A DNA stretch of 64,000 bases from Kocuria turfanensis (GTDB taxonomy: Bacteria; Actinomycetota; Actinomycetes; Actinomycetales; Micrococcaceae), in assembly GCF_001580365.1 (NCBI RefSeq), contig NZ_CP014480.1, positions 1,799,008 to 1,863,007 on the forward strand, given 5' to 3'. The notes below the pieces were generated by a model, which saw nothing but the letters and a program-made list of their open reading frames with translations, searched no databases and was not told the origin of the DNA. This document shows positions 1 to 64,000 of this stretch, piece after piece. Both the position numbers and the translations under genes were made by a program. Each line of letters opens with the position of its first letter. Within the stretch, counting starts at the first letter, position 1.

Positions 1-513
1 GCGGCACGGCTGCACTGCTCCAAGGCCACGATCTACGCCCTGGCCGGCAGCCGGGACGAGCTGGTGCGGGCGGTGCTCGTGACGTTCTTCAAACAGGTCA
101 GCCGGGGCACCGAGGAGGCCCTGCGCGGCCCGGGCGGGGCGGGGCAGCGGCTGAGCGCCTACCTGGAGGCGATGGCCGAGCAGCTGCGGCCGGCCTCGGC
201 CCGGTTCCTGCAGGACGTGGCCGGCTCCCCCGTGGCCTCGGAGGTCTACGAGCGCAACACGCGGATCGCCTCGGCCAAGCTCGCCGAGCTCGTGGCCGAG
301 GGCGTGGCCGGCGGCGAGTTCCGCCCGGTGCCCACCGAGTTCATCGCGGAGGTCATCTCCTCCGCCATGGACCGGATCCAGCAGCGCACCGGCCTGGGCG
401 GGGTGGAGGGCCCCGGCGCCTACCGGGAGCTGGGCCTGCTGATCGTGGGCGGCATCCGGGCGGACCCGACCGGGGAGAGCCGGACCGAGAAGCGCCGGCC
501 CGGGGAGGGCTGA
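1..513 (+). CDS. TetR-family transcriptional regulator, 5' truncated by window edge
   Basis: The reading frame is open from base 1 to the TGA at 511-513, so the start lies outside the window. The first residues (SKATIYALAGSRDELVRAV) are the end of a TetR-type helix-turn-helix: recognition helix followed by the 'F/Y-x-x-K-x-x-L' region. The rest is an all-helical ligand-binding domain with no recognisable ligand specificity. An internal ATG at 64 could be mistaken for the start, but it would remove the DNA-binding helix. The gene converges on modC. Target genes cannot be inferred from what is visible. Confidence 0.85.
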   Translation, partial: AARLHCSKATIYALAGSRDELVRAVLVTFFKQVSRGTEEALRGPGGAGQRLSAYLEAMAEQLRPASARFLQDVAGSPVASEVYERNTRIASAKLAELVAEGVAGGEFRPVPTEFIAEVISSAMDRIQQRTGLGGVEGPGAYRELGLLIVGGIRADPTGESRTEKRRPGEG

Positions 514-549
514 GCCGGGGTGCGCCGGTCCGGGCGGCCGGGGACCGCC

Positions 550-1203
550 TCAGGACGCGCCGGCGACCCGCCCGTGCTCGAGGCGCACCTCGGCGTCGGC
601 GAGGGCCTCGACGTCGGCGGGGTCGTGCGTGACGACCACGGCCATGCGCCCGGCGAGCACCCGCCGCAGGAGCTCGCGCAGGGCCGGGGCGGCGGTGCTG
701 TCGAGGGAGGCGAAGGGCTCGTCGAGCAGCAGCAGCCGCGGGTCGGCGGCCAGCGCGCGGGCCACGGCCACGCGCTGGGCCTGCCCCCCGGACAGCGCCG
801 CGGGGCGGCGGTGCGCCAGCGGGGCGGCCCCCACGGCCTCGAGCCACTGCACGGCCGCGGCCCGGGCCCGGCGCCGCCCCGCCCCTCGGGAGCGGGGCCC
901 GAAGGCGACGTTCTCGAGCACGCTCAGGTGCGGGAACAGCAGCGGGTCCTGGGCGAGCAGGACCACCCCGCGGTCGTGCGCCGGGACCCACGGGCCGCGC
1001 CCGGCGGCGTCGAGGTCGAACAGGACCCGCCCGTCCAGGACGGCCCGGCCGGTGTCCGGCACGAGCAGCCCGGCGACGACCGCCAGCAGCGAGGACTTGC
1101 CCGCCCCGTTGGGCCCGGTGAGTGCCAGGGTCTGCCCGTCGGCCACCGACACGGTGACGTCCAGGTCCCGGGCGCGCAGCCGCGCAGTGACGTCCAGGCT
1201 CAT
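550..1203 (-). CDS. modC: Molybdate ABC transporter ATP-binding protein ModC, short form
   Basis: ATPase that energises molybdate import with ModB and ModA at the cytoplasmic membrane. Visible: Walker A GPNGAGKS at residues 30-37, Q-loop Q85, signature LSGGQ near 137-141, Walker B LLLLDEP near 157-163. The product is 217 aa, much shorter than the about 350 aa of enterobacterial ModC. It lacks the C-terminal TOBE/MOP regulatory domain. A separate HTH-TOBE protein is encoded just upstream and may supply molybdate sensing (inference). The start ATG overlaps the modB stop by 4 nt (ATGA), so the two are translationally coupled. Sulfate- or tungstate-type specificity cannot be excluded from sequence alone. 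Confidence 0.85.
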
Positions 1204-2114
1204 GCCCCGGCCCCCGAGCCGGAGCCGGACCCGCTGGAGACCCGCGGCCCCGGGCCCCGGAGCCGGCCGGGGGCGGAGATCCCCACGACGAGCACCGCGA
1301 CCAGCACGAGCACGAGCGAGAGCGCGATCGCGGCGTCGGGGTCCGTCTCGCGCTGCAGGTAGATCTCGAGCGGCAGGGTGCGGGTGACGCCCTCGAGGCT
1401 GCCGGCGAAGGTCAGGGTGGCCCCGAACTCGCCCAGGCTGCGGGCGAAGGCGAGCACGGCCCCCGAGGCCAGTCCCGGCAGGGCCAGCGGCAGGCTCACC
1501 CGGCGCAGCACGGTGCCGGGGCCCGCCCCCAGGGTCGCGGCGACCCGCTCGTAGCGCTCCCCCGCGGTGCGCAGCGCGCCTTCCAGGCTGACGACCAGGA
1601 ACGGCAGGGACACGAACGTCTGGGCGAGCACCACGGCCGCGGTCGAGAAGGCGATGCTGACCCCGGCGAGCTCCAGGTGGCGGCCGATCAGGCCGTGGCG
1701 CCCGAACGTGTACAGCAGGGCCAGACCGCCGACGACGGGCGGCAGGACCAGCGGGAGCAGCACGAGGCCGCGCAGCGCGCGCCGGCCGGGGAACTCGGTG
1801 CGGGCCAGCAGCAGCGCCAGGGGCACGCCCAGGAGCACGCACAGCGCCGTGCTCGCCGCGGCCGTGCGCAGGCTCAGCCCCAGGGCGCGCAGCGCCGAGG
1901 GCGAGCCGATCAGGCCCAGGAACCCGGCCCAGTCCACCCGGGCGAGCATCCCGAGGACCGGCAGGACCACCACCAGGGCGCCCAGGGCCGCCGGGGCCCA
2001 CACCCAGCCGGGCACGGTGCTGAAGCCGCGGGGACGGCGCCGGAGCACGGGGCCACGGACCCGCCCGGGGCCGGCCGGCCGGCCGGCGACGGCGGAGGGT
2101 CGGGGCTGCGCCAC
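1200..2114 (-). CDS. modB: Molybdate ABC transporter permease ModB
   Basis: Integral membrane subunit, 304 aa, of the ModB/CysT permease family. There are about five to six hydrophobic segments starting near residue 35 ([17 protein letters not shown]) and a late EAA-type loop ([26 protein letters not shown]) that docks with the ATPase. The motif [14 protein letters not shown] is characteristic of ModB. The N-terminus carries an Arg/Pro-rich cytoplasmic extension and the C-terminus a Gly/Ser tail. It begins 4 bp after the HTH-TOBE gene stop and overlaps modC by 4 nt, so the three read as one operon. Confidence 0.87.
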
Positions 2115-2118
2115 GGCC

Positions 2119-2517
2119 TCAGGTCCCGGGGGTCTCGACGACGACGTCGGTCGACTTGACGACGGCCGTGGCCACGCGTCCGGGCTCCAGGCCCAGGTTC
2201 CGGACGGCCTCGGTGCTCATCAGGGAGACCACGCGGTGCGGGCCGCACTGCAGCTCCACCTGGGACATCACGGTGTCCGAGACGACCTCGGTGACCAGGC
2301 CCACGAACCGGTTGCGCGCCGAGCTGGCGACGCGGGCGGGGTCCTCGGGCCGCACGGAGCGCTCCTTGAGCAGGCGGGCCAGCTCCAGTCCGTCCACCAC
2401 GCTCTGGCCGGCGGCGCTGCGGGTGCTGCTCAGCGTGCCCTGCTCGATCCAGCGCCGGACGGTGTCGTCACTGACGCCGAGGAAGCGGGCCGCGTCGGCG
2501 ATCCTGATCTCGGTCAT
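2119..2517 (-). CDS. HTH-TOBE (molybdate-binding) regulator-like protein
   Basis: A 132-aa two-domain protein. Residues 1-60 form a MerR/excisionase-like winged helix ([22 protein letters not shown]). Residues about 66-130 form a TOBE/MOP oxyanion-binding domain ([22 protein letters not shown]...[10 protein letters not shown]). This architecture is common in actinobacteria next to mod genes. It could be a molybdate-responsive regulator, a molybdate store, or both. It lies 4 bp upstream of modB. Its ATG is 6 nt after a TAGCAT box, suggesting a leaderless transcript, and an inverted repeat sits immediately upstream of that box. Confidence 0.8.
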
Positions 2518-2523
2518 GGCGTC

Positions 2524-2542
2524 ATGCTATCCGCATCTGCGG
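2524..2542 (-). promoter_or_regulatory. Leaderless -10 box plus inverted repeat upstream of HTH-TOBE gene
   Basis: On the minus strand TAGCAT (2524-2529) lies 6 nt before the ATG at 2517. Just upstream is CCGCATCTGCGG (2531-2542), arms of five with a 2-nt centre. The repeat occupies the spacer region, so a bound regulator would block polymerase. Autoregulation by the HTH-TOBE protein is an inference. No convincing -35 was found at 17 nt. Confidence 0.4.
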
Positions 2543-2705
2543 CCGATTCCCCGGGGTCAAGGGCGCAGGTGCGGCACGTCGGGTCCTGGCTGTACCGGCG
2601 CGCGGGGCGGGCCCCGAGGTGGGTCCGGGAGCCCGCCCCGGCCGTCCCGGGGAACGGCGCCCGGCCGCGGGCAGCGGAACGCCGGCTCCGGGCGGGAGGC
2701 GGAGC

Positions 2706-4616
<1,911 letters not shown>

Positions 4617-4622
4617 CCGGCC

Positions 4623-4628
4623 AGGGTA
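4623..4628 (-). promoter_or_regulatory. -10 box of recQ, leaderless configuration
   Basis: TACCCT on the minus strand, 6 nt before the GTG start. No ribosome-binding site fits between them, so transcription probably starts at or next to the start codon. Confidence 0.45.
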
Positions 4629-4649
4629 GCCGGTGCGGGCCCGGGAGCG

Positions 4650-7004
4650 TCACGGCCTGTGGGGGGCGCGCGGGGCGCGGCCCGGGGGCTGGCGCGGGAC
4701 AGGTGCGGACGGGCGGGGGGTGCGCAGCGGGGCGGTCGCGGGGCGGTCGGCCGTGACGGTCAGGGGCGCGCCGTCGATCCGCAGCGCCACCTCGCCGGCG
4801 GCGCCGTCCGGCAGCCGAACGGTCGTGCCCGAGCGGGTGATCTCCACGGCGAGCCGGTGGCCGCGCCAGCGGAGGCGGAAGGCGATCCGGTGCAGGTCGT
4901 CCGGCAGGCGGGGGGCCAGGCGCAGCTCGCCGCCGGCCGTGTCCAGGCCCCCGAACCCGCAGACCACGGCGAGCCACGACCCGGCGGCGGAGGCCAGGTG
5001 CAGTCCCTCGTCGGCGTCCTGCTGGATGTCGCGCAGGTCCACCAGGGCGGACTCGCGCAGGTACTGGTAGGCGAGGTCCAGGTGGCCCACGCGGGCGGAG
5101 ACCACCGCCTGGACGCAGGCGGAGAGGGAGGAGTCGCGGACGGTGCGCTGCTCGTAGTAGTCCAGGTCCCGGGCGGCCTGCTCGGGGGTGAACTCCTCGG
5201 CGCACCACCACAGCGCCAGGACCAGGTCCGCCTGCTTGACGACCTGGCGGCGGTAGATCTTCGCGTAGTGGAAGTGCTCCTCCACGGGGTATCCGTCCTG
5301 CTTGGCCTCGAAGTCCCACTCGCGGTAGGTCGTGAACCCCTCGTTGGAGGGGTGGACCCCGCACACCGCGTCGTAGGGCAGGTGGATCGCCTCCGCCACG
5401 GCCCGCCAGCGCTCGAGCTCCTCCGCCGTCACGGAGAGCCGCCCCACGTGCTCGGGGTGCGCCTCGCACGCGTCGGCGGCCGCCCGGAGGTTGCGCCGGG
5501 CCATGAGGTTGGTGAAGACGTTGTCGTCGACCACCCCGGTGTACTCGTCCGGGCCGGTCATCCCGCGGTAGTGGACGACGCCCTCGTGGTCCTCGTGCGC
5601 CATGGCCGCCCAGGCGCGCGCCGTCTCCACGAGGACGTCGACGCCGCCGACCGTGGTGAGGTCCTCGCCGGTGACGTCGGCGTACCAGCCGAAGGCCCGG
5701 GCGATGCCGGCGTTGACGTGCATGGCGGCGGTGCTGGCCGGCCAGTACGCCGAGGTCTCGTGCCCGTCGATGGTGCGCCAGGGGAAGGAGGCGCCGGCCA
5801 GGTCCAGCACCTGCGCCCGCTCCCGCGCCCGCTCCAGGGTGGAGGAGCGCCAGCGCAGCAGCCGGGCGGCGTCGAGCGGGCGCAGCAGGGCCAGCGCCGG
5901 CAGCACGAAGCCCTCGATGTCCCAGAAGGTGTGCCCGCTGTAGCCCCCGCCGGTGAGGCCCTTCGCGCCGACGGGGGCGCCGTTGACGCAGGCGGAGGCC
6001 TGCAGGAGCTGGAACAGGTCGAAGCGGACCGCCAGCTGCAGCTCCGGGTCGCTGTCCACCTCCACGTCGGCGCCGTCCCAGAACTCGTCCAGCTCGGCCC
6101 GCTGGGCGGTGAGCAGCCCGTCCCAGCCCCGGTGCCGGGCACCGTCCAGCGCGGCGAGCGCCCGCTCCTGCAGGTCCACGGAGGGGTCGTCCGTGGACAT
6201 GACGTGGCAGAGGTACTTGACGAACCCGACGCGCTCCCCGGGGCGGAGGTCCGCCACGAGCGTGGTGACGACCTGGTCGTCGTCGCCCCGGGTGCTGACG
6301 GCCCCGCCGTCCGGCAGCTCCACGGCGTGGTCCACGGCGGCGGCCACGCCGATCCGGCTGCCGTGGGTGCGGTGCACCAGGACCCCGCCCGTGGCGTGGC
6401 GGCGGCTGAGCCGGGCCCGGAAGGGCCGCTCCAGGACCTCGGCCACCCGCGGGTCGGAGTTGTGGACCTTGGGCGGGGTGCCGTTGACCACCAGGTCCGA
6501 GCGCACCACGACCTGGACCGCGCGGTCCACGGCCTCGACCTCGTAGCGGACGGCCGAGACCGAGCGCTGGACCAGCGAGACCAGGCGCGTGGAGGTCAGG
6601 CGCATCCGGGCGCCGCGGGGGGTGCGCCACTCGGTCTCCCGGCGCAGCGTGCCCTCGCGCAGGTCCAGCACGCGGTCGTGCTCCTCCGGCGGGGTCTCCC
6701 GGACGTCGAGCGGCACGCCGTCGACCTGCAGGCGCACGGTGCTGCCGTCGGCCACGCCGATGATGGCCTGCCCGTGCTCGGGGTGCCCGTAGCCGCCCTC
6801 GGGGTAGGACAGCGGGTGGTACTCGTAGACCCCCGACATGAAGGTGCCCCGGGAGGAGCTGGGCTGGGCCTCGTCCAGGGTGCCCCGCACCCCGACGCAC
6901 CCGTTGGCCAGGGCGAAGAGGGACTCCAGGGCGCCGCGCGCGCCGGGGTCGAGGGCGGACTCGCGGACCTGCCAGGCGGACGCGTCGATCGGCGGTGTGG
7001 GCAT
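4650..7004 (-). CDS. Glycoside hydrolase family 65 disaccharide phosphorylase (trehalose/maltose/kojibiose type)
   Basis: A 784-aa protein with the GH65 layout: N-terminal beta-sandwich (SLFALANGCVGVRG), an (alpha/alpha)6 barrel and a small C-terminal beta domain. The barrel has SGHTFWDIEGFVLPAL, the GPDEYTGVVDDNVFTN segment whose Glu (near residue 487) is the family's general acid, and the KQADLVLALWW segment. Known members phosphorolyse alpha-linked glucose disaccharides to beta-glucose 1-phosphate. Trehalose, maltose, kojibiose or nigerose remain possible. The beta-phosphoglucomutase that often accompanies GH65 is absent here. Start ATG lies 6 nt after TACCGT. Confidence 0.85.
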   Translation of the reverse strand: MPTPPIDASAWQVRESALDPGARGALESLFALANGCVGVRGTLDEAQPSSSRGTFMSGVYEYHPLSYPEGGYGHPEHGQAIIGVADGSTVRLQVDGVPLDVRETPPEEHDRVLDLREGTLRRETEWRTPRGARMRLTSTRLVSLVQRSVSAVRYEVEAVDRAVQVVVRSDLVVNGTPPKVHNSDPRVAEVLERPFRARLSRRHATGGVLVHRTHGSRIGVAAAVDHAVELPDGGAVSTRGDDDQVVTTLVADLRPGERVGFVKYLCHVMSTDDPSVDLQERALAALDGARHRGWDGLLTAQRAELDEFWDGADVEVDSDPELQLAVRFDLFQLLQASACVNGAPVGAKGLTGGGYSGHTFWDIEGFVLPALALLRPLDAARLLRWRSSTLERARERAQVLDLAGASFPWRTIDGHETSAYWPASTAAMHVNAGIARAFGWYADVTGEDLTTVGGVDVLVETARAWAAMAHEDHEGVVHYRGMTGPDEYTGVVDDNVFTNLMARRNLRAAADACEAHPEHVGRLSVTAEELERWRAVAEAIHLPYDAVCGVHPSNEGFTTYREWDFEAKQDGYPVEEHFHYAKIYRRQVVKQADLVLALWWCAEEFTPEQAARDLDYYEQRTVRDSSLSACVQAVVSARVGHLDLAYQYLRESALVDLRDIQQDADEGLHLASAAGSWLAVVCGFGGLDTAGGELRLAPRLPDDLHRIAFRLRWRGHRLAVEITRSGTTVRLPDGAAGEVALRIDGAPLTVTADRPATAPLRTPRPSAPVPRQPPGRAPRAPHRP

Positions 7005-7010
7005 GGGACC

Positions 7011-7016
7011 ACGGTA
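7011..7016 (-). promoter_or_regulatory. -10 box of the GH65 gene, leaderless configuration
   Basis: TACCGT on the minus strand, 6 nt from the ATG at 7004. The spacing leaves no room for a Shine-Dalgarno sequence. Confidence 0.45.
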
Positions 7017-7058
7017 GCGCTCCCCGGCGAGCCGCGGCCCCGGGTGCGGCGCCGCGGC

Positions 7059-7862
7059 TCAGCGGTGGGTGAACCGCGGCTCGCGCTTCTCGGCGAACGC
7101 GGCCATGCCCTCCTTCTGGTCCTCCGTGGCGAACAGCGCGTGGAAGAGCCGGCGCTCGAACTGCACACCCTGCGCCAGCGTCGTCTCGAACGCGGCGTTG
7201 ACGGCCTCCTTGGCGGCCAGCACCGAGGGCAGGGACTTCGCGGCGACGGTCTCCGCGACGCCCAGCGCCTCCTGGAGCAGGTCCGCGGCGGGCACCACCC
7301 GGGAGACGAGCCCGGTGCGCTCGGCCTCCTCGGCGTCGATCATCCGGCCGGTGAGGACCATGTCCATGGCCTTGGCCTTGCCCACGGCGCGGGCCAGCCG
7401 CTGCGACCCGCCCATCCCGGGGATCACCCCGAGGTTGATCTCGGGCTGGCCGAAGCGGGCCGTGTCCGCGGCGAGCAGGATGTCGCACATCATCGCCAGC
7501 TCGCACCCGCCGCCCAGGGCGTAGCCCGCCACGGCGCCGATCACGGGGGTGCGCACCCGGGTGAAGGCCTCCCAGCCCGCGAACCAGTCCGCGAGGTACA
7601 TCTCCGGGGCGCCGCGCCCGGCCATCTCCTTGATGTCGGCGCCCGCGGCGAAGGCCTTCTCCGAGCCGGTCAGCACGATCGCCCCGATCCCGGGGTCGGC
7701 GTCCAGCGCGGCGGACGCGGCCACGACCTCGCGCAGGGTCGCCTCGTCCAGGGCGTTGAGGGCCTTCGGCCGGTTGAGGGTGATGATCCCGACCCGGCCG
7801 CGGGTCTCGACGAGGATGTTCCGGTGGGTCTCGCGGGGGTCGGTGCCGTGCTGCTCGCTCAT
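7059..7862 (-). CDS. Enoyl-CoA hydratase
   Basis: A 267-aa crotonase-fold enzyme that hydrates trans-2-enoyl-CoA in fatty acid beta-oxidation. The oxyanion-hole segments are [12 protein letters not shown] and [15 protein letters not shown], followed by the catalytic-Glu segment [17 protein letters not shown] and ACT-type Glu in [15 protein letters not shown]. Length is typical of EchA-type hydratases. It stands alone, with no thiolase or acyl-CoA dehydrogenase in the window. An AG-rich stretch (CCCAGGAGATCAGC) upstream of the ATG is a good ribosome-binding site. Exact chain-length preference cannot be seen. Confidence 0.92.
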
Positions 7863-8022
7863 GCTGATCTCCTGGGTCGGTGTGCTGGTCCGGTGCGGTG
7901 TGCTCGCCGGGCTCGGTGCTGGTCGGGGCTGGGAAGTGATCGGGGCCGGGTGCCGGCGGGTCCGGGAGGCGGCGGTCCGCCTGTCCTCGGGGCCCGCGGC
8001 CGCCGGGGGCTGGCGGGGCCGG

Positions 8023-8829
8023 TCAGCCCGGCACGTCGAAGCCGTCCTGCCGCAGCTGCTCCCGGCCGGCGGGGCCGGTCACGAAGGCGGTGAACTCGGC
8101 GGCCCGGTCCTGGGCCGCGCCGTCCAGGCCCACCACCGTGTAGGTGTTCGCGGAGGCCGCGGCCCCGGGGAGGGGGACGCCGTCCAGCTCGTCCTCGTGG
8201 GCGGCCACGTCGGTGACGTAGACCAGTCCCGCGTCGGCCTGGCCGGAGCGGACCTTGCCCAGGACGTCGGTCACGGAGTTCTCCTCGCTCACCGGCCGCA
8301 GGGCGACCCCGGCGCGCTCCTCGAGCGCACGGGCGGCCCGGCCGCAGGGGACCTGCTCGGCGCACACCACGGTGGCCAGGTCCGCCCGCCGGAGGTCGGC
8401 CGGCGAGCGCACCCCGTGCGGGTTGCCCTCGGCCACGGCGATCGTCAGGCGGTTGCTCGCCAGCTCCACCGGCTCGGCCACGGCCCGCCCCGAGGCGACG
8501 ACCCGCTGCATGGTGGGCTCGTCCGCGGCGACGAACACGTCGGCGGGGGCGCCCTCGGCGATCTGGACGGCGAGGTCGGCGGAGCCGGCGAAGTTCAGGG
8601 CCACGTCCACGCCCGGGTGCTGCTCCTCGAACGCCGCGGCCAGCTCGGTGAACGCCCCGGTGAGCGAGGAGGCCGCGTAGACGTCGACGCGCTCCTGCGC
8701 GCTCGAGGCCCCGCACCCGGACAGCACCGCCCCGGCCAGCAGGGCGCCTGGCAGCAGAGCGCTCGCGGCGGCGGCCCGGTGGGCGCGCCCGCGCGCCCGG
8801 GCCGGGGTCCTGGAGCGGTGCAGGGGCAT
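8023..8829 (-). CDS. modA: Molybdate ABC transporter substrate-binding lipoprotein ModA
   Basis: Extracellular molybdate-binding protein tethered by a lipid. An Arg-rich n-region and hydrophobic stretch end in the lipobox LSGC. Next come the typical ModA segments [43 protein letters not shown] and [26 protein letters not shown]. Two ATGs are possible (8838 and 8829). The upstream one lies inside a TAGGAT -10 box, so 8829, 7 nt downstream of that box, is preferred. Unusually, modA is about 6 kb from modBC, with recQ, GH65 and the hydratase between them. Confidence 0.88.
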
Positions 8830-8836
8830 GGCCCGC

Positions 8837-8842
8837 ATCCTA
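8837..8842 (-). promoter_or_regulatory. -10 box of modA, deciding its start codon
   Basis: TAGGAT on the minus strand, 7 nt before the ATG at 8829. The other in-frame ATG (8838) overlaps this hexamer and so is unlikely to be transcribed. Confidence 0.4.
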
Positions 8843-8890
8843 CGCGGCCCCTCCCCCGGGTGTCCGTGCGGTGCCGTCAGAGCCCAGCAC

Positions 8891-8896
8891 TAGCAT
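8891..8896 (+). promoter_or_regulatory. -10 box of nadE, leaderless configuration
   Basis: TAGCAT ends 6 nt before the nadE ATG at 8903. No Shine-Dalgarno fits, and no clear -35 is seen. Confidence 0.45.
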
Positions 8897-8902
8897 GGGT
8901 GC

Positions 8903-9727
8903 ATGCGGAAACTCCAGGCAGCAATCATCGACGAGATGGGCGTGAAGCCCGAGATCGACCCCCAGCAGGAGATCGAGGCGCGCGTCCGGTTCCTCTGCGA
9001 CTACCTCCGGGCCAGCCGCAGCCAGGGCTTCGTGCTCGGGATCAGCGGCGGCCTCGACTCCACCCTGGCGGGCCGGCTGGCCCAGCTGGCCGCCGAGAGG
9101 CTGCGCGCCGAGGGCGGCGAGGCCCAGTTCGTGGCGGTGCGCCTGCCGTACCGGGTCCAGCACGACGAGGACGACGCCCAGGCCGCCCTGCGCTTCATCG
9201 CCGCCGACCGCACCATCACCTACGACATCGCCCCGGCGGTGGACGGCTTCGAGCACGGCTTCGAGGGCGCCACGGACCGGAGGATCTCGGACTTCAACAA
9301 GGGCAACATCAAGGCCCGCGTGCGGATGATCGCCCAGTACGCGATCGCCGGGGAGCACCACTGCCTGGTGATCGGCACCGACCACGGCGCCGAGTCCGTG
9401 ACCGGGTTCTTCACCAAGTACGGCGACGGCGGGGCGGACCTGCTGCCCCTGTTCGGGCTGAACAAGCGGCAGAACCGGCTCCTCGCCAAGACCCTCGGCG
9501 CCGAGGAGCGGCTGTGGGCGAAGGCGCCCACCGCCGACCTGCTCGACGACGCCCCCGGCCAGACGGACGAGGCCGAGCTCGGGCTGTCCTACGACGACAT
9601 CGACGACTACCTGGAGGGCCGCGACGTGGACGACGCCGTGGCCGAGAAGATCGAGCACCGCTGGCTCACGACCCGGCACAAGCGCACCACGCCGGCCACG
9701 ATCCTCGACGACTGGTGGCGGGACTGA
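8903..9727 (+). CDS. nadE: NH3-dependent NAD+ synthetase NadE
   Basis: A 274-aa cytoplasmic enzyme for the last step of NAD biosynthesis: ATP-dependent amidation of deamido-NAD. The PP-loop SGGLDST is at residues 48-54. Also visible are [39 protein letters not shown] and a [17 protein letters not shown] segment, all typical of the short form. No N-terminal glutamine amidohydrolase domain is present, so ammonia is the expected nitrogen donor. It is a monocistronic gene ending at a strong hairpin. The RNA is predicted leaderless from the TAGCAT box 6 nt upstream. Confidence 0.96.
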
Positions 9728-9749
9728 CGCCGGGGGCACCCGCAGCGCG

Positions 9750-9787
9750 ACGGAGCCGCGCACCCCGATCGGGGTGCGCGGCTCCGT
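9750..9787. terminator. Bidirectional terminator, 38-bp perfect palindrome
   Basis: A perfect palindrome with 17-bp arms (first bases ACGGAGCCGCGC) around a central GATC, between the convergent nadE stop and the CAP/LGFP gene stop. There is no long T-run on either side, as is common for GC-rich actinobacterial terminators. Confidence 0.85.
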
Positions 9788-9799
9788 CGTCGGGCCCGC

Positions 9800-11053
9800 T
9801 CAGCGGGTGGCCCAGGTCCGCCCGGCGGCGTAGTGGACGGTGTAGCCCTTGGAGAAGCGCTGGCGCACCTCGGCGCCGTAGCGGTACTCGTCGGTGACGG
9901 GGAACCCGTAGCCGCGCTCGGAGCCGGCGGCCTTCCAGGCCCGGCCGATCGCCCCGTACAGCTTGATCGCGCGGGAGCCCGTGCCGGCGCTCCACATCAC
10001 CTGGGTGGAGCGCCCGTCGCGGCGGAAGACCTGGTAGGCGCCCCCGCTGACGGGGCGTTCGTCCGTGCTCGGCAGACCGTAGTTGTGCTCCCGGCCGGCT
10101 CCGATCCACTTCTGCCCGATCGAGCCGTAGTTCTTCACCGCCATCGCCCCGTAGCCGGGGGCCCAGTAGATGGTGGTGGTGCGGCCGCTCCTGCGGAACT
10201 GCTGGTACACCCCGCCGTCCACCAGGCCGCCGCGCTCGTTCATCGTGGGTTCCCCCAGCACGGCGGACCCGCCCAGGCGCTGGTACTTGGTGGCGATCGC
10301 GCCGCGGACGGCGTAGGCCGGGGCGGTCACCGGGGGCACGAATCCCTGGGCCGGGGTCGCGAAGGTCCCGGGCACGGCCTGCCCGGCCGGATAGGCGTAG
10401 TAGTAGACGGTCAGATAGGTCTCCCAGCCGGGGCCGTCCGAGCCCGACGTGGCCACGTGGCTGACACCGATGCCGAGGTGGGTCAGGTCCCGGGCGAACT
10501 GGTCGGTCCCGTTGCGGGGAAAGAAGTCCAGCAGGTAGTGGGTGAGCGCCTCGACCGCGTCGGTGCCCGCGAAGGCGCCGGTGAACACGCCCTTCCCGTA
10601 GTACTGGTCCATCCGGACGCCGCCGGCCGGGGCGCCCGCCCAGGGGTCCGGATTGCGCGACTCCTTGCGGGCGCCGGCCATGGTCTCGGCCCACTGCTGG
10701 GCGTTGCGGGACAGGGCCGTGTTGTAGACCAGGGGGGCACGGTTCGCCTGGCGCCGGTGGTCGTTGACGATCTTGAAGGCCTCGGTCACGTGCTCCACCG
10801 TGGTGGGGTGCACGCCCGCGGAGGCCGCTCCGGCCAGGCCGCCGCCGGCGGAGGGGTCCACCGGCGCCGGCGGGACGGCCGGGGCCGGCTCGGTGGCCGA
10901 GCCGCCCTCCAGCTGCACGGCCGGTGCGCCGGCGGCGTGGGCCGGCTCCGGCGGGACGGCGGGAGGATGCGGTGCGGCGAGCGCGGCCGGCAGCCCGCCG
11001 AGGAGCAGCGCGGCGGCAGTGGTCACGGTGAGCACGGTCCGTGCGAGGTTCAT
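9800..11053 (-). CDS. Secreted CAP-domain protein with LGFP repeats
   Basis: A 417-aa exported protein. The signal peptide is MNLARTVLTVTTAAALLLGG...ALA. A Pro/Ala-rich linker follows, then a CAP/SCP domain (VTEAFKIVNDHRRQANRAPLVYN, NAQQWAETMAG). The C-terminal third consists of three to four LGFP repeats of about 50 aa, each with G-x-I-x-x-K and a YQ/F-R-R-x-G-R-x-T strand. LGFP repeats are known from actinobacterial envelope proteins such as corynebacterial Cmt1/PS1, so cell-wall attachment is likely. The frame stays open further upstream, but the ATG at 11053 gives the signal peptide and has a GGGAGAGA ribosome site. Enzymatic activity is not predictable. Confidence 0.8.
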   Translation of the reverse strand: MNLARTVLTVTTAAALLLGGLPAALAAPHPPAVPPEPAHAAGAPAVQLEGGSATEPAPAVPPAPVDPSAGGGLAGAASAGVHPTTVEHVTEAFKIVNDHRRQANRAPLVYNTALSRNAQQWAETMAGARKESRNPDPWAGAPAGGVRMDQYYGKGVFTGAFAGTDAVEALTHYLLDFFPRNGTDQFARDLTHLGIGVSHVATSGSDGPGWETYLTVYYYAYPAGQAVPGTFATPAQGFVPPVTAPAYAVRGAIATKYQRLGGSAVLGEPTMNERGGLVDGGVYQQFRRSGRTTTIYWAPGYGAMAVKNYGSIGQKWIGAGREHNYGLPSTDERPVSGGAYQVFRRDGRSTQVMWSAGTGSRAIKLYGAIGRAWKAAGSERGYGFPVTDEYRYGAEVRQRFSKGYTVHYAAGRTWATR

Positions 11054-11257
11054 GGGGTCTCTCCCTGCTGGGGGCGGCTCCGCCGGGGGCGCGGGCCAGC
11101 AGGAAATTAGCATCTGCAACCACACGCGGTCGAGACCCCGGGGACGCCCCACGTCATCCGGCGCGGCGGCACGGCGCCGGAGCACGCCGGGGACGACCGC
11201 CGGGCACGCCCCGGTGCCGCGCCCGGGTGCGCGGGCGCTGCCGTCCGGGCCACCCGG

Positions 11258-11263
11258 TAACGT
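11258..11263 (+). promoter_or_regulatory. -10 box of xthA, leaderless configuration
   Basis: TAACGT ends 7 nt before the xthA ATG at 11271. It lies in the 217-bp divergent spacer shared with the CAP/LGFP gene. That spacer also holds an unusually A/T-rich AAATTAG at 11103-11109, possibly the opposite promoter. Confidence 0.45.
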
Positions 11264-11270
11264 GGGGCCC

Positions 11271-12077
11271 ATGAAGATCGCCACCTGGAACGTGAACTCC
11301 GTCCGCGCCCGCGCCGACCGCGTGGAGGCCTGGCTGCAGCGCTCCGACGTGGACGTCCTGGCCATCCAGGAGACCAAGGCCAAGGACGAGAACTTCCCGT
11401 GGGAGCTCTTCGAGTTCATGGGCTACGACGTCGCCCACTTCGGCCTGAGCCAGTGGAACGGCGTGGCGATCGCCTCGCGGGTGGGCCTCGACGACGTCGA
11501 GCGCACCTTCCCGGACCAGCCGGCCTTCGGCAAGCCCGGCGAGGACCCGGTGCAGGAGGCGCGCGCGATCGGCGCCACGTGCAACGGGGTCCGCGTCTGG
11601 TCCCTCTACGTCCCCAACGGCCGCGGCCTGGACGACCCCCACATGCCGTACAAGCTGGAGTGGCTGCGCGTGCTCAAGGACCACGCCCGGCAGTGGGTCG
11701 AGGAGGACCCTCAGGCCCAGGTCGCCCTCGTGGGCGACTGGAACGTCGCCCCGCTGGACGAGGACGTGTGGGACATGCAGTTCTTCCTGGACAACGGCCT
11801 CACCCACGTCAGCGAGCCCGAGCGCGCCGCCTTCCGCGCCTTCCTCGAGGAGGCCGGCTACCAGGACGTGGTCCGCCCCCGGCTGCCCGGCCCGGGCGTC
11901 TACACCTACTGGGACTACAAGGGCCTGCGCTTCCCGAAGAAGGAGGGCATGCGCATCGACTTCCAGCTCTACTCCCCGGCCCTGGCCGACCGGGTCACCG
12001 ACGCGGTGATCGACCGCGAGGAGCGCAAGGGCAAGGGCGCCTCGGACCACGCCCCCGTCGTCGTCGAGATCGCCTGA
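11271..12077 (+). CDS. xthA: Exodeoxyribonuclease III
   Basis: A 268-aa AP endonuclease/3'-5' exonuclease of the EEP fold for base-excision repair. Visible motifs: MKIATWNVNSVRAR, LAIQETKAKD (metal-binding Glu), LVGDWNVAPLDEDVWD and the C-terminal SDHAPVVVEI catalytic His. Longer frames upstream add only low-complexity residues. The ATG at 11271 starts the conserved sequence and sits 7 nt after TAACGT. The next gene follows after 6 nt and is probably cotranscribed. Confidence 0.95.
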   Translation: MKIATWNVNSVRARADRVEAWLQRSDVDVLAIQETKAKDENFPWELFEFMGYDVAHFGLSQWNGVAIASRVGLDDVERTFPDQPAFGKPGEDPVQEARAIGATCNGVRVWSLYVPNGRGLDDPHMPYKLEWLRVLKDHARQWVEEDPQAQVALVGDWNVAPLDEDVWDMQFFLDNGLTHVSEPERAAFRAFLEEAGYQDVVRPRLPGPGVYTYWDYKGLRFPKKEGMRIDFQLYSPALADRVTDAVIDREERKGKGASDHAPVVVEIA

Positions 12078-12083
12078 GCCGCC

Positions 12084-12956
12084 GTGGCCCAGCTGCTGCA
12101 GGTCGGCCGGACGTTCCGCTCGGCCACGGGAGTCCCCCACCAGTTCGCCCTCCGCGTCTACGTGCCCGCGGAGGAGCTCGACGCCGTGTACGCGCCGCTG
12201 CTGCCCCGGGCGCTGCCGCCCGAGGAGGCCGGGGTGAACGAGCTCACCGAGCAGCTCGCCCGCCTGGCCGAGCCGGGCGAGGAGCCGCTGCCGCCGGCGG
12301 TGGAGCCCCTGTGGACCCTGCCGTTCTCGGCGGCACCCCGGGGCCGGGACATGCTCGCCGCCGGCGTCGGGGACTTCCCCGTGTACCACCCCCCGCAGCG
12401 GCTGCGGCGCTCGCTGCGTCTCGTCGCGCTCGCCGAGGAGGAGGGCGGCCAGCCCCTGCCCAACCTGCTCATTCCCGAGGACGTGGTCCGGGCCGCCGGC
12501 GAGCAGGTCACCCGGGAGCACTTCGTGCCCGTCCACGCCCGCCAGTCGGCGTTCACGGTGCCCATGGCGTGGTTCGCCCTCTTCACCCCGGAGGACCACA
12601 CCGAGAGCTTCCACCACGGCAACCGCGTCCACCGGTGCGCCGTGCCGGTCGACACCGCGACCCTGCGGGTGGCGCACGCGGCGCAGGTGGTCGAGGACGC
12701 CGGCGGCGAGGACCTCGAGGAGCTCGCCGACGACCTCACGCACCTCGGCCGGTGGCTCGGCGCGTTCTCCGCCAACTCGCTGGTGGTCCTGCACTACGGG
12801 GCGCTCGCGGACCCGTTCCAGCCGGACGAGAGCCCGCAGGACTTCGAGGACGCCGTGGAGCTGCTGGCGTCCCGGGACGCCAACGGCGCCGCCGTGGCCT
12901 TCCGCCGGCTCATGCACCGCTGGCTGCCCCTGGCCCACCTGGAGAGCGCCAGCTGA
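12084..12956 (+). CDS. Conserved actinobacterial protein of unknown function
   Basis: A 290-aa acidic soluble protein from a GTG start, 6 nt after xthA. I recognise no family motif, and there is no signal peptide or membrane segment. The sequence is even in composition, with Trp-, Phe- and His-containing stretches (MAWFALFTPEDHTESFHHGNRVHRCAVPVD) and a C-terminal helix pair (DDLTHLGRWLGAFSANSLVVLHYGALADPF). This composition supports a real folded protein. Tight linkage suggests coexpression with xthA, but a role in DNA repair is only a guess. Confidence 0.75.
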   Translation: MAQLLQVGRTFRSATGVPHQFALRVYVPAEELDAVYAPLLPRALPPEEAGVNELTEQLARLAEPGEEPLPPAVEPLWTLPFSAAPRGRDMLAAGVGDFPVYHPPQRLRRSLRLVALAEEEGGQPLPNLLIPEDVVRAAGEQVTREHFVPVHARQSAFTVPMAWFALFTPEDHTESFHHGNRVHRCAVPVDTATLRVAHAAQVVEDAGGEDLEELADDLTHLGRWLGAFSANSLVVLHYGALADPFQPDESPQDFEDAVELLASRDANGAAVAFRRLMHRWLPLAHLESAS

Positions 12957-13014
12957 GCCCCACGGCGGGGACCACCCGTCCGGGGCCCGGCGGTTCCCGT
13001 GGTAGAACTGCCCG

Positions 13015-14262
13015 GTGAACCCGCCCACCCCGCCCCCGGACCGCTTCCCCGCCCCTGCCCGCGTCCCGCGGTGGCTGGTGGTGGCCGCGGTCGTGCTGGT
13101 CGCGGTGAATCTCCGTCCCGGCGCCACGTCCGTGGGCCCGGTCCTGGCCGAGATCCAGCAGGGCCTCGGGCTGAGCCCCACGATGGCCGGGGTGCTCACC
13201 GCCCTGCCCGGTCTCACCTTCGCGGTGGCCGGGGCGGGGGCGGCCGCGCTGTCCCGCCGGACGGGGATCAGCGGCGCCGTCACCGCCGGCCTCGCCCTGG
13301 TCGCCGCCGGGCTGCTGGGGCGGGCGGTCACCGGCTCGGTGCCGGTGTTCCTGGCCCTGACGGTCCTGGGCTTCGCCGGCATGGCCGTGGGCAACATCCT
13401 GGTGCCGGCCTTCATCAAGCGCCACGGCGGCCGGCGCACCGCCGCGCTGAACTCCGTGTACACGACCGGCCTGGCCGTGGGCGCCACCCTGCCCCTGCTG
13501 GCGGCGGGGCCGCTGACCGCCCGGGGCCCCGAGGGCTGGCGGGCCGCCCTCGGCCTGTGGGGCCTGATGGCCCTGGTGGCGCTGCTCCCCTGGCTGCTGG
13601 TGACCGCCCGGGACCGGCGCGAGGCGGCCACGGCACCGTCCCGGGCGCTGCCCGGGGGGCCGGGGGCGGCGATCGCCCGGTCCCGCACCGCCGTGGCCCT
13701 GTGCGTGTACTTCGGGATCCAGTCGATGCACGCCTACGTCCAGTTCGGCTGGGTGGCGCAGATCTACCGCGACGGCGGACTGGACCAGGCGCGTGCCGGT
13801 CTGCTGATGGCCCTGATCGCCGCGATGGGGATCCCGGGCGGGCTGCTCATGCCCCTGCTCGTGGCCGGCTCCCCGCACCTGCGGCGCTGGATCGCGGGAC
13901 TGGGGACCTGCATGGTCACCGGCTACCTCGGGCTGATGCTCGCGCCCGCCACGGTCCCCTGGGTCTGGGCCCTGCTGCTGGGGGTCGGGGGCTTCGCCTT
14001 CCCCACCGCCCTGGCCCTGCTCACCGCGCGCACCCGGGATCCCCGGATCACCGCACGGCTCTCCGGGTTCATCCAGCCGGTGGGCTATCTGCTGGCCGCG
14101 GTCGGCCCCTTCGCCGTGGGCGCCCTGCACGAGGCCACCGGCAGCTGGACGGTCCCCCTGGTCCTGCTGATGGGCACCGGCCTGGTGCTCGTCGCGGCCG
14201 GCTGGGTCGCCGCCGCACCGCGCTGGGTCGACGACGAGCTCGCGGGCCCGCCCCGGCCGTAG
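13015..14262 (+). CDS. MFS transporter of the CynX/NimT (cyanate/2-nitroimidazole) type
   Basis: A 415-aa membrane protein with about 12 hydrophobic segments from a GTG start. The early motif VNLRPGATSVGPVLAEIQ is the hallmark of the CynX/NimT group of the major facilitator superfamily. It is followed by the SRR cytoplasmic loop 2-3 and a paired second half (NTLV... FGIQSMHAYVQFGWV). The family includes cyanate importers and nitroimidazole exporters, and the substrate here cannot be told. No cyanase gene is nearby. Confidence 0.82.
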   Translation: MNPPTPPPDRFPAPARVPRWLVVAAVVLVAVNLRPGATSVGPVLAEIQQGLGLSPTMAGVLTALPGLTFAVAGAGAAALSRRTGISGAVTAGLALVAAGLLGRAVTGSVPVFLALTVLGFAGMAVGNILVPAFIKRHGGRRTAALNSVYTTGLAVGATLPLLAAGPLTARGPEGWRAALGLWGLMALVALLPWLLVTARDRREAATAPSRALPGGPGAAIARSRTAVALCVYFGIQSMHAYVQFGWVAQIYRDGGLDQARAGLLMALIAAMGIPGGLLMPLLVAGSPHLRRWIAGLGTCMVTGYLGLMLAPATVPWVWALLLGVGGFAFPTALALLTARTRDPRITARLSGFIQPVGYLLAAVGPFAVGALHEATGSWTVPLVLLMGTGLVLVAAGWVAAAPRWVDDELAGPPRP

Positions 14263-14316
14263 CGGCAGCCCGGCCGCCGTCGGCCCCGGTGGTGGCCGTC
14301 CCCGGGGCCGGGGCCG

Positions 14317-14322
14317 TAGCGT
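14317..14322 (+). promoter_or_regulatory. -10 box of the 14329 membrane protein gene, leaderless configuration
   Basis: TAGCGT ends 6 nt before the ATG at 14329. It lies within the 66-bp gap after the MFS gene. Confidence 0.45.
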
Positions 14323-14328
14323 GGACGG

Positions 14329-14895
14329 ATGAGCACGAGCGGCAGAGCGGGAGCGTGGGTGTTCGGCGCGGCGGTGGCCGCGGCCGTGGCCAGTGCTGTG
14401 GGCCTGGGCCTGATCCAGCACTGGGACGGGATGCTGCGCTTCGCGGCGGTGACGGTGGTGCTGCTGCTGACCCGGCGGGCGCGCGTGCCCACCGGCTTCG
14501 TGGCGGCCTTCGCGGTGCTGGTGCTCCTGGCGATGTGGGGTTCGGTGCAGCACTGGTACGCGCAGGTCCCGCACTTCGACACGGTCGTCCATGTCCTGAC
14601 CCCCGGCAGCCTGGCGGCGGTGTCCTACTTCCTGCTGGTGGACGCCCGCCTGCTGCCCGACGCCCGGGAGACCGGACGGCCGGTCCGGGGATGGGCCCCG
14701 GTCGTGTGGGTGGGCGTGGTCGGCACCACCGCGGCGGTGCTGTGGGAGTACTACGAGTGGGTGGTCGAGCAGATCAGCCCGCAGGGCATGCTCGTGGGCT
14801 ACACGGACACGGTCGTGGACCTGCTCGCCGGGATGTGCGGCTCTCTGGTCGCCGGGCTGCTGGTGCTGCGCTGGGCGCGGCGCGCCGGGACCTGA
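14329..14895 (+). CDS. Small integral membrane protein, resembles YjdF/DUF2238-type
   Basis: A 188-aa protein with about five transmembrane helices. Polar residues are conserved-looking inside or beside the helices: HFDTVVHVLTPG, LWEYYEWVVEQ and GYTDTVVDLLAGMCGS. The HxxD/WExxE/DTxxD pattern resembles the YjdF (DUF2238) membrane family. I call it only on that resemblance. Function is unknown. Its promoter box gives it its own start despite being close to the MFS gene. Confidence 0.7.
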   Translation: MSTSGRAGAWVFGAAVAAAVASAVGLGLIQHWDGMLRFAAVTVVLLLTRRARVPTGFVAAFAVLVLLAMWGSVQHWYAQVPHFDTVVHVLTPGSLAAVSYFLLVDARLLPDARETGRPVRGWAPVVWVGVVGTTAAVLWEYYEWVVEQISPQGMLVGYTDTVVDLLAGMCGSLVAGLLVLRWARRAGT

Positions 14896-15261
14896 TCCCC
14901 GCCCGGGCCGGGAGCGTGCGGACAGAGGCCCCCGGGTTCCCAGGGGAATCCGCTCGCCGCCCCGGCGCGGTGCGGCACGAGGTCGTCCCCGCGGCCGTCT
15001 CGGCGATCGGCTGAGATGCCGGCGGAGCCTTTGCGCCCGCGGACGTGATGACCCCCGACCTGGGCGCCACCACAACGCGCGCGGCGAGGTCCCTGCACAG
15101 ACCGTCACGGACCGGTCACGTTTCCGGACGTGGCCGGCAGGACAGCGCCTCGGCTGTTGAAAGGCCCCGCTCAGTGTGCTTACGGTCTGTCGGTCCATCG
15201 ACGGTTTCCTGCACACCGGGCCCGCCCGGACCCGTCGCAGCAACGCACCAGGAGGCACTCC
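14896..15261. other. 366-bp non-coding spacer
   Basis: Only short low-complexity frames are present. The right third holds the putative promoter at 15157-15186 and the GGAGG ribosome site of the lipoprotein at 15262. I see no RNA gene or repeat. Confidence 0.6.
15157..15186 (+). promoter_or_regulatory. Sigma-70-like promoter of the 15262 lipoprotein
   Basis: TTGAAA (15157-15162), an 18-bp spacer and TACGGT (15181-15186) precede the start by about 75 bp. An AGGAGG ribosome site lies just upstream of the ATG, so this gene has a normal leader. Confidence 0.45.
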
Positions 15262-15795
15262 ATGACCGCCCGTGAACGCCGTTCCACCGCCCGCACCGCC
15301 GCCGCCGCACTCGCCGCGGTCGCCGCGCTCGGCCTGACCGGGTGCAGCACCGAGGGCCCCGAGACCGGCACCGACGTCGAGGACGTCAGCGAGGGAGAGG
15401 TCCTGGAGTCCTCCCCCGCCCCGCAGAACAGCTCCACCGCCGGGGACACCTTCGTCGGCGACTACGACCAGGGCTTCCACGACGCGCGGGAGACCTACGT
15501 CGGCCAGCAGGTCACGCTCTCCGCCGAGGTGGACGACGTCATCGGCGACGACGGCCTGGTGATCGCCGGCGCGGCGGAGAACACCGTGGACCCGCTGCTG
15601 GTCCTCTACGACATGGACCAGGTCGACGTCGAGGAGGGCCAGGCCGTGGAGGTCGTCGGCACGGTCCAGCGGTCCTTCGACCCCTCGACCCTGGACGACC
15701 AGGCCCAGGAGGACTTCACCGACGAGCTCTACCAGGACCACGAGCAGCAGCCCTACGTCGAGGCCGACTCCGTCCGACTGCTGCCCGAGCAGTAG
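15262..15795 (+). CDS. Lipoprotein, paralogue of the 17582-18025 lipoprotein
   Basis: A 177-aa exported lipoprotein: signal peptide ending LTGC with the lipidated Cys at residue 28, an acidic linker, then a compact beta-rich domain (YVGQQVTLSAEVDDVIGDD, VEVVGTVQRSF, YVEADSVRLL). The strand pattern suggests an OB-like fold. The same order of segments occurs in the lipoprotein on the other side of the cardiolipin synthase, so the two are probably paralogues. No ligand or partner can be named. An AGGAGG site 5-6 nt before ATG 15262 fixes the start. Confidence 0.78.
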   Translation: MTARERRSTARTAAAALAAVAALGLTGCSTEGPETGTDVEDVSEGEVLESSPAPQNSSTAGDTFVGDYDQGFHDARETYVGQQVTLSAEVDDVIGDDGLVIAGAAENTVDPLLVLYDMDQVDVEEGQAVEVVGTVQRSFDPSTLDDQAQEDFTDELYQDHEQQPYVEADSVRLLPEQ

Positions 15796-15903
15796 ATCGC
15801 CAGGGCCCGGCGCCCCGAGCCTCGCGGCTCAGGACACCCGGCCGCCGACGCGGCAGGGCCGGCCCCGAACGCCCCTGTCCCGACGCCCCGGAGGCACCGC
15901 CCC

Positions 15904-17385
15904 ATGGACTTCGCCCACCTGCTGTGGAACACCGTGCCGCCGTGGGCTGCGGTCGCGTTCTTCGCCGTGGACCTGGTCATCCGGCTGCTGGCCCTGGGCA
16001 CGGTGCCGCACAACCGACGGCCCTCGGCGGCGTGGGGCTGGCTGCTGGTGATCTTCTTCTTCCCGATCCTCGGCGGGCTGGTGTTCCTGGCCCTGGGCCG
16101 GGCGGATCTGCCCGAGGCCCGGCAGCGGAAGCAGCAGGAGGTGGTGGGGAGGATCGACCCCGGGGACGCCGAGGACGGGGCCCGGCTGCTCGAACGGCTG
16201 CCGGACCGGGTGGCCGAGACGGTGCGGCTGAATCAGCACAACGGCGCCTTCCCCGTGGCCGGCGGGCACCGCATGGAGGTCCTCGACGACTACGACGCCT
16301 CACTGGCCGCGATGGCCGCTGCGATCCGGGAAGCCCGGCGCTGCGTGCACTTCCAGTTCTACATCGCCGTGGCCGATGCCACGACCGAGCCGGTGATCGC
16401 GGCCCTGGAGGAGGCCCGGGCCCGCGGGGTCACCGTGCGGGTGCTCGTGGACCACCTCGGCGCGGCCGGCTACCCCGGGTACCGGCAGCTCGTGCGCCGC
16501 CTGGAGGACGCCGGGGTGGACTGGCGGAGGATGCTGCCGGTGCGACCCTGGCGCGGTGAGTACCAGCGCCCGGATCTGCGCAACCACCGCAAGATCCTCG
16601 TGGTCGACGGGACGGTGGCCTTCACCGGGTCGCAGAACGTCATCGACCGCAGCTACAACAAGACCCGGAACAAGCGACAGGGCCTGCAGTGGATCGGGCT
16701 GACCGTCCGTGTGCAGGGCCCGGCGGTGGGGCACCTGGACGCGCTGTTCGCCACCGACTGGTACTGCGAGACCGACGACATGGTCCTGGACACGGACCGG
16801 CCTCCGGCCCCGGACCCGGCACCGGGCGGCGGGGAGCTGGCCTGCCAGGTGCTGCCGTCCGGGCCCGGCCTGGGCCAGGAGTCGAACCTGCAGCTGTTCA
16901 ACCACCTCTTCGCCACCGCCCGGGAGCGGATCACGGTGTGCAGCCCCTACTTCGTGCCCGAGGACTCGATGTACAACTCCCTGCGCACCGCGGTGGGCCG
17001 CGGGGTGGAGGTGCACCTGTACATGGGCGAGACCTCCAACCACGTGCTCACCCACCACGCCCAGCGCTCCTTCTACGAGCGTCTGATCCGTGACGGGATC
17101 CGGATCCACCTCTACCGGGCCCCCTACGTGCTGCACTCCAAGTTCGTGCTGATCGACGAGCTGACCGCGGTGGTGGGCTCCTCGAACATGGACATCCGCT
17201 CCTTCGTGCTCGACCACGAGGTCAATCTCCTGGTCGTCGGTGCCGAGTTCGTGGGCCGGCTGGACGGGGTCGTGGCCGGATACCGGGAGAACAGCCACGA
17301 GCTGGAGCTGGCGGACTGGCTGGCGAGGCCCTGGTACCAGAAGTACCTGGACAACACCGCCCGGCTGACCTCCGCCCTGCAGTAG
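15904..17385 (+). CDS. cls: Cardiolipin synthase
   Basis: A 493-aa membrane phospholipase-D-family enzyme. It condenses phosphatidylglycerol (or PG with another lipid donor) to cardiolipin. Two N-terminal transmembrane helices are followed by two HKD motifs: LRNHRKILVVDG...GSQNV and VLHSKFVLIDE...GSSNMDIRS. The length equals the bacterial ClsA type. It lies between two homologous lipoproteins, 108 bp after the first. An envelope-related link is plausible but inferred. Confidence 0.93.
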   Translation: MDFAHLLWNTVPPWAAVAFFAVDLVIRLLALGTVPHNRRPSAAWGWLLVIFFFPILGGLVFLALGRADLPEARQRKQQEVVGRIDPGDAEDGARLLERLPDRVAETVRLNQHNGAFPVAGGHRMEVLDDYDASLAAMAAAIREARRCVHFQFYIAVADATTEPVIAALEEARARGVTVRVLVDHLGAAGYPGYRQLVRRLEDAGVDWRRMLPVRPWRGEYQRPDLRNHRKILVVDGTVAFTGSQNVIDRSYNKTRNKRQGLQWIGLTVRVQGPAVGHLDALFATDWYCETDDMVLDTDRPPAPDPAPGGGELACQVLPSGPGLGQESNLQLFNHLFATARERITVCSPYFVPEDSMYNSLRTAVGRGVEVHLYMGETSNHVLTHHAQRSFYERLIRDGIRIHLYRAPYVLHSKFVLIDELTAVVGSSNMDIRSFVLDHEVNLLVVGAEFVGRLDGVVAGYRENSHELELADWLARPWYQKYLDNTARLTSALQ

Positions 17386-17581
17386 CGCGGGGAAGCCCTG
17401 CGGGGCGGCCGATCCGCCACGGGCCGCGACTCCCCCGGGGACGGGCACGGGGACCGGCCGCGGAACGGGCCGCCGGGCAGGACCGCCAGGACGAGGACGC
17501 GCCCCGCGGTGGGCGGGAACTCCGTCCTGCCGGCCGTCGGCACCGGACCGGTGGCCTGCCCGACCGCCCTGCCCGACCGCC

Positions 17582-18025
17582 CTACCCGGCGACGGTGACG
17601 GTGGCGTCGACGAGGTAGGGCTCGGTCTCACGGTTGACGAGGTAGTTGGCGGTCTGCTCGTCGGTGAGCCGGTACAGCCGCTCCCGGTCCCCGGGATCGC
17701 TGAACAGGTCACCGGCGGCCACGGTGCCGGTGACCTCCACCTCGTCGCCGGGGCGCAGATCGGCCGGCATGTCCTCGACGAAGACGACGGTCTGTTCGTC
17801 TCCCATGGTCAGGAACTCCTCACCGTAGATGCCGTCCACCTCGTTGGTCAGGGTGATCTCCTTCCCGACCAGTTCCTCGGTGGCGACCTGGGACTGGTCG
17901 AGCTCCGTCAGCCGGGTCTCGCCCTGGCATCCCGCCAGCAGCAGCGCGCCGGTCAGGCCGGCGGCGGCCAGGGGCAGGGTGCGGCGGGTCGGGGTGCGGC
18001 GGGTCGGGGTGCGGTGGGTCATCAT
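17582..18025 (-). CDS. Lipoprotein, paralogue of the 15262-15795 lipoprotein
   Basis: A 147-aa protein with an Arg/Thr-rich n-region, hydrophobic core and lipobox LAGC (Cys at about residue 33). The mature part starts with a short linker and then VGKEITLTNEVDGIYGEE, VEVTGTVAAGD and a C-terminal EPYLVDATVTV, aligning with the other lipoprotein. Two consecutive ATGs occur at 18025 and 18022. A GGAGGA site suits either. The n-region is encoded by three 15-bp tandem repeats. It converges on cls. Confidence 0.75.
   Translation of the reverse strand: MMTHRTPTRRTPTRRTLPLAAAGLTGALLLAGCQGETRLTELDQSQVATEELVGKEITLTNEVDGIYGEEFLTMGDEQTVVFVEDMPADLRPGDEVEVTGTVAAGDLFSDPGDRERLYRLTDEQTANYLVNRETEPYLVDATVTVAG
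17978..18020 (-). repeat. Three 15-bp tandem repeats encoding the lipoprotein n-region
   Basis: The unit GGTGCGGCGGGTCGG (plus strand) occurs at 17978, 17993 and, with one change and truncated, 18008. It encodes repeated RTPTR residues of the signal peptide. Copy number could vary without shifting frame. Confidence 0.8.
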
Positions 18026-18379
18026 GGTCCTCCTCGGTGCTGCGGTGACGGAGTGCGCACGGTGGTCGGTCCTGGATCGCGGTCCGGCCGCGCTGGTTGC
18101 CGGACCCGGTCGGGGCGTGGGAGCCGCCGGTCGCGAAGGACCGGACAGCCCCGCCCTCCTCCCATGGCACACCACGACAGCGGACGACGGGGCCTCTGCC
18201 CCGGACCTTCCGAGGTCCTGCCGCGCATCCTCTGCGGGAATCGTGACCCGTTCGTGCTGGTGCCCGCGCTCTCGTCGGGGAGTCCAGGACGCAGGATCGG
18301 CCGCCGCCCCGTCCGGACAGGCCCCGTCCGCACCCGTCCGCACCGGCCGGAGGAACCCCGGGCTCGTGACCGGCGGGGC
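18026..18379. other. 354-bp spacer without a supported gene
   Basis: Overlapping open frames exist on both strands, but all are Arg/Pro-rich GC-driven frames without motifs. It must contain the promoter of the minus-strand lipoprotein, with GGAGGA next to its start. I see nothing else. Confidence 0.5.
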
Positions 18380-19681
18380 TCAGGGAGCGGTGCGGGACGG
18401 CGCCTCGACGGAAGAACGGTCGCGGCCGTGGCCGCGCAGCACGACCGGCAGCGCCGCGGCGGCCAGGAGCGCGAGCAGGGCCAGGGGGATCCACGGCGTG
18501 CCGGGCCACCAGTGGTGGCGGGCGGTGAGCTCGAGCAGCATCCCGAGCCCGGCGTTGCCCACGAGCACGGCGACACCGCCGCAGGTGGCGGCCAGCCCGT
18601 AGTAGGCGCCCCGGCCGGCGCCGGCCCCCGGGGAGGGGAGGAAGCCGGGAATCAGGGACAGGATCGTGGGGGTGAGCAGCATGTGCCCCAGGATCAGGAC
18701 CGCGACGGTGGCCATGACCGGCAGCACGGAGCTCTCGGACGCTCCCGCCGGCACCGAGGTGACGGCGGCGGTGGCGAACGCGGCGGCGACCAGGAGGAAC
18801 CCGGCCGACAGGGCGCGCCCCGGCCCCATCCGCCGGCCCAGGGCGGAGACCGGCAGCTGCAGGAGCAGGGTCAGCGCCGAGGCGAGCAGGAACAGCGCGC
18901 CCAGCCAGGCCGCGTCCAGGCCGCGCCGGCCCAGGTCGACGGGAACGGTGAAGTAGAGCTGGTTGTAGGCGAGCATGTTCGTGCCCGCGAGCAGGCAGAA
19001 CACGACGAAGCGCCGGTTGCGCAGGCACTCCAGGGCGGGTCCGGGTCGGCCCGTGCCCGCGTCCACCGCGTCCCGGCCCCGCGGCGGCCGGCCGGGGTCG
19101 GCGGGAAGGCGGAACCACAGCAGGACGGTCACGAGGGCGAACACCGCGATTCCGGCCGCCAGCGCCGCGTCGAAGCCCCAGCCCAGCAGGGCGGTGCCCA
19201 GCACGGGGCCCAGCACCGCGCCCAGCTCGCCGGTGATCGCCAGCCACACGAACACCGACCGCCGGCCCGCGCCCCCGGGCCCGGGACCTCCGGCCGGCGG
19301 CTGGTCGGCGTGGGAGAGCTGGGACTCCAGCGCGGGCGAGAACAGGGCGCCCCCGGCGCCGGTGAGGACCGCGCCGAGCAGGAAGAGGGGGAAGTCCGAG
19401 GCCGCCGCCAGGGTGGCGTAGCCCAGGATGCGCACCAGGCAGCCGGTGAGGATGGCCCGGCGGGGGCCCCAGCGGTCGGCCAGCAGCCCGCCGAACAGGA
19501 ACATGCCCTGCTGGCTGAAGGTGCGGGCCCCGAGCACCAGCCCGATCGCGGCGGCGTCCAGGCCGTACTCGGTGCCCATGGCGCCTGCGAGGAAGGGGAT
19601 GACGGCGTAGAAGCCGATGTTGAACACCAGCTGGGCCCCGAGCAGGGTGCGGGTCTCGGCCCGGGGATCAGGCGGGGACAT
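18380..19681 (-). CDS. MFS exporter, last gene of the iron-box ABC operon
   Basis: A 433-aa, 12-TM major facilitator protein (YIPFLAG... FLFGGLLADRWGPRRAILTG motif A, GAGGALFSPALES motif C). Motif C marks drug/solute exporters of the MdtH/EntS-like groups. The ATG at 19681 has GGAG 7 nt upstream, whereas the GTG at 19684 would be too close. It overlaps the upstream ATPase gene by 14 nt. As the last gene of a binding protein-permease-permease-ATPase set, it occupies the place of CntE, the metallophore exporter in the Staphylococcus cnt operon. That role is inferred. Confidence 0.85.
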   Translation of the reverse strand: MSPPDPRAETRTLLGAQLVFNIGFYAVIPFLAGAMGTEYGLDAAAIGLVLGARTFSQQGMFLFGGLLADRWGPRRAILTGCLVRILGYATLAAASDFPLFLLGAVLTGAGGALFSPALESQLSHADQPPAGGPGPGGAGRRSVFVWLAITGELGAVLGPVLGTALLGWGFDAALAAGIAVFALVTVLLWFRLPADPGRPPRGRDAVDAGTGRPGPALECLRNRRFVVFCLLAGTNMLAYNQLYFTVPVDLGRRGLDAAWLGALFLLASALTLLLQLPVSALGRRMGPGRALSAGFLLVAAAFATAAVTSVPAGASESSVLPVMATVAVLILGHMLLTPTILSLIPGFLPSPGAGAGRGAYYGLAATCGGVAVLVGNAGLGMLLELTARHHWWPGTPWIPLALLALLAAAALPVVLRGHGRDRSSVEAPSRTAP

Positions 19682-21293
19682 CACGGTGCTCCGACGCCAG
19701 GGCGTGGTGGTCCAGGATCGCGCACACCCGGGGCAGGGCCGCCGCGACCAGCTGCCGGCTGTGCTCGTGGCGGGGCGCGGCGAAGAACTCGCGGGTCGGC
19801 GCGAGCTCGACGAGGGCTCCGTGGTGGAGCACCGCGACCCGGTGGCTCATGTAGCGGATGACGCCCAGGTCGTGGGAGATCATGATCAGCGACAGCGGCC
19901 GGTCCCGGTGCAGCCGCAGCAGCAGGTCCAGGACGGTGCGCTGGGTCGCCGCGTCCAGGGCCGAGGTGGCCTCGTCGCAGATGAGCACCGACGGTTCCAG
20001 CAGCAGGGCCCGGGCGATGGTGAGCCGCTGCAGCTGCCCGCCCGAGCACTGGCCGGGATGCCGTTCCAGCAGCTCGGGGTCGAGCTCCACCTCGCGCACC
20101 GCGTCCAGGAGACGGGCCTCCCGCTCCTCCGCGGTGAGGTCCCTGTGCTGCCGCAGGGGGGCCTCCAGGCTGGTGCGCAGCCGCATGCGGGGGTCGAAGG
20201 AGTCGTGCGGTTCCTGGAAGACCAGCTGCACGGCCGTGCTCACCGGACCGGCGCCCTCGGCCGCCCCCGGCGCCCGGGCGACGCGTCCGGCGTCGGGGGT
20301 CTCCAGCCCGACGGCCAGACGGGCCAGGGTGCTCTTCCCGGAGCCGGACTGGCCCAGGACCCCGAGGATCTCCCGGTCGCGCAGCTCGAGCGTGACCTGT
20401 TCCAGGGCAGGGCGCCCACGGCGCCGGCCCGTGCCGAAGGTCTTGGTGACGCGTTCCAGCGCCAGCGCGGCACCCGTTCCCGCGGCGGGCGGCGGCGTGC
20501 CGGCGGGGGTCAGGGCCGCCGCCTCCAGCAGGGCCCGGGTGCACGCGCTCCGGGGACGGTTGAGCACGGTTCCGGCCGGGCCCGCCTCGACGACGCGCCC
20601 GGCGTCGAGCACCACCACGCGGTCCGCGTAGGCGGAGACGGTGGCCAGGTTGTGGCTGATGTAGAGCACCCCCAGCCCGCGGTCGCGCCGCTCCCGGTCG
20701 AGCAGCTCGAGGATCTGCCGCTCGAGGACCGTGTCGAGGGCGGAGGTCGGCTCGTCCGCGAGCAGCACCTCCGGCCGGCCGGCGAGGGCGAGGGCCACCA
20801 TGGCCCGCTGGGCCATGCCTCCGGAGAGCTGGTGGGGGTGCGCGCGTGCGCAGGACTCCGGGTCCCGAAAGCCCACCTCGGACAGCAGCTCGAGCGCCCG
20901 CTCCCGGGCCGCCCCGCCCCGGAGCCCGCCGTGGAGCCGCAGGGGTTCCCGCAGGTGCTCGAGGACGGTCCGGCGGGGATTGAACATCCGCTTGGGCTGC
21001 TGGTACAGCATGCCGATCCGCCCGCCGCGGACCCTGTTCAGCTCGGCCTCGCCCGCCCGGGCGAGGTCGCTCCCGCCCAGCCGGATCGATCCGGAGTCGA
21101 GCTGCACCTGCGGGGGCAGCAGGCCCAGGACGGACATGGCCGTCATCGTCTTGCCGCTGCCGGAGGCGCCGACCAGGGCCACGAACTCCCCCGGCGCCAC
21201 GGCGAGGTCGACCCCGCACAGCACCGGCCGGGGGGCTCCGGAGGGCCCTCGCCGGCTGACGTGCAGCTGCTCGACGCTCAGCCCCTCAGGCAT
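19668..21293 (-). CDS. Fused double ATP-binding protein of a NikDE/DppDF-type ABC importer
   Basis: A 541-aa protein containing two complete ABC ATPase domains. The first has Walker A GASGSGKT, signature LSGGMAQR and Walker B LLADEPTSALD. The second has GQSGSGKS, CSGGQLQR and LICDEATSALD. They are joined by a Pro/Ala linker near residue 270. Peptide/nickel/metallophore importers normally use two separate ATPases (DppD and DppF, NikD and NikE, CntD and CntF), so this is the fused version. It overlaps the permease gene upstream by 8 nt and the MFS gene downstream. Confidence 0.93.
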   Translation of the reverse strand: MPEGLSVEQLHVSRRGPSGAPRPVLCGVDLAVAPGEFVALVGASGSGKTMTAMSVLGLLPPQVQLDSGSIRLGGSDLARAGEAELNRVRGGRIGMLYQQPKRMFNPRRTVLEHLREPLRLHGGLRGGAARERALELLSEVGFRDPESCARAHPHQLSGGMAQRAMVALALAGRPEVLLADEPTSALDTVLERQILELLDRERRDRGLGVLYISHNLATVSAYADRVVVLDAGRVVEAGPAGTVLNRPRSACTRALLEAAALTPAGTPPPAAGTGAALALERVTKTFGTGRRRGRPALEQVTLELRDREILGVLGQSGSGKSTLARLAVGLETPDAGRVARAPGAAEGAGPVSTAVQLVFQEPHDSFDPRMRLRTSLEAPLRQHRDLTAEEREARLLDAVREVELDPELLERHPGQCSGGQLQRLTIARALLLEPSVLICDEATSALDAATQRTVLDLLLRLHRDRPLSLIMISHDLGVIRYMSHRVAVLHHGALVELAPTREFFAAPRHEHSRQLVAAALPRVCAILDHHALASEHRDVPA

Positions 21294-22131
21294 CCGGCAC
21301 CGTCCGGGAGGGCGCGGAGGAGAGCACCATGCGGGTGCTCGTCGCCCGGGCCAGGCGCTGGCCGACGAGGGTGACGCACAGGGCGACGACGAAGACCACC
21401 AGCCCGGGGGCGAGGATCGTCAGCGGGGACCGGGCCGCGTACGGCTGGGCGGCGGCCAGCATCGCCCCCCAGTCCGACTGCGGGGGCTGCACCCCCAGGC
21501 CCAGGTAGGACAGGGCTCCCACGGTGATCAGGAACTGCCCGAAGCGCAGCGTGGCCTGCCCGAGCAGCGGCCCCGCCAGGTGCGGCAGGACGTGGCGCAG
21601 CACGATGAAGGAGGGCGAGCAGCCGAGGACCCGGGCGGCCTCCACGAAGCCGCGTGCCGAGACGTCGTAGGTCAGCGCCCGGGCCAGCCGGGCGAACGGC
21701 GTCCAGCCGGTCACGGTCAGGGCCAGCAGCAGGGACAGGTGGCCGGGACCGAGCACGGCCACCAGGAACAGGGCCACGACCATCTCCGGCAGGGCCAGCA
21801 GGACGTCGCTGGTCCGGGTGAACAGCTCGTCCAGCCAGCCCCGGCGGCGGGCGCTGAGCACCCCGATGGCGGTGCCCGTCACCGCGGTGAGCACCGTGGC
21901 CAGCGCGGCGACGGTCAGGGAGAACCGCCCGCCGTCGAGGAGCCGGCTCAGCGTGTCCCGTCCCAGGTGGTCGGTGCCCAGCCAGTGGGCGGCGCTGGGC
22001 GGGGCGAGCCGGGCCGTGAGGTCCTGCGCGGCCGGCGGGTGGGGCGCGAGCCAGGGTGCGAGGGCCACGGCGAGCACGACGAGGGCCAGGACCGCCGACG
22101 CGGCCCACACGAGGGCGCGGCGCTCACGCAC
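21286..22131 (-). CDS. ABC importer permease, DppC/NikC/CntC type
   Basis: A 281-aa membrane protein with about six hydrophobic segments. The N-terminal HWLGTDHLGRDTLSRLLDGGR motif is typical of DppC-class subunits. An EAA loop (AARVLGCSPSFIVLRHVLPHLAGPL) docks with the ATPase. It overlaps the upstream permease gene by 8 nt. Confidence 0.92.
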   Translation of the reverse strand: MRERRALVWAASAVLALVVLAVALAPWLAPHPPAAQDLTARLAPPSAAHWLGTDHLGRDTLSRLLDGGRFSLTVAALATVLTAVTGTAIGVLSARRRGWLDELFTRTSDVLLALPEMVVALFLVAVLGPGHLSLLLALTVTGWTPFARLARALTYDVSARGFVEAARVLGCSPSFIVLRHVLPHLAGPLLGQATLRFGQFLITVGALSYLGLGVQPPQSDWGAMLAAAQPYAARSPLTILAPGLVVFVVALCVTLVGQRLARATSTRMVLSSAPSRTVPDA

Positions 22132-23065
22132 GGCGCCCCCTGAGCCGCGGGTTGAGCAGGCCGTGGACCAGGTCGGCGGCGGTGGTCAGCAGGACGGCCA
22201 GGCCCACGACGACGACCACGCCGCCCTGTGCCAGGGGGATGTCGCTGTTGCGCACCGCGTCGTAGAGCAGCCGCCCCATGCCGGGAATGGCGAAGACGAC
22301 CTCCACGATGACGGATCCGCCCAGCAGCCCGGCGAACCAGACGGCCACCAGCGTGGTCAGGGGCAGCAGGCCGTTGGGGAGCACGTGCCGCCGGAGCGTC
22401 CGGACCCGTCCGAGGCCGCGGGCCCGGGCGGCGACGACGTGCTCGGCGCCCAGCGCGTCGAGGACTCCTTCGCGCACGGCGGAGGTGAAGTAGCTCGTCG
22501 GCCGCAGCGCGAGGACGGCCACCGGCAGGACCGCGGAGGACGGCCCCGACCACCCGGCGGAGGGCAGCAGCGACAGGTTGAGGGCGAACACCAGCACGAG
22601 CACCGGGGCGAGCCAGTACTCCGGCACGGCGATGAACGCCTGGGTGACCGTGGTGATCACCCGGTCGGCGGCCCGGCCCTCCTGCAGCGCGGCGACGACG
22701 CCCAGGACCACCGAGACCGCCGCGGCCGCCCCGAGGGTCATCACCACGAGGCTCAGCGTGACCGCCAGGGCGGGCAGCACCTGCTCGGCCACCGGGGTGC
22801 GGCTGGCGTAGGACAGCCCCATGTCGCCCCCGAGCAGCCGGCCCAGCCACCGCAGGTACTGCATCATCAGGGGGTCCTGGAGTCCCAGGTCGGCGGCCAG
22901 GGCCTGGGCGACGGAGTCGTCGATCACCTCTCCGGCCACCCGGGACCGGATGATCTTGCGCACCGGGTCCCCCGGTGTCACGTAGGGGATGAGGAAGACC
23001 ACGAAGGACGCGAGCAGGACGGTGATCCCCAGGGTCGCCGTCCGCCGGGCGAGGAAGGCCGTCAC
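22124..23065 (-). CDS. ABC importer permease, DppB/NikB/CntB type
   Basis: A 313-aa membrane protein. DppB-class signs are TLGITVLLASFVVFLIPYVTPGDP near the N-terminus, DLGLQDPLMMQYLRWLGRLLGGDMG and the EAA loop ARARGLGRVRTLRRHVLPNGLLP. The GTG at 23065 is chosen because it places the first transmembrane helix at the usual distance and has GGAAGGACGGG upstream. The longer frame adds Arg/Pro-rich residues unlike the family. Confidence 0.9.
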   Translation of the reverse strand: MTAFLARRTATLGITVLLASFVVFLIPYVTPGDPVRKIIRSRVAGEVIDDSVAQALAADLGLQDPLMMQYLRWLGRLLGGDMGLSYASRTPVAEQVLPALAVTLSLVVMTLGAAAAVSVVLGVVAALQEGRAADRVITTVTQAFIAVPEYWLAPVLVLVFALNLSLLPSAGWSGPSSAVLPVAVLALRPTSYFTSAVREGVLDALGAEHVVAARARGLGRVRTLRRHVLPNGLLPLTTLVAVWFAGLLGGSVIVEVVFAIPGMGRLLYDAVRNSDIPLAQGGVVVVVGLAVLLTTAADLVHGLLNPRLRGRRA

Positions 23066-23117
23066 GCGCGGTCCCGTCCTTCCGGTCGTCCCGGGGTCCT
23101 GGTGCTGCCGGTGGTGC

Positions 23118-24665
23118 TCACGAGGCGGGCTTGGTGGTCTCCGCGCGCAGCACGTACCGGGACAGCGGGTCCTGCCGGTGGTTCTGCAGATCGGCACGGA
23201 CCGCGTCGACGGCCTGCTCGTTGACCAGCCAGACGTTCACGGCCTGCTCCTCGAGGATCTCCCCGGCCCGGGCGTACAGCTCGTAGCGCTGCTCGGTGTC
23301 GGCGGTCCCGGCGGCCTGCGCCACGAGCCGGTCGTAGTCCTCGTCGCAGAAGTGGCTGAGGTTGTACGTGCCCTCGCAGGTGTAGTCGGCGGTGAGGAAG
23401 CCGATGGGGTCGGCGATGTCGATCAGGCGGTTGCGCTGGCTCAGCACCATGTCGTAGTCCCCGGCCAGCAGGTCCGGCTCCACGGCGGCGTACTCCTTGG
23501 TCGTGATGGTCACGGGGACCCCGACGCTCTTGAGGTTCTCCTGGATGACGGTGGCCACGTCGGCGAACTCGGCCCGCTCCACGATGGCGATGATCTCCAG
23601 CGGCCGCTCCGCGGTGTAGCCGGCGGCGGCCAGCAGCTCCTTCGCGGCGTCGGCGTCCTGCTGCGGGGCCTCGGCGCCCTCGGTCGCCCAGGGCTCGGAG
23701 GGCGCGAAGGGCCCGGTCGCCGGGAGGGCCGCCCCCTCGTAGACGCTGGCCGCCAGGGCGTCCAGATCCAGGGCCGAGCGGACGGCCTTGCGGAAGTCGA
23801 CGTCGTCGAACGGTGCCCGGCCGTTGTTCATGTACAGGGTCGCGGTGCGCGGGGACTCGGCCTTGAGGACCTCGACGGCGGAGTCGGCCTCCAGCGCGGC
23901 GACGTTGGCCGCCGGGATGGAGAGGGAGACGTCCGCCTCCCCGGTCTGGACCTGCGTGGCGCGGGTCGCCCCGTCGGTGATGAACCGGACCTCGGCGCCG
24001 GCCAGCTGGACCTCTCCGCCCCAGTAGTCCTCGTTGCGGTCCACGGTCAGGGACTGCTTGGGCTGCTCCGACACCGGGGTGAACGGCCCGGTGCAGTGCC
24101 CGAAGGGGTCCACCGACCCGCCCTCGAAGGCCGCCGGCGCCAGCACCCCGGTGTTGACGCTGGCCAGGCGGTACGGCACCAGCGGGCTCTCGGACGGGGT
24201 CGTGATCCGCACCGTGCGCTCGTCGACGGCCTCCACGCCGCTGACCACGGCGGGGCTGAAGGCGCGGGCCGGGACCTCCGCGTCGAGGACGGTCCGCAGC
24301 GAGGTCACCACCGCGTCGGCGGTCAGCGCCGTGCCGTCCTGGAACCGCACGCCCTCCCGCAGGGTGAACTCCCACTCCAGGGGCGAGACCTGCTCCCACT
24401 CCGTGGCCAGCGCCGGCACGATCTCGCCCGCCGCCTCGTCGTAGCGGGTCAGGGTCTCGAGGCACCCGGACAGGGACAGGATGTAGGCGGCGTCGCTCTC
24501 CAGCGCCCAGTCGGCGACCGGGGCGCGGAAGTTGTCCACCACGATCCGCTGCTCGCGGTCGGCCGCCCGGGCGGCACCTCCTTCCTCGCCGCTGAAGCCA
24601 CAGCCCGACAGGGCGAGAAGAGCCACGAGCCCGACGGGCGTCGCGGACCGGAGCGGAGAGCGCAC
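23118..24665 (-). CDS. SBP_bac_5 family substrate-binding lipoprotein (peptide/nickel/metallophore type)
   Basis: A 515-aa extracytoplasmic binding protein: signal peptide with lipobox LSGC, then the family pattern ILSLSGCLETLTRYDEAAGEIVPALATEWE and WEFTLREGVRFQDGTALTADAVV. Members bind oligopeptides, nickel-histidine or opine-type metallophores (CntA, NikA). The sequence does not tell which. It is the first gene of the operon, 74 bp downstream of an IdeR/DmdR-like iron box, which favours a metal-chelate ligand. Confidence 0.88.
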   Translation of the reverse strand: MRSPLRSATPVGLVALLALSGCGFSGEEGGAARAADREQRIVVDNFRAPVADWALESDAAYILSLSGCLETLTRYDEAAGEIVPALATEWEQVSPLEWEFTLREGVRFQDGTALTADAVVTSLRTVLDAEVPARAFSPAVVSGVEAVDERTVRITTPSESPLVPYRLASVNTGVLAPAAFEGGSVDPFGHCTGPFTPVSEQPKQSLTVDRNEDYWGGEVQLAGAEVRFITDGATRATQVQTGEADVSLSIPAANVAALEADSAVEVLKAESPRTATLYMNNGRAPFDDVDFRKAVRSALDLDALAASVYEGAALPATGPFAPSEPWATEGAEAPQQDADAAKELLAAAGYTAERPLEIIAIVERAEFADVATVIQENLKSVGVPVTITTKEYAAVEPDLLAGDYDMVLSQRNRLIDIADPIGFLTADYTCEGTYNLSHFCDEDYDRLVAQAAGTADTEQRYELYARAGEILEEQAVNVWLVNEQAVDAVRADLQNHRQDPLSRYVLRAETTKPAS

Positions 24666-24738
24666 GGGACCACCTCAGGTCGCCGCCCGAGGACGGCAGG
24701 GAATAAGGACACGGAAGAGTTCGGTAAAACCCCGGGGG

Positions 24739-24757
24739 AAAGGTTAGGGGAACCTAA
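24739..24757. promoter_or_regulatory. IdeR/DmdR1/DtxR-like iron box
   Basis: AAAGGTTAGGGGAACCTAA matches the actinobacterial iron-box consensus TTAGGTTAGGCTAACCTAA at 15 of 19 positions, by eye. It is strikingly A/T-containing in this GC-rich DNA. It lies 74 bp upstream of the binding-protein start and 164 bp upstream of the divergent GH13 gene. Iron-dependent repression of the transport operon is the expected outcome. Confidence 0.7.
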
Positions 24758-24920
24758 CCCCCGGGTCCACTCGGGCGCCGGGCCCCGTCATGAAGCGGCA
24801 CGGGTTTCGCCGCCCGTCACGCATGTCATATGCACCCGGGCGCGTCCGGGCTGACACCGCACCGGCGGCCTGGCACAGTAGGGGACGGACACCCCCGCCT
24901 GGACGATCCCGAGGAGTTCC

Positions 24921-26627
24921 ATGACGCAGCAGGCCGAGACGCCCCGCACGACCGCCGCCGGAGAGTGGTGGCGCTCCGCGGTGATCTACCAGATCTATCC
25001 GCGCTCCTTCAACGACGGCAACGGTGACGGCATGGGTGACATCCCCGGCATCATCGACCGGCTGGACTACCTGGCGGACCTGGGCGTGGACGCCCTGTGG
25101 CTGTCCCCGTTCTACGTCTCCCCCCAGCACGACGCCGGCTACGACGTCTCCGACTACCGGGACATCGACCCCCGCTTCGGCACGCTCGAGGACTTCGACC
25201 GGATGCGCGCCCGCATGGCGGAGCTGGGCATGCGGCTGATCGTGGACCTCGTGCCCAACCACACTTCCAGCGAGCACGAGTGGTTCCGGGCGGCCGTGGC
25301 GGCCGGGCCCGGCAGCCCCGAGCGGGAGCGCTACATGTTCCGGGAGGGCCGGGGCGAGCACGGCGAGCTGCCCCCGAACAACTGGCGCTCCGTGTTCGGC
25401 GGTGAGGCGTGGACGCGGCTGCCGGACGGTCAGTGGTACCTGCACCTGTTCGACAGCACCCAGCCGGACCTCAACTGGGAGAACCCGGAGGTGTGGGAGG
25501 AGTTCCGCTCCGTCCTGCGCTTCTGGCTGGACCGCGGCGCGGACGGCTTCCGCGTGGACGTGGCCCACGGTCTGGTCAAGGCCGAGGGCCTGCCGGACTG
25601 GGACCACCAGGTGCACATGGTGGAGGGCGAGCACGACGCCCGGGAGCACGACGAGCCGGACACCCCCATGAGCACCGGCAGCCCCTACTTCGACCAGGAC
25701 GGGGTGCACGAGGTCTACCGCGACTGGCACCGGGTGCTCGCCGAGTACGACGGCGACCGGATGATGGTGGCCGAGGCGTGGGTCGAGCCGGCCCACCGGC
25801 TGGCCATGTACGTGCGCTCCGACGAGATGCACCAGGCCTTCAACTTCGACTTCCTGGTCGCCGGGTGGGACTGGGCGCGGCTGTCCCGGGCGATCGGGGA
25901 CTCGCTGGCCGAGTCCGCGAAGGTCGGGGCGCCCACCACCTGGGTGCTCTCCAACCACGACACGGTCCGGCACGTCTCCCGCTTCGGGCTCTCGGACCCG
26001 ATCGCCTATCCCAAGGGGATCGACGCGGACAGCGAGCAGCCGGACCACGACCAGGGCCTGACCCGGGGCCGTGCCGCCGCCCTGGTGGAGCTCGCCCTGC
26101 CGGGCTCCGCCTACCTGTACCAGGGGGACGAGCTGGGCCTGCCCGACCACACGGGGCTGCCTGCCGAGCTGCGGCAGGACCCGGCGTTCGCCCGCACCGG
26201 GGGCGAGGAGATCGGCCGCGACGGCTGCCGCGTGCCGCTGCCCTGGGCCGCCGGTGAGCCCGGCCACGGCTTCGGCCCCGAGCCGTGGCTGCCGCAGCCC
26301 GAGGCCTTCGGGGAGCTGGCGGCGGACCTGCAGGTGGGCGTCCCCGGGTCCACGCACTCGCTGTACCGCACCGCCATCGCCCTGCGCCGGGAGCTCGGCC
26401 TGGGCCGGGGCGCGTTCGCCTGGCACGAGGCGCACGACGCCGCGACGGGCCTGCTCGCCTTCGTGCGCACCACCGAGACCGGGCAGCGGGTGCTGGTGGC
26501 GGCGAACCTGGGCACCGCCCCGGTGCCTCTGCCCGCCGGAGAGCTGCTGGTGGCCAGCCGGGAGGACGCCGTGGCCGACGGCGCGCTGCGGCCCGAGCGG
26601 GCGGTGTGGGTGCGCCTGGCGGACTGA
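24921..26627 (+). CDS. GH13 alpha-glucosidase (oligo-1,6-glucosidase/maltase type)
   Basis: A 568-aa alpha-amylase-family enzyme: (beta/alpha)8 barrel with WWRSAVIYQIYPRSFNDGNGDG, DLVPNHTS, the nucleophile segment DGFRVDVAHG, acid segment MMVAEAWV and LSNHDTVRH, then a C-terminal beta domain. Members release glucose from the non-reducing ends of maltose, isomaltose or sucrose. There is no signal peptide, so it is cytoplasmic. A GAGGAG site precedes the ATG. The divergent spacer holds an A/T-rich inverted repeat GCATGTCATATGC at 24821-24833, possibly its operator. Confidence 0.93.
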   Translation: MTQQAETPRTTAAGEWWRSAVIYQIYPRSFNDGNGDGMGDIPGIIDRLDYLADLGVDALWLSPFYVSPQHDAGYDVSDYRDIDPRFGTLEDFDRMRARMAELGMRLIVDLVPNHTSSEHEWFRAAVAAGPGSPERERYMFREGRGEHGELPPNNWRSVFGGEAWTRLPDGQWYLHLFDSTQPDLNWENPEVWEEFRSVLRFWLDRGADGFRVDVAHGLVKAEGLPDWDHQVHMVEGEHDAREHDEPDTPMSTGSPYFDQDGVHEVYRDWHRVLAEYDGDRMMVAEAWVEPAHRLAMYVRSDEMHQAFNFDFLVAGWDWARLSRAIGDSLAESAKVGAPTTWVLSNHDTVRHVSRFGLSDPIAYPKGIDADSEQPDHDQGLTRGRAAALVELALPGSAYLYQGDELGLPDHTGLPAELRQDPAFARTGGEEIGRDGCRVPLPWAAGEPGHGFGPEPWLPQPEAFGELAADLQVGVPGSTHSLYRTAIALRRELGLGRGAFAWHEAHDAATGLLAFVRTTETGQRVLVAANLGTAPVPLPAGELLVASREDAVADGALRPERAVWVRLAD

Positions 26628-26643
26628 CCCGCGGCGGGTCAGT
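26623..26643. terminator. Compact bidirectional hairpin spanning two convergent stop codons
   Basis: A 9-bp stem (ACTGACCCG / CGGGTCAGT) with a 3-nt loop contains the TGA of the GH13 gene and the complementary stop of the gene at 26639. Confidence 0.6.
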
Positions 26644-27136
26644 GGCTGGTGCGGCCCCGGCCCGAGGCGAGCACGGGGGCGAGCAGCCGGTCGGCCAGCG
26701 CCCCGGTCAGCACCGAGTAGACCGCCTTGTGCAGGACGTCGACGGTCAGCTCCTGGACCGGCCAGGACGCCGGCGGGGCGCCCACACCGGTCGCGTTCTC
26801 CACCGTCTGGTCGAACGCGAGCCGGACCACGGTGTGCCACGCGTTGGCGGACCCGCCGCGGATGCCCGTGACCGCCCACACGCCGCGCAGGGAGCCCAGG
26901 GCGGCCCCGGTGCCGTAGTGCATCACGGAGTTCCAGCCCCGGGGCCGCTCGTCGTCGCCCGGGTGCTGCCCCAGCAGGGTCAGCAGGGCACGGCCGGGGA
27001 CGTAGGAGTTCGGGCGCCGGGTGAGGGCCTGCTCGGCCTTCTCCCCCACCACCATCCCGGCGGCGCCGATCACCCCGGCTGCGGCGCCGATCCCGGCGGC
27101 GCGCAGCAGCAGGTCCGGACGGGAGGCGGCGGTCAT
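26639..27136 (-). CDS. Conserved hypothetical membrane-associated protein
   Basis: A 165-aa protein with one clear N-terminal hydrophobic segment (AAGIGAAAGVIGAAGMVVG) and a second weaker one (MHYGTGAALGSLRGVW). I recognise no family with certainty. The 4-nt overlap (ATGA) with the small gene upstream shows that both are translated together. Confidence 0.7.
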   Translation of the reverse strand: MTAASRPDLLLRAAGIGAAAGVIGAAGMVVGEKAEQALTRRPNSYVPGRALLTLLGQHPGDDERPRGWNSVMHYGTGAALGSLRGVWAVTGIRGGSANAWHTVVRLAFDQTVENATGVGAPPASWPVQELTVDVLHKAVYSVLTGALADRLLAPVLASGRGRTSH

Positions 27137-27288
27137 GCCCGGTCCCCCTCGTCCTCGAGCCCCTGTCGCGCCAGGTCGCGGTCCAGCTCGGCGCCCGGCT
27201 CGACGACCACGCCGTCCTCGCGCTGGTCCCCGACCGGCCCGCGCCCCGGTTCCTGCGCCGGTCCTTGCTCCCGCTGCTGCTCGCTCAT
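27133..27288 (-). CDS. Small acidic/Gln-rich protein, 51 aa
   Basis: A short frame starting MSEQQREQGPAQEPGRG and ending LEDEGDRA, highly charged and probably disordered. Support comes from a perfect GGAAGGAG ribosome site 5 nt before the ATG and the 4-nt overlap with the next gene. Function unknown. Confidence 0.6.
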   Translation of the reverse strand: MSEQQREQGPAQEPGRGPVGDQREDGVVVEPGAELDRDLARQGLEDEGDRA

Positions 27289-27352
27289 GGTCGCTCCTTC
27301 CGTTCGGGCACCCGGCCCGGGCGGCCCGCGGCCAGTATAGACAGGAAGCTGA

Positions 27353-27826
27353 TCAGTTGGGTCGGTCCGTGGGCGGGGCGGTCCCGCCGCAGCGCCGCTG
27401 CAGCCAGTCGTCGACCGGGGCGAGCGTGCGCTGCAGACCGGCGAGCTCGACCGGCTGCAGCGAGTCGCCCGCGGCGCGCAGATCGGCCACGGCGGTGTCG
27501 AAGGCCGGCCGGAGATCGGCGGGCATCCCGGGGGCGAGCTGCTGCACGGAGTCCGCCGCCCGGCCGGGGTCGAAGCCGGGGTGCGGCCCGTCGGTGGACA
27601 GCGGCACGAGCATCAGGGCGGTGTAGGCGCCGGCGACGTCGAAACAGGTCTCCGGGCCCGGGGAGTCCCCGGGAGGGGCCGGGGCGGGGGTGGTCGGTCC
27701 CGGCACCGGCTCCAGGACGAACCCCTGCTGCTGACCGGTGCCGCATCCGGTCAGGGCGAGCAGGCACAGCACGGCGGGAACGAGCACTGCGCCGGGTGCG
27801 CTCGGGCGTCGGGACGGGCGGGTCAC
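27353..27826 (-). CDS. Putative lipoprotein, unknown function
   Basis: A 157-aa exported protein from a GTG start: short Arg-rich n-region, hydrophobic core VLVPAVLCLLALTGC (lipobox), Pro-rich linker, then a helical domain with two cysteines (CFDVAGAYTALMLVPL, DWLQRRCGG) that may form a disulfide. An upstream ATG at 27886 would add 20 residues and overlap the terminator hairpin region, so it was not chosen. No family recognised. Confidence 0.68.
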   Translation of the reverse strand: MTRPSRRPSAPGAVLVPAVLCLLALTGCGTGQQQGFVLEPVPGPTTPAPAPPGDSPGPETCFDVAGAYTALMLVPLSTDGPHPGFDPGRAADSVQQLAPGMPADLRPAFDTAVADLRAAGDSLQPVELAGLQRTLAPVDDWLQRRCGGTAPPTDRPN

Positions 27827-27888
27827 GGCTCCAGAATACGGAGCGAACCTCGGCGCGGGCTGGCAGCGGGTGAGGGGGCCGGACATGA

Positions 27889-27926
27889 GAAGAACCGCCG
27901 GCCCCCGTGGGGACCGGCGGTTCTTC
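27889..27926 (-). terminator. Terminator of the tRNA cluster
   Basis: A 13-bp perfect stem (GAAGAACCGCCGG and its complement) with a further partly paired C/G-rich inner part, 6 bp beyond the 3' end of tRNA-Phe. Confidence 0.75.
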
Positions 27927-27931
27927 CGCGG

Positions 27932-28004
27932 TGGCTCCGACCGGCGTCGATCCGGTGACCTTACGATTTTCAGTCGTACGCTCTACCAACTGAGCTACAG
28001 AGCC
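27932..28004 (-). tRNA. tRNA-Phe (GAA)
   Basis: A 73-nt cloverleaf: acceptor GGCTCTG/CGGAGCC, D-arm GCTC...GAGC, anticodon loop ACTGAAAAT with GAA, T-arm with the GGATCGACGCC-type loop, discriminator A. No encoded CCA. Last of three tRNAs. Confidence 0.95.
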
Positions 28005-28081
28005 CCGGCACATCCGAGGCGGATATGCCGCGACGGCGTCGCACCACGGAAAGACCTCTTCCGCTGTGAACGCCGCCTGAG

Positions 28082-28155
28082 CGACCCTGACGGGACTTGA
28101 ACCCGCGACCTCCGCCGTGACAGGGCGGCACGCTAACCAACTGCGCTACAGGGCC
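28082..28155 (-). tRNA. tRNA-Asp (GTC)
   Basis: A 74-nt cloverleaf: acceptor GGCCCTG/CAGGGTC, anticodon GTC in CCTGTCACG, T-loop GTTCAAGTC, discriminator G. No encoded CCA. Middle gene of the cluster. Confidence 0.95.
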
Positions 28156-28235
28156 TTGCTGTTTCCAACGAGGACTGATCTTACCAGCATTCCTCGCCGG
28201 TTGTGCAAATCGGTGGGAGGCCCACCTGCTTCGCG

Positions 28236-28308
28236 TACCCCCAACGGGATTCGAACCCGTGCCGCCGCCGTGAAAGGGCGGTGTCCTAGGCCGCTAGACG
28301 ATGGGGGC
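28236..28308 (-). tRNA. tRNA-Glu (TTC)
   Basis: A 73-nt cloverleaf: acceptor GCCCCCA/TGGGGGT, D-arm CGTCTAGCGGCC, anticodon TTC in CCTTTCACG, T-loop GTTCGAATC, discriminator A. First of the cluster. Order of transcription is Glu, Asp, Phe. Confidence 0.95.
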
Positions 28309-28490
28309 CAGAACGCCCGCGCCGGCGGCCACGGACTCGACGACCGAGGACCCTGACACGGGAGAAACCGAGTACAGCTTAGGGCTTCGCCCGGAATTCG
28401 CACAATTGCGGTGCGGGCCGGTCCCCCGGCGGCACCCGTGCGGCCGGCACCCCCGTGCGTCCGGGCCGCGCGTGGGGTAGGAAGGGGGGC

Positions 28491-28844
28491 GTGATCGAGA
28501 TGACCCGCCAGGAGTTCGACGGCGCCGTCGACGACGCCATCGGCCTCATCCCGGACGAGCTCTTCCGGGCCATGGACAACGTGGTGATCCTCGTCGAGGA
28601 GGAACCGCCCGCGCACGCGCCGGACCTGCTCGGCCTCTACGAGGGCGTGCCCCTCACCGCCCGGGACGGCGGCTGGGGGGCCGGGTCCCTGCCGGACCGG
28701 ATCTTCGTCTACCGCGGCCCGCTGCAGCGCATGTGCACCGAGCGGGAGGAGCTCGTGGAGGAGATCACGGTGACCGTCATCCACGAGGTCGCCCACCACT
28801 TCGGCATCGACGACGAGCGGCTGCACGAGCTGGGCTGGGGCTGA
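28491..28844 (+). CDS. Minimal zinc metallopeptidase-like protein (PF06262 type)
   Basis: A 117-aa compact protein with HEVAHHFGIDDERL, an HExxHxxGxxD zincin motif near the C-terminus, as in the small actinobacterial metallopeptidase family PF06262 (formerly DUF1025). No signal peptide, so cytoplasmic. GTG at 28491 has GAAGG about 5 nt upstream. The ATG at 28500 is the alternative. The substrate is unknown. It converges on the stress protein, and a small hairpin CTGAGC/GCTCAG lies at the stops. Confidence 0.82.
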   Translation: MIEMTRQEFDGAVDDAIGLIPDELFRAMDNVVILVEEEPPAHAPDLLGLYEGVPLTARDGGWGAGSLPDRIFVYRGPLQRMCTEREELVEEITVTVIHEVAHHFGIDDERLHELGWG

Positions 28845-28854
28845 GCCGGCCCGC

Positions 28855-29928
28855 TCAGGCGTCCCAGGGGCGGACGTCGTCGAAGTCGAAGTCCTTGCGG
28901 GTCTCGATCCGCTGGTCGTAGCGGTCCGGGACGATCAGCACCGGGCCGGCCGCGTTGTGCAGCACCCCCTGGGAGGTGGAGCCCAGCAGCATGCCCGCGA
29001 AGCCGCCCCGGCCCCGGGTGCCCAGCACCACGAGGGAGTTCTTCCGGGTCTGCTCCACCAGGACCTGCACCGGCGGGCCGTCGGCCAGCTCGGAGCCGAT
29101 CTCGAGGTCCGGGAACCAGCTCCTGAGCCAGGCCACCCCGCCGCCCAGGGCCCGGGCGACGTCGTCGTACATCACCTCGAAGTCCACGGCCGTGGGCATC
29201 CAGGCCAGCGCCCCGCTCACCGGCGGGAGCGCGCAGACCACGGTCAGGGGGACCCCGAGCAGGCGGGCCTCCTCCGCGGCGTAGAGCATCGCCGCCCGGG
29301 CCTGCGTGGAGCCGTCCGAGCCGACGACCACGCGGTCCACGAGGGCCCGGCCGGTGGTGAGCTCCTCCGCGCCCAGGTGCTCCTGGGACCAGGGCAGGGG
29401 GATCACCCCGGTGGGGCACTTGGCGTGCGCCGGCACCGCCGTGGAGACGGTGCCCAGCAGCCGGCCCAGCAGCCCGCCCCGGCCGCGGGAGCCGAGGACC
29501 ATCAGCTCGGCCGTGCGGCTGAGCTCGAGCAGGGCGCCGGAGGGGTCCCCCGTCTCGACCGTGGCGCGCAGCTCCACCCCCACGGGGCGGACCTGGTCCG
29601 CGGCGTGGTTCAGCAGCTCCTCGACGCCCTGGGTCAGCGCGGCCTCGTCCACGGTGGCGTAGCCGGTATCGAACCCGGAGCCCGAGAACACGGGCACGCT
29701 GTAGGCGGTGACCAGCCGCACGGGCAGGCCGCGGCGGCGGGCCTCCCGGGCCGCCCAGCGCAGGGCGCCGAGGCTCTGCTCGGAGCCGTCGACGCCCACG
29801 ACGACCTCGCCGGTGGCGTCCAGGGCGCGGCGCTGCCCCCCGCCGGCCGGGGAGCGCCGGCGCACGGCCTCCTCCCCCAGACTGGTGTCGCGGCGCTCCT
29901 CGCGCTCCGGGGACGGGTGGTCGGTCAT
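28855..29928 (-). CDS. Tandem universal stress protein (two UspA domains)
   Basis: A 357-aa cytoplasmic protein. A charged 40-aa N-terminal tail is followed by two Usp domains. Each has the ATP-binding signature: GSRGRGGLLGRLLGTVS in the first and GTRGRGGFAGMLLGSTS in the second. Such double-Usp proteins in actinobacteria respond to hypoxia or redox stress. The ATG at 29928 has AGGAGG upstream. The frame stays open further upstream without homology. Confidence 0.92.
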   Translation of the reverse strand: MTDHPSPEREERRDTSLGEEAVRRRSPAGGGQRRALDATGEVVVGVDGSEQSLGALRWAAREARRRGLPVRLVTAYSVPVFSGSGFDTGYATVDEAALTQGVEELLNHAADQVRPVGVELRATVETGDPSGALLELSRTAELMVLGSRGRGGLLGRLLGTVSTAVPAHAKCPTGVIPLPWSQEHLGAEELTTGRALVDRVVVGSDGSTQARAAMLYAAEEARLLGVPLTVVCALPPVSGALAWMPTAVDFEVMYDDVARALGGGVAWLRSWFPDLEIGSELADGPPVQVLVEQTRKNSLVVLGTRGRGGFAGMLLGSTSQGVLHNAAGPVLIVPDRYDQRIETRKDFDFDDVRPWDA

Positions 29929-30106
29929 GGTGCTGCCTCCTGTGCGCGGCCTCCGCCCGGACGGCTCCGTCGCGGTCCGGGGCTTCGCCTCCGATGGTAC
30001 GCGCGGACGCGCCGCGGACGGCGCCCCGCCGACGGACGATCGGCGCCCGGGGTGAGAAGATGAGGGCGCACTGTGCACCCGCCTGTCAGGAAGGACGGTC
30101 CCGCCG

Positions 30107-31468
30107 ATGAGCGAGGTCTCGTTGCCCGACGCTCTGCCCGGGGAGACCGGGGCCACGGAGTGGGCCACGTGGGGCAGGACGCACGCCGTCACCCCCCGGC
30201 ACGTCCTGCGTCCGTCCTCGGTGGCGGAGCTCGCCCAGGGCGTGGCCGCCGCCGCGCAGCGGGGCCTGGGCGTGCGCGCCGTGGGCTCCGGCTGCAGCTT
30301 CTCGGCGCTGCCCCTGGCGCCCGAGGTGATGGTCGAGCTCACCGGGCTGAGCGGGCTCACGGCGGTGGACGCGGACGAGCACCGGGTCACGGTCCTGGCG
30401 GGCACCACGATCCGGGCCCTCAACAAGGAGCTGGACGCCCACGGGCTGGCGATGACCAACCTGCCGGACAGCGACTGGCAGACGATCGCCGGCGCGGTCT
30501 CGACCGGCACCCACGGCACCGGCCTGGCCTTCGGCTCCCTCTCGGCCCAGGTGGTGTCCCTGACCCTGGTCACCGCCCGGGGCGAGCTCGTGGAGTGCTC
30601 CGCCGAGCAGCGCCCCGAGCTGTTCCAGGCGGCACGGGCCGGGCTGGGCGCCCTGGGGATCCTCGCGAGCGTGACCCTGGCCTGCGAACCGGCCTTCCGG
30701 CTGCACGCCGCCGAGATCCGCGAGCCGCTCGGCCAGCTCGTGGACAGCGTGGCGGCCCGGATGGCCGGGTCGGACCACTTCGAGTTCTACTGGATGCCGG
30801 GGACCGCCACCGCCCAGACCCGCATCCTCACCCGGCTGCACAAGCTCCCGGACTCCTTCACCCGGCCCGGCTCCCCCGTGGCGCGCACCGTGCGCCGGCT
30901 CGACGACGTCCTGCTGCGCAACACCCTCACGGCCGGGCTGAACCAGCTGGCCACGGCGCTGCCGCGCTCCACGCCCGGGCTGAACCGGGTCGACGCCCTC
31001 ACGAACAGCCCGCGGCAGTACAGCGACCTCTCCTTCCGGGTGTTCACCGTCCCGCGCCGGGTCCGCTTCGTCTCCACCGAGTACGCGCTGCCCGTGGAGG
31101 AGCTGGGGGTCGCCTTCCGGGAGCTGCAGACCCTCGTCGAGCGCCGCGGCTACGCCTTCTCGCTGCCCGTGGACGTGCGCTGCTCCGCCGCCGAGGAGGC
31201 CTGGCTCGCGCCCGCCCACGGCCGCGACACCGCCTGGATCGCGCTGCGGCAGTACTGGCGGCGCTACGACCCGAAGGTCTTCGCCGCGGCGGAGGAGATC
31301 TTCGTGGACCACGGCGGACGCCCGCACTGGGGCACCGTGCACACCCGGGACGCCGGGTACCTGCACGCGGTCTACCCGCGCTTCCAGGACTTCCTCGACG
31401 CCCGTGCCGCGGCCGACCCGGACGGGGTCTTCCTCAACGACCACGTCCGGGAGCTGCTGGGCCTCTGA
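30107..31468 (+). CDS. FAD-linked oxidase, D-arabinono-1,4-lactone/alditol oxidase family
   Basis: A 453-aa flavoenzyme of the VAO/ALO family. An N-terminal FAD-binding domain (TPRHVLRPSSVAELAQGV, AGTTIRALNKELDAHGLAM, TGTHGTG) is followed by the ALO substrate domain ending in HGGRPHWGTVHTRDAGYL and PDGVFLNDHVRELLGL. Known members oxidise aldonolactones or sugar alcohols with oxygen. The position usually holding the FAD-linking His (GSGHS) reads GSGCS here (near residue 63), so histidyl-FAD attachment is not expected. AGGAAGGACG precedes the ATG. Confidence 0.88.
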   Translation: MSEVSLPDALPGETGATEWATWGRTHAVTPRHVLRPSSVAELAQGVAAAAQRGLGVRAVGSGCSFSALPLAPEVMVELTGLSGLTAVDADEHRVTVLAGTTIRALNKELDAHGLAMTNLPDSDWQTIAGAVSTGTHGTGLAFGSLSAQVVSLTLVTARGELVECSAEQRPELFQAARAGLGALGILASVTLACEPAFRLHAAEIREPLGQLVDSVAARMAGSDHFEFYWMPGTATAQTRILTRLHKLPDSFTRPGSPVARTVRRLDDVLLRNTLTAGLNQLATALPRSTPGLNRVDALTNSPRQYSDLSFRVFTVPRRVRFVSTEYALPVEELGVAFRELQTLVERRGYAFSLPVDVRCSAAEEAWLAPAHGRDTAWIALRQYWRRYDPKVFAAAEEIFVDHGGRPHWGTVHTRDAGYLHAVYPRFQDFLDARAAADPDGVFLNDHVRELLGL

Positions 31469-31530
31469 CCCGGCGGGGCGCCGCCCAGCCGGCGCTGCGG
31501 CCCGGAGCGCCTCCTCCCGTCCCGGGAGCG

Positions 31531-31569
31531 CGAGGGGCCGCGTCCTGTCGGGCAGGACGCGGCCCCTCG
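31531..31569. terminator. Bidirectional terminator between the oxidase and fprA
   Basis: 17-bp perfect arms (starting CGAGGGGCCGCG) separated by TCGGG, between convergent genes. Confidence 0.88.
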
Positions 31570-31585
31570 GGTGCTGGGCGCCGGC

Positions 31586-33013
31586 TCAGGCGGGCGAGGA
31601 GACCGGCTCGGGCACGCCCTCCCGGGAGACGCTGACCATCTCCTCGCGCTCGACCACCTTGACCCGCTCGCGCGGGTTGCCCTCGGCGTCGTGCGAGGAC
31701 TGGCCCAGGCCCTGCTCGTACTCGTCCAGGGCCAGCCAGCCCTCCCACGTGGTGTACTCGACGCCGCGGGCCTCGAGCACCTCGTTCACGGACGCGGGGT
31801 CGGGACGGGTGGCGCCGGGCAGCACGGGGCGGTCCTCCAGCAGGTGGGTGACCGTCTCGAGGGCGTCGGACTTGGTGGCGCCGATCAGCCCGACCGGGCC
31901 GCGCTTGATCCACCCGGTGGCGTAGAGGCCGTGCAGCACCGTGCCGTCCTCGGCCAGGACGCGGCCCTCCGCGTTGGGGATCACGCCGCGGCCGTCGTCG
32001 AAGGGCAGCTCGGGCAGCCGGGAGCCCAGGTAGCCGACGGCGTGGTAGACGGCCTGCACCGGGTAGTCGACGTACTCGCCGGTCCCGGACACGGAGCCGT
32101 CCCCGTTGAGCCGGGTCCGCTCCATGCGCAGGCCGGTGACCCGGCCGTCCTCGCCGAGGACCTCCCGGGGGCTCTGCAGGAAGTGCAGGTGCAGGCGCCG
32201 GGAGGCGGTCTTCGGGGAGTCGTCGGCCCGCCACTTCTCGAGGGTCTTGACCATCACCTTGACCTGGTTGTTCTCGGCGATGGCCTGCTCGGAGCCCTCG
32301 TCGTAGTCGAAGTCCTCGTCGTAGACGACGATGTCGACGTCGCGCGACTTGGCGAGCTCGCGCAGCTCCAGCGGGGTGAACTTCACCTGGGCGGGGCCGC
32401 GGCGGCCGAAGATGTGCACGTCCGTGACCGGGGAGGCCTTCAGGCCCTGGTAGACGTTGCCGGGGATTTCGGTGACGAGCATGTCGTCGGCGTGCTTGGA
32501 GAGCACCCGGGCGACGTCGAGGGCCACGTTGCCGTTGCCGATGACCGCGACCTCCTCGGCCTCGAGCGGCCAGGTGCGCGGGAAGTCCGGGTGCCCGTCG
32601 TACCAGGCGACGAACTCGGCGGCGCCGTGGACGCCCTCGAGGTCGTTGCCGGGGATGTTCAGCGGGGCGTCGTAGACGGCGCCGGTCGCGAAGATCACCG
32701 CGTCGTAGTGGGCGCCGAAGTCGGCGAGGGTCAGGTCCCGGCCGAACTCCACGTTGCCGAAGAAGCGGATGTCGCCGCGGCCCAGGATGGCGCGCAGCGC
32801 GGTGATGATGCCCTTGATGCGGGGGTGGTCGGGGGCCACCCCGTAGCGGATCAGCCCGAACGGGGTCGGGTAGCGGTCGAACAGGTCGATGCTGACCTCG
32901 AGCTCCCCGTTCTTCACGGGCTCGGACTTGGTGAGCATGTCCGCGGCGTAGATGCCGGCCGGGCCGGCGCCGACGACGGCGACGCGCAGAGGGCGGGTGG
33001 TGGTGTCAGCCAC
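31586..33013 (-). CDS. fprA: Ferredoxin--NADP+ reductase, adrenodoxin-reductase type (FprA)
   Basis: A 475-aa FAD/NADPH protein that passes electrons from NADPH to ferredoxin. It has an FAD dinucleotide fold VAVVGAGPAGIYAADML, the DRYPTPFGLIRYGVAPDHP segment, NADP fold VAVIGNGNVALDVAR and the terminal GWIKRGPVGLIGATKSDA. The GTG at 33013 has AAAGGA upstream. A TAAACT box (33071-33076, minus) may be its own -10. It lies 98 bp downstream of the sulfur operon on the same strand. In Corynebacterium an Fpr of this class is part of the cys cluster and serves Sir. Confidence 0.93.
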   Translation of the reverse strand: MADTTTRPLRVAVVGAGPAGIYAADMLTKSEPVKNGELEVSIDLFDRYPTPFGLIRYGVAPDHPRIKGIITALRAILGRGDIRFFGNVEFGRDLTLADFGAHYDAVIFATGAVYDAPLNIPGNDLEGVHGAAEFVAWYDGHPDFPRTWPLEAEEVAVIGNGNVALDVARVLSKHADDMLVTEIPGNVYQGLKASPVTDVHIFGRRGPAQVKFTPLELRELAKSRDVDIVVYDEDFDYDEGSEQAIAENNQVKVMVKTLEKWRADDSPKTASRRLHLHFLQSPREVLGEDGRVTGLRMERTRLNGDGSVSGTGEYVDYPVQAVYHAVGYLGSRLPELPFDDGRGVIPNAEGRVLAEDGTVLHGLYATGWIKRGPVGLIGATKSDALETVTHLLEDRPVLPGATRPDPASVNEVLEARGVEYTTWEGWLALDEYEQGLGQSSHDAEGNPRERVKVVEREEMVSVSREGVPEPVSSPA

Positions 33014-33111
33014 AGGGTTCCTTTCGATTGCGCGCACGGCGTGCACCGCGCGCGTCGTAGACCGGGTCCAAGTTTAGTGAAGTCGTCCCAGGATCTCCTG
33101 GGTGAGGATGC

Positions 33112-34075
33112 TCACGACCGGTGGCCGAGCAGGCCCCGCCCGCGCAGCAGCCGGCGTTCCACGGGGTTGAAGAACAGCAGCTCCACGAGGATGCCGACGG
33201 CGAGGATCGACAGGACCGCGACCATCACCACCGCCATGTTGGAGACCGTCCGGCCCTGCTCCAGCAGGGAGCCCAGGCCGAAGCCGATGGAGCCGCCGAT
33301 GGCGATGAGCTCGGCGCCCATGAGCGAGCGCCAGGAGAAGGCCCAGCCCTGCTTGAGCCCGGCGACGTAGCCGGGCAGGGCCGCGGGGAGCACCACCTTG
33401 CTGGCCATGGTCCAGCCGCGGGCCCCGAGCACGTGGCCGGCCCGGCGCAGCTGGGGCGGGATCTGGTCCACCCCCGCGAGCATGCCGTTGACGATCGACG
33501 GGATGGCCCCCATGAGCACCACGAAGTACACGGTGGCGTCGGAGAGGCCGAACCAGATGATCGCGGCGGGCACCCAGGCGATGGAGGGCAGCACCTGCAG
33601 GCCCGAGATGATGGGGCCCACGGCGTCGCGCAGGGCGCGCCGCTGGGCGATCAGCAGCCCCAGCGGCGTGGCCACCGCCGCGGCCACCAGGAAGCCGCTG
33701 ATCCCCCGCCACAGGCTCGTGCCGAGGGCGCCCAGGACGGTGCCGTCGGTGAGGAGCGCCACGAACTGCCGCCCGACGTCCAGCGGCCCCGGCATGACGT
33801 CGGGCCGGGGGCCGAGGAGGGCGACGAGCAGCTGCCACAGCAGCAGGCCGGCCACCAGGGCGACCAGCGGCGGGGCGACCTTGGTGCGGAACACCTCCCC
33901 GGCCGAGGTCCTGCGGGCGCGCTCGGTCTGCAGGGCGTCCAGGCCGGCGAGCTCCTCGCCGGCGGCGTCCTGCTCGGCGGGCGGCACCGGGAGCGGCCCG
34001 GAGGCCGTGCGCTCCTCCGCCCGGGGCGCGCGGGGCGCGGCCGGCGGCGCGGCCGGGACCTGGGGCAGGGCCGTG

Positions 34076-34086
<11 letters not shown>
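33112..34086 (-). CDS. Sulfonate-type ABC transporter permease (SsuC/TauC family)
   Basis: A 324-aa membrane subunit. A 70-aa Pro/Ala-rich cytoplasmic tail is followed by six TM segments and the EAA loop HVLGARGWTMASKVVLPAALPGYVAGLKQGWAF, typical of the SsuC/TauC/nitrate permease family. ATG 34086 has GGAG 9 nt upstream and overlaps the ATPase gene by 11 nt. It is the last gene of the sulfur operon. The substrate may be aliphatic sulfonate, taurine or sulfate ester. Confidence 0.88.
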
Positions 34087-34851
<765 letters not shown>

Positions 34852-34855
<4 letters not shown>

Positions 34856-35988
34856 GCGCCCTCCTGCGAGCCGGAGCGGACGCGGTCGAGGACCGTGGTG
34901 TCCACGAGTCCGTCCAGCGAGGCCTCGTCCGTGGTCCCCGCCGCCACGCCGTCGGCCAGCAGCTGCGGGTAGGTGTCCGCGAGGGGGTCCGTGGTCCACT
35001 CGATCGCCTCGAGGGCGCCCACGACCGTCTCCTCGGGCAGGGTCTCGGTCTGGGCGCGCTCCAGGCCCCGGTTCAGGGTCGAGGCCAGCAGCGCGGGGTC
35101 GTCCTCGTGCTCGTCCAGCCAGTCCACGGACCGCTGCAGGCCCCGCACGAGCTCCTCGACCGTCTCCGGATGGCGCTCGAGGTAGTCCTTGCGCACCACC
35201 AGCACGGTCGTGGGATAGCGCCCGTCCGCCCAGAGGTCGCGCTCGTCCACGAGGACCCGGGCGCCGTCCTGCACCGCGCGGGTGGCCCACGGCTGGGGCA
35301 GCCAGGCCCCGTCCACGCGTCCCTGCCGCAGCATGGAGATGGTCTGGCCGTTGGCCATGGGGGTGATGGCGACCGCGCGCTCGCCGTCGCCGTCCACCGC
35401 GTAGCCCTGCTCGGTGAGCCAGGTCCGCAGGGCCACGTCCTGGGTGCCCCCGAACTCAGGGCTCGCGACGGTGCGCCCGGCCAGGTCCCCGGCGTCCGTG
35501 ACGCCGGGGCCCACCACGAACTGCGCCCCGCCGGACGCCGCGCCCGCGACCACGGCGAGCGAGCGGCCCTGGGAGCGGACGAAGGAGTTGATCGCCGGGT
35601 TGGGGCCCACGAAGGCGGCGTCGATCGATCCGGCGTTCATGGCCTCCACCGCGGTGGGACCGCTGTTGAAGACCTGGGCGGACAGCGTCGTGTCCCCCAG
35701 CTCCTCCGCGAAGTCGCCGCTCTCGAGCCCGACGAGGGCCGGTCCGTGCGTGAGGTTGCCGAAGTAGCCCAGCCGCAGCTCGGCCGCGTCGGAGGTCTCC
35801 ACCGCGGTCTGCTCCCATGCCGCCAGCGTCCCGTTGCCGCGCAGTACGGTCGCGGCGACCGTCAGGGCGGTCAGGAGCGCGAGCGCGGTCAGCACCAGCG
35901 GCCAGCCCGGGCGGCGGCGGCCCGCGGCGGGGCGCCCGCCGTCGCCGGCCGTCACCGTGGTGAGGGCCGGCGGCTGCTGCCGGTCCAC
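34852..35988 (-). CDS. Sulfonate-type ABC substrate-binding protein (SsuA/TauA family)
   Basis: A 378-aa exported binding protein. A Pro/Arg-rich cytoplasmic tail leads to an N-terminal membrane anchor (WPLVLTALALLTALTVAATVL) without a lipobox. The mature part has LRLGYFGNLTHGPALVGLESG, FVGPNPAINSFVR and ISMLRQGRVDGAWLPQPWATR, as in SsuA/TauA/NrtA. The GTG start directly follows the cysN stop (TAG GTG, no spacer), indicating translational coupling. Anchoring by a TM helix rather than a lipid is less usual. Confidence 0.88.
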
Positions 35989-37380
35989 CTAGGCGTCCCG
36001 GACGAGCCCGGCGGCGAGCGTGTTGCCGGTGGCGGGGTCGACGAGCAGGAAGGCGCCGGTGCGCCGCAGCCGGTCGTACGGGTCGACGGGCAGCGGGGAG
36101 GCCAGCCGGAGCCGGACCCGTCCGATGTCGTTGAGCTCCAGGGTGGCCGCGTCCCGCAGCACCAGCTCCTCGAGGTCCAGGCGCCCCTCGAGGTCCTGGA
36201 CCATGGCCTGGACCGTGGCGGCGCCGTGCTTGACGAGCACGCGGGCGCGCGGCTGCAGGGGCCGCTCGCCGAGCCAGGCCACCGAGGCGGTCAGGTCCCG
36301 GGTGGGCTCGGGCAGCTCGGCGTCGGCGCTCGCGAGGAGGTCGCCGCGGGCGATGTCGATGTCGTCGGCCAGCCGCAGCGTCACGGACAGCGGGGCGGCG
36401 GCCTCCGGGAGCTGCTCGCCGGGCAGGGGCGCGCCCGGGGCCGGGGCGGTGCCGGCCACGTCGATGCCGGTGACCGTGGTGCGCCGGCCGGCGGGCAGGA
36501 CCACGACCTCGTCGCCGACCGCGACCGTGCCGGAGGCGATCTGCCCGGCGTAGCCGCGGTAGTCGCGCAGGGCCTCGGCGTCCGCGCCGGGCGCCGTGCC
36601 GCCCTGCGGGCGGATGACGTACTGGACGGGGAGGCGGAAGGGGCGGGCGGTGCCGCGCCCGGACTCGTCGACCGTGGGCAGCTCCTCGAGCACGCGCAGC
36701 AGCGGGCGCCCGGTGTACCAGGGGGTCCGCTCGGAGGGCTCCACCACGTTGTCGCCCTCGAGGGCGGAGACGGGCACCACGTGCACGTCCTCGATGCCCA
36801 GCCGGGCGGCGATGCCGGTGGCGTCGGCGGCGACCCGGTCGAAGACCTCCCGGTCGTAGTCGACGAGGTCGATCTTGTTCACCGCGATCACCACGTGCGG
36901 GACGCGCAGCAGCGAGACCACGGCCAGGTGCCGGCGGGTCTGCTCGACCACCCCGTGCCGGGCGTCCACGAGCAGCACGACGGCGTCGGCCGTCGAGGCG
37001 CCCGTGACCGTGTTCTTCGTGTACTGCACGTGGCCGGGGCAGTCGGCGAGGATGAAGGAGCGGCGGTCGGTGGCGAAGTAGCGGTAGGCCACGTCGATCG
37101 TGATGCCCTGCTCCCGCTCGGCGCGCAGGCCGTCGGTCAGCAGGGCGAGGTCGAGACGGCCCGTGCCGCCGCCGAAGCCGCGCTCGGCCGAGGTGCGGCC
37201 CACGGCCTCGAGCTGGTCGGCGAGGATCGCCTTCGCGTCGTGCAGCAGCCGGCCCACCAGGGTGGACTTGCCGTCGTCGACGGACCCGGCGGTCGCGAAG
37301 CGGAACAGCGAGCCGGGGTCGATGGTCGGGACCTGATCGGCGGCGGAGGCCTGCGGGGTCACGGTGCTGGGGGAAGTCAT
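35989..37380 (-). CDS. cysN: Sulfate adenylyltransferase subunit 1 (GTPase)
   Basis: A 463-aa GTPase that drives APS formation by CysD. EF-Tu-like G motifs: GSVDDGKST (G1), DCPGH (G3), NKIDL (G4), followed by two beta-barrel domains. The C-terminal APS kinase found in mycobacterial CysNC is absent, in line with an APS-using CysH. It lies 2 nt after cysD. Confidence 0.96.
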   Translation of the reverse strand: MTSPSTVTPQASAADQVPTIDPGSLFRFATAGSVDDGKSTLVGRLLHDAKAILADQLEAVGRTSAERGFGGGTGRLDLALLTDGLRAEREQGITIDVAYRYFATDRRSFILADCPGHVQYTKNTVTGASTADAVVLLVDARHGVVEQTRRHLAVVSLLRVPHVVIAVNKIDLVDYDREVFDRVAADATGIAARLGIEDVHVVPVSALEGDNVVEPSERTPWYTGRPLLRVLEELPTVDESGRGTARPFRLPVQYVIRPQGGTAPGADAEALRDYRGYAGQIASGTVAVGDEVVVLPAGRRTTVTGIDVAGTAPAPGAPLPGEQLPEAAAPLSVTLRLADDIDIARGDLLASADAELPEPTRDLTASVAWLGERPLQPRARVLVKHGAATVQAMVQDLEGRLDLEELVLRDAATLELNDIGRVRLRLASPLPVDPYDRLRRTGAFLLVDPATGNTLAAGLVRDA

Positions 37381-37382
37381 GT

Positions 37383-38345
37383 CTAGAAGTACCCGTCCTT
37401 CTTGCGGTCCTCCATGGCGGCCTCGGAGATCCTGTCGTCCGCGCGGGTGGCCCCGCGCTCGGTCAGCGTGGACACGGCGACCTCGGCCACCACGTCGGCC
37501 ACGGTGCCGGCGTCGGAGAGCACCGCCCCGGTGCAGGACATGTCCCCCACGGTGCGGTAGCGCACGCTGCGCCGCTCGACCGGCTCCGCGGCGGAGGGGG
37601 CGGAGAACTCGCCCACGGCCATCCACATCCCGTCGCGGCGGAACACCTCGCGCTCGTGGGCGTAGTAGATCGGCGGCAGCTCGATGTTCTCCCGCTCGAT
37701 GTAGCGCCAGATGTCCAGCTCGGTCCAGTTGCTGATGGGGAACGCCCGGACGTGCTGGCCGGCGGTGTGCCGGCCGTTGTAGAGGTTCCACAGCTCGGGC
37801 CGCTGGTTGCGCGGGTCCCACTGGCCGAACTCGTCGCGCAGGGACAGGATCCGCTCCTTGGCCCGGGCCTTGTCCTCGTCGCGGCGGCCGCCGCCGAACA
37901 CGGCGTCGAACCGGTTGTCCGCGATGGCGTCCAGCAGCGGGACGGTCTGCAGCGGGTTGCGGGTCCCGTCGGCGCGCTCGAGCAGCCGGCCGTCGTCGAT
38001 GTAGTCCTGCACGGACGCCACGACCAGGCGGATGCCCAGCCGCTCCACGGTGCGGTCCCGGAAGTCGAGGACCTCGGGGAAGTTGTGCCCGGTGTCCACG
38101 TGCAGCACGGGGAAGGGGATCCGGCCCGGCCAGAAGGCCTTGGCGGCCAGGTGGAGCATGACCACCGAGTCCTTCCCGCCGGAGAACAGCATGGCGGGGC
38201 GGTCGAACTCGGCCACGACCTCGCGCAGGATGTGGATGGACTCGGCCTCGAGCGCGTCGAGGCTGCTGTGCACGCCGGCCTCCGCGGGGGCCGGGGCGGT
38301 GCTGGGGGTGGTCACGTTCGCCTCCGTCGTCGTGGGTGCGCTCAC
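37383..38345 (-). CDS. cysD: Sulfate adenylyltransferase subunit 2
   Basis: A 320-aa PP-loop ATP pyrophosphatase that makes APS from sulfate and ATP. Visible: ESIHILREVVAEF, PP-loop SGGKDSVVMLHL, HVDTGHNFPEVLDFRD, AVFGGGRRDEDKARAKER, FPISNWTELDIWRYI and the terminal EDRKKDGYF. The GTG at 38345 overlaps the cysH stop (GTGA). The longer frame upstream is not cysD-like. Confidence 0.96.
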   Translation of the reverse strand: MSAPTTTEANVTTPSTAPAPAEAGVHSSLDALEAESIHILREVVAEFDRPAMLFSGGKDSVVMLHLAAKAFWPGRIPFPVLHVDTGHNFPEVLDFRDRTVERLGIRLVVASVQDYIDDGRLLERADGTRNPLQTVPLLDAIADNRFDAVFGGGRRDEDKARAKERILSLRDEFGQWDPRNQRPELWNLYNGRHTAGQHVRAFPISNWTELDIWRYIERENIELPPIYYAHEREVFRRDGMWMAVGEFSAPSAAEPVERRSVRYRTVGDMSCTGAVLSDAGTVADVVAEVAVSTLTERGATRADDRISEAAMEDRKKDGYF

Positions 38346-39109
38346 AGGTGGATCCCGCACTCGATCTTGTCCCGGCCGGCCCAGCGGCCCGCGCGCGGGT
38401 CCTCGCCCGGGGCGGTGGGCCGGGTGCAGGGGGCGCAGCCGATGGAGAGGTAGCCCTCCCCCATCAGCGGGTTCGTCGGGATCCCGTGGTCCTGGGACCA
38501 CTGGACCAGCTCGTCGAGGGTCCAGCGGACCATCGGGTTGACCTTGACGAGCTTGTGCGTCTCGTCGAAGGTCACCATGGGCGCGTTGGTGCGGGTCCAG
38601 GACTCGTCGCGGCGCACGCCGGTGAACCAGACCTCGTAGCCCTCGAGGGACTTCTTGAGCGGCGCCACCTTGCGGATCGCGCAGCACAGGCCGGGGTCGC
38701 GGGCGAAGAGGTCCTTGCCGTGCTTCTCGTCCTGCTCGGCCACGGTGAGCTCCGGCAGGGCGTCGACCACGGTGATGTCGAGCATGTGCGCCACGGCGTC
38801 GCGGGTGCCGATGGTCTCCGGGAAGTGGTAGCCGGTCTCCAGGAAGAGCACGTCCACCCCGGGCAGCTGCTCGGCGACGAGGGCGGGCAGCACGGCGTCG
38901 GCCATCGAGCAGGCCACGGTGACGTTGCGCAGGTCGAAGTTCTCCGCGACCCAGCGGATCGCCTCCTCCGTGGACGCCTCGCCGGCGGCGGGCACCCGGC
39001 CCTCGGCGTCCAGCTCGGCGTGCAGCGCGGCGGCGCCGGCCGCCGCGAGCTCGCGCAGCTGCTGCTCGTCGCGCAGCGCGGGGCGGGTGCCCGTGTCGGT
39101 GCTGGTCAT
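38342..39109 (-). CDS. cysH: Adenylyl-sulfate (APS) reductase, [4Fe-4S] CysH type
   Basis: A 255-aa thioredoxin-dependent reductase that converts APS to sulfite. Four Fe-S cysteines are visible as C142-C143 (GLCCAIRK) and C225-C228 (GCAPC), plus the catalytic C-terminal Cys251 (ECGIHL). The Fe-S ligands mark the APS- rather than PAPS-reducing class. This fits the absence of an APS kinase in the operon. It overlaps sir by 4 nt and cysD by 4 nt. Confidence 0.95.
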   Translation of the reverse strand: MTSTDTGTRPALRDEQQLRELAAAGAAALHAELDAEGRVPAAGEASTEEAIRWVAENFDLRNVTVACSMADAVLPALVAEQLPGVDVLFLETGYHFPETIGTRDAVAHMLDITVVDALPELTVAEQDEKHGKDLFARDPGLCCAIRKVAPLKKSLEGYEVWFTGVRRDESWTRTNAPMVTFDETHKLVKVNPMVRWTLDELVQWSQDHGIPTNPLMGEGYLSIGCAPCTRPTAPGEDPRAGRWAGRDKIECGIHL

Positions 39110-40800
39110 GCGAGTTCACTCTCCTCGACCCGGTGGGTCCACTCGGCGAAGGTCTCGTTCTCGGTGCGCTGGGCCAGGAAGCGCCGGACCAGCTTCTCGA
39201 CGTAGTCGGCCAGGTCGTCCTGGAACACCTTCAGGCCGCGCACGGTCCGCCCCAGCCCGGCCTCGGCCCGGTCGTCGGCGGCGAGTCCGCCGCCCAGGTG
39301 CACCTGGTAGCCGGGCTTCTGCCCGCCGTCCTCGGTGGGCAGAAGCTGGCCCTTGAGCCCGATGTCCGCGGTCTGGATCCGGGCGCACGAGTTGGGGCAG
39401 CCGTTGACGTGCATCGAGATGGGGTGCGGCAGCTCCACGCCGTCGAGCCGCCGCTCGAGCTCGTCGATGGTGTCCGAGGCGGTCTGCTTGGTCTCGACGA
39501 TCGCCAGCTTGCAGTACTCGATGCCGGTGCACGCCACCGTGGAGCGGCGGAACGCGGAGGGCCGCGCCTGCAGGTCCAGGGCGTCGAGGTCGGCGACCAC
39601 GCTCTCCACGTCGGCCTCCTCGATGTCGAGGACCACGAGCTTCTGGTGCGGGGTGGTGCGCAGCCGGTCGGAGCCGTACCTGGCCATCACGTCGGCCAGG
39701 GCCAGCAGCTTCGCCCCGGAGACGCGGCCCACGCGCGGGGCCACGCCGATGTAGAACCGGCCGTCCTTCTGCCGGTGCACGCCGATGTGGTCGCCCGGGG
39801 TGGCGGCCTTCTCCGGCGCCGGGCCGTCCGCGAGCTCGTAGCCGAGGTACTCGTCCTGGAGCACCTGGCGGAACTTCTCGGGCCCCCAGTCCTGGACCAG
39901 GAACTTCAGCCGGGCACGGTTGCGCAGCCGCCGGTAGCCGTAGTCGCGGAAGATGCTGGTGACGCCCTTCCAGACCTCCGGGGCCTGTTCCTCGGTCACG
40001 AAGGCGCCCAGGCGCTTGCCGAGGAACGGCACCACGGACAGCGCGCCGCCGACCCACAGGTCGTAGCCGGGACCGAGCTCGGGGTGGACCACGCCCACGA
40101 GGGCGCAGTCGTTGATCTCGTGCACCACGTCCAGGGACGGGTGGCCGGTGATCGCGGTCTTGTACTTGCGCGGCAGGTTGGAGAACTCCGGGGAACCGAT
40201 CCAGGTGGACTTGATCCGCTCGATCACCGGGGTGGGGTCGATGATCTCGTCCGCGGCGATCCCGGCCAGCGGGGAGCCCAGGATCACGCGCGGGACGTCG
40301 CCGCAGGCCTCGATCGTGTCCAGGCCGGCGTCCTCGAGCCGCCGCCAGATCTCCGGGACGTCCTCCACGCGGATCCAGTGGTACTGGATGTTCTGCCGGT
40401 CCGTGATGTCGGCCGAGTCCCGGGCGAAGTCCGCCGAGATCTGCCCGAGCACGCGCAGCTGCTCACGGGTCAGCGCCCCGCCGTCGAGCCGGACGCGCAT
40501 CATGAAGTACTTGTCCTCGATCTCGGCGTCGGACAGGGACCCCGTCCGGCCGCCGTCGATGCCCGGCCGGCGCTGGGTGTAGAGCCCCCACCAGCGGAAC
40601 CGCCCGTGCAGGTCCTGGGGGTCGATCGAGTCGAAGCCCTCCCGGGAGTAGACCTCCTCGATCCGGGTGCGCACGTTGAGCCCGTCGTCGGCCTGCTTGA
40701 AGACCTCGTTCGGGTTCAGGGGATCCCGGCCGTCGACCTTCCACTGCCCCTCGGGCTTCGGCTTCCGGGCGGCACGGGGCGCGCGCGTCGTCTGTGTCAT
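39106..40800 (-). CDS. sir: Ferredoxin-type assimilatory sulfite reductase
   Basis: A 564-aa siroheme/[4Fe-4S] enzyme for six-electron reduction of sulfite to sulfide. Cluster ligands are C424, C430 (CTGIEYCK), C468 and C472 (NGCPNSC). Tyr74 (WGLYTQ) and Cys166 (EACGDVPR) match, with an offset of five, the cross-linked Tyr69-Cys161 pair of M. tuberculosis NirA, which supports sulfite over nitrite as substrate. ATG 40800 starts the conserved sequence. An upstream frame extension adds unrelated residues. First gene of the sulfur operon. Confidence 0.94.
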   Translation of the reverse strand: MTQTTRAPRAARKPKPEGQWKVDGRDPLNPNEVFKQADDGLNVRTRIEEVYSREGFDSIDPQDLHGRFRWWGLYTQRRPGIDGGRTGSLSDAEIEDKYFMMRVRLDGGALTREQLRVLGQISADFARDSADITDRQNIQYHWIRVEDVPEIWRRLEDAGLDTIEACGDVPRVILGSPLAGIAADEIIDPTPVIERIKSTWIGSPEFSNLPRKYKTAITGHPSLDVVHEINDCALVGVVHPELGPGYDLWVGGALSVVPFLGKRLGAFVTEEQAPEVWKGVTSIFRDYGYRRLRNRARLKFLVQDWGPEKFRQVLQDEYLGYELADGPAPEKAATPGDHIGVHRQKDGRFYIGVAPRVGRVSGAKLLALADVMARYGSDRLRTTPHQKLVVLDIEEADVESVVADLDALDLQARPSAFRRSTVACTGIEYCKLAIVETKQTASDTIDELERRLDGVELPHPISMHVNGCPNSCARIQTADIGLKGQLLPTEDGGQKPGYQVHLGGGLAADDRAEAGLGRTVRGLKVFQDDLADYVEKLVRRFLAQRTENETFAEWTHRVEESELA

Positions 40801-40803
40801 GGC

Positions 40804-40866
40804 GTCGATTCTTCGTGGCTTCCCCCGGACAGTCACGCCGGTCGTCACAAACCGCCATGAATCGAC
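40804..40866 (-). promoter_or_regulatory. Leader of the sulfur operon with widely spaced inverted repeat
   Basis: GTCGATTC (40804-40811) and GAATCGAC (40859-40866) are perfect 8-bp inverted arms 47 bp apart, just before the sir start. The DNA between is less GC-rich and contains TTGTGACGACC-like and GTGACTGT segments on the minus strand. It may be a leader stem or a regulator site. The position of the promoter is uncertain. Confidence 0.35.
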
Positions 40867-40922
40867 CTGACGTGACACAGGGCTGGACACCGGCACCCGA
40901 ATGTGCAACGGCGCGGGCACCC

Positions 40923-41402
40923 TCAGGCGGCGGGCCCGCCCCCGGTCAGCCGCGCCGCGGCGTCGTCGATGTGCTCGGCGTCCACCAGGACGTCGTAGGC
41001 GTCCGCCTCGAGGCCCTGGACGCTGCGGAAGTCACGGCGTCCGCCGGTGGCCGCGTGGCCCACGAGGCCGAAGATCAGGCCCCAGACCGCGCCCAGCGCC
41101 ACGCCCCACAGCACCACGGACAGCCAGCCGCCCACGGTGAACAGGCCGAGGAGCAGCCCCACGAACAGGCCGAGCCACGCGCCGGAGGCCATGCCGTAGA
41201 GGGCGGCCTTCCCGTTGGTCATCCGGCCCGTGACCTGCTCGACCGAGCGCAGCCCGGTGCCGACCACGCGCACGTGCTCGACGGGGAACCCCGCGTCGGA
41301 GAGGGAGTCGACGATCTGCTGCGCCTCGGCGTAGGTGGGCACGGTCCGCAGCACCCGGTAGTTGCCGGAGGAGGTGGGAGGAATCCGTGAGGGCTGGGTC
41401 AT
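40923..41402 (-). CDS. General stress protein 17M-like membrane protein
   Basis: A 159-aa protein. The N-terminal alpha/beta domain YRVLRTVPTYAEAQQIVDSLSDAGFPVEHVRVVG resembles general stress protein 17M (YflT-like). The middle holds two Gly-rich TM segments (GAWLGLFVGLLLGLF, VVLWGVALGAVWGLIFGL). A C-terminal tail returns to a soluble fold. ATG 41402 has an AGGAG site. Precise function unknown. It precedes sir by 122 bp on the same strand. Confidence 0.78.
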   Translation of the reverse strand: MTQPSRIPPTSSGNYRVLRTVPTYAEAQQIVDSLSDAGFPVEHVRVVGTGLRSVEQVTGRMTNGKAALYGMASGAWLGLFVGLLLGLFTVGGWLSVVLWGVALGAVWGLIFGLVGHAATGGRRDFRSVQGLEADAYDVLVDAEHIDDAAARLTGGGPAA

Positions 41403-41671
41403 GGCTGCTGCGCTCCTGTTCCGTCGTGTGGTCCGTCGTGCTGGGGCGGGGTCCGGTGCCGCACCCGTGGTGCGACCGCCGTCCGGTGCAACGGGATCTG
41501 CCGGGCCCCTGTTCCGCCCGGCGCCGGCCGGCCTCGTCCATGTCCGGGTGCTCACCGCGACACCACCGGGCGGGACCGGTAATGTTCCCCCGGTGGCACG
41601 CGGATCCGGGGCCGCTCCGGGGCCGCCGCCGTCGAGCCCGCCCTGTCCCGTCGAGTGCCCTTAGGACCGCC

Positions 41672-43141
41672 ATGGCATCCTCCGCCTCCGTTCCCACGGA
41701 GACCCCTTCCCGTCCACCGCGCAACGGCCTGGACCGCTTCTTCAGGATCAGCGAGCGCGGCTCCTCCGTGACGAGCGAGGTCCGCGGCGGCGTGGCCACG
41801 TTCATCGCGATGAGCTACATCGTGGTCCTCAATCCGCTGATCCTCGGCTACGGCCCGGACGGCGCGGGGAACACCCTCGGCGCCGAGCGGGTCGCGGCCG
41901 TCACCGCCCTCGTGGCCGGCGTGATGACCATCCTGATGGGCCTCGTGGCCCGCTCGCCGTTCGCGATCGCCACCGGCCTGGGGGTGAATGCGTTCCTGGC
42001 GGTGACGATCGTGACCACCCCCGAGCTCACCTGGCCGCAGGTGATGGGCCTGGTCGTGTGGGCCGGCGTGATCATGTTCGTCCTGGTGCTCACCGGCTTC
42101 CGCACGGCGGTGTTCAACGCCGTGCCGCCGTCGCTGAAGACCGCGATCGTCGTGGGCATCGGGCTGTTCATCGCCCTGATCGGCTTCGTGAACGCCGGCT
42201 TCGTGCGCCGCATCCCGGACGCCGCCGGCACCACCGTGCCCGTGCAGCTCGGCGACGGCGGGACGCTGCTGGGCTGGCCCATGCTCACCTTCGTCGTCGG
42301 CCTGCTGCTGACCCTGGCCCTCATGGTGCGCAACGTCCGCGGCGCGATCCTGATCGCCGTGGTCCTCACCACGGTCCTCGCCCACGTGCTGGAGGCGGTC
42401 TTCCCGTCCGGCTCCTCGGCGGAGAACCCCACCGGGTGGTCGCTCGTGGTCCCCTCGGCCCCCACCTCCTTCGTGGCCCTCCCGGACCTCTCGCTCGTGG
42501 GCGCGGTCGCCCCGCTGGAGGCGTTCCGGAGCCTCGGGGCCCTCGCGGCGCTGCTGCTGGTCTTCACGATCCTGCTCTCGATCTTCTTCGACGCGATGGG
42601 CACCATGGTGGGGCTCTCCCAGCAGGCCGGCCTGGTGGGCCGCAACGGGCAGATCGAGAACGTGGACCGGGTGCTGCTCGTGGACGCCGCGGGCGCGATC
42701 GCGGGCGGCGCGGGTTCCGTGTCCTCCAACCAGATCTTCGTGGAGTCCTCCACCGGCATCGCCGACGGCGCCCGCACCGGCCTGGCCAACGTGGTCACCG
42801 GCGCGCTGTTCCTGCTCGCGACGTTCATCACGCCCCTGGTCAACGTGGTGCCGTTCGAGGCCGTCGCCCCGGCCATGGTCGTGGTCGGCTTCCTCATGGC
42901 CAAGCAGGTGGTGCGCATCGAGTGGGAGGACTGGGGCCTGGCCGTGCCGTCCTTCCTGACCTTCGCGGTGATGCCCTTCACCTACTCGATCGCCGACGGC
43001 ATCGGGGCCGGCTTCGTCTCCTACGTCTTCATCCGCCTCGTGCAGGGCCGGGCCCGGGAGGTCCACCCGCTGATGTACGTGGTGGCCGCGGCCTTCGTGG
43101 TGTTCTTCGGCAAGGGCGTGGTGGAGGGCTGGCTCGCCTGA
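41672..43141 (+). CDS. NCS2 family purine (adenine/guanine/hypoxanthine) permease, AzgA type
   Basis: A 489-aa transporter with about 12 TM segments. AzgA/GhxP-type signs: RGGVATFIAMSYIVVLNPLIL at the N-terminus, ATGLGVNAFLAV, SIFFDAMGTMVGLSQQAGL and SSNQIFVESSTGIADGARTGLANVVTG. It imports purine bases with protons. A longer upstream frame is Arg-rich and unrelated. A TAATGT box near 41580-41585 and GGA near the ATG suggest a normal leader. Confidence 0.93.
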   Translation: MASSASVPTETPSRPPRNGLDRFFRISERGSSVTSEVRGGVATFIAMSYIVVLNPLILGYGPDGAGNTLGAERVAAVTALVAGVMTILMGLVARSPFAIATGLGVNAFLAVTIVTTPELTWPQVMGLVVWAGVIMFVLVLTGFRTAVFNAVPPSLKTAIVVGIGLFIALIGFVNAGFVRRIPDAAGTTVPVQLGDGGTLLGWPMLTFVVGLLLTLALMVRNVRGAILIAVVLTTVLAHVLEAVFPSGSSAENPTGWSLVVPSAPTSFVALPDLSLVGAVAPLEAFRSLGALAALLLVFTILLSIFFDAMGTMVGLSQQAGLVGRNGQIENVDRVLLVDAAGAIAGGAGSVSSNQIFVESSTGIADGARTGLANVVTGALFLLATFITPLVNVVPFEAVAPAMVVVGFLMAKQVVRIEWEDWGLAVPSFLTFAVMPFTYSIADGIGAGFVSYVFIRLVQGRAREVHPLMYVVAAAFVVFFGKGVVEGWLA

Positions 43142-43211
43142 CGCCCTGCTCCCCTCCCCTCTCCCCTTGCCGGGAGGTCGCAGCTCACGGGGGTGGGGGG
43201 AGGATGGGGGG

Positions 43212-43601
43212 ATGATCGACGACGACGCCCGCTGCCCCTGCGGCACCGGTGAGAGCTACGGCGCGTGCTGCGGGCGCTTCCACCGCGGCCGCGCCGCACC
43301 GACCGCCGAGCTGCTGATGCGCTCCCGGTTCAGCGCCTTCGCCGCCGGGGACGAGGCCTACCTGCTGGCCACCTGGCACCCCGGCACCCGTCCCGCCTCC
43401 GTGACGCTGGACCCGGACGTGCGCTGGTACCGGCTCGACGTGCACGCCGCCGACGGCGGCGGGCCCTTCGGGAGCGAGGGCCGGGTGGAGTTCAGCGCCC
43501 ACTGGCGCGACGGCTCCGGGGCGCGCGGCCGGCAGCGGGAGAGCTCCCGGTTCGTGCGCGAGGGCGGCCGCTGGTTCTACGTGGACGGCACCCCCGCCTG
43601 A
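43212..43601 (+). CDS. YchJ family (UPF0225) SEC-C motif protein
   Basis: A 129-aa protein with an N-terminal SEC-C zinc motif CPCGTGESYGACCGRFH, the AAPTAELLMRSRFSAFAAGDEAYLLATWHP block and an NTF2-like domain ending in GRWFYVDG, all characteristic of YchJ. Function of the family is unsettled. It is on the same strand as the purine permease, 70 bp away, with AGGATGGGGGG upstream. Confidence 0.9.
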   Translation: MIDDDARCPCGTGESYGACCGRFHRGRAAPTAELLMRSRFSAFAAGDEAYLLATWHPGTRPASVTLDPDVRWYRLDVHAADGGGPFGSEGRVEFSAHWRDGSGARGRQRESSRFVREGGRWFYVDGTPA

Positions 43602-43612
43602 CGCCGGGCGGC

Positions 43613-43978
43613 TCAGTCGTCCTCGAGGTCGGCCAGCACGCAGAACTCGTTGCCCTCCGGGTCGGCCAGCACCACCCACGTCACCTCGGGGCCCTGCCCC
43701 ACGTCCACCCGGCGCGCGCCGAGGGACTCCAGGCGGGCCACCTCCCCGTCCTGGTCGGTGTCCGCCGCCCGGAGGTCGAGGTGCAGCCGGTTCTTGGCGG
43801 TCCTCGGCTCCGGGACGAGCAGGAAGTCCAGGTGCGGGCCCGGGCCCTCGGCGGGGGCGATCCCCACGTAGCCCTCGGCCTCGCCGTGGACCACGTAGCC
43901 CAGGGCGGCGCACCAGAAGCGGGCCAGGGCCGCGGGGTCGCGGCAGTCGACGACGACGGAGGACAGGGTGCTGGTCAT
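43613..43978 (-). CDS. VOC (glyoxalase-like) family protein
   Basis: A 121-aa vicinal-oxygen-chelate protein with two beta-alpha-beta-beta-beta modules: VVVDCRDPAALARFWCAALGY at the start and TWVVLADPEGNEFCVL at the end. The group is usually called glyoxalase/bleomycin-resistance-like, and the substrate is not predictable. The ATG lies 6 nt after TAGGCT, suggesting a leaderless mRNA. Confidence 0.88.
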   Translation of the reverse strand: MTSTLSSVVVDCRDPAALARFWCAALGYVVHGEAEGYVGIAPAEGPGPHLDFLLVPEPRTAKNRLHLDLRAADTDQDGEVARLESLGARRVDVGQGPEVTWVVLADPEGNEFCVLADLEDD

Positions 43979-43984
43979 GGGGCC

Positions 43985-43990
43985 AGCCTA
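43985..43990 (-). promoter_or_regulatory. -10 box of the VOC gene, leaderless configuration
   Basis: TAGGCT on the minus strand, 6 nt before the ATG at 43978. Confidence 0.45.
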
Positions 43991-44851
43991 GGCCCGGCGC
44001 CGCCGCCGGGAAAGGCGCTGCAGGAGCGGGCGGGCGCGCTGGAGGACGGGCCAGTACGTGCCCGGGAACAGCCGCGCCGCCAGGTCCGGCAGCACCGCAC
44101 TGGGGGCCACCAGCAGCCGGCCCCGGCGCCGCTCCACCGCCTCCAGGATGTCCGCGGCCGCCCGCTCGGCCGGGTAGCTCAGCAGCGCGGCGAAGCTCTC
44201 GCGGCCGGCCGCGGCCTGCTCGGCCGGCACGCCGGCCGGGGTGCGGGCCGACTCGGCGATCCGGGTCCGGACCCCGCCGGGGTGGACCACGGTGACGCCC
44301 ACCCGGCCGGCCAGCTCGTGGCGCAGGCCCTCCGTGAACCCGCGCACGGCGTACTTGCTGGCGGAGTAGGCCACCTGCCCGGGCGGGGCGATGAGCCCGA
44401 ACAGGCTCGAGAGGTTGACCAGGTGGCTGCCGGGGGTGGCGAGCAGGGCGGGCAGCAGCCGGCGGGTGAGGATCACCGGGGCCCGGAAGTTGATGTCCAT
44501 GAGCCAGTCGAACTCCTCGGCGGAGACCTGCTCGAAGGTGCCGCCGAGGGCCACGCCGGCGTTGTTCACCAGCAGGTCGATGCGCGGGTGCTCGGCGAGG
44601 ATCCGGTCGGCGACGGCGGGCAGCGCGGAGAGCTCGGCCAGGTCCGCCACGACGGTGCGCACCCGCACCTCCGGGTGCCGCCGGCGGATCGTGCCGGCGA
44701 CGCCCTCGAGCCCGGGCTCGTCCCGGTCGAGGAGCACCAGGTGGGCGCCGCGGGCGGCGAGGCCGTGGGCCAGCTGCTCGCCGATGCCGCCGGCGGCGCC
44801 GGTGAGCACCGCGGTGGCGCCGGGAAAGCGGAAGGGGGCGGAGGGGGACAC
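43988..44851 (-). CDS. Short-chain dehydrogenase/reductase
   Basis: A 287-aa NAD(P)-dependent SDR. Cofactor motif TGAAGGIGEQLA, NNAGVALGG, and the catalytic YSASKYA with an upstream Ser (LSSLFG). The Asp after strand 2 (LLDRDEPG) suggests NAD preference. The C-terminus has basic, membrane-touching residues as in lipid-acting SDRs. GTG 44851 with AGGAG upstream. It lies 117 bp downstream of the AraC regulator gene, same strand, in the mymA-like locus. Confidence 0.88.
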   Translation of the reverse strand: MSPSAPFRFPGATAVLTGAAGGIGEQLAHGLAARGAHLVLLDRDEPGLEGVAGTIRRRHPEVRVRTVVADLAELSALPAVADRILAEHPRIDLLVNNAGVALGGTFEQVSAEEFDWLMDINFRAPVILTRRLLPALLATPGSHLVNLSSLFGLIAPPGQVAYSASKYAVRGFTEGLRHELAGRVGVTVVHPGGVRTRIAESARTPAGVPAEQAAAGRESFAALLSYPAERAAADILEAVERRRGRLLVAPSAVLPDLAARLFPGTYWPVLQRARPLLQRLSRRRRRA

Positions 44852-44968
44852 GGACTGCTCCTGGGACGAGGGACGGGACCGGGGGACGGGCTCAGGCTCC
44901 AGTGTGGGCCGCTGTCGCCGAGCCGGGCTTGACCGCTCACGACAGGAAGTTGACCCGGTGCGACACGC

Positions 44969-45991
44969 TCAGCCGGCGCGGGCCGTCCCGCGGCGCACCT
45001 CCCGCGGCGGGGCGCCCCACCAGCGGCGGGCGCACCGGGTCAGCGCCGAGGACTCGGACAGCCCCACGAGCCCGGCGATCTGGCTCAGCGGGACCTCGGT
45101 GGTGGTGAGCCAGCGCAGGGCCGCGCTGCGCCGGGCCTCGTCCAGGACCGCGCCGAAGGTGGTGCCCTCCTCGGCCAGCCGGCGCTGGAGGGTGCGGGGG
45201 TGCAGGTCCAGGACGCGGGCCACCGCCTCCAGCTCCGGGGCCGCGGTGCCCAGCAGCTGCACCAGCACCCCGCGGACCCGCGGCGCCCACGCCGAGCCCG
45301 CCCCCGGGATCTGGGCGTCGAGGAAGGCCAGCGCCACCTGCCGCACGCCGGCGTCCCCGTGCAGCGGCCGGGCGAGCGTGCTCGTGGGGATCCGCAGCAG
45401 GACCTCGGGCCGGCCCGGGCGCACCGGCACGCCGAAGAACTCCTCGTAGACCCGCAGCGGCGCGGCGGGGCGGTGGTCCAGGTCGACCGTGCGCAGCCCG
45501 TAGCGGCCGCCGACCAGCGAGGTGAGGGCCCGGTGCAGCAGTCCCAGCCCGAGGTCGGTGCCCTGCGGGCTGCCGCGCCCGCCCCGGGCCGCCGGGACGT
45601 GCCCGCCGTAGCGCACGGCCGTCACCCCGCGGGCGCCGTAGGGGTCCTCGACCAGCGCGAGCTCGAGCGAGGGGGCGTGCACGAAGAGGTAGCGGGACAC
45701 GCACTCCAGGGCGTCGCGCACCGTCTCGGAGTGGCGGGCGGCCAGCGCCAGCGGCCCGAGCACGCCCGGGTCCTGCCGGGCGGCGACCCGCAGCCCCAGG
45801 TCGGGGCAGGCAAGCTCCAGGGCGGCGGTCTCCAGCACCCGCCCGACGGCCCGCTCCGGGACCAGGAGGTCGTCGGTGTCCAGGGCGGCCCGGGGCAGGC
45901 CGGCGGCGTCGGCGAGCGCCTCGGCGTCGCCCCCGAGCTCGGCCACGGCGGCGCGGAAGCCGCGCAGTCCCGCGGAACGGATGACGGACAT
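44969..45991 (-). CDS. AraC-family regulator, VirS/OruR type
   Basis: A 340-aa regulator. The N-terminal 'arabinose-binding domain' of the VirS/OruR type (GLRGFRAAVAELGGDAEALADAAGLP) is followed by a C-terminal double HTH with LDLHPRTLQRRLAEEGTTF and PLSQIAGLVGLSESSALTRCARRWWG. ATG 45991 starts at the usual place for this type. Divergent from a flavin monooxygenase, with a direct repeat in the 69-bp spacer, as in virS-mymA of mycobacteria. Inducer unknown. Confidence 0.88.
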   Translation of the reverse strand: MSVIRSAGLRGFRAAVAELGGDAEALADAAGLPRAALDTDDLLVPERAVGRVLETAALELACPDLGLRVAARQDPGVLGPLALAARHSETVRDALECVSRYLFVHAPSLELALVEDPYGARGVTAVRYGGHVPAARGGRGSPQGTDLGLGLLHRALTSLVGGRYGLRTVDLDHRPAAPLRVYEEFFGVPVRPGRPEVLLRIPTSTLARPLHGDAGVRQVALAFLDAQIPGAGSAWAPRVRGVLVQLLGTAAPELEAVARVLDLHPRTLQRRLAEEGTTFGAVLDEARRSAALRWLTTTEVPLSQIAGLVGLSESSALTRCARRWWGAPPREVRRGTARAG

Positions 45992-46001
45992 GTCGCCCAG
46001 A

Positions 46002-46028
46002 GTCAAGCAATCGTCGTGCAGCGTCAAG
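46002..46028. promoter_or_regulatory. Direct repeat, likely AraC-family operator
   Basis: GTCAAG occurs at 46002-46007 and 46023-46028, 21 bp apart (two helical turns, same face). The second copy is followed by TGC and the first by CAA. This fits the tandem half-sites of AraC proteins in the divergent spacer. Confidence 0.5.
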
Positions 46029-46060
46029 TGCTGCCGGGCGCGGCGGGGGATCCTGTACCC

Positions 46061-47596
46061 ATGTCAGCCTCTTTCCCCACCCCCGAGAACCCCGCCGGGG
46101 CGGAGCACCGCGACGTCGTGGTCGTCGGCGCGGGCCTGTCCGGCATCGGCGCGGCCTACCGCCTGCAGACCGAGTGCCCCGGCCTGTCCTACGCCGTCCT
46201 GGAGGCGCGCGACGGGATGGGCGGGACCTGGGACCTGTTCCGCTATCCCGGCGTCCGCTCCGATTCCGACATGTTCACCCTGGGCTACTCCTTCAAGCCC
46301 TGGCGGGACCCGCAGTCCATCGCCGACGGCCCGTCGATCCTCGCCTACATCCGCGAGACGGCCGAGGAGTTCGGCATCGACCGGCACATCCGCTACCGCA
46401 CCAAGGTGGTCTCGGCCGACTGGTCCTCCGCGGACGCCCGGTGGACGCTGGGCCTCGAGGAGCGCGACGACGAGGGTGGGCTCCGGCGGCGCACGATGAC
46501 GTGCTCCTTCCTGTACTCCTGCGCCGGGTACTACGACTACGAGCGGGGGCACGACCCCGTCCTGCCCGGGATCGAGGAGTTCGGGGGCCGGGTGGTGCAC
46601 CCGCAGTTCTGGCCCGAGGAGCTGGACTGGAGCGGGCAGCGGGTGGTGGTGATCGGCAGCGGTGCCACGGCGGTGACCCTCGTGCCGGCCATGGCCGCGG
46701 ACGCGGCGAGCGTGACGATGCTGCAGCGCTCCCCCACCTGGATCAGCGCCGTGCCCGGCCGGGACCGGCGCGCCGACGCCCTGCGCCGGGCCCTGCCCCC
46801 GGGACCGGCCCACCGGCTGATCCGGACGAAGAACATCCTGTTCAGCACGGCCGTCTACCAGTTCTGCCGGCGCCGCCCGGCCGCGGCGCGGGAGTACTTC
46901 ACGTCCCGGGCCGCGCGCATCCTCGGCTCGGAGGAGCTCGTGGCCGAGCACTTCACCCCGTCCTACGACCCCTGGGACCAGCGGCTGTGCGCCGTGCCGA
47001 ACGCGGACCTGTTCAAGGCCCTGCGGCGGGGCCGGGCGGACGTGGTCACCGACACGATCGACACGTTCGTGCCCGAGGGGATCCGGTTGAGCAGCGGCCG
47101 GGTCCTGGAGGCCGACGTGGTGGTCACCGCCACGGGGCTGAGGCTGCTGCCCTTCGGCGGGATCGCCCCGACCGTGGACGGCGCCCCGGTGGAGCTGTCG
47201 GAGCAGTTCGTCTGGAACGGCGCCATGCTCACGGGCGTGCCCAACTTCGCCCTGTGCATCGGCTACACCAACGCCTCATGGACGCTGCGGGCCGACCTGA
47301 CGCACCGTCTGGTCTGCAAGGTGCTCCAGCACCTGGAGCGCCACGACGCCGCCGCCGCGGTGCCCAAGGCCGCCCCGGGCATGACCGAGCACCCGCTGCT
47401 GGACCTCAGCTCCGGCTACGTCCGGCGCTCGATCGACGCGTTCCCCCGCCAGGGCGACCGCCACCCGTGGCGGGTGCGGCAGAACTACCTGCTGGACTCG
47501 GCGACCACCCTGCGCACGCCGCTGTCCCGGACCCTCGACCTGATCCCCCGCCCCGCCGCCCGCCCCGCGGCCGCACCCCAGGAGACCCACGCATGA
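46061..47596 (+). CDS. Flavin-containing (Baeyer-Villiger-like) monooxygenase, MymA/EthA type
   Basis: A 511-aa FAD/NADPH monooxygenase. The first Rossmann fold is VVVVGAGLSGIGAAYRL, followed by GGTWDLFRYPGVRSDSDMFTLGYSF, characteristic of EthA/MymA-type BVMOs. The second fold is VVVIGSGATAVTL, then TATGLRLLPFGG. It oxygenates ketones, thioethers or thioamides. Divergent from the AraC gene, overlapping the hydrolase by 4 nt. An ester product made here could be cleaved by that hydrolase (inference). Confidence 0.92.
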   Translation: MSASFPTPENPAGAEHRDVVVVGAGLSGIGAAYRLQTECPGLSYAVLEARDGMGGTWDLFRYPGVRSDSDMFTLGYSFKPWRDPQSIADGPSILAYIRETAEEFGIDRHIRYRTKVVSADWSSADARWTLGLEERDDEGGLRRRTMTCSFLYSCAGYYDYERGHDPVLPGIEEFGGRVVHPQFWPEELDWSGQRVVVIGSGATAVTLVPAMAADAASVTMLQRSPTWISAVPGRDRRADALRRALPPGPAHRLIRTKNILFSTAVYQFCRRRPAAAREYFTSRAARILGSEELVAEHFTPSYDPWDQRLCAVPNADLFKALRRGRADVVTDTIDTFVPEGIRLSSGRVLEADVVVTATGLRLLPFGGIAPTVDGAPVELSEQFVWNGAMLTGVPNFALCIGYTNASWTLRADLTHRLVCKVLQHLERHDAAAAVPKAAPGMTEHPLLDLSSGYVRRSIDAFPRQGDRHPWRVRQNYLLDSATTLRTPLSRTLDLIPRPAARPAAAPQETHA

Positions 47597-48513
47597 CCGA
47601 GCAGCACACCTCGCAGCCCGCCGCCGGCGCACCGGGGGCCACGACGACGGTGCAGGTCGCCGGCCGGCCCGTGCGCATCCGCCTCTCCGGGCCGGAGCAG
47701 GCTCCGCCCGTGGTGCTGCTGCACGGGATCGGGCGCAGCCTCGAGGACTGGTCGGCCGCCCACGAGCTGCTCGCCCAGGACCACCGGGTGCTGAGCACCG
47801 ATCTGCCCGGCTTCGGGCTGAGCCCCGCGGGCCCGGAGAAGCCGGGGCTCGCGGCGTTCGCCCGTTCCGTGGTCGGGGTGCTCGACGCGGTGGGCGAGGA
47901 CCGCCCGGTGCACCTGATGGGCAACTCCCTGGGCGGAGCCGTGGCGATGACCGTGGCCGCGGAGCACCCGGAGCGGGTGGCGAGCCTGCTGCTGGCCAAC
48001 AGCGCCGGGTTCGGCCGGGAGGCCAACGTCTCCCCGCTGCCGATGGTGTGGGCCGCGCTGTCCCGCCTGCCCGTGGTGGGCCACCGGTTCCGCCCGCTGG
48101 CCAGGGCCGCCGCGGTGCGCTCGAACCAGAACTGCTTCTTCGACCCGGCGCTGGCCACGCCCGAGCTCCTCCGGCACGCGGCGCAGGTGGGCTCCCAGCC
48201 GGACTTCCGGGCCACCTTCGTGGGCACCTACCGCAGCATCGGGCTGCCGGTGGTGGGTGTGCTGCCCGGCTGGCGCCGGGCCCTGCTGGAGAGGATCCGC
48301 GACTCCGGGCTGCCCGTGCTCGTGCTGTGGGGCGACGCCGACGCCGTGCTGCCCGCCCACCACGCCGAGGCCGCGGCCGCCGCCCTGCCCGAGGCCCGGC
48401 TGCACGTGTTCCCGGACACCGGGCACATGCCGCAGATCGAGCGGACCGCGGAGCTGGTGGAGCTGGCCCGGGAGTTCGTGGCCTCCGCCGAGGAGCGCCG
48501 CGCGGCCTCCTGA
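47593..48513 (+). CDS. Alpha/beta hydrolase
   Basis: A 306-aa serine hydrolase: oxyanion HGIGRSLEDW, nucleophile elbow GNSLGGA, acid in VLWGDADAVLP, catalytic His in DTGHMPQIE. The fold and TDLPGFGLS segment match epoxide hydrolase/C-C hydrolase/esterase groups. A hydrophobic cap domain is predicted. Cotranscribed with the monooxygenase through an ATGA overlap. In mymA operons the corresponding gene is lipR-like, so esterase activity is the best guess. Confidence 0.9.
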   Translation: MTEQHTSQPAAGAPGATTTVQVAGRPVRIRLSGPEQAPPVVLLHGIGRSLEDWSAAHELLAQDHRVLSTDLPGFGLSPAGPEKPGLAAFARSVVGVLDAVGEDRPVHLMGNSLGGAVAMTVAAEHPERVASLLLANSAGFGREANVSPLPMVWAALSRLPVVGHRFRPLARAAAVRSNQNCFFDPALATPELLRHAAQVGSQPDFRATFVGTYRSIGLPVVGVLPGWRRALLERIRDSGLPVLVLWGDADAVLPAHHAEAAAAALPEARLHVFPDTGHMPQIERTAELVELAREFVASAEERRAAS

Positions 48514-48828
48514 GCCCCCACCGCGGCCCCGGCCGCCCGCGGCGTGGATCCCGGAGCCGCTCCGCCCCGGGGCGCCTGCCCCTGCCCTCCTCCCCGGTGA
48601 CCCCGCCCGCGGCATCCCGCCCCGGTCGACCCGGTGCCGAGCGGCGCACCGCGAGCGGCGCCGCCGGGCATGACTGCCGCCCGAACAGGTCCTTTCCGGC
48701 ATCCACACCCCGACCCCTTCCGGTGGGAAAGCGCTTTCGGCTACCGTCCTGCCCAGCACCCCCAGTGACCCCCATCACAGTTCTCCCCCTCACCGGGGCG
48801 TGCCCACCGCAACGACGGAAGAGGGATC
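48514..48828. other. 315-bp spacer before the pectin genes
   Basis: No supported gene. It contains the LacI-type operator at 48727-48738. A GAGGGA ribosome site is next to the pectate lyase ATG. GC-rich inverted segments near 48520-48545 may end the hydrolase transcript. Confidence 0.55.
48727..48738. promoter_or_regulatory. LacI-family operator upstream of the pectin genes
   Basis: GAAAGCGCTTTC is a perfect 12-bp palindrome with the central CG of LacI/GalR-family sites, about 90 bp before the pectate lyase start. No LacI gene is within the window, so the repressor is encoded elsewhere. Confidence 0.7.
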
Positions 48829-50205
48829 ATGCGCCCACGCGCCTCGTACTTGTCCATGTCCTTGTCCATCTCCACCGCCGCCGCACTGGCGCTGCTCACG
48901 GCGGCCCCCGCGGCCGCCGCCCCCGGTCCGCTCGCCGACCCGACGGCGCAGTCGGCCCGCACCCCGGTCGAGCGGCAGGTGCTGCCCGCCGGTGACGGCT
49001 GGGCCTCCGCCGACGGCGGGACCACCGGCGGGGCGGCGGCCGCCCCCGCCGACGTCCACGACGTCGACGACCGGGCCGGGCTCCTCAAGGCGCTCGCCGC
49101 CTCGGGCGAGCGGCCGAAGATCATCCGCGTGCACGGGCGGATCGACGCCAACACGGCCCCCGACGGCTCCGCGCTGGACTGCGCGGACTACGCGGCCGGC
49201 ACCGGCTACGACCTGGAGCAGTACCTGCAGGACTACGACCCCGCCACCTGGGGCCGGGACCGCGACCCCGCCGGGGCGCAGGAGGACGCCCGCCGCGCCG
49301 CGGCCGCGAACCAGGCGCGCACGATCCGCTGGGACGTCCCCAGCAACACCACGATCGTCGGTGCGGGCCCGGACAGCGAGATCCGCGGCGCCGCGCTGCG
49401 GGTCAACGGGGCCGACAACGTCATCCTGCGCAACCTGACGTTCTCCGACGCCGCCGACTGCTTCCCGGCCTGGGACCCGGGCGACGGCAGCACCGGGGCC
49501 TGGAACAGCGAGTACGACCTGCTGCAGGTCATCAACGGCGCCAGCCACGTGTGGGTCGACCACTCGGAGTTCACCGACGCCCCGAACCCCGACAGCGGGC
49601 AGCCCAGCTACTTCGGCTCCCCCTACCAGGTGCACGACGGCGCCCTCGACGTGACCAACGGCTCGGACCTGGTCACGATCTCCTACAACCGGTTCACCGA
49701 CCACGACAAGCTGATGCTCATCGGCTCCACCGACTCCCCCACCCGGGGGGACCCCGGCCGGCTGCGGGTGACCGTCCACCACAACGTGTTCGAGGACGTC
49801 GGCCAGCGGGCCCCCCGGGTCCGCTACGGCCAGGTGGACGTCTACAACAACCACTACGTGGTGCCCGAGGACGGGTCCGTGCCCTACGTGTACTCCCTGG
49901 GCGCGGGGATCGAGTCGCACCTGTACGCGGAGGCCAACGCCTTCACCCTGCCCGCCGGCACGGACCCCGCGCGGATCATCGGCCGCTACAAGGGCTCGGT
50001 CATCGCCACCGTGGACAACACCGTGAACGGCAGGAAGGTCGACCTCCGGGCCGCCTACAACGCCGCCGCCCCCGCGACCGCGCAGCTGGCCCACGACACC
50101 TCCTGGACGCCCACGCTGCGCCCCCAGGTGCACTCCGCACAGGCGGTGCCGGCGCTGCTGGCCCGCACCGCCGGCCCCGTGCTCAGCACCGGCGGGAACC
50201 GGTGA
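48829..50205 (+). CDS. Secreted pectate lyase, polysaccharide lyase family 1
   Basis: A 458-aa exported enzyme that cleaves polygalacturonate by beta-elimination. Signal peptide MRPRASYLSMSLS...APAAAA. The right-handed beta-helix has VWVDHSEFTD (241-250) with calcium-binding acids, DHDKLMLIGSTDS (291-303) and HHNVFEDVGQRAPRVRYG, in which the R of PRVR (near 330) is the catalytic base. All PL1 hallmarks are present. The stop overlaps the start of the esterase fusion (GTGA), so depolymerase and esterases are made together. Confidence 0.95.
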   Translation: MRPRASYLSMSLSISTAAALALLTAAPAAAAPGPLADPTAQSARTPVERQVLPAGDGWASADGGTTGGAAAAPADVHDVDDRAGLLKALAASGERPKIIRVHGRIDANTAPDGSALDCADYAAGTGYDLEQYLQDYDPATWGRDRDPAGAQEDARRAAAANQARTIRWDVPSNTTIVGAGPDSEIRGAALRVNGADNVILRNLTFSDAADCFPAWDPGDGSTGAWNSEYDLLQVINGASHVWVDHSEFTDAPNPDSGQPSYFGSPYQVHDGALDVTNGSDLVTISYNRFTDHDKLMLIGSTDSPTRGDPGRLRVTVHHNVFEDVGQRAPRVRYGQVDVYNNHYVVPEDGSVPYVYSLGAGIESHLYAEANAFTLPAGTDPARIIGRYKGSVIATVDNTVNGRKVDLRAAYNAAAPATAQLAHDTSWTPTLRPQVHSAQAVPALLARTAGPVLSTGGNR

Positions 50206-52088
50206 GCCCCGCCGCGCCCACCCGGCGCACCCTCCTGACCGCGTTCGCGCTGGCGGCCGGCGCCACCGCCCTGACCGGCGCGGCGGGCACCCCGGCCCTG
50301 GCCGCGCCGGGAGCCGCCGGCAACACCGGCGGGATCCGGCGCACCCGCCCGGCGCTGTTCGTCGTCGGCGACTCGACGTCGTCCGCCTACCAGCACTCCG
50401 AGCGCCCCCGCGCGGGCTGGGGCCAGGCGATGCCCCTGCTGCTGGGCCCCCGGGCCGGCGTGCTGGACTACGCCTGGTCCGGGGCCTCGTCCAAGAGCTA
50501 CGCGGACGCCGGGCTGCTCGACCGGGTGCTGGGCATGCTCCAGCCCGGGGACCACCTGCTCATCGCGTTCGGCCACAACGACGAGAAGGTCCAGGACCCG
50601 GCCCGCGGCACGCTGCCGGGCTCCACCTTCGAGGCGTACCTGCGCCGCTACGTCGACGGCGCCCTCGCGCACGGCGCGCAGCCGGTACTGGTCACCCCGG
50701 TGGAGCGGCGGCGCTTCGACGCCTTCGGGGCGGCCCGGGACACCCACGGCGCCTATCCGCAGGCCGTGCGCGACCTCGCGGCGGCCACCGGCACGCCCCT
50801 GGTGGACCTGACCGCCTCCTCCAAGGACCTGTGGCAGCGCCTCGGCCCCGAGGGGACGACGTCCCACTTCCTGCACCTGGCGCCGGGCGAGCATCCGCAG
50901 TACCCGCAGGGCTCGGCGGACAACACCCACTTCCAGGCCCTCGGCGCCCTGGCGGTGGCCCGGCTGGTCGCCGGCGAGCTGCGGTCCCGGCGGATCGTGC
51001 CGCCGGGCTGGTTCGCGGACACCGCCGCGGCGGCCGACCCGCTGGGCCGGATGTACTGGCCCGGCGAGCGGCCCGTGGACACCCCCGTGGTGCTCGACGT
51101 CGGGCCCGGCGAACGGTTCCGCACCGTGCAGTCCGCCGTGGACGCGGCGGAGCCGGGCGGCGCCCGCCGGACGGTGATCCGGATCCAGCCCGGGGAGTAC
51201 CGGGAGGTCCTGCACGTGCCGTCGAGCAGACCGCGGATCTCCCTGGTCGGGACGGGCGCGGGACCCGAGGACGTGGTGCTGGTGCACGACAACGCCTCCG
51301 GGACCCTGAAGCCCGACGGGAGCGGCCCGTTCGGCACGTTCGGCAGCGCCTCCGCCCGGGTGGACGGCGCGGACTTCGTGGCGCGGAACCTGACGTTCGG
51401 CAACGACTTCGACGAGGCCGCGCACCCGGAGATGAAGAACCGCCAGGCGGTGGCCCTGCACCTGACCGGTGACCGGGCGGTCCTCTCCGGGGTGCGCCTC
51501 CTCGGCAACCAGGACACCCTGCTGGTCAACTCCCCGGCGAGCGGCGTGGCCGCGCGGTCCTGGTTCGACCGGTGCTACGTCGAGGGCGACGTCGACTTCG
51601 TGTTCGGACGCGGCACCGCGGTGTTCGACGGCTGCGAGCTGCGGTCCCTCGACCGCGGCTCCGACAGCAACAACGGGTACGTCACGGCCGGCAGCCAGGA
51701 TCTGAGCATCGAGCGCGGGTACCTGTTCACCGGCTGCCGCTTCACGTCCGGGGCCGCCGCCGGCACCGTGCACCTGGGCCGCCCCTGGCACCCCAGCGGC
51801 GACCCGCGGGCCGTGGCGCAGGTGCTCGTGCGCGACTCCTGGCTCGGCGCCCACATCGCGGCGAGCCCGTGGACGGACATGAGCGGCTTCTCGTGGCGGG
51901 AGGCCCGCTTCGCCGAGCACGCCAACCGCGGCCCGGGCGCGCAGCTCACCTCGGACCGCCCCCAGCTGCCGGCCGGCGAGGCGGAGCGCTTCACCGTCCG
52001 CGACTATCTCGCGGGCGAGGACGGCTGGGCCCCGCAGCTGGCCGGCACGGCGGTCGACTGCACCGCCCTGCTGGACCTGCCGGGCTGA
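50202..52088 (+). CDS. Secreted fused rhamnogalacturonan acetylesterase (CE12) and pectin methylesterase (CE8)
   Basis: A 628-aa two-enzyme protein from GTG 50202. A Tat-like signal (TRRTLLTAF) is followed by an SGNH esterase of CE12 type (residues about 50-270: GDS at 56-58, GHND 124-127, catalytic D240 and H243) and a pectin methylesterase of CE8 type (about 300-628: QDTLL with D438, DVDFVFG with D465, GRPW with R527). It should remove acetyl and methyl groups from pectin, making it accessible to the PL1 lyase encoded just upstream. Each part is complete. Confidence 0.92.
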   Translation: MSPAAPTRRTLLTAFALAAGATALTGAAGTPALAAPGAAGNTGGIRRTRPALFVVGDSTSSAYQHSERPRAGWGQAMPLLLGPRAGVLDYAWSGASSKSYADAGLLDRVLGMLQPGDHLLIAFGHNDEKVQDPARGTLPGSTFEAYLRRYVDGALAHGAQPVLVTPVERRRFDAFGAARDTHGAYPQAVRDLAAATGTPLVDLTASSKDLWQRLGPEGTTSHFLHLAPGEHPQYPQGSADNTHFQALGALAVARLVAGELRSRRIVPPGWFADTAAAADPLGRMYWPGERPVDTPVVLDVGPGERFRTVQSAVDAAEPGGARRTVIRIQPGEYREVLHVPSSRPRISLVGTGAGPEDVVLVHDNASGTLKPDGSGPFGTFGSASARVDGADFVARNLTFGNDFDEAAHPEMKNRQAVALHLTGDRAVLSGVRLLGNQDTLLVNSPASGVAARSWFDRCYVEGDVDFVFGRGTAVFDGCELRSLDRGSDSNNGYVTAGSQDLSIERGYLFTGCRFTSGAAAGTVHLGRPWHPSGDPRAVAQVLVRDSWLGAHIAASPWTDMSGFSWREARFAEHANRGPGAQLTSDRPQLPAGEAERFTVRDYLAGEDGWAPQLAGTAVDCTALLDLPG

Positions 52089-52301
52089 CGCCGCCACGGG
52101 CGGGTGGCCCGCCGGGCGGCGCGCGCCCCCGGCGGACCACCGCCCGGCAGGCCTCCCGGCGCCACCTGCCCGGGTGCCGGCGCCCGTGGCGGCGGCACCC
52201 GTCAGCGCTGCTGGTACAGTTCTGCCGCCGGCACGCGCACGCGCCGGACTCGACTGCGGCGAGGGGGCCCGCACACAGGACGGAACGGGTGGGCCTGACC
52301 C

Positions 52302-53096
52302 ATGGTGGATTCGACGACGGCCGACGCGCGCTCCGTGCAGCTGGAGGACCTGCTGCTGGCCTCCGAGGACCTGACGGACTTCCTGCAGCAGTTCGTGCTC
52401 AGCACGGCACGGCACCTCGCGGAGGACGCCGACGACCTGTGGTGCTCGATCACCCTGGTGCGCGGTGCCGCCGCGGCCACGGTGGTCGCCAGCCACCGGC
52501 GGGCCGCCGCCCTGGACGAGGTCCAGTACACCTTCGACGGCGGTCCGTGCCTGAGCGCGGCGGACCGGCACCGGGTCGTGCTGCTGGCCGACACCCGCAC
52601 CGACCGGCAGTGGCCGGCCTACAGCCGGGCGGCCGCGGAGCACGGGATCCGCTCCGTCCTGGCCGTGCCCTTCGAGCTGGAGGACCGGGCCCGGGCCGCG
52701 CTGAACGTCTACTCGGGGACGCTGCGCCAGTTCGACGCCCGGACCACCGCCGCGATCGAGCGGGAGGTCGAGCTGGCCTCCCGGGCCCTGCGCCTGGCCC
52801 TGCGCCTGGCCCGGCACCGCGAGACGCAGACCGACCTGGCCGCGGCGATGGCCTCGCGCACCACGATCGACATGGCCATCGGGCTGGTGATGGCCCGCCA
52901 GGGCTGCACCCAGGACGACGCCGTGGCCCTGCTGACCGCGGCGTCGAACCACCGCAACGTCAAGCTGCGCGACGTCGCGGCCCAGCTGGTGGCGGCGGCC
53001 AACGACGGGCCGACGAGCACGCACTTCAACCCCTCCGAGCCGCCCGCGTCGCGGCCCCGGCCCGTGCCGTCCCCGGCGGACGGGAGCGTGGCCTGA
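52302..53096 (+). CDS. GAF and ANTAR domain RNA-binding regulator
   Basis: A 264-aa cytoplasmic protein. A GAF sensor domain (about 25-165: TFDGGPCLSAADRHRVVLLADTRTDRQWPAY, VPFELEDRARAALNVYS) is followed by an ANTAR domain (about 175-235: ASRTTIDMAIGLVMARQGCTQDDAVALLTAASNHRNVKLRDVA). ANTAR proteins act by antitermination through paired RNA hairpins. The signal and target RNA are unknown. Actinobacteria often carry many of these. A Pro-rich tail ends the protein. Confidence 0.92.
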   Translation: MVDSTTADARSVQLEDLLLASEDLTDFLQQFVLSTARHLAEDADDLWCSITLVRGAAAATVVASHRRAAALDEVQYTFDGGPCLSAADRHRVVLLADTRTDRQWPAYSRAAAEHGIRSVLAVPFELEDRARAALNVYSGTLRQFDARTTAAIEREVELASRALRLALRLARHRETQTDLAAAMASRTTIDMAIGLVMARQGCTQDDAVALLTAASNHRNVKLRDVAAQLVAAANDGPTSTHFNPSEPPASRPRPVPSPADGSVA

Positions 53097-53221
53097 GCCC
53101 GGGCGGCGCGGCGGGTCCCGGCCGGCGCCGGCGGTGGCGCCCCGGGGGCGGCGCGGCTACGATCGGGGAGTGCGTCGAGTAGTCGGCCGCGACTTTGTCG
53201 TAGCCAGCGAAAGAAGCTCCC

Positions 53222-53548
53222 GTGCACTCTCTTCCCGACTCCCCCGCCGCCTCCCCGACCGTGGCCGTCCTGGGCGGTGACGCCGATCCCGCGCCGGGGC
53301 ACGGCCGGGCCGGGCTCCCCGCCGCGGACGCCCCGCCCACCGACGCGACCGTTCTCGCTCCTGCCGAGGAGTTCCCGGAGATCCTGGAGGACCTCTCCCT
53401 GGTCGAGCTGCAGGTGCTCCACAGCCGTGTCACCCGCCAGGTCGAGCGCGAGCACCTGTCCGTCGAAGGACCGCACCCGCTCACCCGGGACCGGCACTAC
53501 GACGTGGCGGCCGAGCTCGCGGCCCGGGGGCTCCTGCGCATCGGGTGA
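53222..53548 (+). CDS. Small hypothetical protein
   Basis: A 108-aa protein from GTG 53222 with GAAAGAAG upstream. The first half is Pro/Ala-rich and likely disordered. The second half is a helical stretch (EFPEILEDLSLVELQVLHSRVTRQVERE) ending in DRHYDVAAELAARGLL, resembling a small helical bundle. No family recognised. It converges on the XRE regulator. Confidence 0.6.
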   Translation: MHSLPDSPAASPTVAVLGGDADPAPGHGRAGLPAADAPPTDATVLAPAEEFPEILEDLSLVELQVLHSRVTRQVEREHLSVEGPHPLTRDRHYDVAAELAARGLLRIG

Positions 53549-53570
53549 GCCCCGCGCCGGCCGCGGCCCG

Positions 53571-53786
53571 TCAGCTCCGGGGCGGGGTGCGGCCGGCGTC
53601 GTCGTGGAAGACGTCCTCGACCGACCGGCCGAAGAACCGCGCCAGGGCGAGGGCCACGGACAGGGACGGCTCGGACCGCCCGTTCTCCACCGCGTAGATC
53701 GTCTGCCGGGAGACCCCCACGGCGATGGCCAGCTGCCCCTGCGACAGGGTCCGGGCGGCCCGCAGCGCCTTCAGCTCGTTGCGCAT
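53571..53786 (-). CDS. XRE-family HTH regulator, 71 aa
   Basis: A minimal DNA-binding protein with the XRE helix-turn-helix LSQGQLAIAVGVSRQTIYAVENGRSEPSLSVALALARFF and tail SVEDVFHDD, as in small YozG-like regulators. A strong GAGGAGG site is next to the ATG. The frame is open much further upstream, but that part is unrelated. Target unknown. Confidence 0.88.
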   Translation of the reverse strand: MRNELKALRAARTLSQGQLAIAVGVSRQTIYAVENGRSEPSLSVALALARFFGRSVEDVFHDDAGRTPPRS

Positions 53787-53911
53787 CTGACACCACCTCC
53801 TCGGACACCCTCGTCGGTTACCAAGCAACCTTAGCGGCTTCGGCGGCGCACTGCTGGACGCGGCGCGGCACGGGTGCCTGCACGTTCCCCGGAAGCCCGC
53901 CGCGGGGCGCG

Positions 53912-54811
53912 TCACGGAGCGTGCAACGCCCCGGGCGGGGCGGCGTCGCGGCGCGGGGGCGTCCCGGCGACGAACGAGCGGGCCCAGGCCCCGTCCTTGT
54001 ACTGGGCGGGCACCGCCCCGCCGAGCAGCTCCCGGCCGAGCGCCGCCGCCTCCGGCGAGCCGGCCGCCGGCAGCGGCGCGGCGGAGGCGGCCAGCACGAT
54101 GTTGCCGTAGCGGCGGCCCTTGAGCATCGCCGGGTCGGCCACGGCGCCCACGTGCTCGAAGACCTCGGACAGCGCGGCCAGCTCGGCCCGCGCCCCGGCG
54201 AGGTCCCGGGTGTCCCCGCAGTTGAGCACGTACAGCCCGCCCGGGGCCAGCACGCGGGCCACGTGCCGGGCGAACTCGACCGTGGTCAGCGGTCGCGGGG
54301 TCGTGGCCCCGGCGAACACGTCCCGGACCACCACGTCCCGGGTGGCCGGGGTCAGCGACTCCGTGACGGCGCGGGCCTCCCCCACCCGGATCCGCAGCCG
54401 CGGGGCGCGCGGGAGGTCGAACCACTGCCGGACCAGCTCGGCGAGCCGGCCGTCGAGCTCCACGACGACCTGCCGCGCCGCCGGATAGGCGTGGGCGAGG
54501 TACCGGGCCATCGAGCAGGCGCCCCCGCCCAGGTGCAGGACGCGCAGCGCGGAGGGGTCCAGGTGCGCGCCGACGTGGGCGTGGACCAGCGCGGCGATCC
54601 AGCGCATGTACTCGAAGTCCAGGCGTTCGGGGTGCTGCGGGTCCACGTGGGAGGAGGGCACCCCGTTGACGTGCAGCACCCAGGAGCCGGGAGCGTACTC
54701 GTCCGGCACCAGTTCGGCGGTGCCGGTGGAGATCTCGTAGCTGCCGGCCGCGGGGCCGCCCGGGGCGGCGGGCTCCGGCGCCCGGCGCCCGCGGCGGGCC
54801 GCGCGGCTCAC
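53912..54811 (-). CDS. Spermidine-synthase-like methyltransferase-fold protein
   Basis: A 299-aa protein with a polyamine-synthase/SAM Rossmann fold: LRVLHLGGGACSMARYLAHAYPAARQVVVELDGRLAELVRQWF, then DVVVRDVFAGATTPRPLTTVEFARHVARVLAPGGLYVLN. The usual catalytic D-x-x-D region reads RDVFAG, so true aminopropyl transfer is uncertain. The GTG start overlaps the GNAT stop by 4 nt, marking an operon. It may be a methyltransferase of unknown substrate. Confidence 0.78.
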   Translation of the reverse strand: MSRAARRGRRAPEPAAPGGPAAGSYEISTGTAELVPDEYAPGSWVLHVNGVPSSHVDPQHPERLDFEYMRWIAALVHAHVGAHLDPSALRVLHLGGGACSMARYLAHAYPAARQVVVELDGRLAELVRQWFDLPRAPRLRIRVGEARAVTESLTPATRDVVVRDVFAGATTPRPLTTVEFARHVARVLAPGGLYVLNCGDTRDLAGARAELAALSEVFEHVGAVADPAMLKGRRYGNIVLAASAAPLPAAGSPEAAALGRELLGGAVPAQYKDGAWARSFVAGTPPRRDAAPPGALHAP

Positions 54812-55326
54812 ACCGGGCCCGTCGTCCGCACCATCCGGTGCATGCGCTGGCCGGTCCACGGCCCGCCGGCGGGGAAGGACTCGTCCAGGGCGCGGAAGCC
54901 GTGCTTGGCGTAGAAGTGCTCGGCGCGGTCGTTGCCGTCCATGATCCACAGGTAGGCGTCCGCGGGGCCGATGGCGGCCTCCAGCAGCGCGGCGCCCAGT
55001 CCGGTGCCGTGCGTCGCGGCGAGGGTGTAGAGCTGGAACAGCTGCCGGGGGACCACCGGGGCGGGCACCCCGGCGCGGGACTCCCACGCGGCGGGGGCCG
55101 GTCCGGCGGAGACCAGCCCGAGGGCGGTCCCGTCGTCGTCGAGCGCCCAGAGGGTGCGCACGCGCGGGTCGGCGAGGAGGTCGCGGTCGTAGCCGGCCGT
55201 GCGGTCGGCCGCGTCCTGCTGCCGGTCGGCGAAGGCGTCGCCGAAGATCGGGCGATAGGTCTCGTCGAGGCAGCGCAGGTGCAGGGCGGACCACGCGGGT
55301 GCGTCGGCGACGCCCGCGGGGCGCAC
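54808..55326 (-). CDS. GNAT family N-acetyltransferase
   Basis: A 172-aa acetyltransferase. The CoA-binding segment is LYTLAATHGTGLGAALLEAAIG (a variant R/Q-x-x-G-x-G/A) and strand 5 DAYLWIMDGNDRAEHFYAKHGFRAL. GTG 55326 is the only plausible in-frame start. It follows the thiamine-binding-like gene by 23 bp. The acetyl acceptor is unknown. With the next gene being polyamine-synthase-like, a polyamine is one possible substrate (weak inference). Confidence 0.85.
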   Translation of the reverse strand: MRPAGVADAPAWSALHLRCLDETYRPIFGDAFADRQQDAADRTAGYDRDLLADPRVRTLWALDDDGTALGLVSAGPAPAAWESRAGVPAPVVPRQLFQLYTLAATHGTGLGAALLEAAIGPADAYLWIMDGNDRAEHFYAKHGFRALDESFPAGGPWTGQRMHRMVRTTGPV

Positions 55327-55349
55327 CCGCGCGGCCGTGGTGGCGCGGG

Positions 55350-55667
55350 TCAGGACTCGATCGCCTGCCGCCGGATCGCGGCCTCGAGCCGCTCCACCTT
55401 GCCGGTCAGCTCACCGGTGCGACCGGGGCGGATGTCGGCCTTGAGCACGAGGGACACCCGGGGCCCGTAGGCGCCGACGGCCTCGGTGGCGCGCTTGACG
55501 ACGTCCATGACCTCGTCCCACTCGCCCTCGATCGTGGTGAACATGGCGTCGGTCTCGTGCGGCAGTCCGGAGTCGCGGACCACCCGGACGGCGGCGGCGA
55601 CGGCGTCGTGCACGGAGCCGGTGGCGTCGGAGCCACCGGACGGGGAGACGGAGAAGGCAACCAGCAT
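55350..55667 (-). CDS. MTH1187/YkoF-like thiamine-binding protein
   Basis: A 105-aa ferredoxin-like fold protein with MLVAFSVSPSG, SVHDAVAAAVRVVRDSGLPHETDAMFTTIEGEWDEVMDVVKRA and VSLVLKADIRPGR, the pattern of the MTH1187 (DUF77) family, whose members bind thiamine or related ligands. No thiamine transporter is near. It starts the minus-strand set that runs into the GNAT and synthase-like genes. Confidence 0.85.
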   Translation of the reverse strand: MLVAFSVSPSGGSDATGSVHDAVAAAVRVVRDSGLPHETDAMFTTIEGEWDEVMDVVKRATEAVGAYGPRVSLVLKADIRPGRTGELTGKVERLEAAIRRQAIES

Positions 55668-55828
55668 GCCCCCAGTCTCCCATCCGGGACGCCCGGGGAG
55701 AACCCCGCGCCACGACGACGACGGTCCCGCCCGACCCGCGGTCCTCCGCCCCGCGAGCCCGGCCGGAGCGACCGCCGAGGTCGTGCGGCAGGTCGTCGAG
55801 CGGCGGGAGCGGACCCCCTGCCCGAACG

Positions 55829-55866
55829 ATACCCCCAAGGGTATACGGGATCCCCCAGGGGGTATA
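55829..55866. promoter_or_regulatory. Two CsoR/CstR-type operators overlapping a promoter
   Basis: ATACCCCCAAGGGTAT (55829-55844) and TCCCCCAGGGGGTATA (55851-55866) are G/C tracts flanked by TAT/ATA, the form of CsoR-family sites. The second overlaps a likely -10 TATAGA at 55863-55868. Autorepression of the regulator at 55906 is expected. The sites also lie upstream of the divergent gene at 55667. Confidence 0.7.
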
Positions 55867-55905
55867 GACTGGGCGTGACCCTCCCCCGTCTCCCAGGAGC
55901 GCCCC

Positions 55906-56163
55906 GTGCAACTCGATCCCCAGGACCTCACCCCGACCATCAACCGCCTCAAGCGGGCGCAGGGCCAGCTCACCGCCGTCATCCGCATGCTCGAGGAGAG
56001 CCGCGACTGCAAGGACGTGGTGACCCAGCTCTCCGCGGTCTCCCGCGCCCTGGACAAGGCCGGCTTCAGCATCATCGCGACCGGCCTGGAGCAGTGCCTG
56101 CGCCAGGAGGACCCGAGCCTGGACAAGGCCGAGCTGGAGAAGATGTTCCTCTCCCTGGCCTGA
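55906..56163 (+). CDS. CsoR/CstR-family metal- or persulfide-sensing repressor
   Basis: An 85-aa all-helical repressor of the DUF156 family (INRLKRAQGQLTAVIRMLEESRDCKDVVTQLSAVSRALDKAGF). Cys35 and Cys64 match the two sensor thiols. The copper-ligand His of CsoR (four residues before the second Cys) is Gly60 here. Two Cys without the His is the pattern of CstR persulfide sensors rather than copper sensors. GTG start with AGGAG upstream. No copper ATPase, chaperone or rhodanese gene adjoins it. Confidence 0.88.
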   Translation: MQLDPQDLTPTINRLKRAQGQLTAVIRMLEESRDCKDVVTQLSAVSRALDKAGFSIIATGLEQCLRQEDPSLDKAELEKMFLSLA

Positions 56164-56275
56164 GCGGCCGCGGGGCCGGGCGTCGGGCGCCGCGGCCCGG
56201 TCCCCGGAAGGGGCGGACCCTAGACTGGGGCGAGCACGTCAGCCCCGAGCCCGCCCACCGGAGGACGCCCAGACC

Positions 56276-58369
56276 ATGACCCAAGGCATCTACGTCAGTG
56301 CCATGACGCCGCAGTCGGGCAAGTCGCTCGTGACCCTCGGGCTGGCCGACTCGCTGTTCCGCAGGACCGACCGCCTGGGCTACTTCCGCCCCGTCCACCT
56401 CGGGAGCAGCCCGGCGGAGGACCCCATGGTCCAGCTCATGAAGCGCAACTTCGACCTCCCCGACGAGCGGTGCCGCGGCGGCCTCTCGCTGGCCCGCACC
56501 CGGGAGCTGCTCGCGGCCGGGGACCACGACGAGCTCGACTCGATGGCCGTGAGCGTCTACGGCGAGATGGCCCGGCACTGCGACGTGATCGTGGTGGACG
56601 GCACGGACCTGCTGGCGCACAACGCGGCCACCGCCGAGTTCGACATGAACGCCCGGATGGCCAACAACCTGGGCACCTCGGTGCTGGCCGTGATCGGCGC
56701 GGACGAGTCCGAGTCCCCCGAGGACGTCCTCAACGCGATCGAGGTCACCCGCGCGGAGCTCCACCAGGCCCGGTGCGACATCTTCGCCGTCATCGTCAAC
56801 CGGGCCCGGCCCGAGTGGGTCGACCAGCTCAGCACCAACGCCTCCCGGGGCGTGCGCGGGCTGCCCGTCTACGTGATCGCCGAGAACGCCGCGGTGGCCG
56901 CGCCCACCGTGGCCGAGCTGCGGGACCGGCACGGCTTCGGGGACGGGCCCTCCGCCGTCTCCCTGGACCGCGACGTCAAGGGCGTGAAGATCGCCGCGAT
57001 GACGGTGGCCCACTACCTCGAGCAGCTCGCCGACGGCGACTTCGTCATCACGCCGGGGGACCGCTCCGACATCGTCGTCGCGTCCCTGGCCTCCGCCCTG
57101 TCCCCGGCCCTGCCGGTCCCCTCGGGGATGCTGCTGACCGGCGGCTTCGGCACCGAGGGGCGGATCCAGGAGCTCACCGCCGCGGCGCCGTTCCCCGTGC
57201 TCACCACGGGGCTCGACACCTACAGCGCCGCCCGCGCGGTCTCCCGCTCCCGGGGCACCCTCTCGGGGGCGCATCCGCGCAAGGTCGCGGCCGCGCTGGG
57301 CGAGTGGGCCCGGCGCGTGGACGACGAGGAGCTGGTCAGCCGCCTTGACCTGCCGCGCCCGCTGCGGCGCACGCCGCTGCGCTTCCTGCACGAACTCGTC
57401 GAGGCGGCGCGCACGCAGCGGAAGAACATCGTGCTGCCCGAGGGCGAGGACCCCCGCATCCTGCGCGCGGCCGAGATGATCCACCGCCGCAACTTCTGCG
57501 ACCTCACGATCCTCGGCGACCCGGCGAAGATCGCGGGCCTGTGCCAGACGGAGGGCATCAACCTCGACTTCGACGACGAGGGGCTCACGCTCATCGACTT
57601 CGAGCACGACGAGGCGCTGCGCGAGAAGTACGCCGGCGAGTACGTGCGGCTGCGCGCCCACAAGGGCGTGCAGCCGGAGGCGGCCCTGGAGCGGATGCTC
57701 GACGGCTCCTACTTCGGCACCATGATGGTGCAGATGGGGGACGTGGACGGCATGGTCTCCGGCGCCGCGCACACCACGGCCAACACGATCCGCCCGGCCC
57801 TGGAGTTCGTGAAGACCTCCGAGGGCGTGCGGATCGTCTCCTCCGTGTTCTTCATGCTCCTCGAGGACCGCGTGCTGGTCTACGGCGACTGCGCGGTCAA
57901 CCCGAACCCGGACGCCCAGCAGCTCGCGGACATCGCGCTCGCCTCCGCCCGCACCGCCCGCCAGTTCGGCGTGGAGCCCAGGGTGGCGATGCTCTCCTAC
58001 TCCACCGGCGGCTCCGGCTCCGGTCAGGACGTGGACAAGGTCCGGGCGGCCACCGAGATCGTGCGCGCGGCGGACCCCGAGCTGGAGGTCGAGGGCCCCA
58101 TCCAGTACGACGCCGCCGTGGACGCCTCGATCGCGGCCTCCAAGCTGCCCGGCTCGACCGTGGCGGGACGGGCGACGGTGTTCGTCTTCCCGGACCTCAA
58201 CACCGGCAACAACACCTACAAGGCCGTCCAGCAGTCCGCCGGCGCCGTGGCCGTGGGCCCGGTGCTGCAGGGGCTGCGCAAGCCCGTCAACGACCTCTCG
58301 CGGGGATGCACCGTGGACGACATCGTCAACACGGTGGCGATCACCGCGATCCAGGCCCAGCACATGTGA
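56276..58369 (+). CDS. pta: Phosphate acetyltransferase
   Basis: A 697-aa enzyme that converts acetyl-CoA and phosphate to acetyl phosphate. The N-terminal half is a P-loop/BioD-like plus DRTGG regulatory region (MTPQSGKSLVTLGL). The C-terminal half (from about 365) is the PTA catalytic domain, with VLPEGEDPRILRAAEM, MVSGAAHTTANTIRPAL, SYSTGGSGSG and NTGNNTYKAVQQSAGA. Long multidomain Pta is usual in actinobacteria. It forms an operon with ackA, 76 bp downstream. Confidence 0.96.
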   Translation: MTQGIYVSAMTPQSGKSLVTLGLADSLFRRTDRLGYFRPVHLGSSPAEDPMVQLMKRNFDLPDERCRGGLSLARTRELLAAGDHDELDSMAVSVYGEMARHCDVIVVDGTDLLAHNAATAEFDMNARMANNLGTSVLAVIGADESESPEDVLNAIEVTRAELHQARCDIFAVIVNRARPEWVDQLSTNASRGVRGLPVYVIAENAAVAAPTVAELRDRHGFGDGPSAVSLDRDVKGVKIAAMTVAHYLEQLADGDFVITPGDRSDIVVASLASALSPALPVPSGMLLTGGFGTEGRIQELTAAAPFPVLTTGLDTYSAARAVSRSRGTLSGAHPRKVAAALGEWARRVDDEELVSRLDLPRPLRRTPLRFLHELVEAARTQRKNIVLPEGEDPRILRAAEMIHRRNFCDLTILGDPAKIAGLCQTEGINLDFDDEGLTLIDFEHDEALREKYAGEYVRLRAHKGVQPEAALERMLDGSYFGTMMVQMGDVDGMVSGAAHTTANTIRPALEFVKTSEGVRIVSSVFFMLLEDRVLVYGDCAVNPNPDAQQLADIALASARTARQFGVEPRVAMLSYSTGGSGSGQDVDKVRAATEIVRAADPELEVEGPIQYDAAVDASIAASKLPGSTVAGRATVFVFPDLNTGNNTYKAVQQSAGAVAVGPVLQGLRKPVNDLSRGCTVDDIVNTVAITAIQAQHM

Positions 58370-58445
58370 GCCGGCGCCCCGCCGCCCGGTCCGCGTCCAC
58401 CCGTTCCCGACCGTCCCGTTCCCGACCGCCCCAGGGGGTCCCACC

Positions 58446-59588
58446 ATGCTCGTGCTCGTCGTCAACTGCGGCTCGTCCTCGCTGAAGTACCAGGTCCGGG
58501 AGCTGGAGCCGGGCGCCGACGGCGGCACCGTGCTCACGTCCGGGCTGATCGAGAACATCGGCAGCTCCCGGATCCAGGACCACACACAGGCTCTCGAGCT
58601 GCTCGCCGGTCGCCTCGAGACCGAGCTGGACGGGCGGACCGTCGACGCCGCCGGCCACCGCGTGGTGCACGGCGGCGAGCGGTTCTCCGCACCGGTGCTG
58701 GCGACCCCGGAGATCATCCGCGACATCGAGCGGCTCGTCCCGCTGGCGCCGCTGCACAACCCCGCCGCGGTCCTGGGCCTGCGCGCCGTCCAGAAGACCT
58801 GGCCGCACCTGCCGCAGGTGTGCGTGTTCGACACCGCCTTCCATCGCACCATGCCCGAGCACGTGTGGCGCTACGCGGTCCCGGAGCGGTTCTACGAGCA
58901 CTGGGGGATCCGCCGCTACGGCTTCCACGGCACCTCCCACGACTGGGTGACCGGGCAGGCGGCCGAGTTCCTGGGGATCCCGCGCGAGCGGTTCCGCGCC
59001 GTGGTCGCCCACCTGGGCAACGGCGCCTCCGTCACGGCGATCCGGGACGGCCGGTCCTACGACACCTCGATGGGCTACACGCCCCTGGCCGGACTCGTGA
59101 TGGGCACCCGCACGGGGGACCTGGACCCGTCCGTGGTCACCGCCGTGCTGCGCCGGGACCCGGAGATGACCCCCGAGCGGCTCGACGCCGTGCTCAACAA
59201 GGAGTCCGGGCTGCGGGCCGTGGCCGGGGACCACGACATGCGCGCGGTCCAGGAGGCCGCCGAGCGCGGCGACGAGCGTGCCGAGCTGGCCCTGGAGATG
59301 GCGGCCTACCGCCTGGCGAAGTACGTGGGCGGCTACCACGTGGCCGTGGAGGGGGCGCAGGCGCTGGTCTTCACCGCCGGGATCGGGGAGAACGCCGCAC
59401 CGTTCCGGAAGCGGGTGTGCGACCGGCTCGGCGCCCTGGGGGTCCGGCTCGACGACGACGCCAACGCCGCCCGCGCGCGCGGGACCCGGCGGATCTCGGC
59501 CCCCGGCTCGGCGCTCGAGGTGCTGGTGGTGCCCACCGACGAGGAGCAGGCGATCGCCGCGGCCACCGCGGCGCTGGTCGCCGGCTGA
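58446..59588 (+). CDS. ackA: Acetate kinase
   Basis: A 380-aa ASKHA kinase that makes ATP and acetate from acetyl phosphate. Signature 1 VLVVNCGSSSLKYQV at the N-terminus, GHRVVHGGERF, HLGNGASVTAI (ATP site) and TAGIGENAAPFR. Length is slightly below the common 400 aa but all motifs are present. With pta it forms the reversible overflow/acetate-assimilation pathway. Confidence 0.97.
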   Translation: MLVLVVNCGSSSLKYQVRELEPGADGGTVLTSGLIENIGSSRIQDHTQALELLAGRLETELDGRTVDAAGHRVVHGGERFSAPVLATPEIIRDIERLVPLAPLHNPAAVLGLRAVQKTWPHLPQVCVFDTAFHRTMPEHVWRYAVPERFYEHWGIRRYGFHGTSHDWVTGQAAEFLGIPRERFRAVVAHLGNGASVTAIRDGRSYDTSMGYTPLAGLVMGTRTGDLDPSVVTAVLRRDPEMTPERLDAVLNKESGLRAVAGDHDMRAVQEAAERGDERAELALEMAAYRLAKYVGGYHVAVEGAQALVFTAGIGENAAPFRKRVCDRLGALGVRLDDDANAARARGTRRISAPGSALEVLVVPTDEEQAIAAATAALVAG

Positions 59589-59599
59589 GCGGACCGGGG

Positions 59600-59677
59600 C
59601 ACCGGAGCGGAGCACCGGAGCGGAGCACCGGGCCGGGACACCGGGCCAAGACACCGGACCGCCGCACCAGGGCGCGC
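59600..59677. repeat. 13-bp tandem repeat downstream of ackA
   Basis: Six successive 13-bp units begin with CACCGG or CACCAG: the first two are identical (CACCGGAGCGGAG at 59600 and 59613), followed by diverged units at 59626, 59639, 59652 and 59665. Non-coding, starts 12 bp after the ackA stop. Copy number may differ between strains. Confidence 0.85.
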
Positions 59678-59833
59678 CGCACCGCCGCGCCCCATCGTGC
59701 GCCACGACGGTGCTCCGCGCACCGATGACGGCACGGTGCCGCCCGCCCTTGACGGGGCGGCGGCGGAGGTGTCTGCTGAGGACAGGGCTCCGCTGACCGA
59801 CGCGCCGGGCCGCACCGACGGCGAGGAGGATCC

Positions 59834-60376
59834 ATGACCGCCCGTGACCGCTTCTTCCTCGACAAGTCCGATCCCGACTCCTGGCACGCCCTCAACGGGC
59901 TGGCCGGCACGGTCGCCGGCGCCGCCGAGGAGGCGGGGATCTCCCGGGCGGTGCTCGAACTCGTCAACGTGCGGATCTCCCAGCTCAACGGGTGCGCCTA
60001 CTGCCTGGACCTGCACGTCCGCTACGCCGTGAAGGCCGGGGTGAGCTCCCAGCAGCTCGCCGTGCTGACCGCCTGGCGGGAGGCCGAGGCCCTGTACTCG
60101 GAACTCGAGCGCGCGGCACTGGCCGTCGGGGAGGCGGCCACCGTCCTGCCCGAGGAGTCGGCGCGCGCCGCGGAGCTCGCCGCGGCCCGGGAGGCGCTCA
60201 CCGACGAGCAGTTCTCGGCGCTGCAGTGGGCGGCGGTGACGATGAACGCGTTCAACCGGATCTCGATCCTCTCCCGCCACCCCGTCCGGTCGAGGGGCGC
60301 CGCGAAGGCGGCCGCGGGGACGGCCCCGGCCCCGGCCACCCCTGCCCCGGCGCGCGTGCCCGGGAGCGGGGCATGA
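59834..60376 (+). CDS. AhpD/carboxymuconolactone decarboxylase-like protein
   Basis: A 180-aa helical protein with LVNVRISQLNGCAYCLDLHVRYAVKAGVS: the CxxC plus His of the AhpD-like peroxidase/redox group. A low-complexity Ala/Pro tail follows. Candidate role: thiol-dependent peroxide defence. GAGGAG before the ATG. A TTGACG at 59749 with a weak TCTGCT 17 bp on could be its promoter. Overlaps pirin by 4 nt. Confidence 0.88.
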   Translation: MTARDRFFLDKSDPDSWHALNGLAGTVAGAAEEAGISRAVLELVNVRISQLNGCAYCLDLHVRYAVKAGVSSQQLAVLTAWREAEALYSELERAALAVGEAATVLPEESARAAELAAAREALTDEQFSALQWAAVTMNAFNRISILSRHPVRSRGAAKAAAGTAPAPATPAPARVPGSGA

Positions 60377-61356
60377 CCAATCTGGATGCGCGCCCCGAGG
60401 AGGTCGTCTGCGCCGAGGGCGGCGGCGGCCCGCAGCTGCTCCCGCCGCGCGACGTGCCGCTGGGCGGGCCCCGGGCGATGACCGTGCGCCGGACCCTGCC
60501 CCAGCGCCGGCGGAGCCTGATCGGCTCCTGGTGCTTCCTGGACCACTACGGCCCGGACCCGGTCTCCGCGTCCGGGGGGATGCGGGTGGCCCGGCACCCG
60601 CACACCGGCCTGGCCACGGTGAGCCTGCTCTTCACCGGGGCGATCGCCCACCAGGACTCCGCCGGGTACCGCGCGATCGTGCGCCCCGGCGAGGTCAACC
60701 TCATGGTCGCCGGACGCGGGATCTCCCATCAGGAGTTCTCGACCCCGGACACCGGCCTCCTGCACGGGGTGCAGCTGTGGTACGCCCTGCCGGACCGGAC
60801 CCGGCACACGGCCCCGACCTTCGAGCACTACGCACCGGAGCCCGTGCCCGGCCCGGGCAGCCTGCTGCGGGTGTACCTGGGCGCCCTGGCCGGGTCCGTC
60901 TCCCCGGTGCGGACCCACACCCCGCCCCTGCTGGCCGCCGAGATCGCCCTGGACGCCGGCGCCCGGCTGGAACTGGCGGTGGACCCGGCCTTCGAGCACG
61001 GGGTGCTGCTCGACGCCGGGGACCTCGTCCTCGAGGGGGACCCGGTGCCGGCGGGCCACCTGGCCTATCTGCCCCCGGGCCGGGCGCGCCTGGTCCTGCA
61101 GGCCGGGCCGCGCCCGGTGCGGGCGCTGCTGATCGGCGGGGAGCCCCTGGGCGAGCGCATCGTGATGTGGTGGAACTTCGTGGGCCGCAGCCACGCGGAG
61201 GTCGCCGCCTACCGGGCGGCATGGCAGGCGGAGATCGGAGCCGAACCGGCGCCGGACGGGGAGGCCGACCCGCGCTTCGGCCCCTATCCGGAGGGACAGC
61301 CCGCTCCGCTGCCGGCCCCCGCCCTGCCCACCGTCCCGCTGCGCCCGCGCGGCTGA
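60373..61356 (+). CDS. Pirin family protein
   Basis: A 327-aa bicupin. The N-terminal pirin signature is GSWCFLDHYGPD...MRVARHPHTGLATVSLLFTGAIAHQDSAG, with metal-binding His residues, and GEVNLMVAGRGISHQEFS. A second cupin lies in the C-terminal half (AGHLAYLPPG). Pirins have quercetinase or regulatory functions. Joined to the AhpD-like gene by an ATGA overlap, which suggests a shared redox-related role. Confidence 0.92.
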   Translation: MTNLDARPEEVVCAEGGGGPQLLPPRDVPLGGPRAMTVRRTLPQRRRSLIGSWCFLDHYGPDPVSASGGMRVARHPHTGLATVSLLFTGAIAHQDSAGYRAIVRPGEVNLMVAGRGISHQEFSTPDTGLLHGVQLWYALPDRTRHTAPTFEHYAPEPVPGPGSLLRVYLGALAGSVSPVRTHTPPLLAAEIALDAGARLELAVDPAFEHGVLLDAGDLVLEGDPVPAGHLAYLPPGRARLVLQAGPRPVRALLIGGEPLGERIVMWWNFVGRSHAEVAAYRAAWQAEIGAEPAPDGEADPRFGPYPEGQPAPLPAPALPTVPLRPRG

Positions 61357-61561
61357 GCCCCCGAGACCGCCCCGGACCGTCCGGGTCGCCCGGCACCGGG
61401 CCGGTCGTCCTGCACCGCCAGACCCCCGGCCACGAGGGGGCCGTCGTACGACGACTCGCCGACGTCTTTGCACCCGCGAACCCTCCGGCGGGCGGGATCA
61501 GCGGCTAGGTTCGGTGCTGAGCCCCGACGGGGCCCCGTCCCGCCGCGAGGAGTCGACCGCC

Positions 61562-62062
61562 ATGACCCAGTACCCGTACGGCCCGCACAGCGCCCCCGGC
61601 CCCGGCGGCCCGTGGGCGGCCGGCCCCGTCCCGCCGAGGACCCCGGATCTCCGGTTGCTGCTGCAGCTCACGGTGGCGTCCTTCGCGATCGGCGTGCTGG
61701 GCAGCGTCATCGGCTACCTGACGTCCTCGGAGCAGGTGGCCGCCGCCTCGGGAGGCATGTTCCTGGGCACGGGCTTCGTGCTCGCGAGCGCCGTGGTGGG
61801 CCTCGCCGTCAACGCGGGCCTGTACGCCCTGGTCTTCTTCCCGCTGCGCGAGCAGCGGCAGTGGGCCTGGATCCTCGGCATCGTCTTCGCGGCCATGGCC
61901 GTGCTCAGCACCGTGGCCAGTCTCGTGCTGTCCTTCGCCGTGCCCGTCGTGCCGACCGGGACGCACCCGCTGCAGCTGCTGCCCGCCGCGCTCAAGCTCG
62001 CGGTGGACGCGGCGTGGCTCGTCGTGGCCGTGCGCCCGGGGGTGCGCGCCGCCCTGCGCTAG
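61562..62062 (+). CDS. Hypothetical integral membrane protein
   Basis: A 166-aa protein with a Gly/Pro/Tyr-rich cytoplasmic N-terminus (MTQYPYGPHSAPGPGGPW) and four TM helices. ATG 61562 has GAGGAG about 10 nt upstream. The family is unknown. Its stop (TAG 62060-62062) overlaps the stop of the transposase remnant on the other strand, so its C-terminus may have been set by the insertion. Confidence 0.7.
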   Translation: MTQYPYGPHSAPGPGGPWAAGPVPPRTPDLRLLLQLTVASFAIGVLGSVIGYLTSSEQVAAASGGMFLGTGFVLASAVVGLAVNAGLYALVFFPLREQRQWAWILGIVFAAMAVLSTVASLVLSFAVPVVPTGTHPLQLLPAALKLAVDAAWLVVAVRPGVRAALR

Positions 62063-62620
62063 GGCATGTCTCCCGGTAGTGCCGTGAGCCGGACAGCGAT
62101 GGTGCGCAGCACGGCCCCGCCGCGGTAGGTCGGCGCGACTCTGTCGCAGCGTGTCGCGAGCCCGCGCCATGGCCTGAAGGCGGTGCAGGATCGTGCCACG
62201 ACGTTGCGGCCCTGGTCGTCCTCCGGGTCGGAGGAGGGCGGCCGACCGCCCTGGGATCACGGCGCTTCCGGTGGCCCTGCCGGCCGGCGGGCCCGGAAAT
62301 CACGGCGGTGACGCCCCCGGCCCGCAGGTGAGGGCGGACGGCGCGGAAGGAGCAGGCCTGGTCACCGCGCAGGTGCTGCGGGCCGGGTCCGGGGACGGCC
62401 CGGCCCGTGACGGGCCACCCGCAGGCCGGCCAGGAGATGGGGCACCATCGGGGCGTCGCCGGTGAGGTTCGCGGCGTGCTGACGGGCCCGGTCGACGGTG
62501 GAGTCCACCGACACCGCCCCGTCGATCAGTTCCATCTTCGGCGCATCGGTGAGCAGCGCGGCCCGGACCCGGTCCCGAGTTCCGTCGGCGTTGCAGCGGC
62601 CGCGCCGCTCCCACCCGGCC
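62059..62620 (-). pseudogene. Frameshifted IS5-family DDE transposase remnant
   Basis: Minus-strand translation in three frames joins to one IS5-type transposase: DGTRDRVRAALLTDAPK, then SVDSTVDRARQHA with the first catalytic Asp; frameshift; HLRGDQACSFRAVRPHLRAGGV with the GDxA Asp; second frameshift; GRNVVARSCTAFRPWRGLATRCD, ending at TAG. The catalytic Glu in the family's RNVVERC is Ala here. The N-terminus and left end are missing. GGGCATGTCTCCCGG at 62063 may be the right inverted repeat. Dead element. Confidence 0.85.
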
Positions 62621-62795
62621 GGCGGCCGTCATCAGCTCGTCCTGACGGAGCGCACCAGCCCGACCGACAGGTGGTGCAGGTGCTGCACAGCCGGGTCAAC
62701 TATTGACGCGTGCACGAGTACCTCACCGCAGCAGATGGCCCGTGACGCCTGTGAGGTCCTGGGTCGCGCAGCGGTGGAATCGGGGTCGACTCCGC
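62621..62795. other. Spacer between transposase remnant and VanY-type gene
   Basis: No gene. It contains TCAACTATTGAC at 62696-62707, a near-palindromic A/T-rich site of unknown meaning, perhaps an old insertion junction. I find no second terminal repeat for the IS. Confidence 0.4.
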
Positions 62796-63494
62796 TTACG
62801 GCAGGTAGTCGGGGGCAGGCTCCAGGCCGAAGAACTCCTCCATGGTGTCGACCTCCGGGTCCGCGAGAGCCGCTTCCTGCATGTCCCGGACCAGGTCATG
62901 ACCGACGTAGCGAATGTGCCAGGGCTCGTAGGCGTAGCCGGTGACGGCTTGATTGTCCTCACCGTCCGGGTAGCGGATGATGAACCCGTACTCCCCGGCG
63001 TGCTCGGCGACCCACGCCCCGACCGGGGTGTCCTCGAAGCAGTCCTGCAGCGCGCACACCCCGGAGGCGTTGCCCACGTCCATGGCCAGCCCGGTCTGGT
63101 GCTCGCTGTGCCCCGGGCGAGCCGCGATGGTGTCAGCGGTTTCCTGGCCGTACTGCTGCACGTAGCTGTCGTAGAGACTGGCCTGCGTGTCGTAGGAGCG
63201 ATACCCGCTCACGGCCACGATGTTCACCCCGTCGGCCTTGGCGGCGCGGACCATCTTCTTGTACGCCTCCGCCGCATCGGACCGCATCCGTTCGGCCTGA
63301 ATACGACTGAGCGGCTTCGGTACGTAGGTCTGCGGGTCCAGCGGGCGGTGCTTGTTCACCACCACCGTCAGGCTGGAGGCCGAGTCGATGTCGTAGGTCG
63401 TCCCTGTCGCGACCGCCGCCGATGGCGCCATCAGCCCCGTCGCCAGGCTCAGTGCTGCCGCCCCACCGAGAAGTCCACCGAAGTTCCTCATCAT
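62796..63494 (-). CDS. Secreted D-alanyl-D-alanine carboxypeptidase, VanY type
   Basis: A 232-aa peptidase of the M15B class. Signal peptide MMRNFGGLLGGAAALSLATGLMAPSAAVA. Zinc ligands are in GHSEHQTGLAMDVG (SxHxxxxxxD) and YEPWHIRYVG, with VSGYRSYDTQASLY before them. It trims the terminal D-Ala of peptidoglycan. There are no vanHAX genes, so this is not by itself glycopeptide resistance. The gene uses more A/T codons and a TAA stop, unlike its neighbours, and lies beside an IS remnant. Confidence 0.9.
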   Translation of the reverse strand: MMRNFGGLLGGAAALSLATGLMAPSAAVATGTTYDIDSASSLTVVVNKHRPLDPQTYVPKPLSRIQAERMRSDAAEAYKKMVRAAKADGVNIVAVSGYRSYDTQASLYDSYVQQYGQETADTIAARPGHSEHQTGLAMDVGNASGVCALQDCFEDTPVGAWVAEHAGEYGFIIRYPDGEDNQAVTGYAYEPWHIRYVGHDLVRDMQEAALADPEVDTMEEFFGLEPAPDYLP

Positions 63495-63617
63495 GTCTAC
63501 GCCCCCACGTGTCCAGGAAAGATCCGCCTCAGCGTAACTGCACGACCCCCGTGATATGTGCTGTGTGACACTGTGACGAGCCCCGGGAGCACTCACACGA
63601 GGGGCGGGTGGCGGTGA

Positions 63618-63995
63618 TCATGACCGCGCCTTCCGGAGTGCATGTTCCACCAGGTCGCCGTGCCGGGTCACGGAGAACTCCTCCAGGTCCAGGCCCGCAC
63701 CCACCCGGAACCGCACGCCTTCCGGCGGACAGGCATGGACACGCAGGGCCCCGATGCTGCGCAACGGGTAGGTCCCGTGATCGCGTGTGGAGCACTTCAG
63801 CTCCCGACGGACCAACAGCAGCCGTGAGGTCGTGACGAGGACAAGGGTCCGCTGGCCTCGCCACCATCCCGGCGCCACCACGTGCACGGTCTCGGCCGGA
63901 TCCAGCAACGCCTCGGCCCGTCGCAGGTGCTCACGCATCGAGACCCGCTGGATCACGCCCCAGTGCCGGCAGGCAGCGATGAGGTCCTCGCGCAC
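63618..63995 (-). CDS. PH-like domain protein, start possibly outside window
   Basis: A 125-aa frame from GTG 63995, 5 bp from the window edge, so the true start may be further right. An N-terminal helical part (ACRHWGVIQRVSMREHLRRAEALLDPAETVHVV) leads to a beta-rich domain (RTLVLVTTSRLLLVRRELKCSTRDHGTYPLRSIGALRV) of the bacterial PH/YokE-like type. Function unknown. It shares the more A/T-containing character of the VanY-type gene. Confidence 0.6.
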   Translation of the reverse strand: MREDLIAACRHWGVIQRVSMREHLRRAEALLDPAETVHVVAPGWWRGQRTLVLVTTSRLLLVRRELKCSTRDHGTYPLRSIGALRVHACPPEGVRFRVGAGLDLEEFSVTRHGDLVEHALRKARS

Positions 63996-64000
63996 GATCA

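Follow-up and report, generated by a model that had tools for sequence, protein, structure and literature searches.

A conserved iron box and a NikA-like binding protein mark a candidate iron-chelate scavenging operon with an MFS transporter in Kocuria turfanensis

An operon of Kocuria turfanensis joins an ABC importer with a NikA-like binding protein to an MFS transporter from a family linked to metal systems, and a conserved iron box precedes it. On the strength of sequence comparisons, we see about an even chance that it is an iron-repressed scavenging cassette, which would take up plant-class iron chelates and expel the ligand through the MFS transporter. The operon lies in an analyzed stretch of 64,000 nucleotides (the window). 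According to the open reading frame list and Pfam, it consists of five genes, all on the minus strand and in the order lipoprotein, two permeases, fused double ATPase, and MFS transporter. The features are as follows.

24739..24757, minus strand: putative DtxR/IdeR-type iron box TTAGGTTCCCCTAACCTTT, 15/19 to the consensus, in a conserved place upstream of orthologues
23118..24665, minus strand: NikA-like family 5 solute-binding lipoprotein (SBP_bac_5) of the iron-box clade, assigned by Pfam, NCBIfam, AlphaFold2, and Foldseek; lipobox LALSGC
22124..23065, minus strand: Nik/Dpp-type permease B (Pfam); best NCBIfam match Opp2B nickel permease, 254 bits, missing the cut-off of 350
21286..22131, minus strand: Nik/Dpp-type permease C (Pfam); best NCBIfam match NikC, 244 bits, missing the cut-off of 358
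19668..21293, minus strand: fused double ABC ATPase, NikDE-like, with two ABC_tran stretches
18380..19684, minus strand: MFS transporter of a family recurring next to chelate importers (Pfam and neighborhood comparison)

The lipoprotein gene has a GTG start at 24665 and is separated by 52 nt from permease B, which starts with GTG at 23065 (its Pfam and NCBIfam scores were obtained with start 23068, one codon upstream). The subsequent overlaps measure 8, 8, and 17 nt. The order, strand, and spacing bear out the five-gene layout with short gaps or overlaps described in the first-pass annotation.

The iron box is located 73 nt before the GTG start of the lipoprotein gene. Scored against the DtxR/IdeR consensus, it agrees at 15/19, which confirms the IdeR/DmdR-type site proposed earlier. 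No other site in the window reached at least 14/19. In 61 of 62 actinobacterial relatives, the orthologous binding-protein gene is preceded by a site that scores 14/19 or higher; the sole exception is a Nesterenkonia locus (L074) with a 12/19 site. Control windows from the same 62 loci stayed at or below 13, and a scan of both strands of the whole loci revealed no further site of at least 14 except for overlapping registers of the upstream one. When the 4.16-Mb genome was searched with the strict consensus and up to three mismatches, zero matches were obtained. A pattern built from four boxes of the Kocuria genome itself gave six matches at five distinct places, compared to two control matches. 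These places were the operon, two sites in a hydroxamate-type siderophore locus, one site preceding another siderophore-binding protein, and one unexplained site. The search for other iron boxes suggested in the first-pass annotation was thus productive, with two siderophore-transport loci carrying the same pattern. A chance occurrence of the box is ruled out by its conservation in the relatives, the clean control windows, and the shared pattern at siderophore loci. As in a DtxR/IdeR regulon, a conserved 19-bp upstream box is common to the operon and known iron genes of the genome, which encodes three DtxR-family proteins. The operon is probably repressed by iron.

The sister group of the iron-box binding-protein clade carries Zur-like boxes: a site scoring 11/13 or better against the Zur consensus was present at 25 of 35 zinc-type loci versus 1 of 62 iron-type loci. 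In the K. turfanensis genome, a separate zinc-type paralogue adjoins znuABC. Together with the iron boxes at nearly all iron-type loci, these data argue against import of a nickel, cobalt, or zinc chelate that is iron-regulated by happenstance. This explanation could draw on the NikA-like binding protein, on the existence of the zinc-type sister clade, and on the ATPase, which exceeds the cut-offs for NikD (384 bits, cut-off 319) and NikE (353 bits, cut-off 333), though each score sums two fused domains. We regard it as highly improbable.

In profile searches, the binding protein scored 239 bits with Opp5A_nikA, 140 with NikA, 123 with GsiB, 108 with DppA, and 88 with CntA (cut-off 800). The equivalog cut-offs of NCBIfam were missed for NikA (140/393 bits), NikB (212/447), and NikC (244/358). 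An AlphaFold2 model with a pLDDT of 92.3 was used for structural comparison; an earlier model (pLDDT 48), built on a shallow alignment, was discarded. The best Foldseek matches were the NikA proteins of Staphylococcus aureus and Bacillus halodurans, and entries of the HbpA and DppA types were also close in fold, so that NikA and peptide binders were not separated by the fold comparison. Residues R235, R273, and R411 were invariant across the iron-type and zinc-type sequences. In the comparison with NikA and CntA that the first-pass annotation had proposed, the NikA type was therefore nearest by profiles and Foldseek and CntA fell far below its cut-off; the fold alone separates no peptide binders. 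We classify the binding protein as NikA-like by sequence.

Peptides are frequent ligands of family 5 binding proteins, and the operon could encode an importer of peptides or haem that ends in an unrelated multidrug exporter gene; the fold similarity to HbpA- and DppA-type entries and the best NCBIfam match of the MFS transporter (MdtH, 93 bits versus a cut-off of 469) would fit this reading. The profiles, however, favor NikA over DppA, and the MFS transporter accompanies the iron/zinc binding-protein clade and Fec-type importers. An MFS gene (E ≤ 1e-30) was found within 8 kb of 24 of 35 binding-protein sequences with E ≤ 1e-65, compared to 0 of 30 weaker ones (counted by hand). Among the best 28 MFS sequences, four were unlinked to the binding protein, and three of these four adjoin other chelate importers. 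Moreover, the MFS family occurs with both iron-box and Zur-box cassettes, between which it has moved. A peptide or haem importer is thus improbable. The conservation of the box, the NikA-like protein, and the recurrent linkage of the MFS transporter to chelate importers support the earlier suggestion of a metal-chelate import/export layout under iron control; for the MFS transporter, export is the predicted direction.

Such a layout would also fit a true metallophore shuttle, in which a chelator made by genes elsewhere in the genome is secreted by the MFS transporter and its metal complex is retrieved by the ABC system. The MFS gene lies inside the operon, as expected from a cnt-like arrangement, and the genome encodes a hydroxamate-type siderophore pathway. 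In addition, a distant member of the MFS family (locus L244, genome G302) is clustered with a PALP protein, an ATP-grasp ligase, a methyltransferase, a family 5 ABC importer, and a Zur-like site. The genome-wide search for opine dehydrogenase and nicotianamine synthase-like genes, recommended in the first-pass annotation, returned zero matches: CntM (PF10100) had no match in this genome and a single one across the 394 genomes of the class, and CntL (PF03059) had no match in this genome and one match in 59 genomes, this one included. Neighbors were clustered for 62 iron-type and 42 other loci, and annotation covered representative members of part of the recurrent clusters as well as a handful of single genes. 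No biosynthetic genes were detected among the annotated recurrent neighbors, and beyond the catabolic set described below and L244 nothing was suggestive. A 180-aa protein encoded before the binding protein at eight loci (cluster D4) had no NCBIfam match. Two observations weaken the idea that the MFS transporter exports the genome's own hydroxamate: a FecCD importer belongs to the hydroxamate locus itself, and IucA/IucC is far more common in Kocuria (18 of 27 genomes) than the MFS transporter at high identity (4 of 27) or the iron-type binding protein (4 of 27). Overall, we consider a metallophore shuttle unlikely.

A clue to the ligand came from catabolic genes, which were present at 12 of 63 iron-type loci versus 0 of 36 zinc-type loci. 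At 11 of the 63 (and 0 of the 36), a HAD protein resembling azetidine hydrolase was encoded. Its best solved match was L-azetidine-2-carboxylate hydrolase (E values of 3e-23, 9e-22, and 7e-23, versus 4e-11, 2.5e-9, and 1e-10 for the next group), with mixed deposited names in the top-match group. The linked HAD of the relatives is thus a predicted L-azetidine-2-carboxylate hydrolase, its best match clearly outscoring other HAD families. At 41 to 51% identity, binding proteins from outside the clade sit within catabolic operons, several of which encode the same kind of HAD and an FAD oxidoreductase, whose versions at loci L048 and L224 share 62% identity. Azetidine-2-carboxylate is a component of nicotianamine and also of mugineic acids. 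Of the two origins left open by the first-pass annotation, a scavenged ligand is favored over one made elsewhere because of the catabolic genes linked in relatives.

In the scavenging cassette that we propose, a DtxR/IdeR-type repressor would leave the box under low iron, and the lipoprotein, the two permeases, and the fused ATPase would import the whole iron-chelate complex. The ligand would most likely be an amino-polycarboxylate of the nicotianamine/mugineic acid class that plants, rather than this bacterium, synthesize. After release of iron inside the cell, the MFS pump would expel the empty ligand, whereas certain relatives that lack the pump may break it down. A wider version, piracy of plant metal carriers, is tentative. 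According to it, iron-nicotianamine or iron-mugineic acid would be imported whole under iron control. The azetidine ligand would be either expelled by the dedicated MFS transporter (Kocuria, Glutamicibacter, some Arthrobacter) or degraded by azetidine-2-carboxylate hydrolase, an FAD amine oxidase, an aldehyde dehydrogenase, and a D-malate/tartrate-type dehydrogenase (other Arthrobacter, Paenarthrobacter). Tartrate dehydrogenases have D-malate activity. Rhodococcus and alphaproteobacteria from nodules or soil would have catabolic sister operons, and a zinc sister under Zur control would exist across Actinomycetes.

The operon supplies genes with which a possible bacterial use of plant iron carriers can be tested. 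If the proposal is true, importers, exporters, and degradative enzymes are named that are open to deletion and assay, competition for iron between crops and soil actinobacteria is tied to specific genes, and one kind of transport cassette is under either zinc or iron regulators. Phytosiderophores undergo microbial degradation in soil, as stated in an excerpt of PMC4143957; an excerpt of a 2021 paper (PMC7786132) mentions only one other study of phytosiderophore-decomposing isolates, without genetic information. The latter proposes uptake and degradation of mugineic acid by Pseudomonas fluorescens SBW25 under iron limitation, with other candidate genes, for which its authors ask for validation.

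Among known systems, the staphylopine cluster cntABCDF-E of S. aureus likewise combines a family 5 ABC importer with an MFS exporter. The Kocuria operon shares the importer and MFS transporter in one operon, its export being putative, so the likeness in layout stands. It differs in its iron box and fused ATPase, and the low CntA score (88/800 bits) and the absence of PF10100 and PF03059 rule out membership in the staphylopine type; without an opine dehydrogenase or nicotianamine synthase match in the genome, it is therefore not a Cnt system. The binding protein comes nearest to NikABCDE importers, both by profile and by Foldseek; according to its entry title, the SaNikA structure contains Ni, L-His, and a thiazolidine dicarboxylate. 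The Kocuria proteins score below the NikA, NikB, and NikC cut-offs, and the operon has an iron box and an MFS partner. No earlier description of this Micrococcaceae operon was found among the best-matching papers in the open-licence PMC literature. The word undescribed, tentatively used in the first-pass annotation, needs care, because excerpts of PMC6711530 and PMC13001254 present dip2162-2165 (nikA2) of Corynebacterium diphtheriae, which the authors likened to CntABCDF, as a DtxR- and Zur-regulated system of the same kind. Together with dip2125-2128, it likewise has a NikA/OppA-like binding protein, permeases, and ATPase, in DtxR- and Zur-repressed versions; this likeness is one of published layout and regulation. 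In contrast to the Kocuria operon, dip2162-2165 adjoins sidAB, and those excerpts name no MFS transporter with it. The Zur-boxed sister cassettes (e.g., L132, L135, L216, and L220) use the same binding-protein and MFS families in a stand-alone transport cassette, but have fused permeases where read, separate ATPases, and a binding-protein clade of their own.

The first-pass annotation had described a lipoprotein, permeases, a fused double ATPase, and an MFS exporter, in that order and with short gaps or overlaps, and this layout was borne out by gene reading and Pfam:

24665-18380, minus strand: family 5 solute-binding lipoprotein, two Dpp/Nik-type permeases, ATPase with two ABC domains, MFS transporter

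The operon has one 52-nt gap followed by overlaps of 8, 8, and 17 nt, and its upstream neighbour is a divergently transcribed alpha-amylase-family gene. The binding protein is 96% identical to a protein of Kocuria sp. CNJ-770. Elsewhere in the window, two small putative lipoprotein ORFs (15130-15795, plus strand; 17582-18343, minus strand) look alike by eye, and the gene between them resembles phospholipase D by eye; Pfam gave no match for the minus-strand ORF.

The putative iron box, TTAGGTTCCCCTAACCTTT, lies 73 nt upstream of the binding-protein start codon and matches the DtxR/IdeR consensus at 15/19. Sixty-seven relative loci were fetched for comparison, 62 of them actinobacterial by title (L031-L092). 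A site of at least 14/19 was present in the binding-protein upstream region in 61 of the 62, confirming the IdeR/DmdR-type site noted at first pass; the exception was a Nesterenkonia locus (L074; best site, 12/19). Control windows in the same 62 loci reached a maximum of 13/19, and a both-strand scan of the whole loci revealed no other sites of at least 14/19, overlapping registers aside. The second copy in Paenarthrobacter nitroguajacolicus SM1928 (L084) comprises a binding protein with a 17/19 box, and no match to the permeases was found in that locus.

In the source genome, which encodes three DtxR-family proteins, the strict DtxR/IdeR consensus with up to three mismatches had zero matches; thus, this genome has degenerate boxes. 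When four of its own boxes were combined into a pattern, searching with up to two mismatches yielded six matches at five places, versus two for the reversed control. These places were the window operon, two sites in a siderophore locus, one directly upstream of a second PF01497 binding protein, and one elsewhere. The genome search proposed at first pass had included siderophore genes and other iron boxes, and both are present in the following locus:

C1:2746000-2765500, source genome: hydroxamate-type siderophore locus (L133) with its own FecCD importer (two permeases), Lys/Orn oxygenase, acetyltransferase-IucA/IucC-FhuF protein, siderophore-interacting protein, and two iron boxes

The fifth place, C1:2995465-2995483, is a palindromic iron-box-like site flanked by ORFs that by eye encode a membrane protein and a hydrolase; no role in iron metabolism is evident there.

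The source genome also encodes a paralogue of the binding protein (40% identity), whose operon is directly upstream of genes for a ZnuC-like ATPase, an ABC-3 permease, and ZnuA. Such zinc-type relatives are present across the class. When a 13-position Zur-like site was scored up to 300 bp upstream of the first gene, 25 of 35 zinc-type loci had at least 11/13 and 18 at least 12/13; the corresponding counts were 22 and 13 of 1902 in control windows, and 1 and 0 of 62 in iron-type loci. A tree built from 99 binding proteins split off the iron-box rows (63) by a branch with an SH-aLRT of 94 and the zinc-type rows (33) by one with 100. Among the operons that were read, zinc-type ones have a fused permease and separate ATPases, whereas iron-type ones have separate permeases and a fused ATPase. 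A cassette on Klebsiella pneumoniae plasmid NZ_CP125195 (L252, 55222-76068) has the order ATPase-ATPase-MFS-binding protein-fused permease and adjoins zigA, hisI, and a transcriptional repressor. Its binding protein shares 61% identity with the zinc-type protein of Kocuria, and its MFS 40% with the window MFS; 479 and 475 Klebsiella plasmid records, respectively, matched these two proteins.

Linkage of the MFS gene was counted by hand across 394 genomes of the class, with the best few candidates per genome scored. Among these, an MFS row (E <=1e-30) was found within 8 kb in 24 of 35 binding-protein rows with E <=1e-65 and in 0 of 30 weaker ones, and 24 of the 28 best MFS rows were so linked. 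Two of the four unlinked rows (L231, L230) adjoin PF01497 or FecCD genes in loci with iron boxes, and one (L245) had no recognised metal context. The remaining one belongs to a cluster:

1685-15457, L244 (genome G302): methyltransferase, PALP, ATP-grasp ligase, 535-aa ORF (no Pfam match), more distant family 5 ABC importer, MFS; Zur-like site at 13885

This is possibly a zinc-metallophore biosynthesis cluster. One genome of the same family as Kocuria (G031) has two MFS relatives without a binding protein, L138 with a Zur-like site immediately upstream and L137 with none. Iron and zinc labels were intermixed when 52 MFS proteins were placed in a tree, which came with a long-branch warning: the MFS fragment of a zinc-type cassette (L135) fell inside the ten-row clade of the window MFS (support 100/100), and the starred branches required at least three changes for the iron label and at least four for zinc. 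Because the labels are mixed, the pump, a probable exporter by family, seems to follow chelate transport rather than one metal. The L135 gene (8280-9496; genome G024, same genus) occupies two reading frames, reflecting a frameshift or an assembly error. Pantoea dispersa plasmid NZ_CP074351 (L255) encodes an MFS relative with 45% identity to that of the window, immediately after genes for a binding protein, an iron-chelate permease, and an ATPase.

Binding proteins outside the iron clade (41-51% identity) were found in catabolic operons of Rhodococcus opacus, Phyllobacterium (nodule), Aminobacter, Microvirga (nodule), and two genomes of the same order as Kocuria (L224, L225). Alongside the transporter, these operons contain some or all of HAD type II, FAD oxidoreductase, aldehyde dehydrogenase, class III aminotransferase, tartrate dehydrogenase, and GntR genes. 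By tblastn, HAD and FAD oxidoreductase were each detected in 4/8 outside-clade loci; annotation adds Aminobacter (both) and Agrobacterium (FAD oxidoreductase), and a Sinorhizobium fredii locus (L259) had none of the set. Of the 63 iron-type loci, 12 also have catabolic genes, with counts of 11 for HAD and for 2-hydroxyacid dehydrogenase and of 7 for FAD oxidoreductase, for aldehyde dehydrogenase, and for tartrate dehydrogenase; none of 36 zinc-type loci has any of them (HAD, 11/63 versus 0/36; Fisher p 0.006). Ten of the twelve loci have these genes upstream of the box in the same orientation; in L042 and L066 they are downstream on the opposite strand. The FAD oxidoreductases of an Arthrobacter iron locus (L048) and L224 are 62% identical. 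None of these enzymes is encoded within the 64-kb window.

Of the iron-type loci, 56 are complete. The MFS alone is present in 22 of them (10 downstream, including a partial match in L041; 10 upstream in the same orientation; 2 divergent), catabolic genes alone in 11, and neither in 23; no locus has both (Fisher p 0.004). That the two never occur together suggests two ways of ligand disposal, although the tree offers too few independent pairs for a test. Under low iron, repression at the observed box would most likely be lifted; the lipoprotein would bind an iron-chelate, and the ABC importer, judged by family, would bring the complex in. Iron would be taken off inside the cell, and the MFS would expel the ligand, replacing the catabolism of relatives.

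The linked HADs hint at the ligand. Three of them were compared with sequences of solved structures, and the best match for all was the sequence of 3smv, 8ywo, and 9v14 (E 3e-23, 9e-22, 7e-23), deposited as (S)-2-haloacid dehalogenase and L-azetidine-2-carboxylate hydrolase; four further sequences of this group are named (S)-2-haloacid dehalogenase only. The next group, epoxide hydrolases, followed at E 4e-11, 2.5e-9, and 1e-10. Excerpts of two sources state that nicotianamine contains azetidine-2-carboxylate (PMC11794875) and that a HAD hydrolase of similar kind is thought to convert the free acid into a GABA-like product (PMC8016842). Because of the hydrolase match and this part of nicotianamine, we propose nicotianamine or a mugineic acid as the candidate chelator. 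The linked enzymes would be consistent with a hypothetical pathway in which an amine and then an aldehyde are oxidised and the azetidine acid, once freed, is hydrolysed.

The staphylopine (Cnt) system of Staphylococcus, to which the operon had been likened, is defined by its biosynthesis genes. Models for opine dehydrogenase and nicotianamine synthase had no match in the source genome, and a Cnt-type system was thus not borne out. The closest published case is dip2162-2165 of Corynebacterium diphtheriae, a NikA/OppA-like importer. The excerpts available of PMC6711530 and PMC13001254 describe it as repressed by DtxR and Zur, with dip2125-2128 as its Zur-regulated counterpart. Therefore, iron-controlled NikA-like importers in Actinobacteria are already known in kind, and calling the shuttle undescribed requires caution. 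New within the literature searched are a Micrococcaceae clade whose box is conserved, an MFS that iron-type and zinc-type cassettes have in common, and a link to catabolic genes that hints at the ligand.
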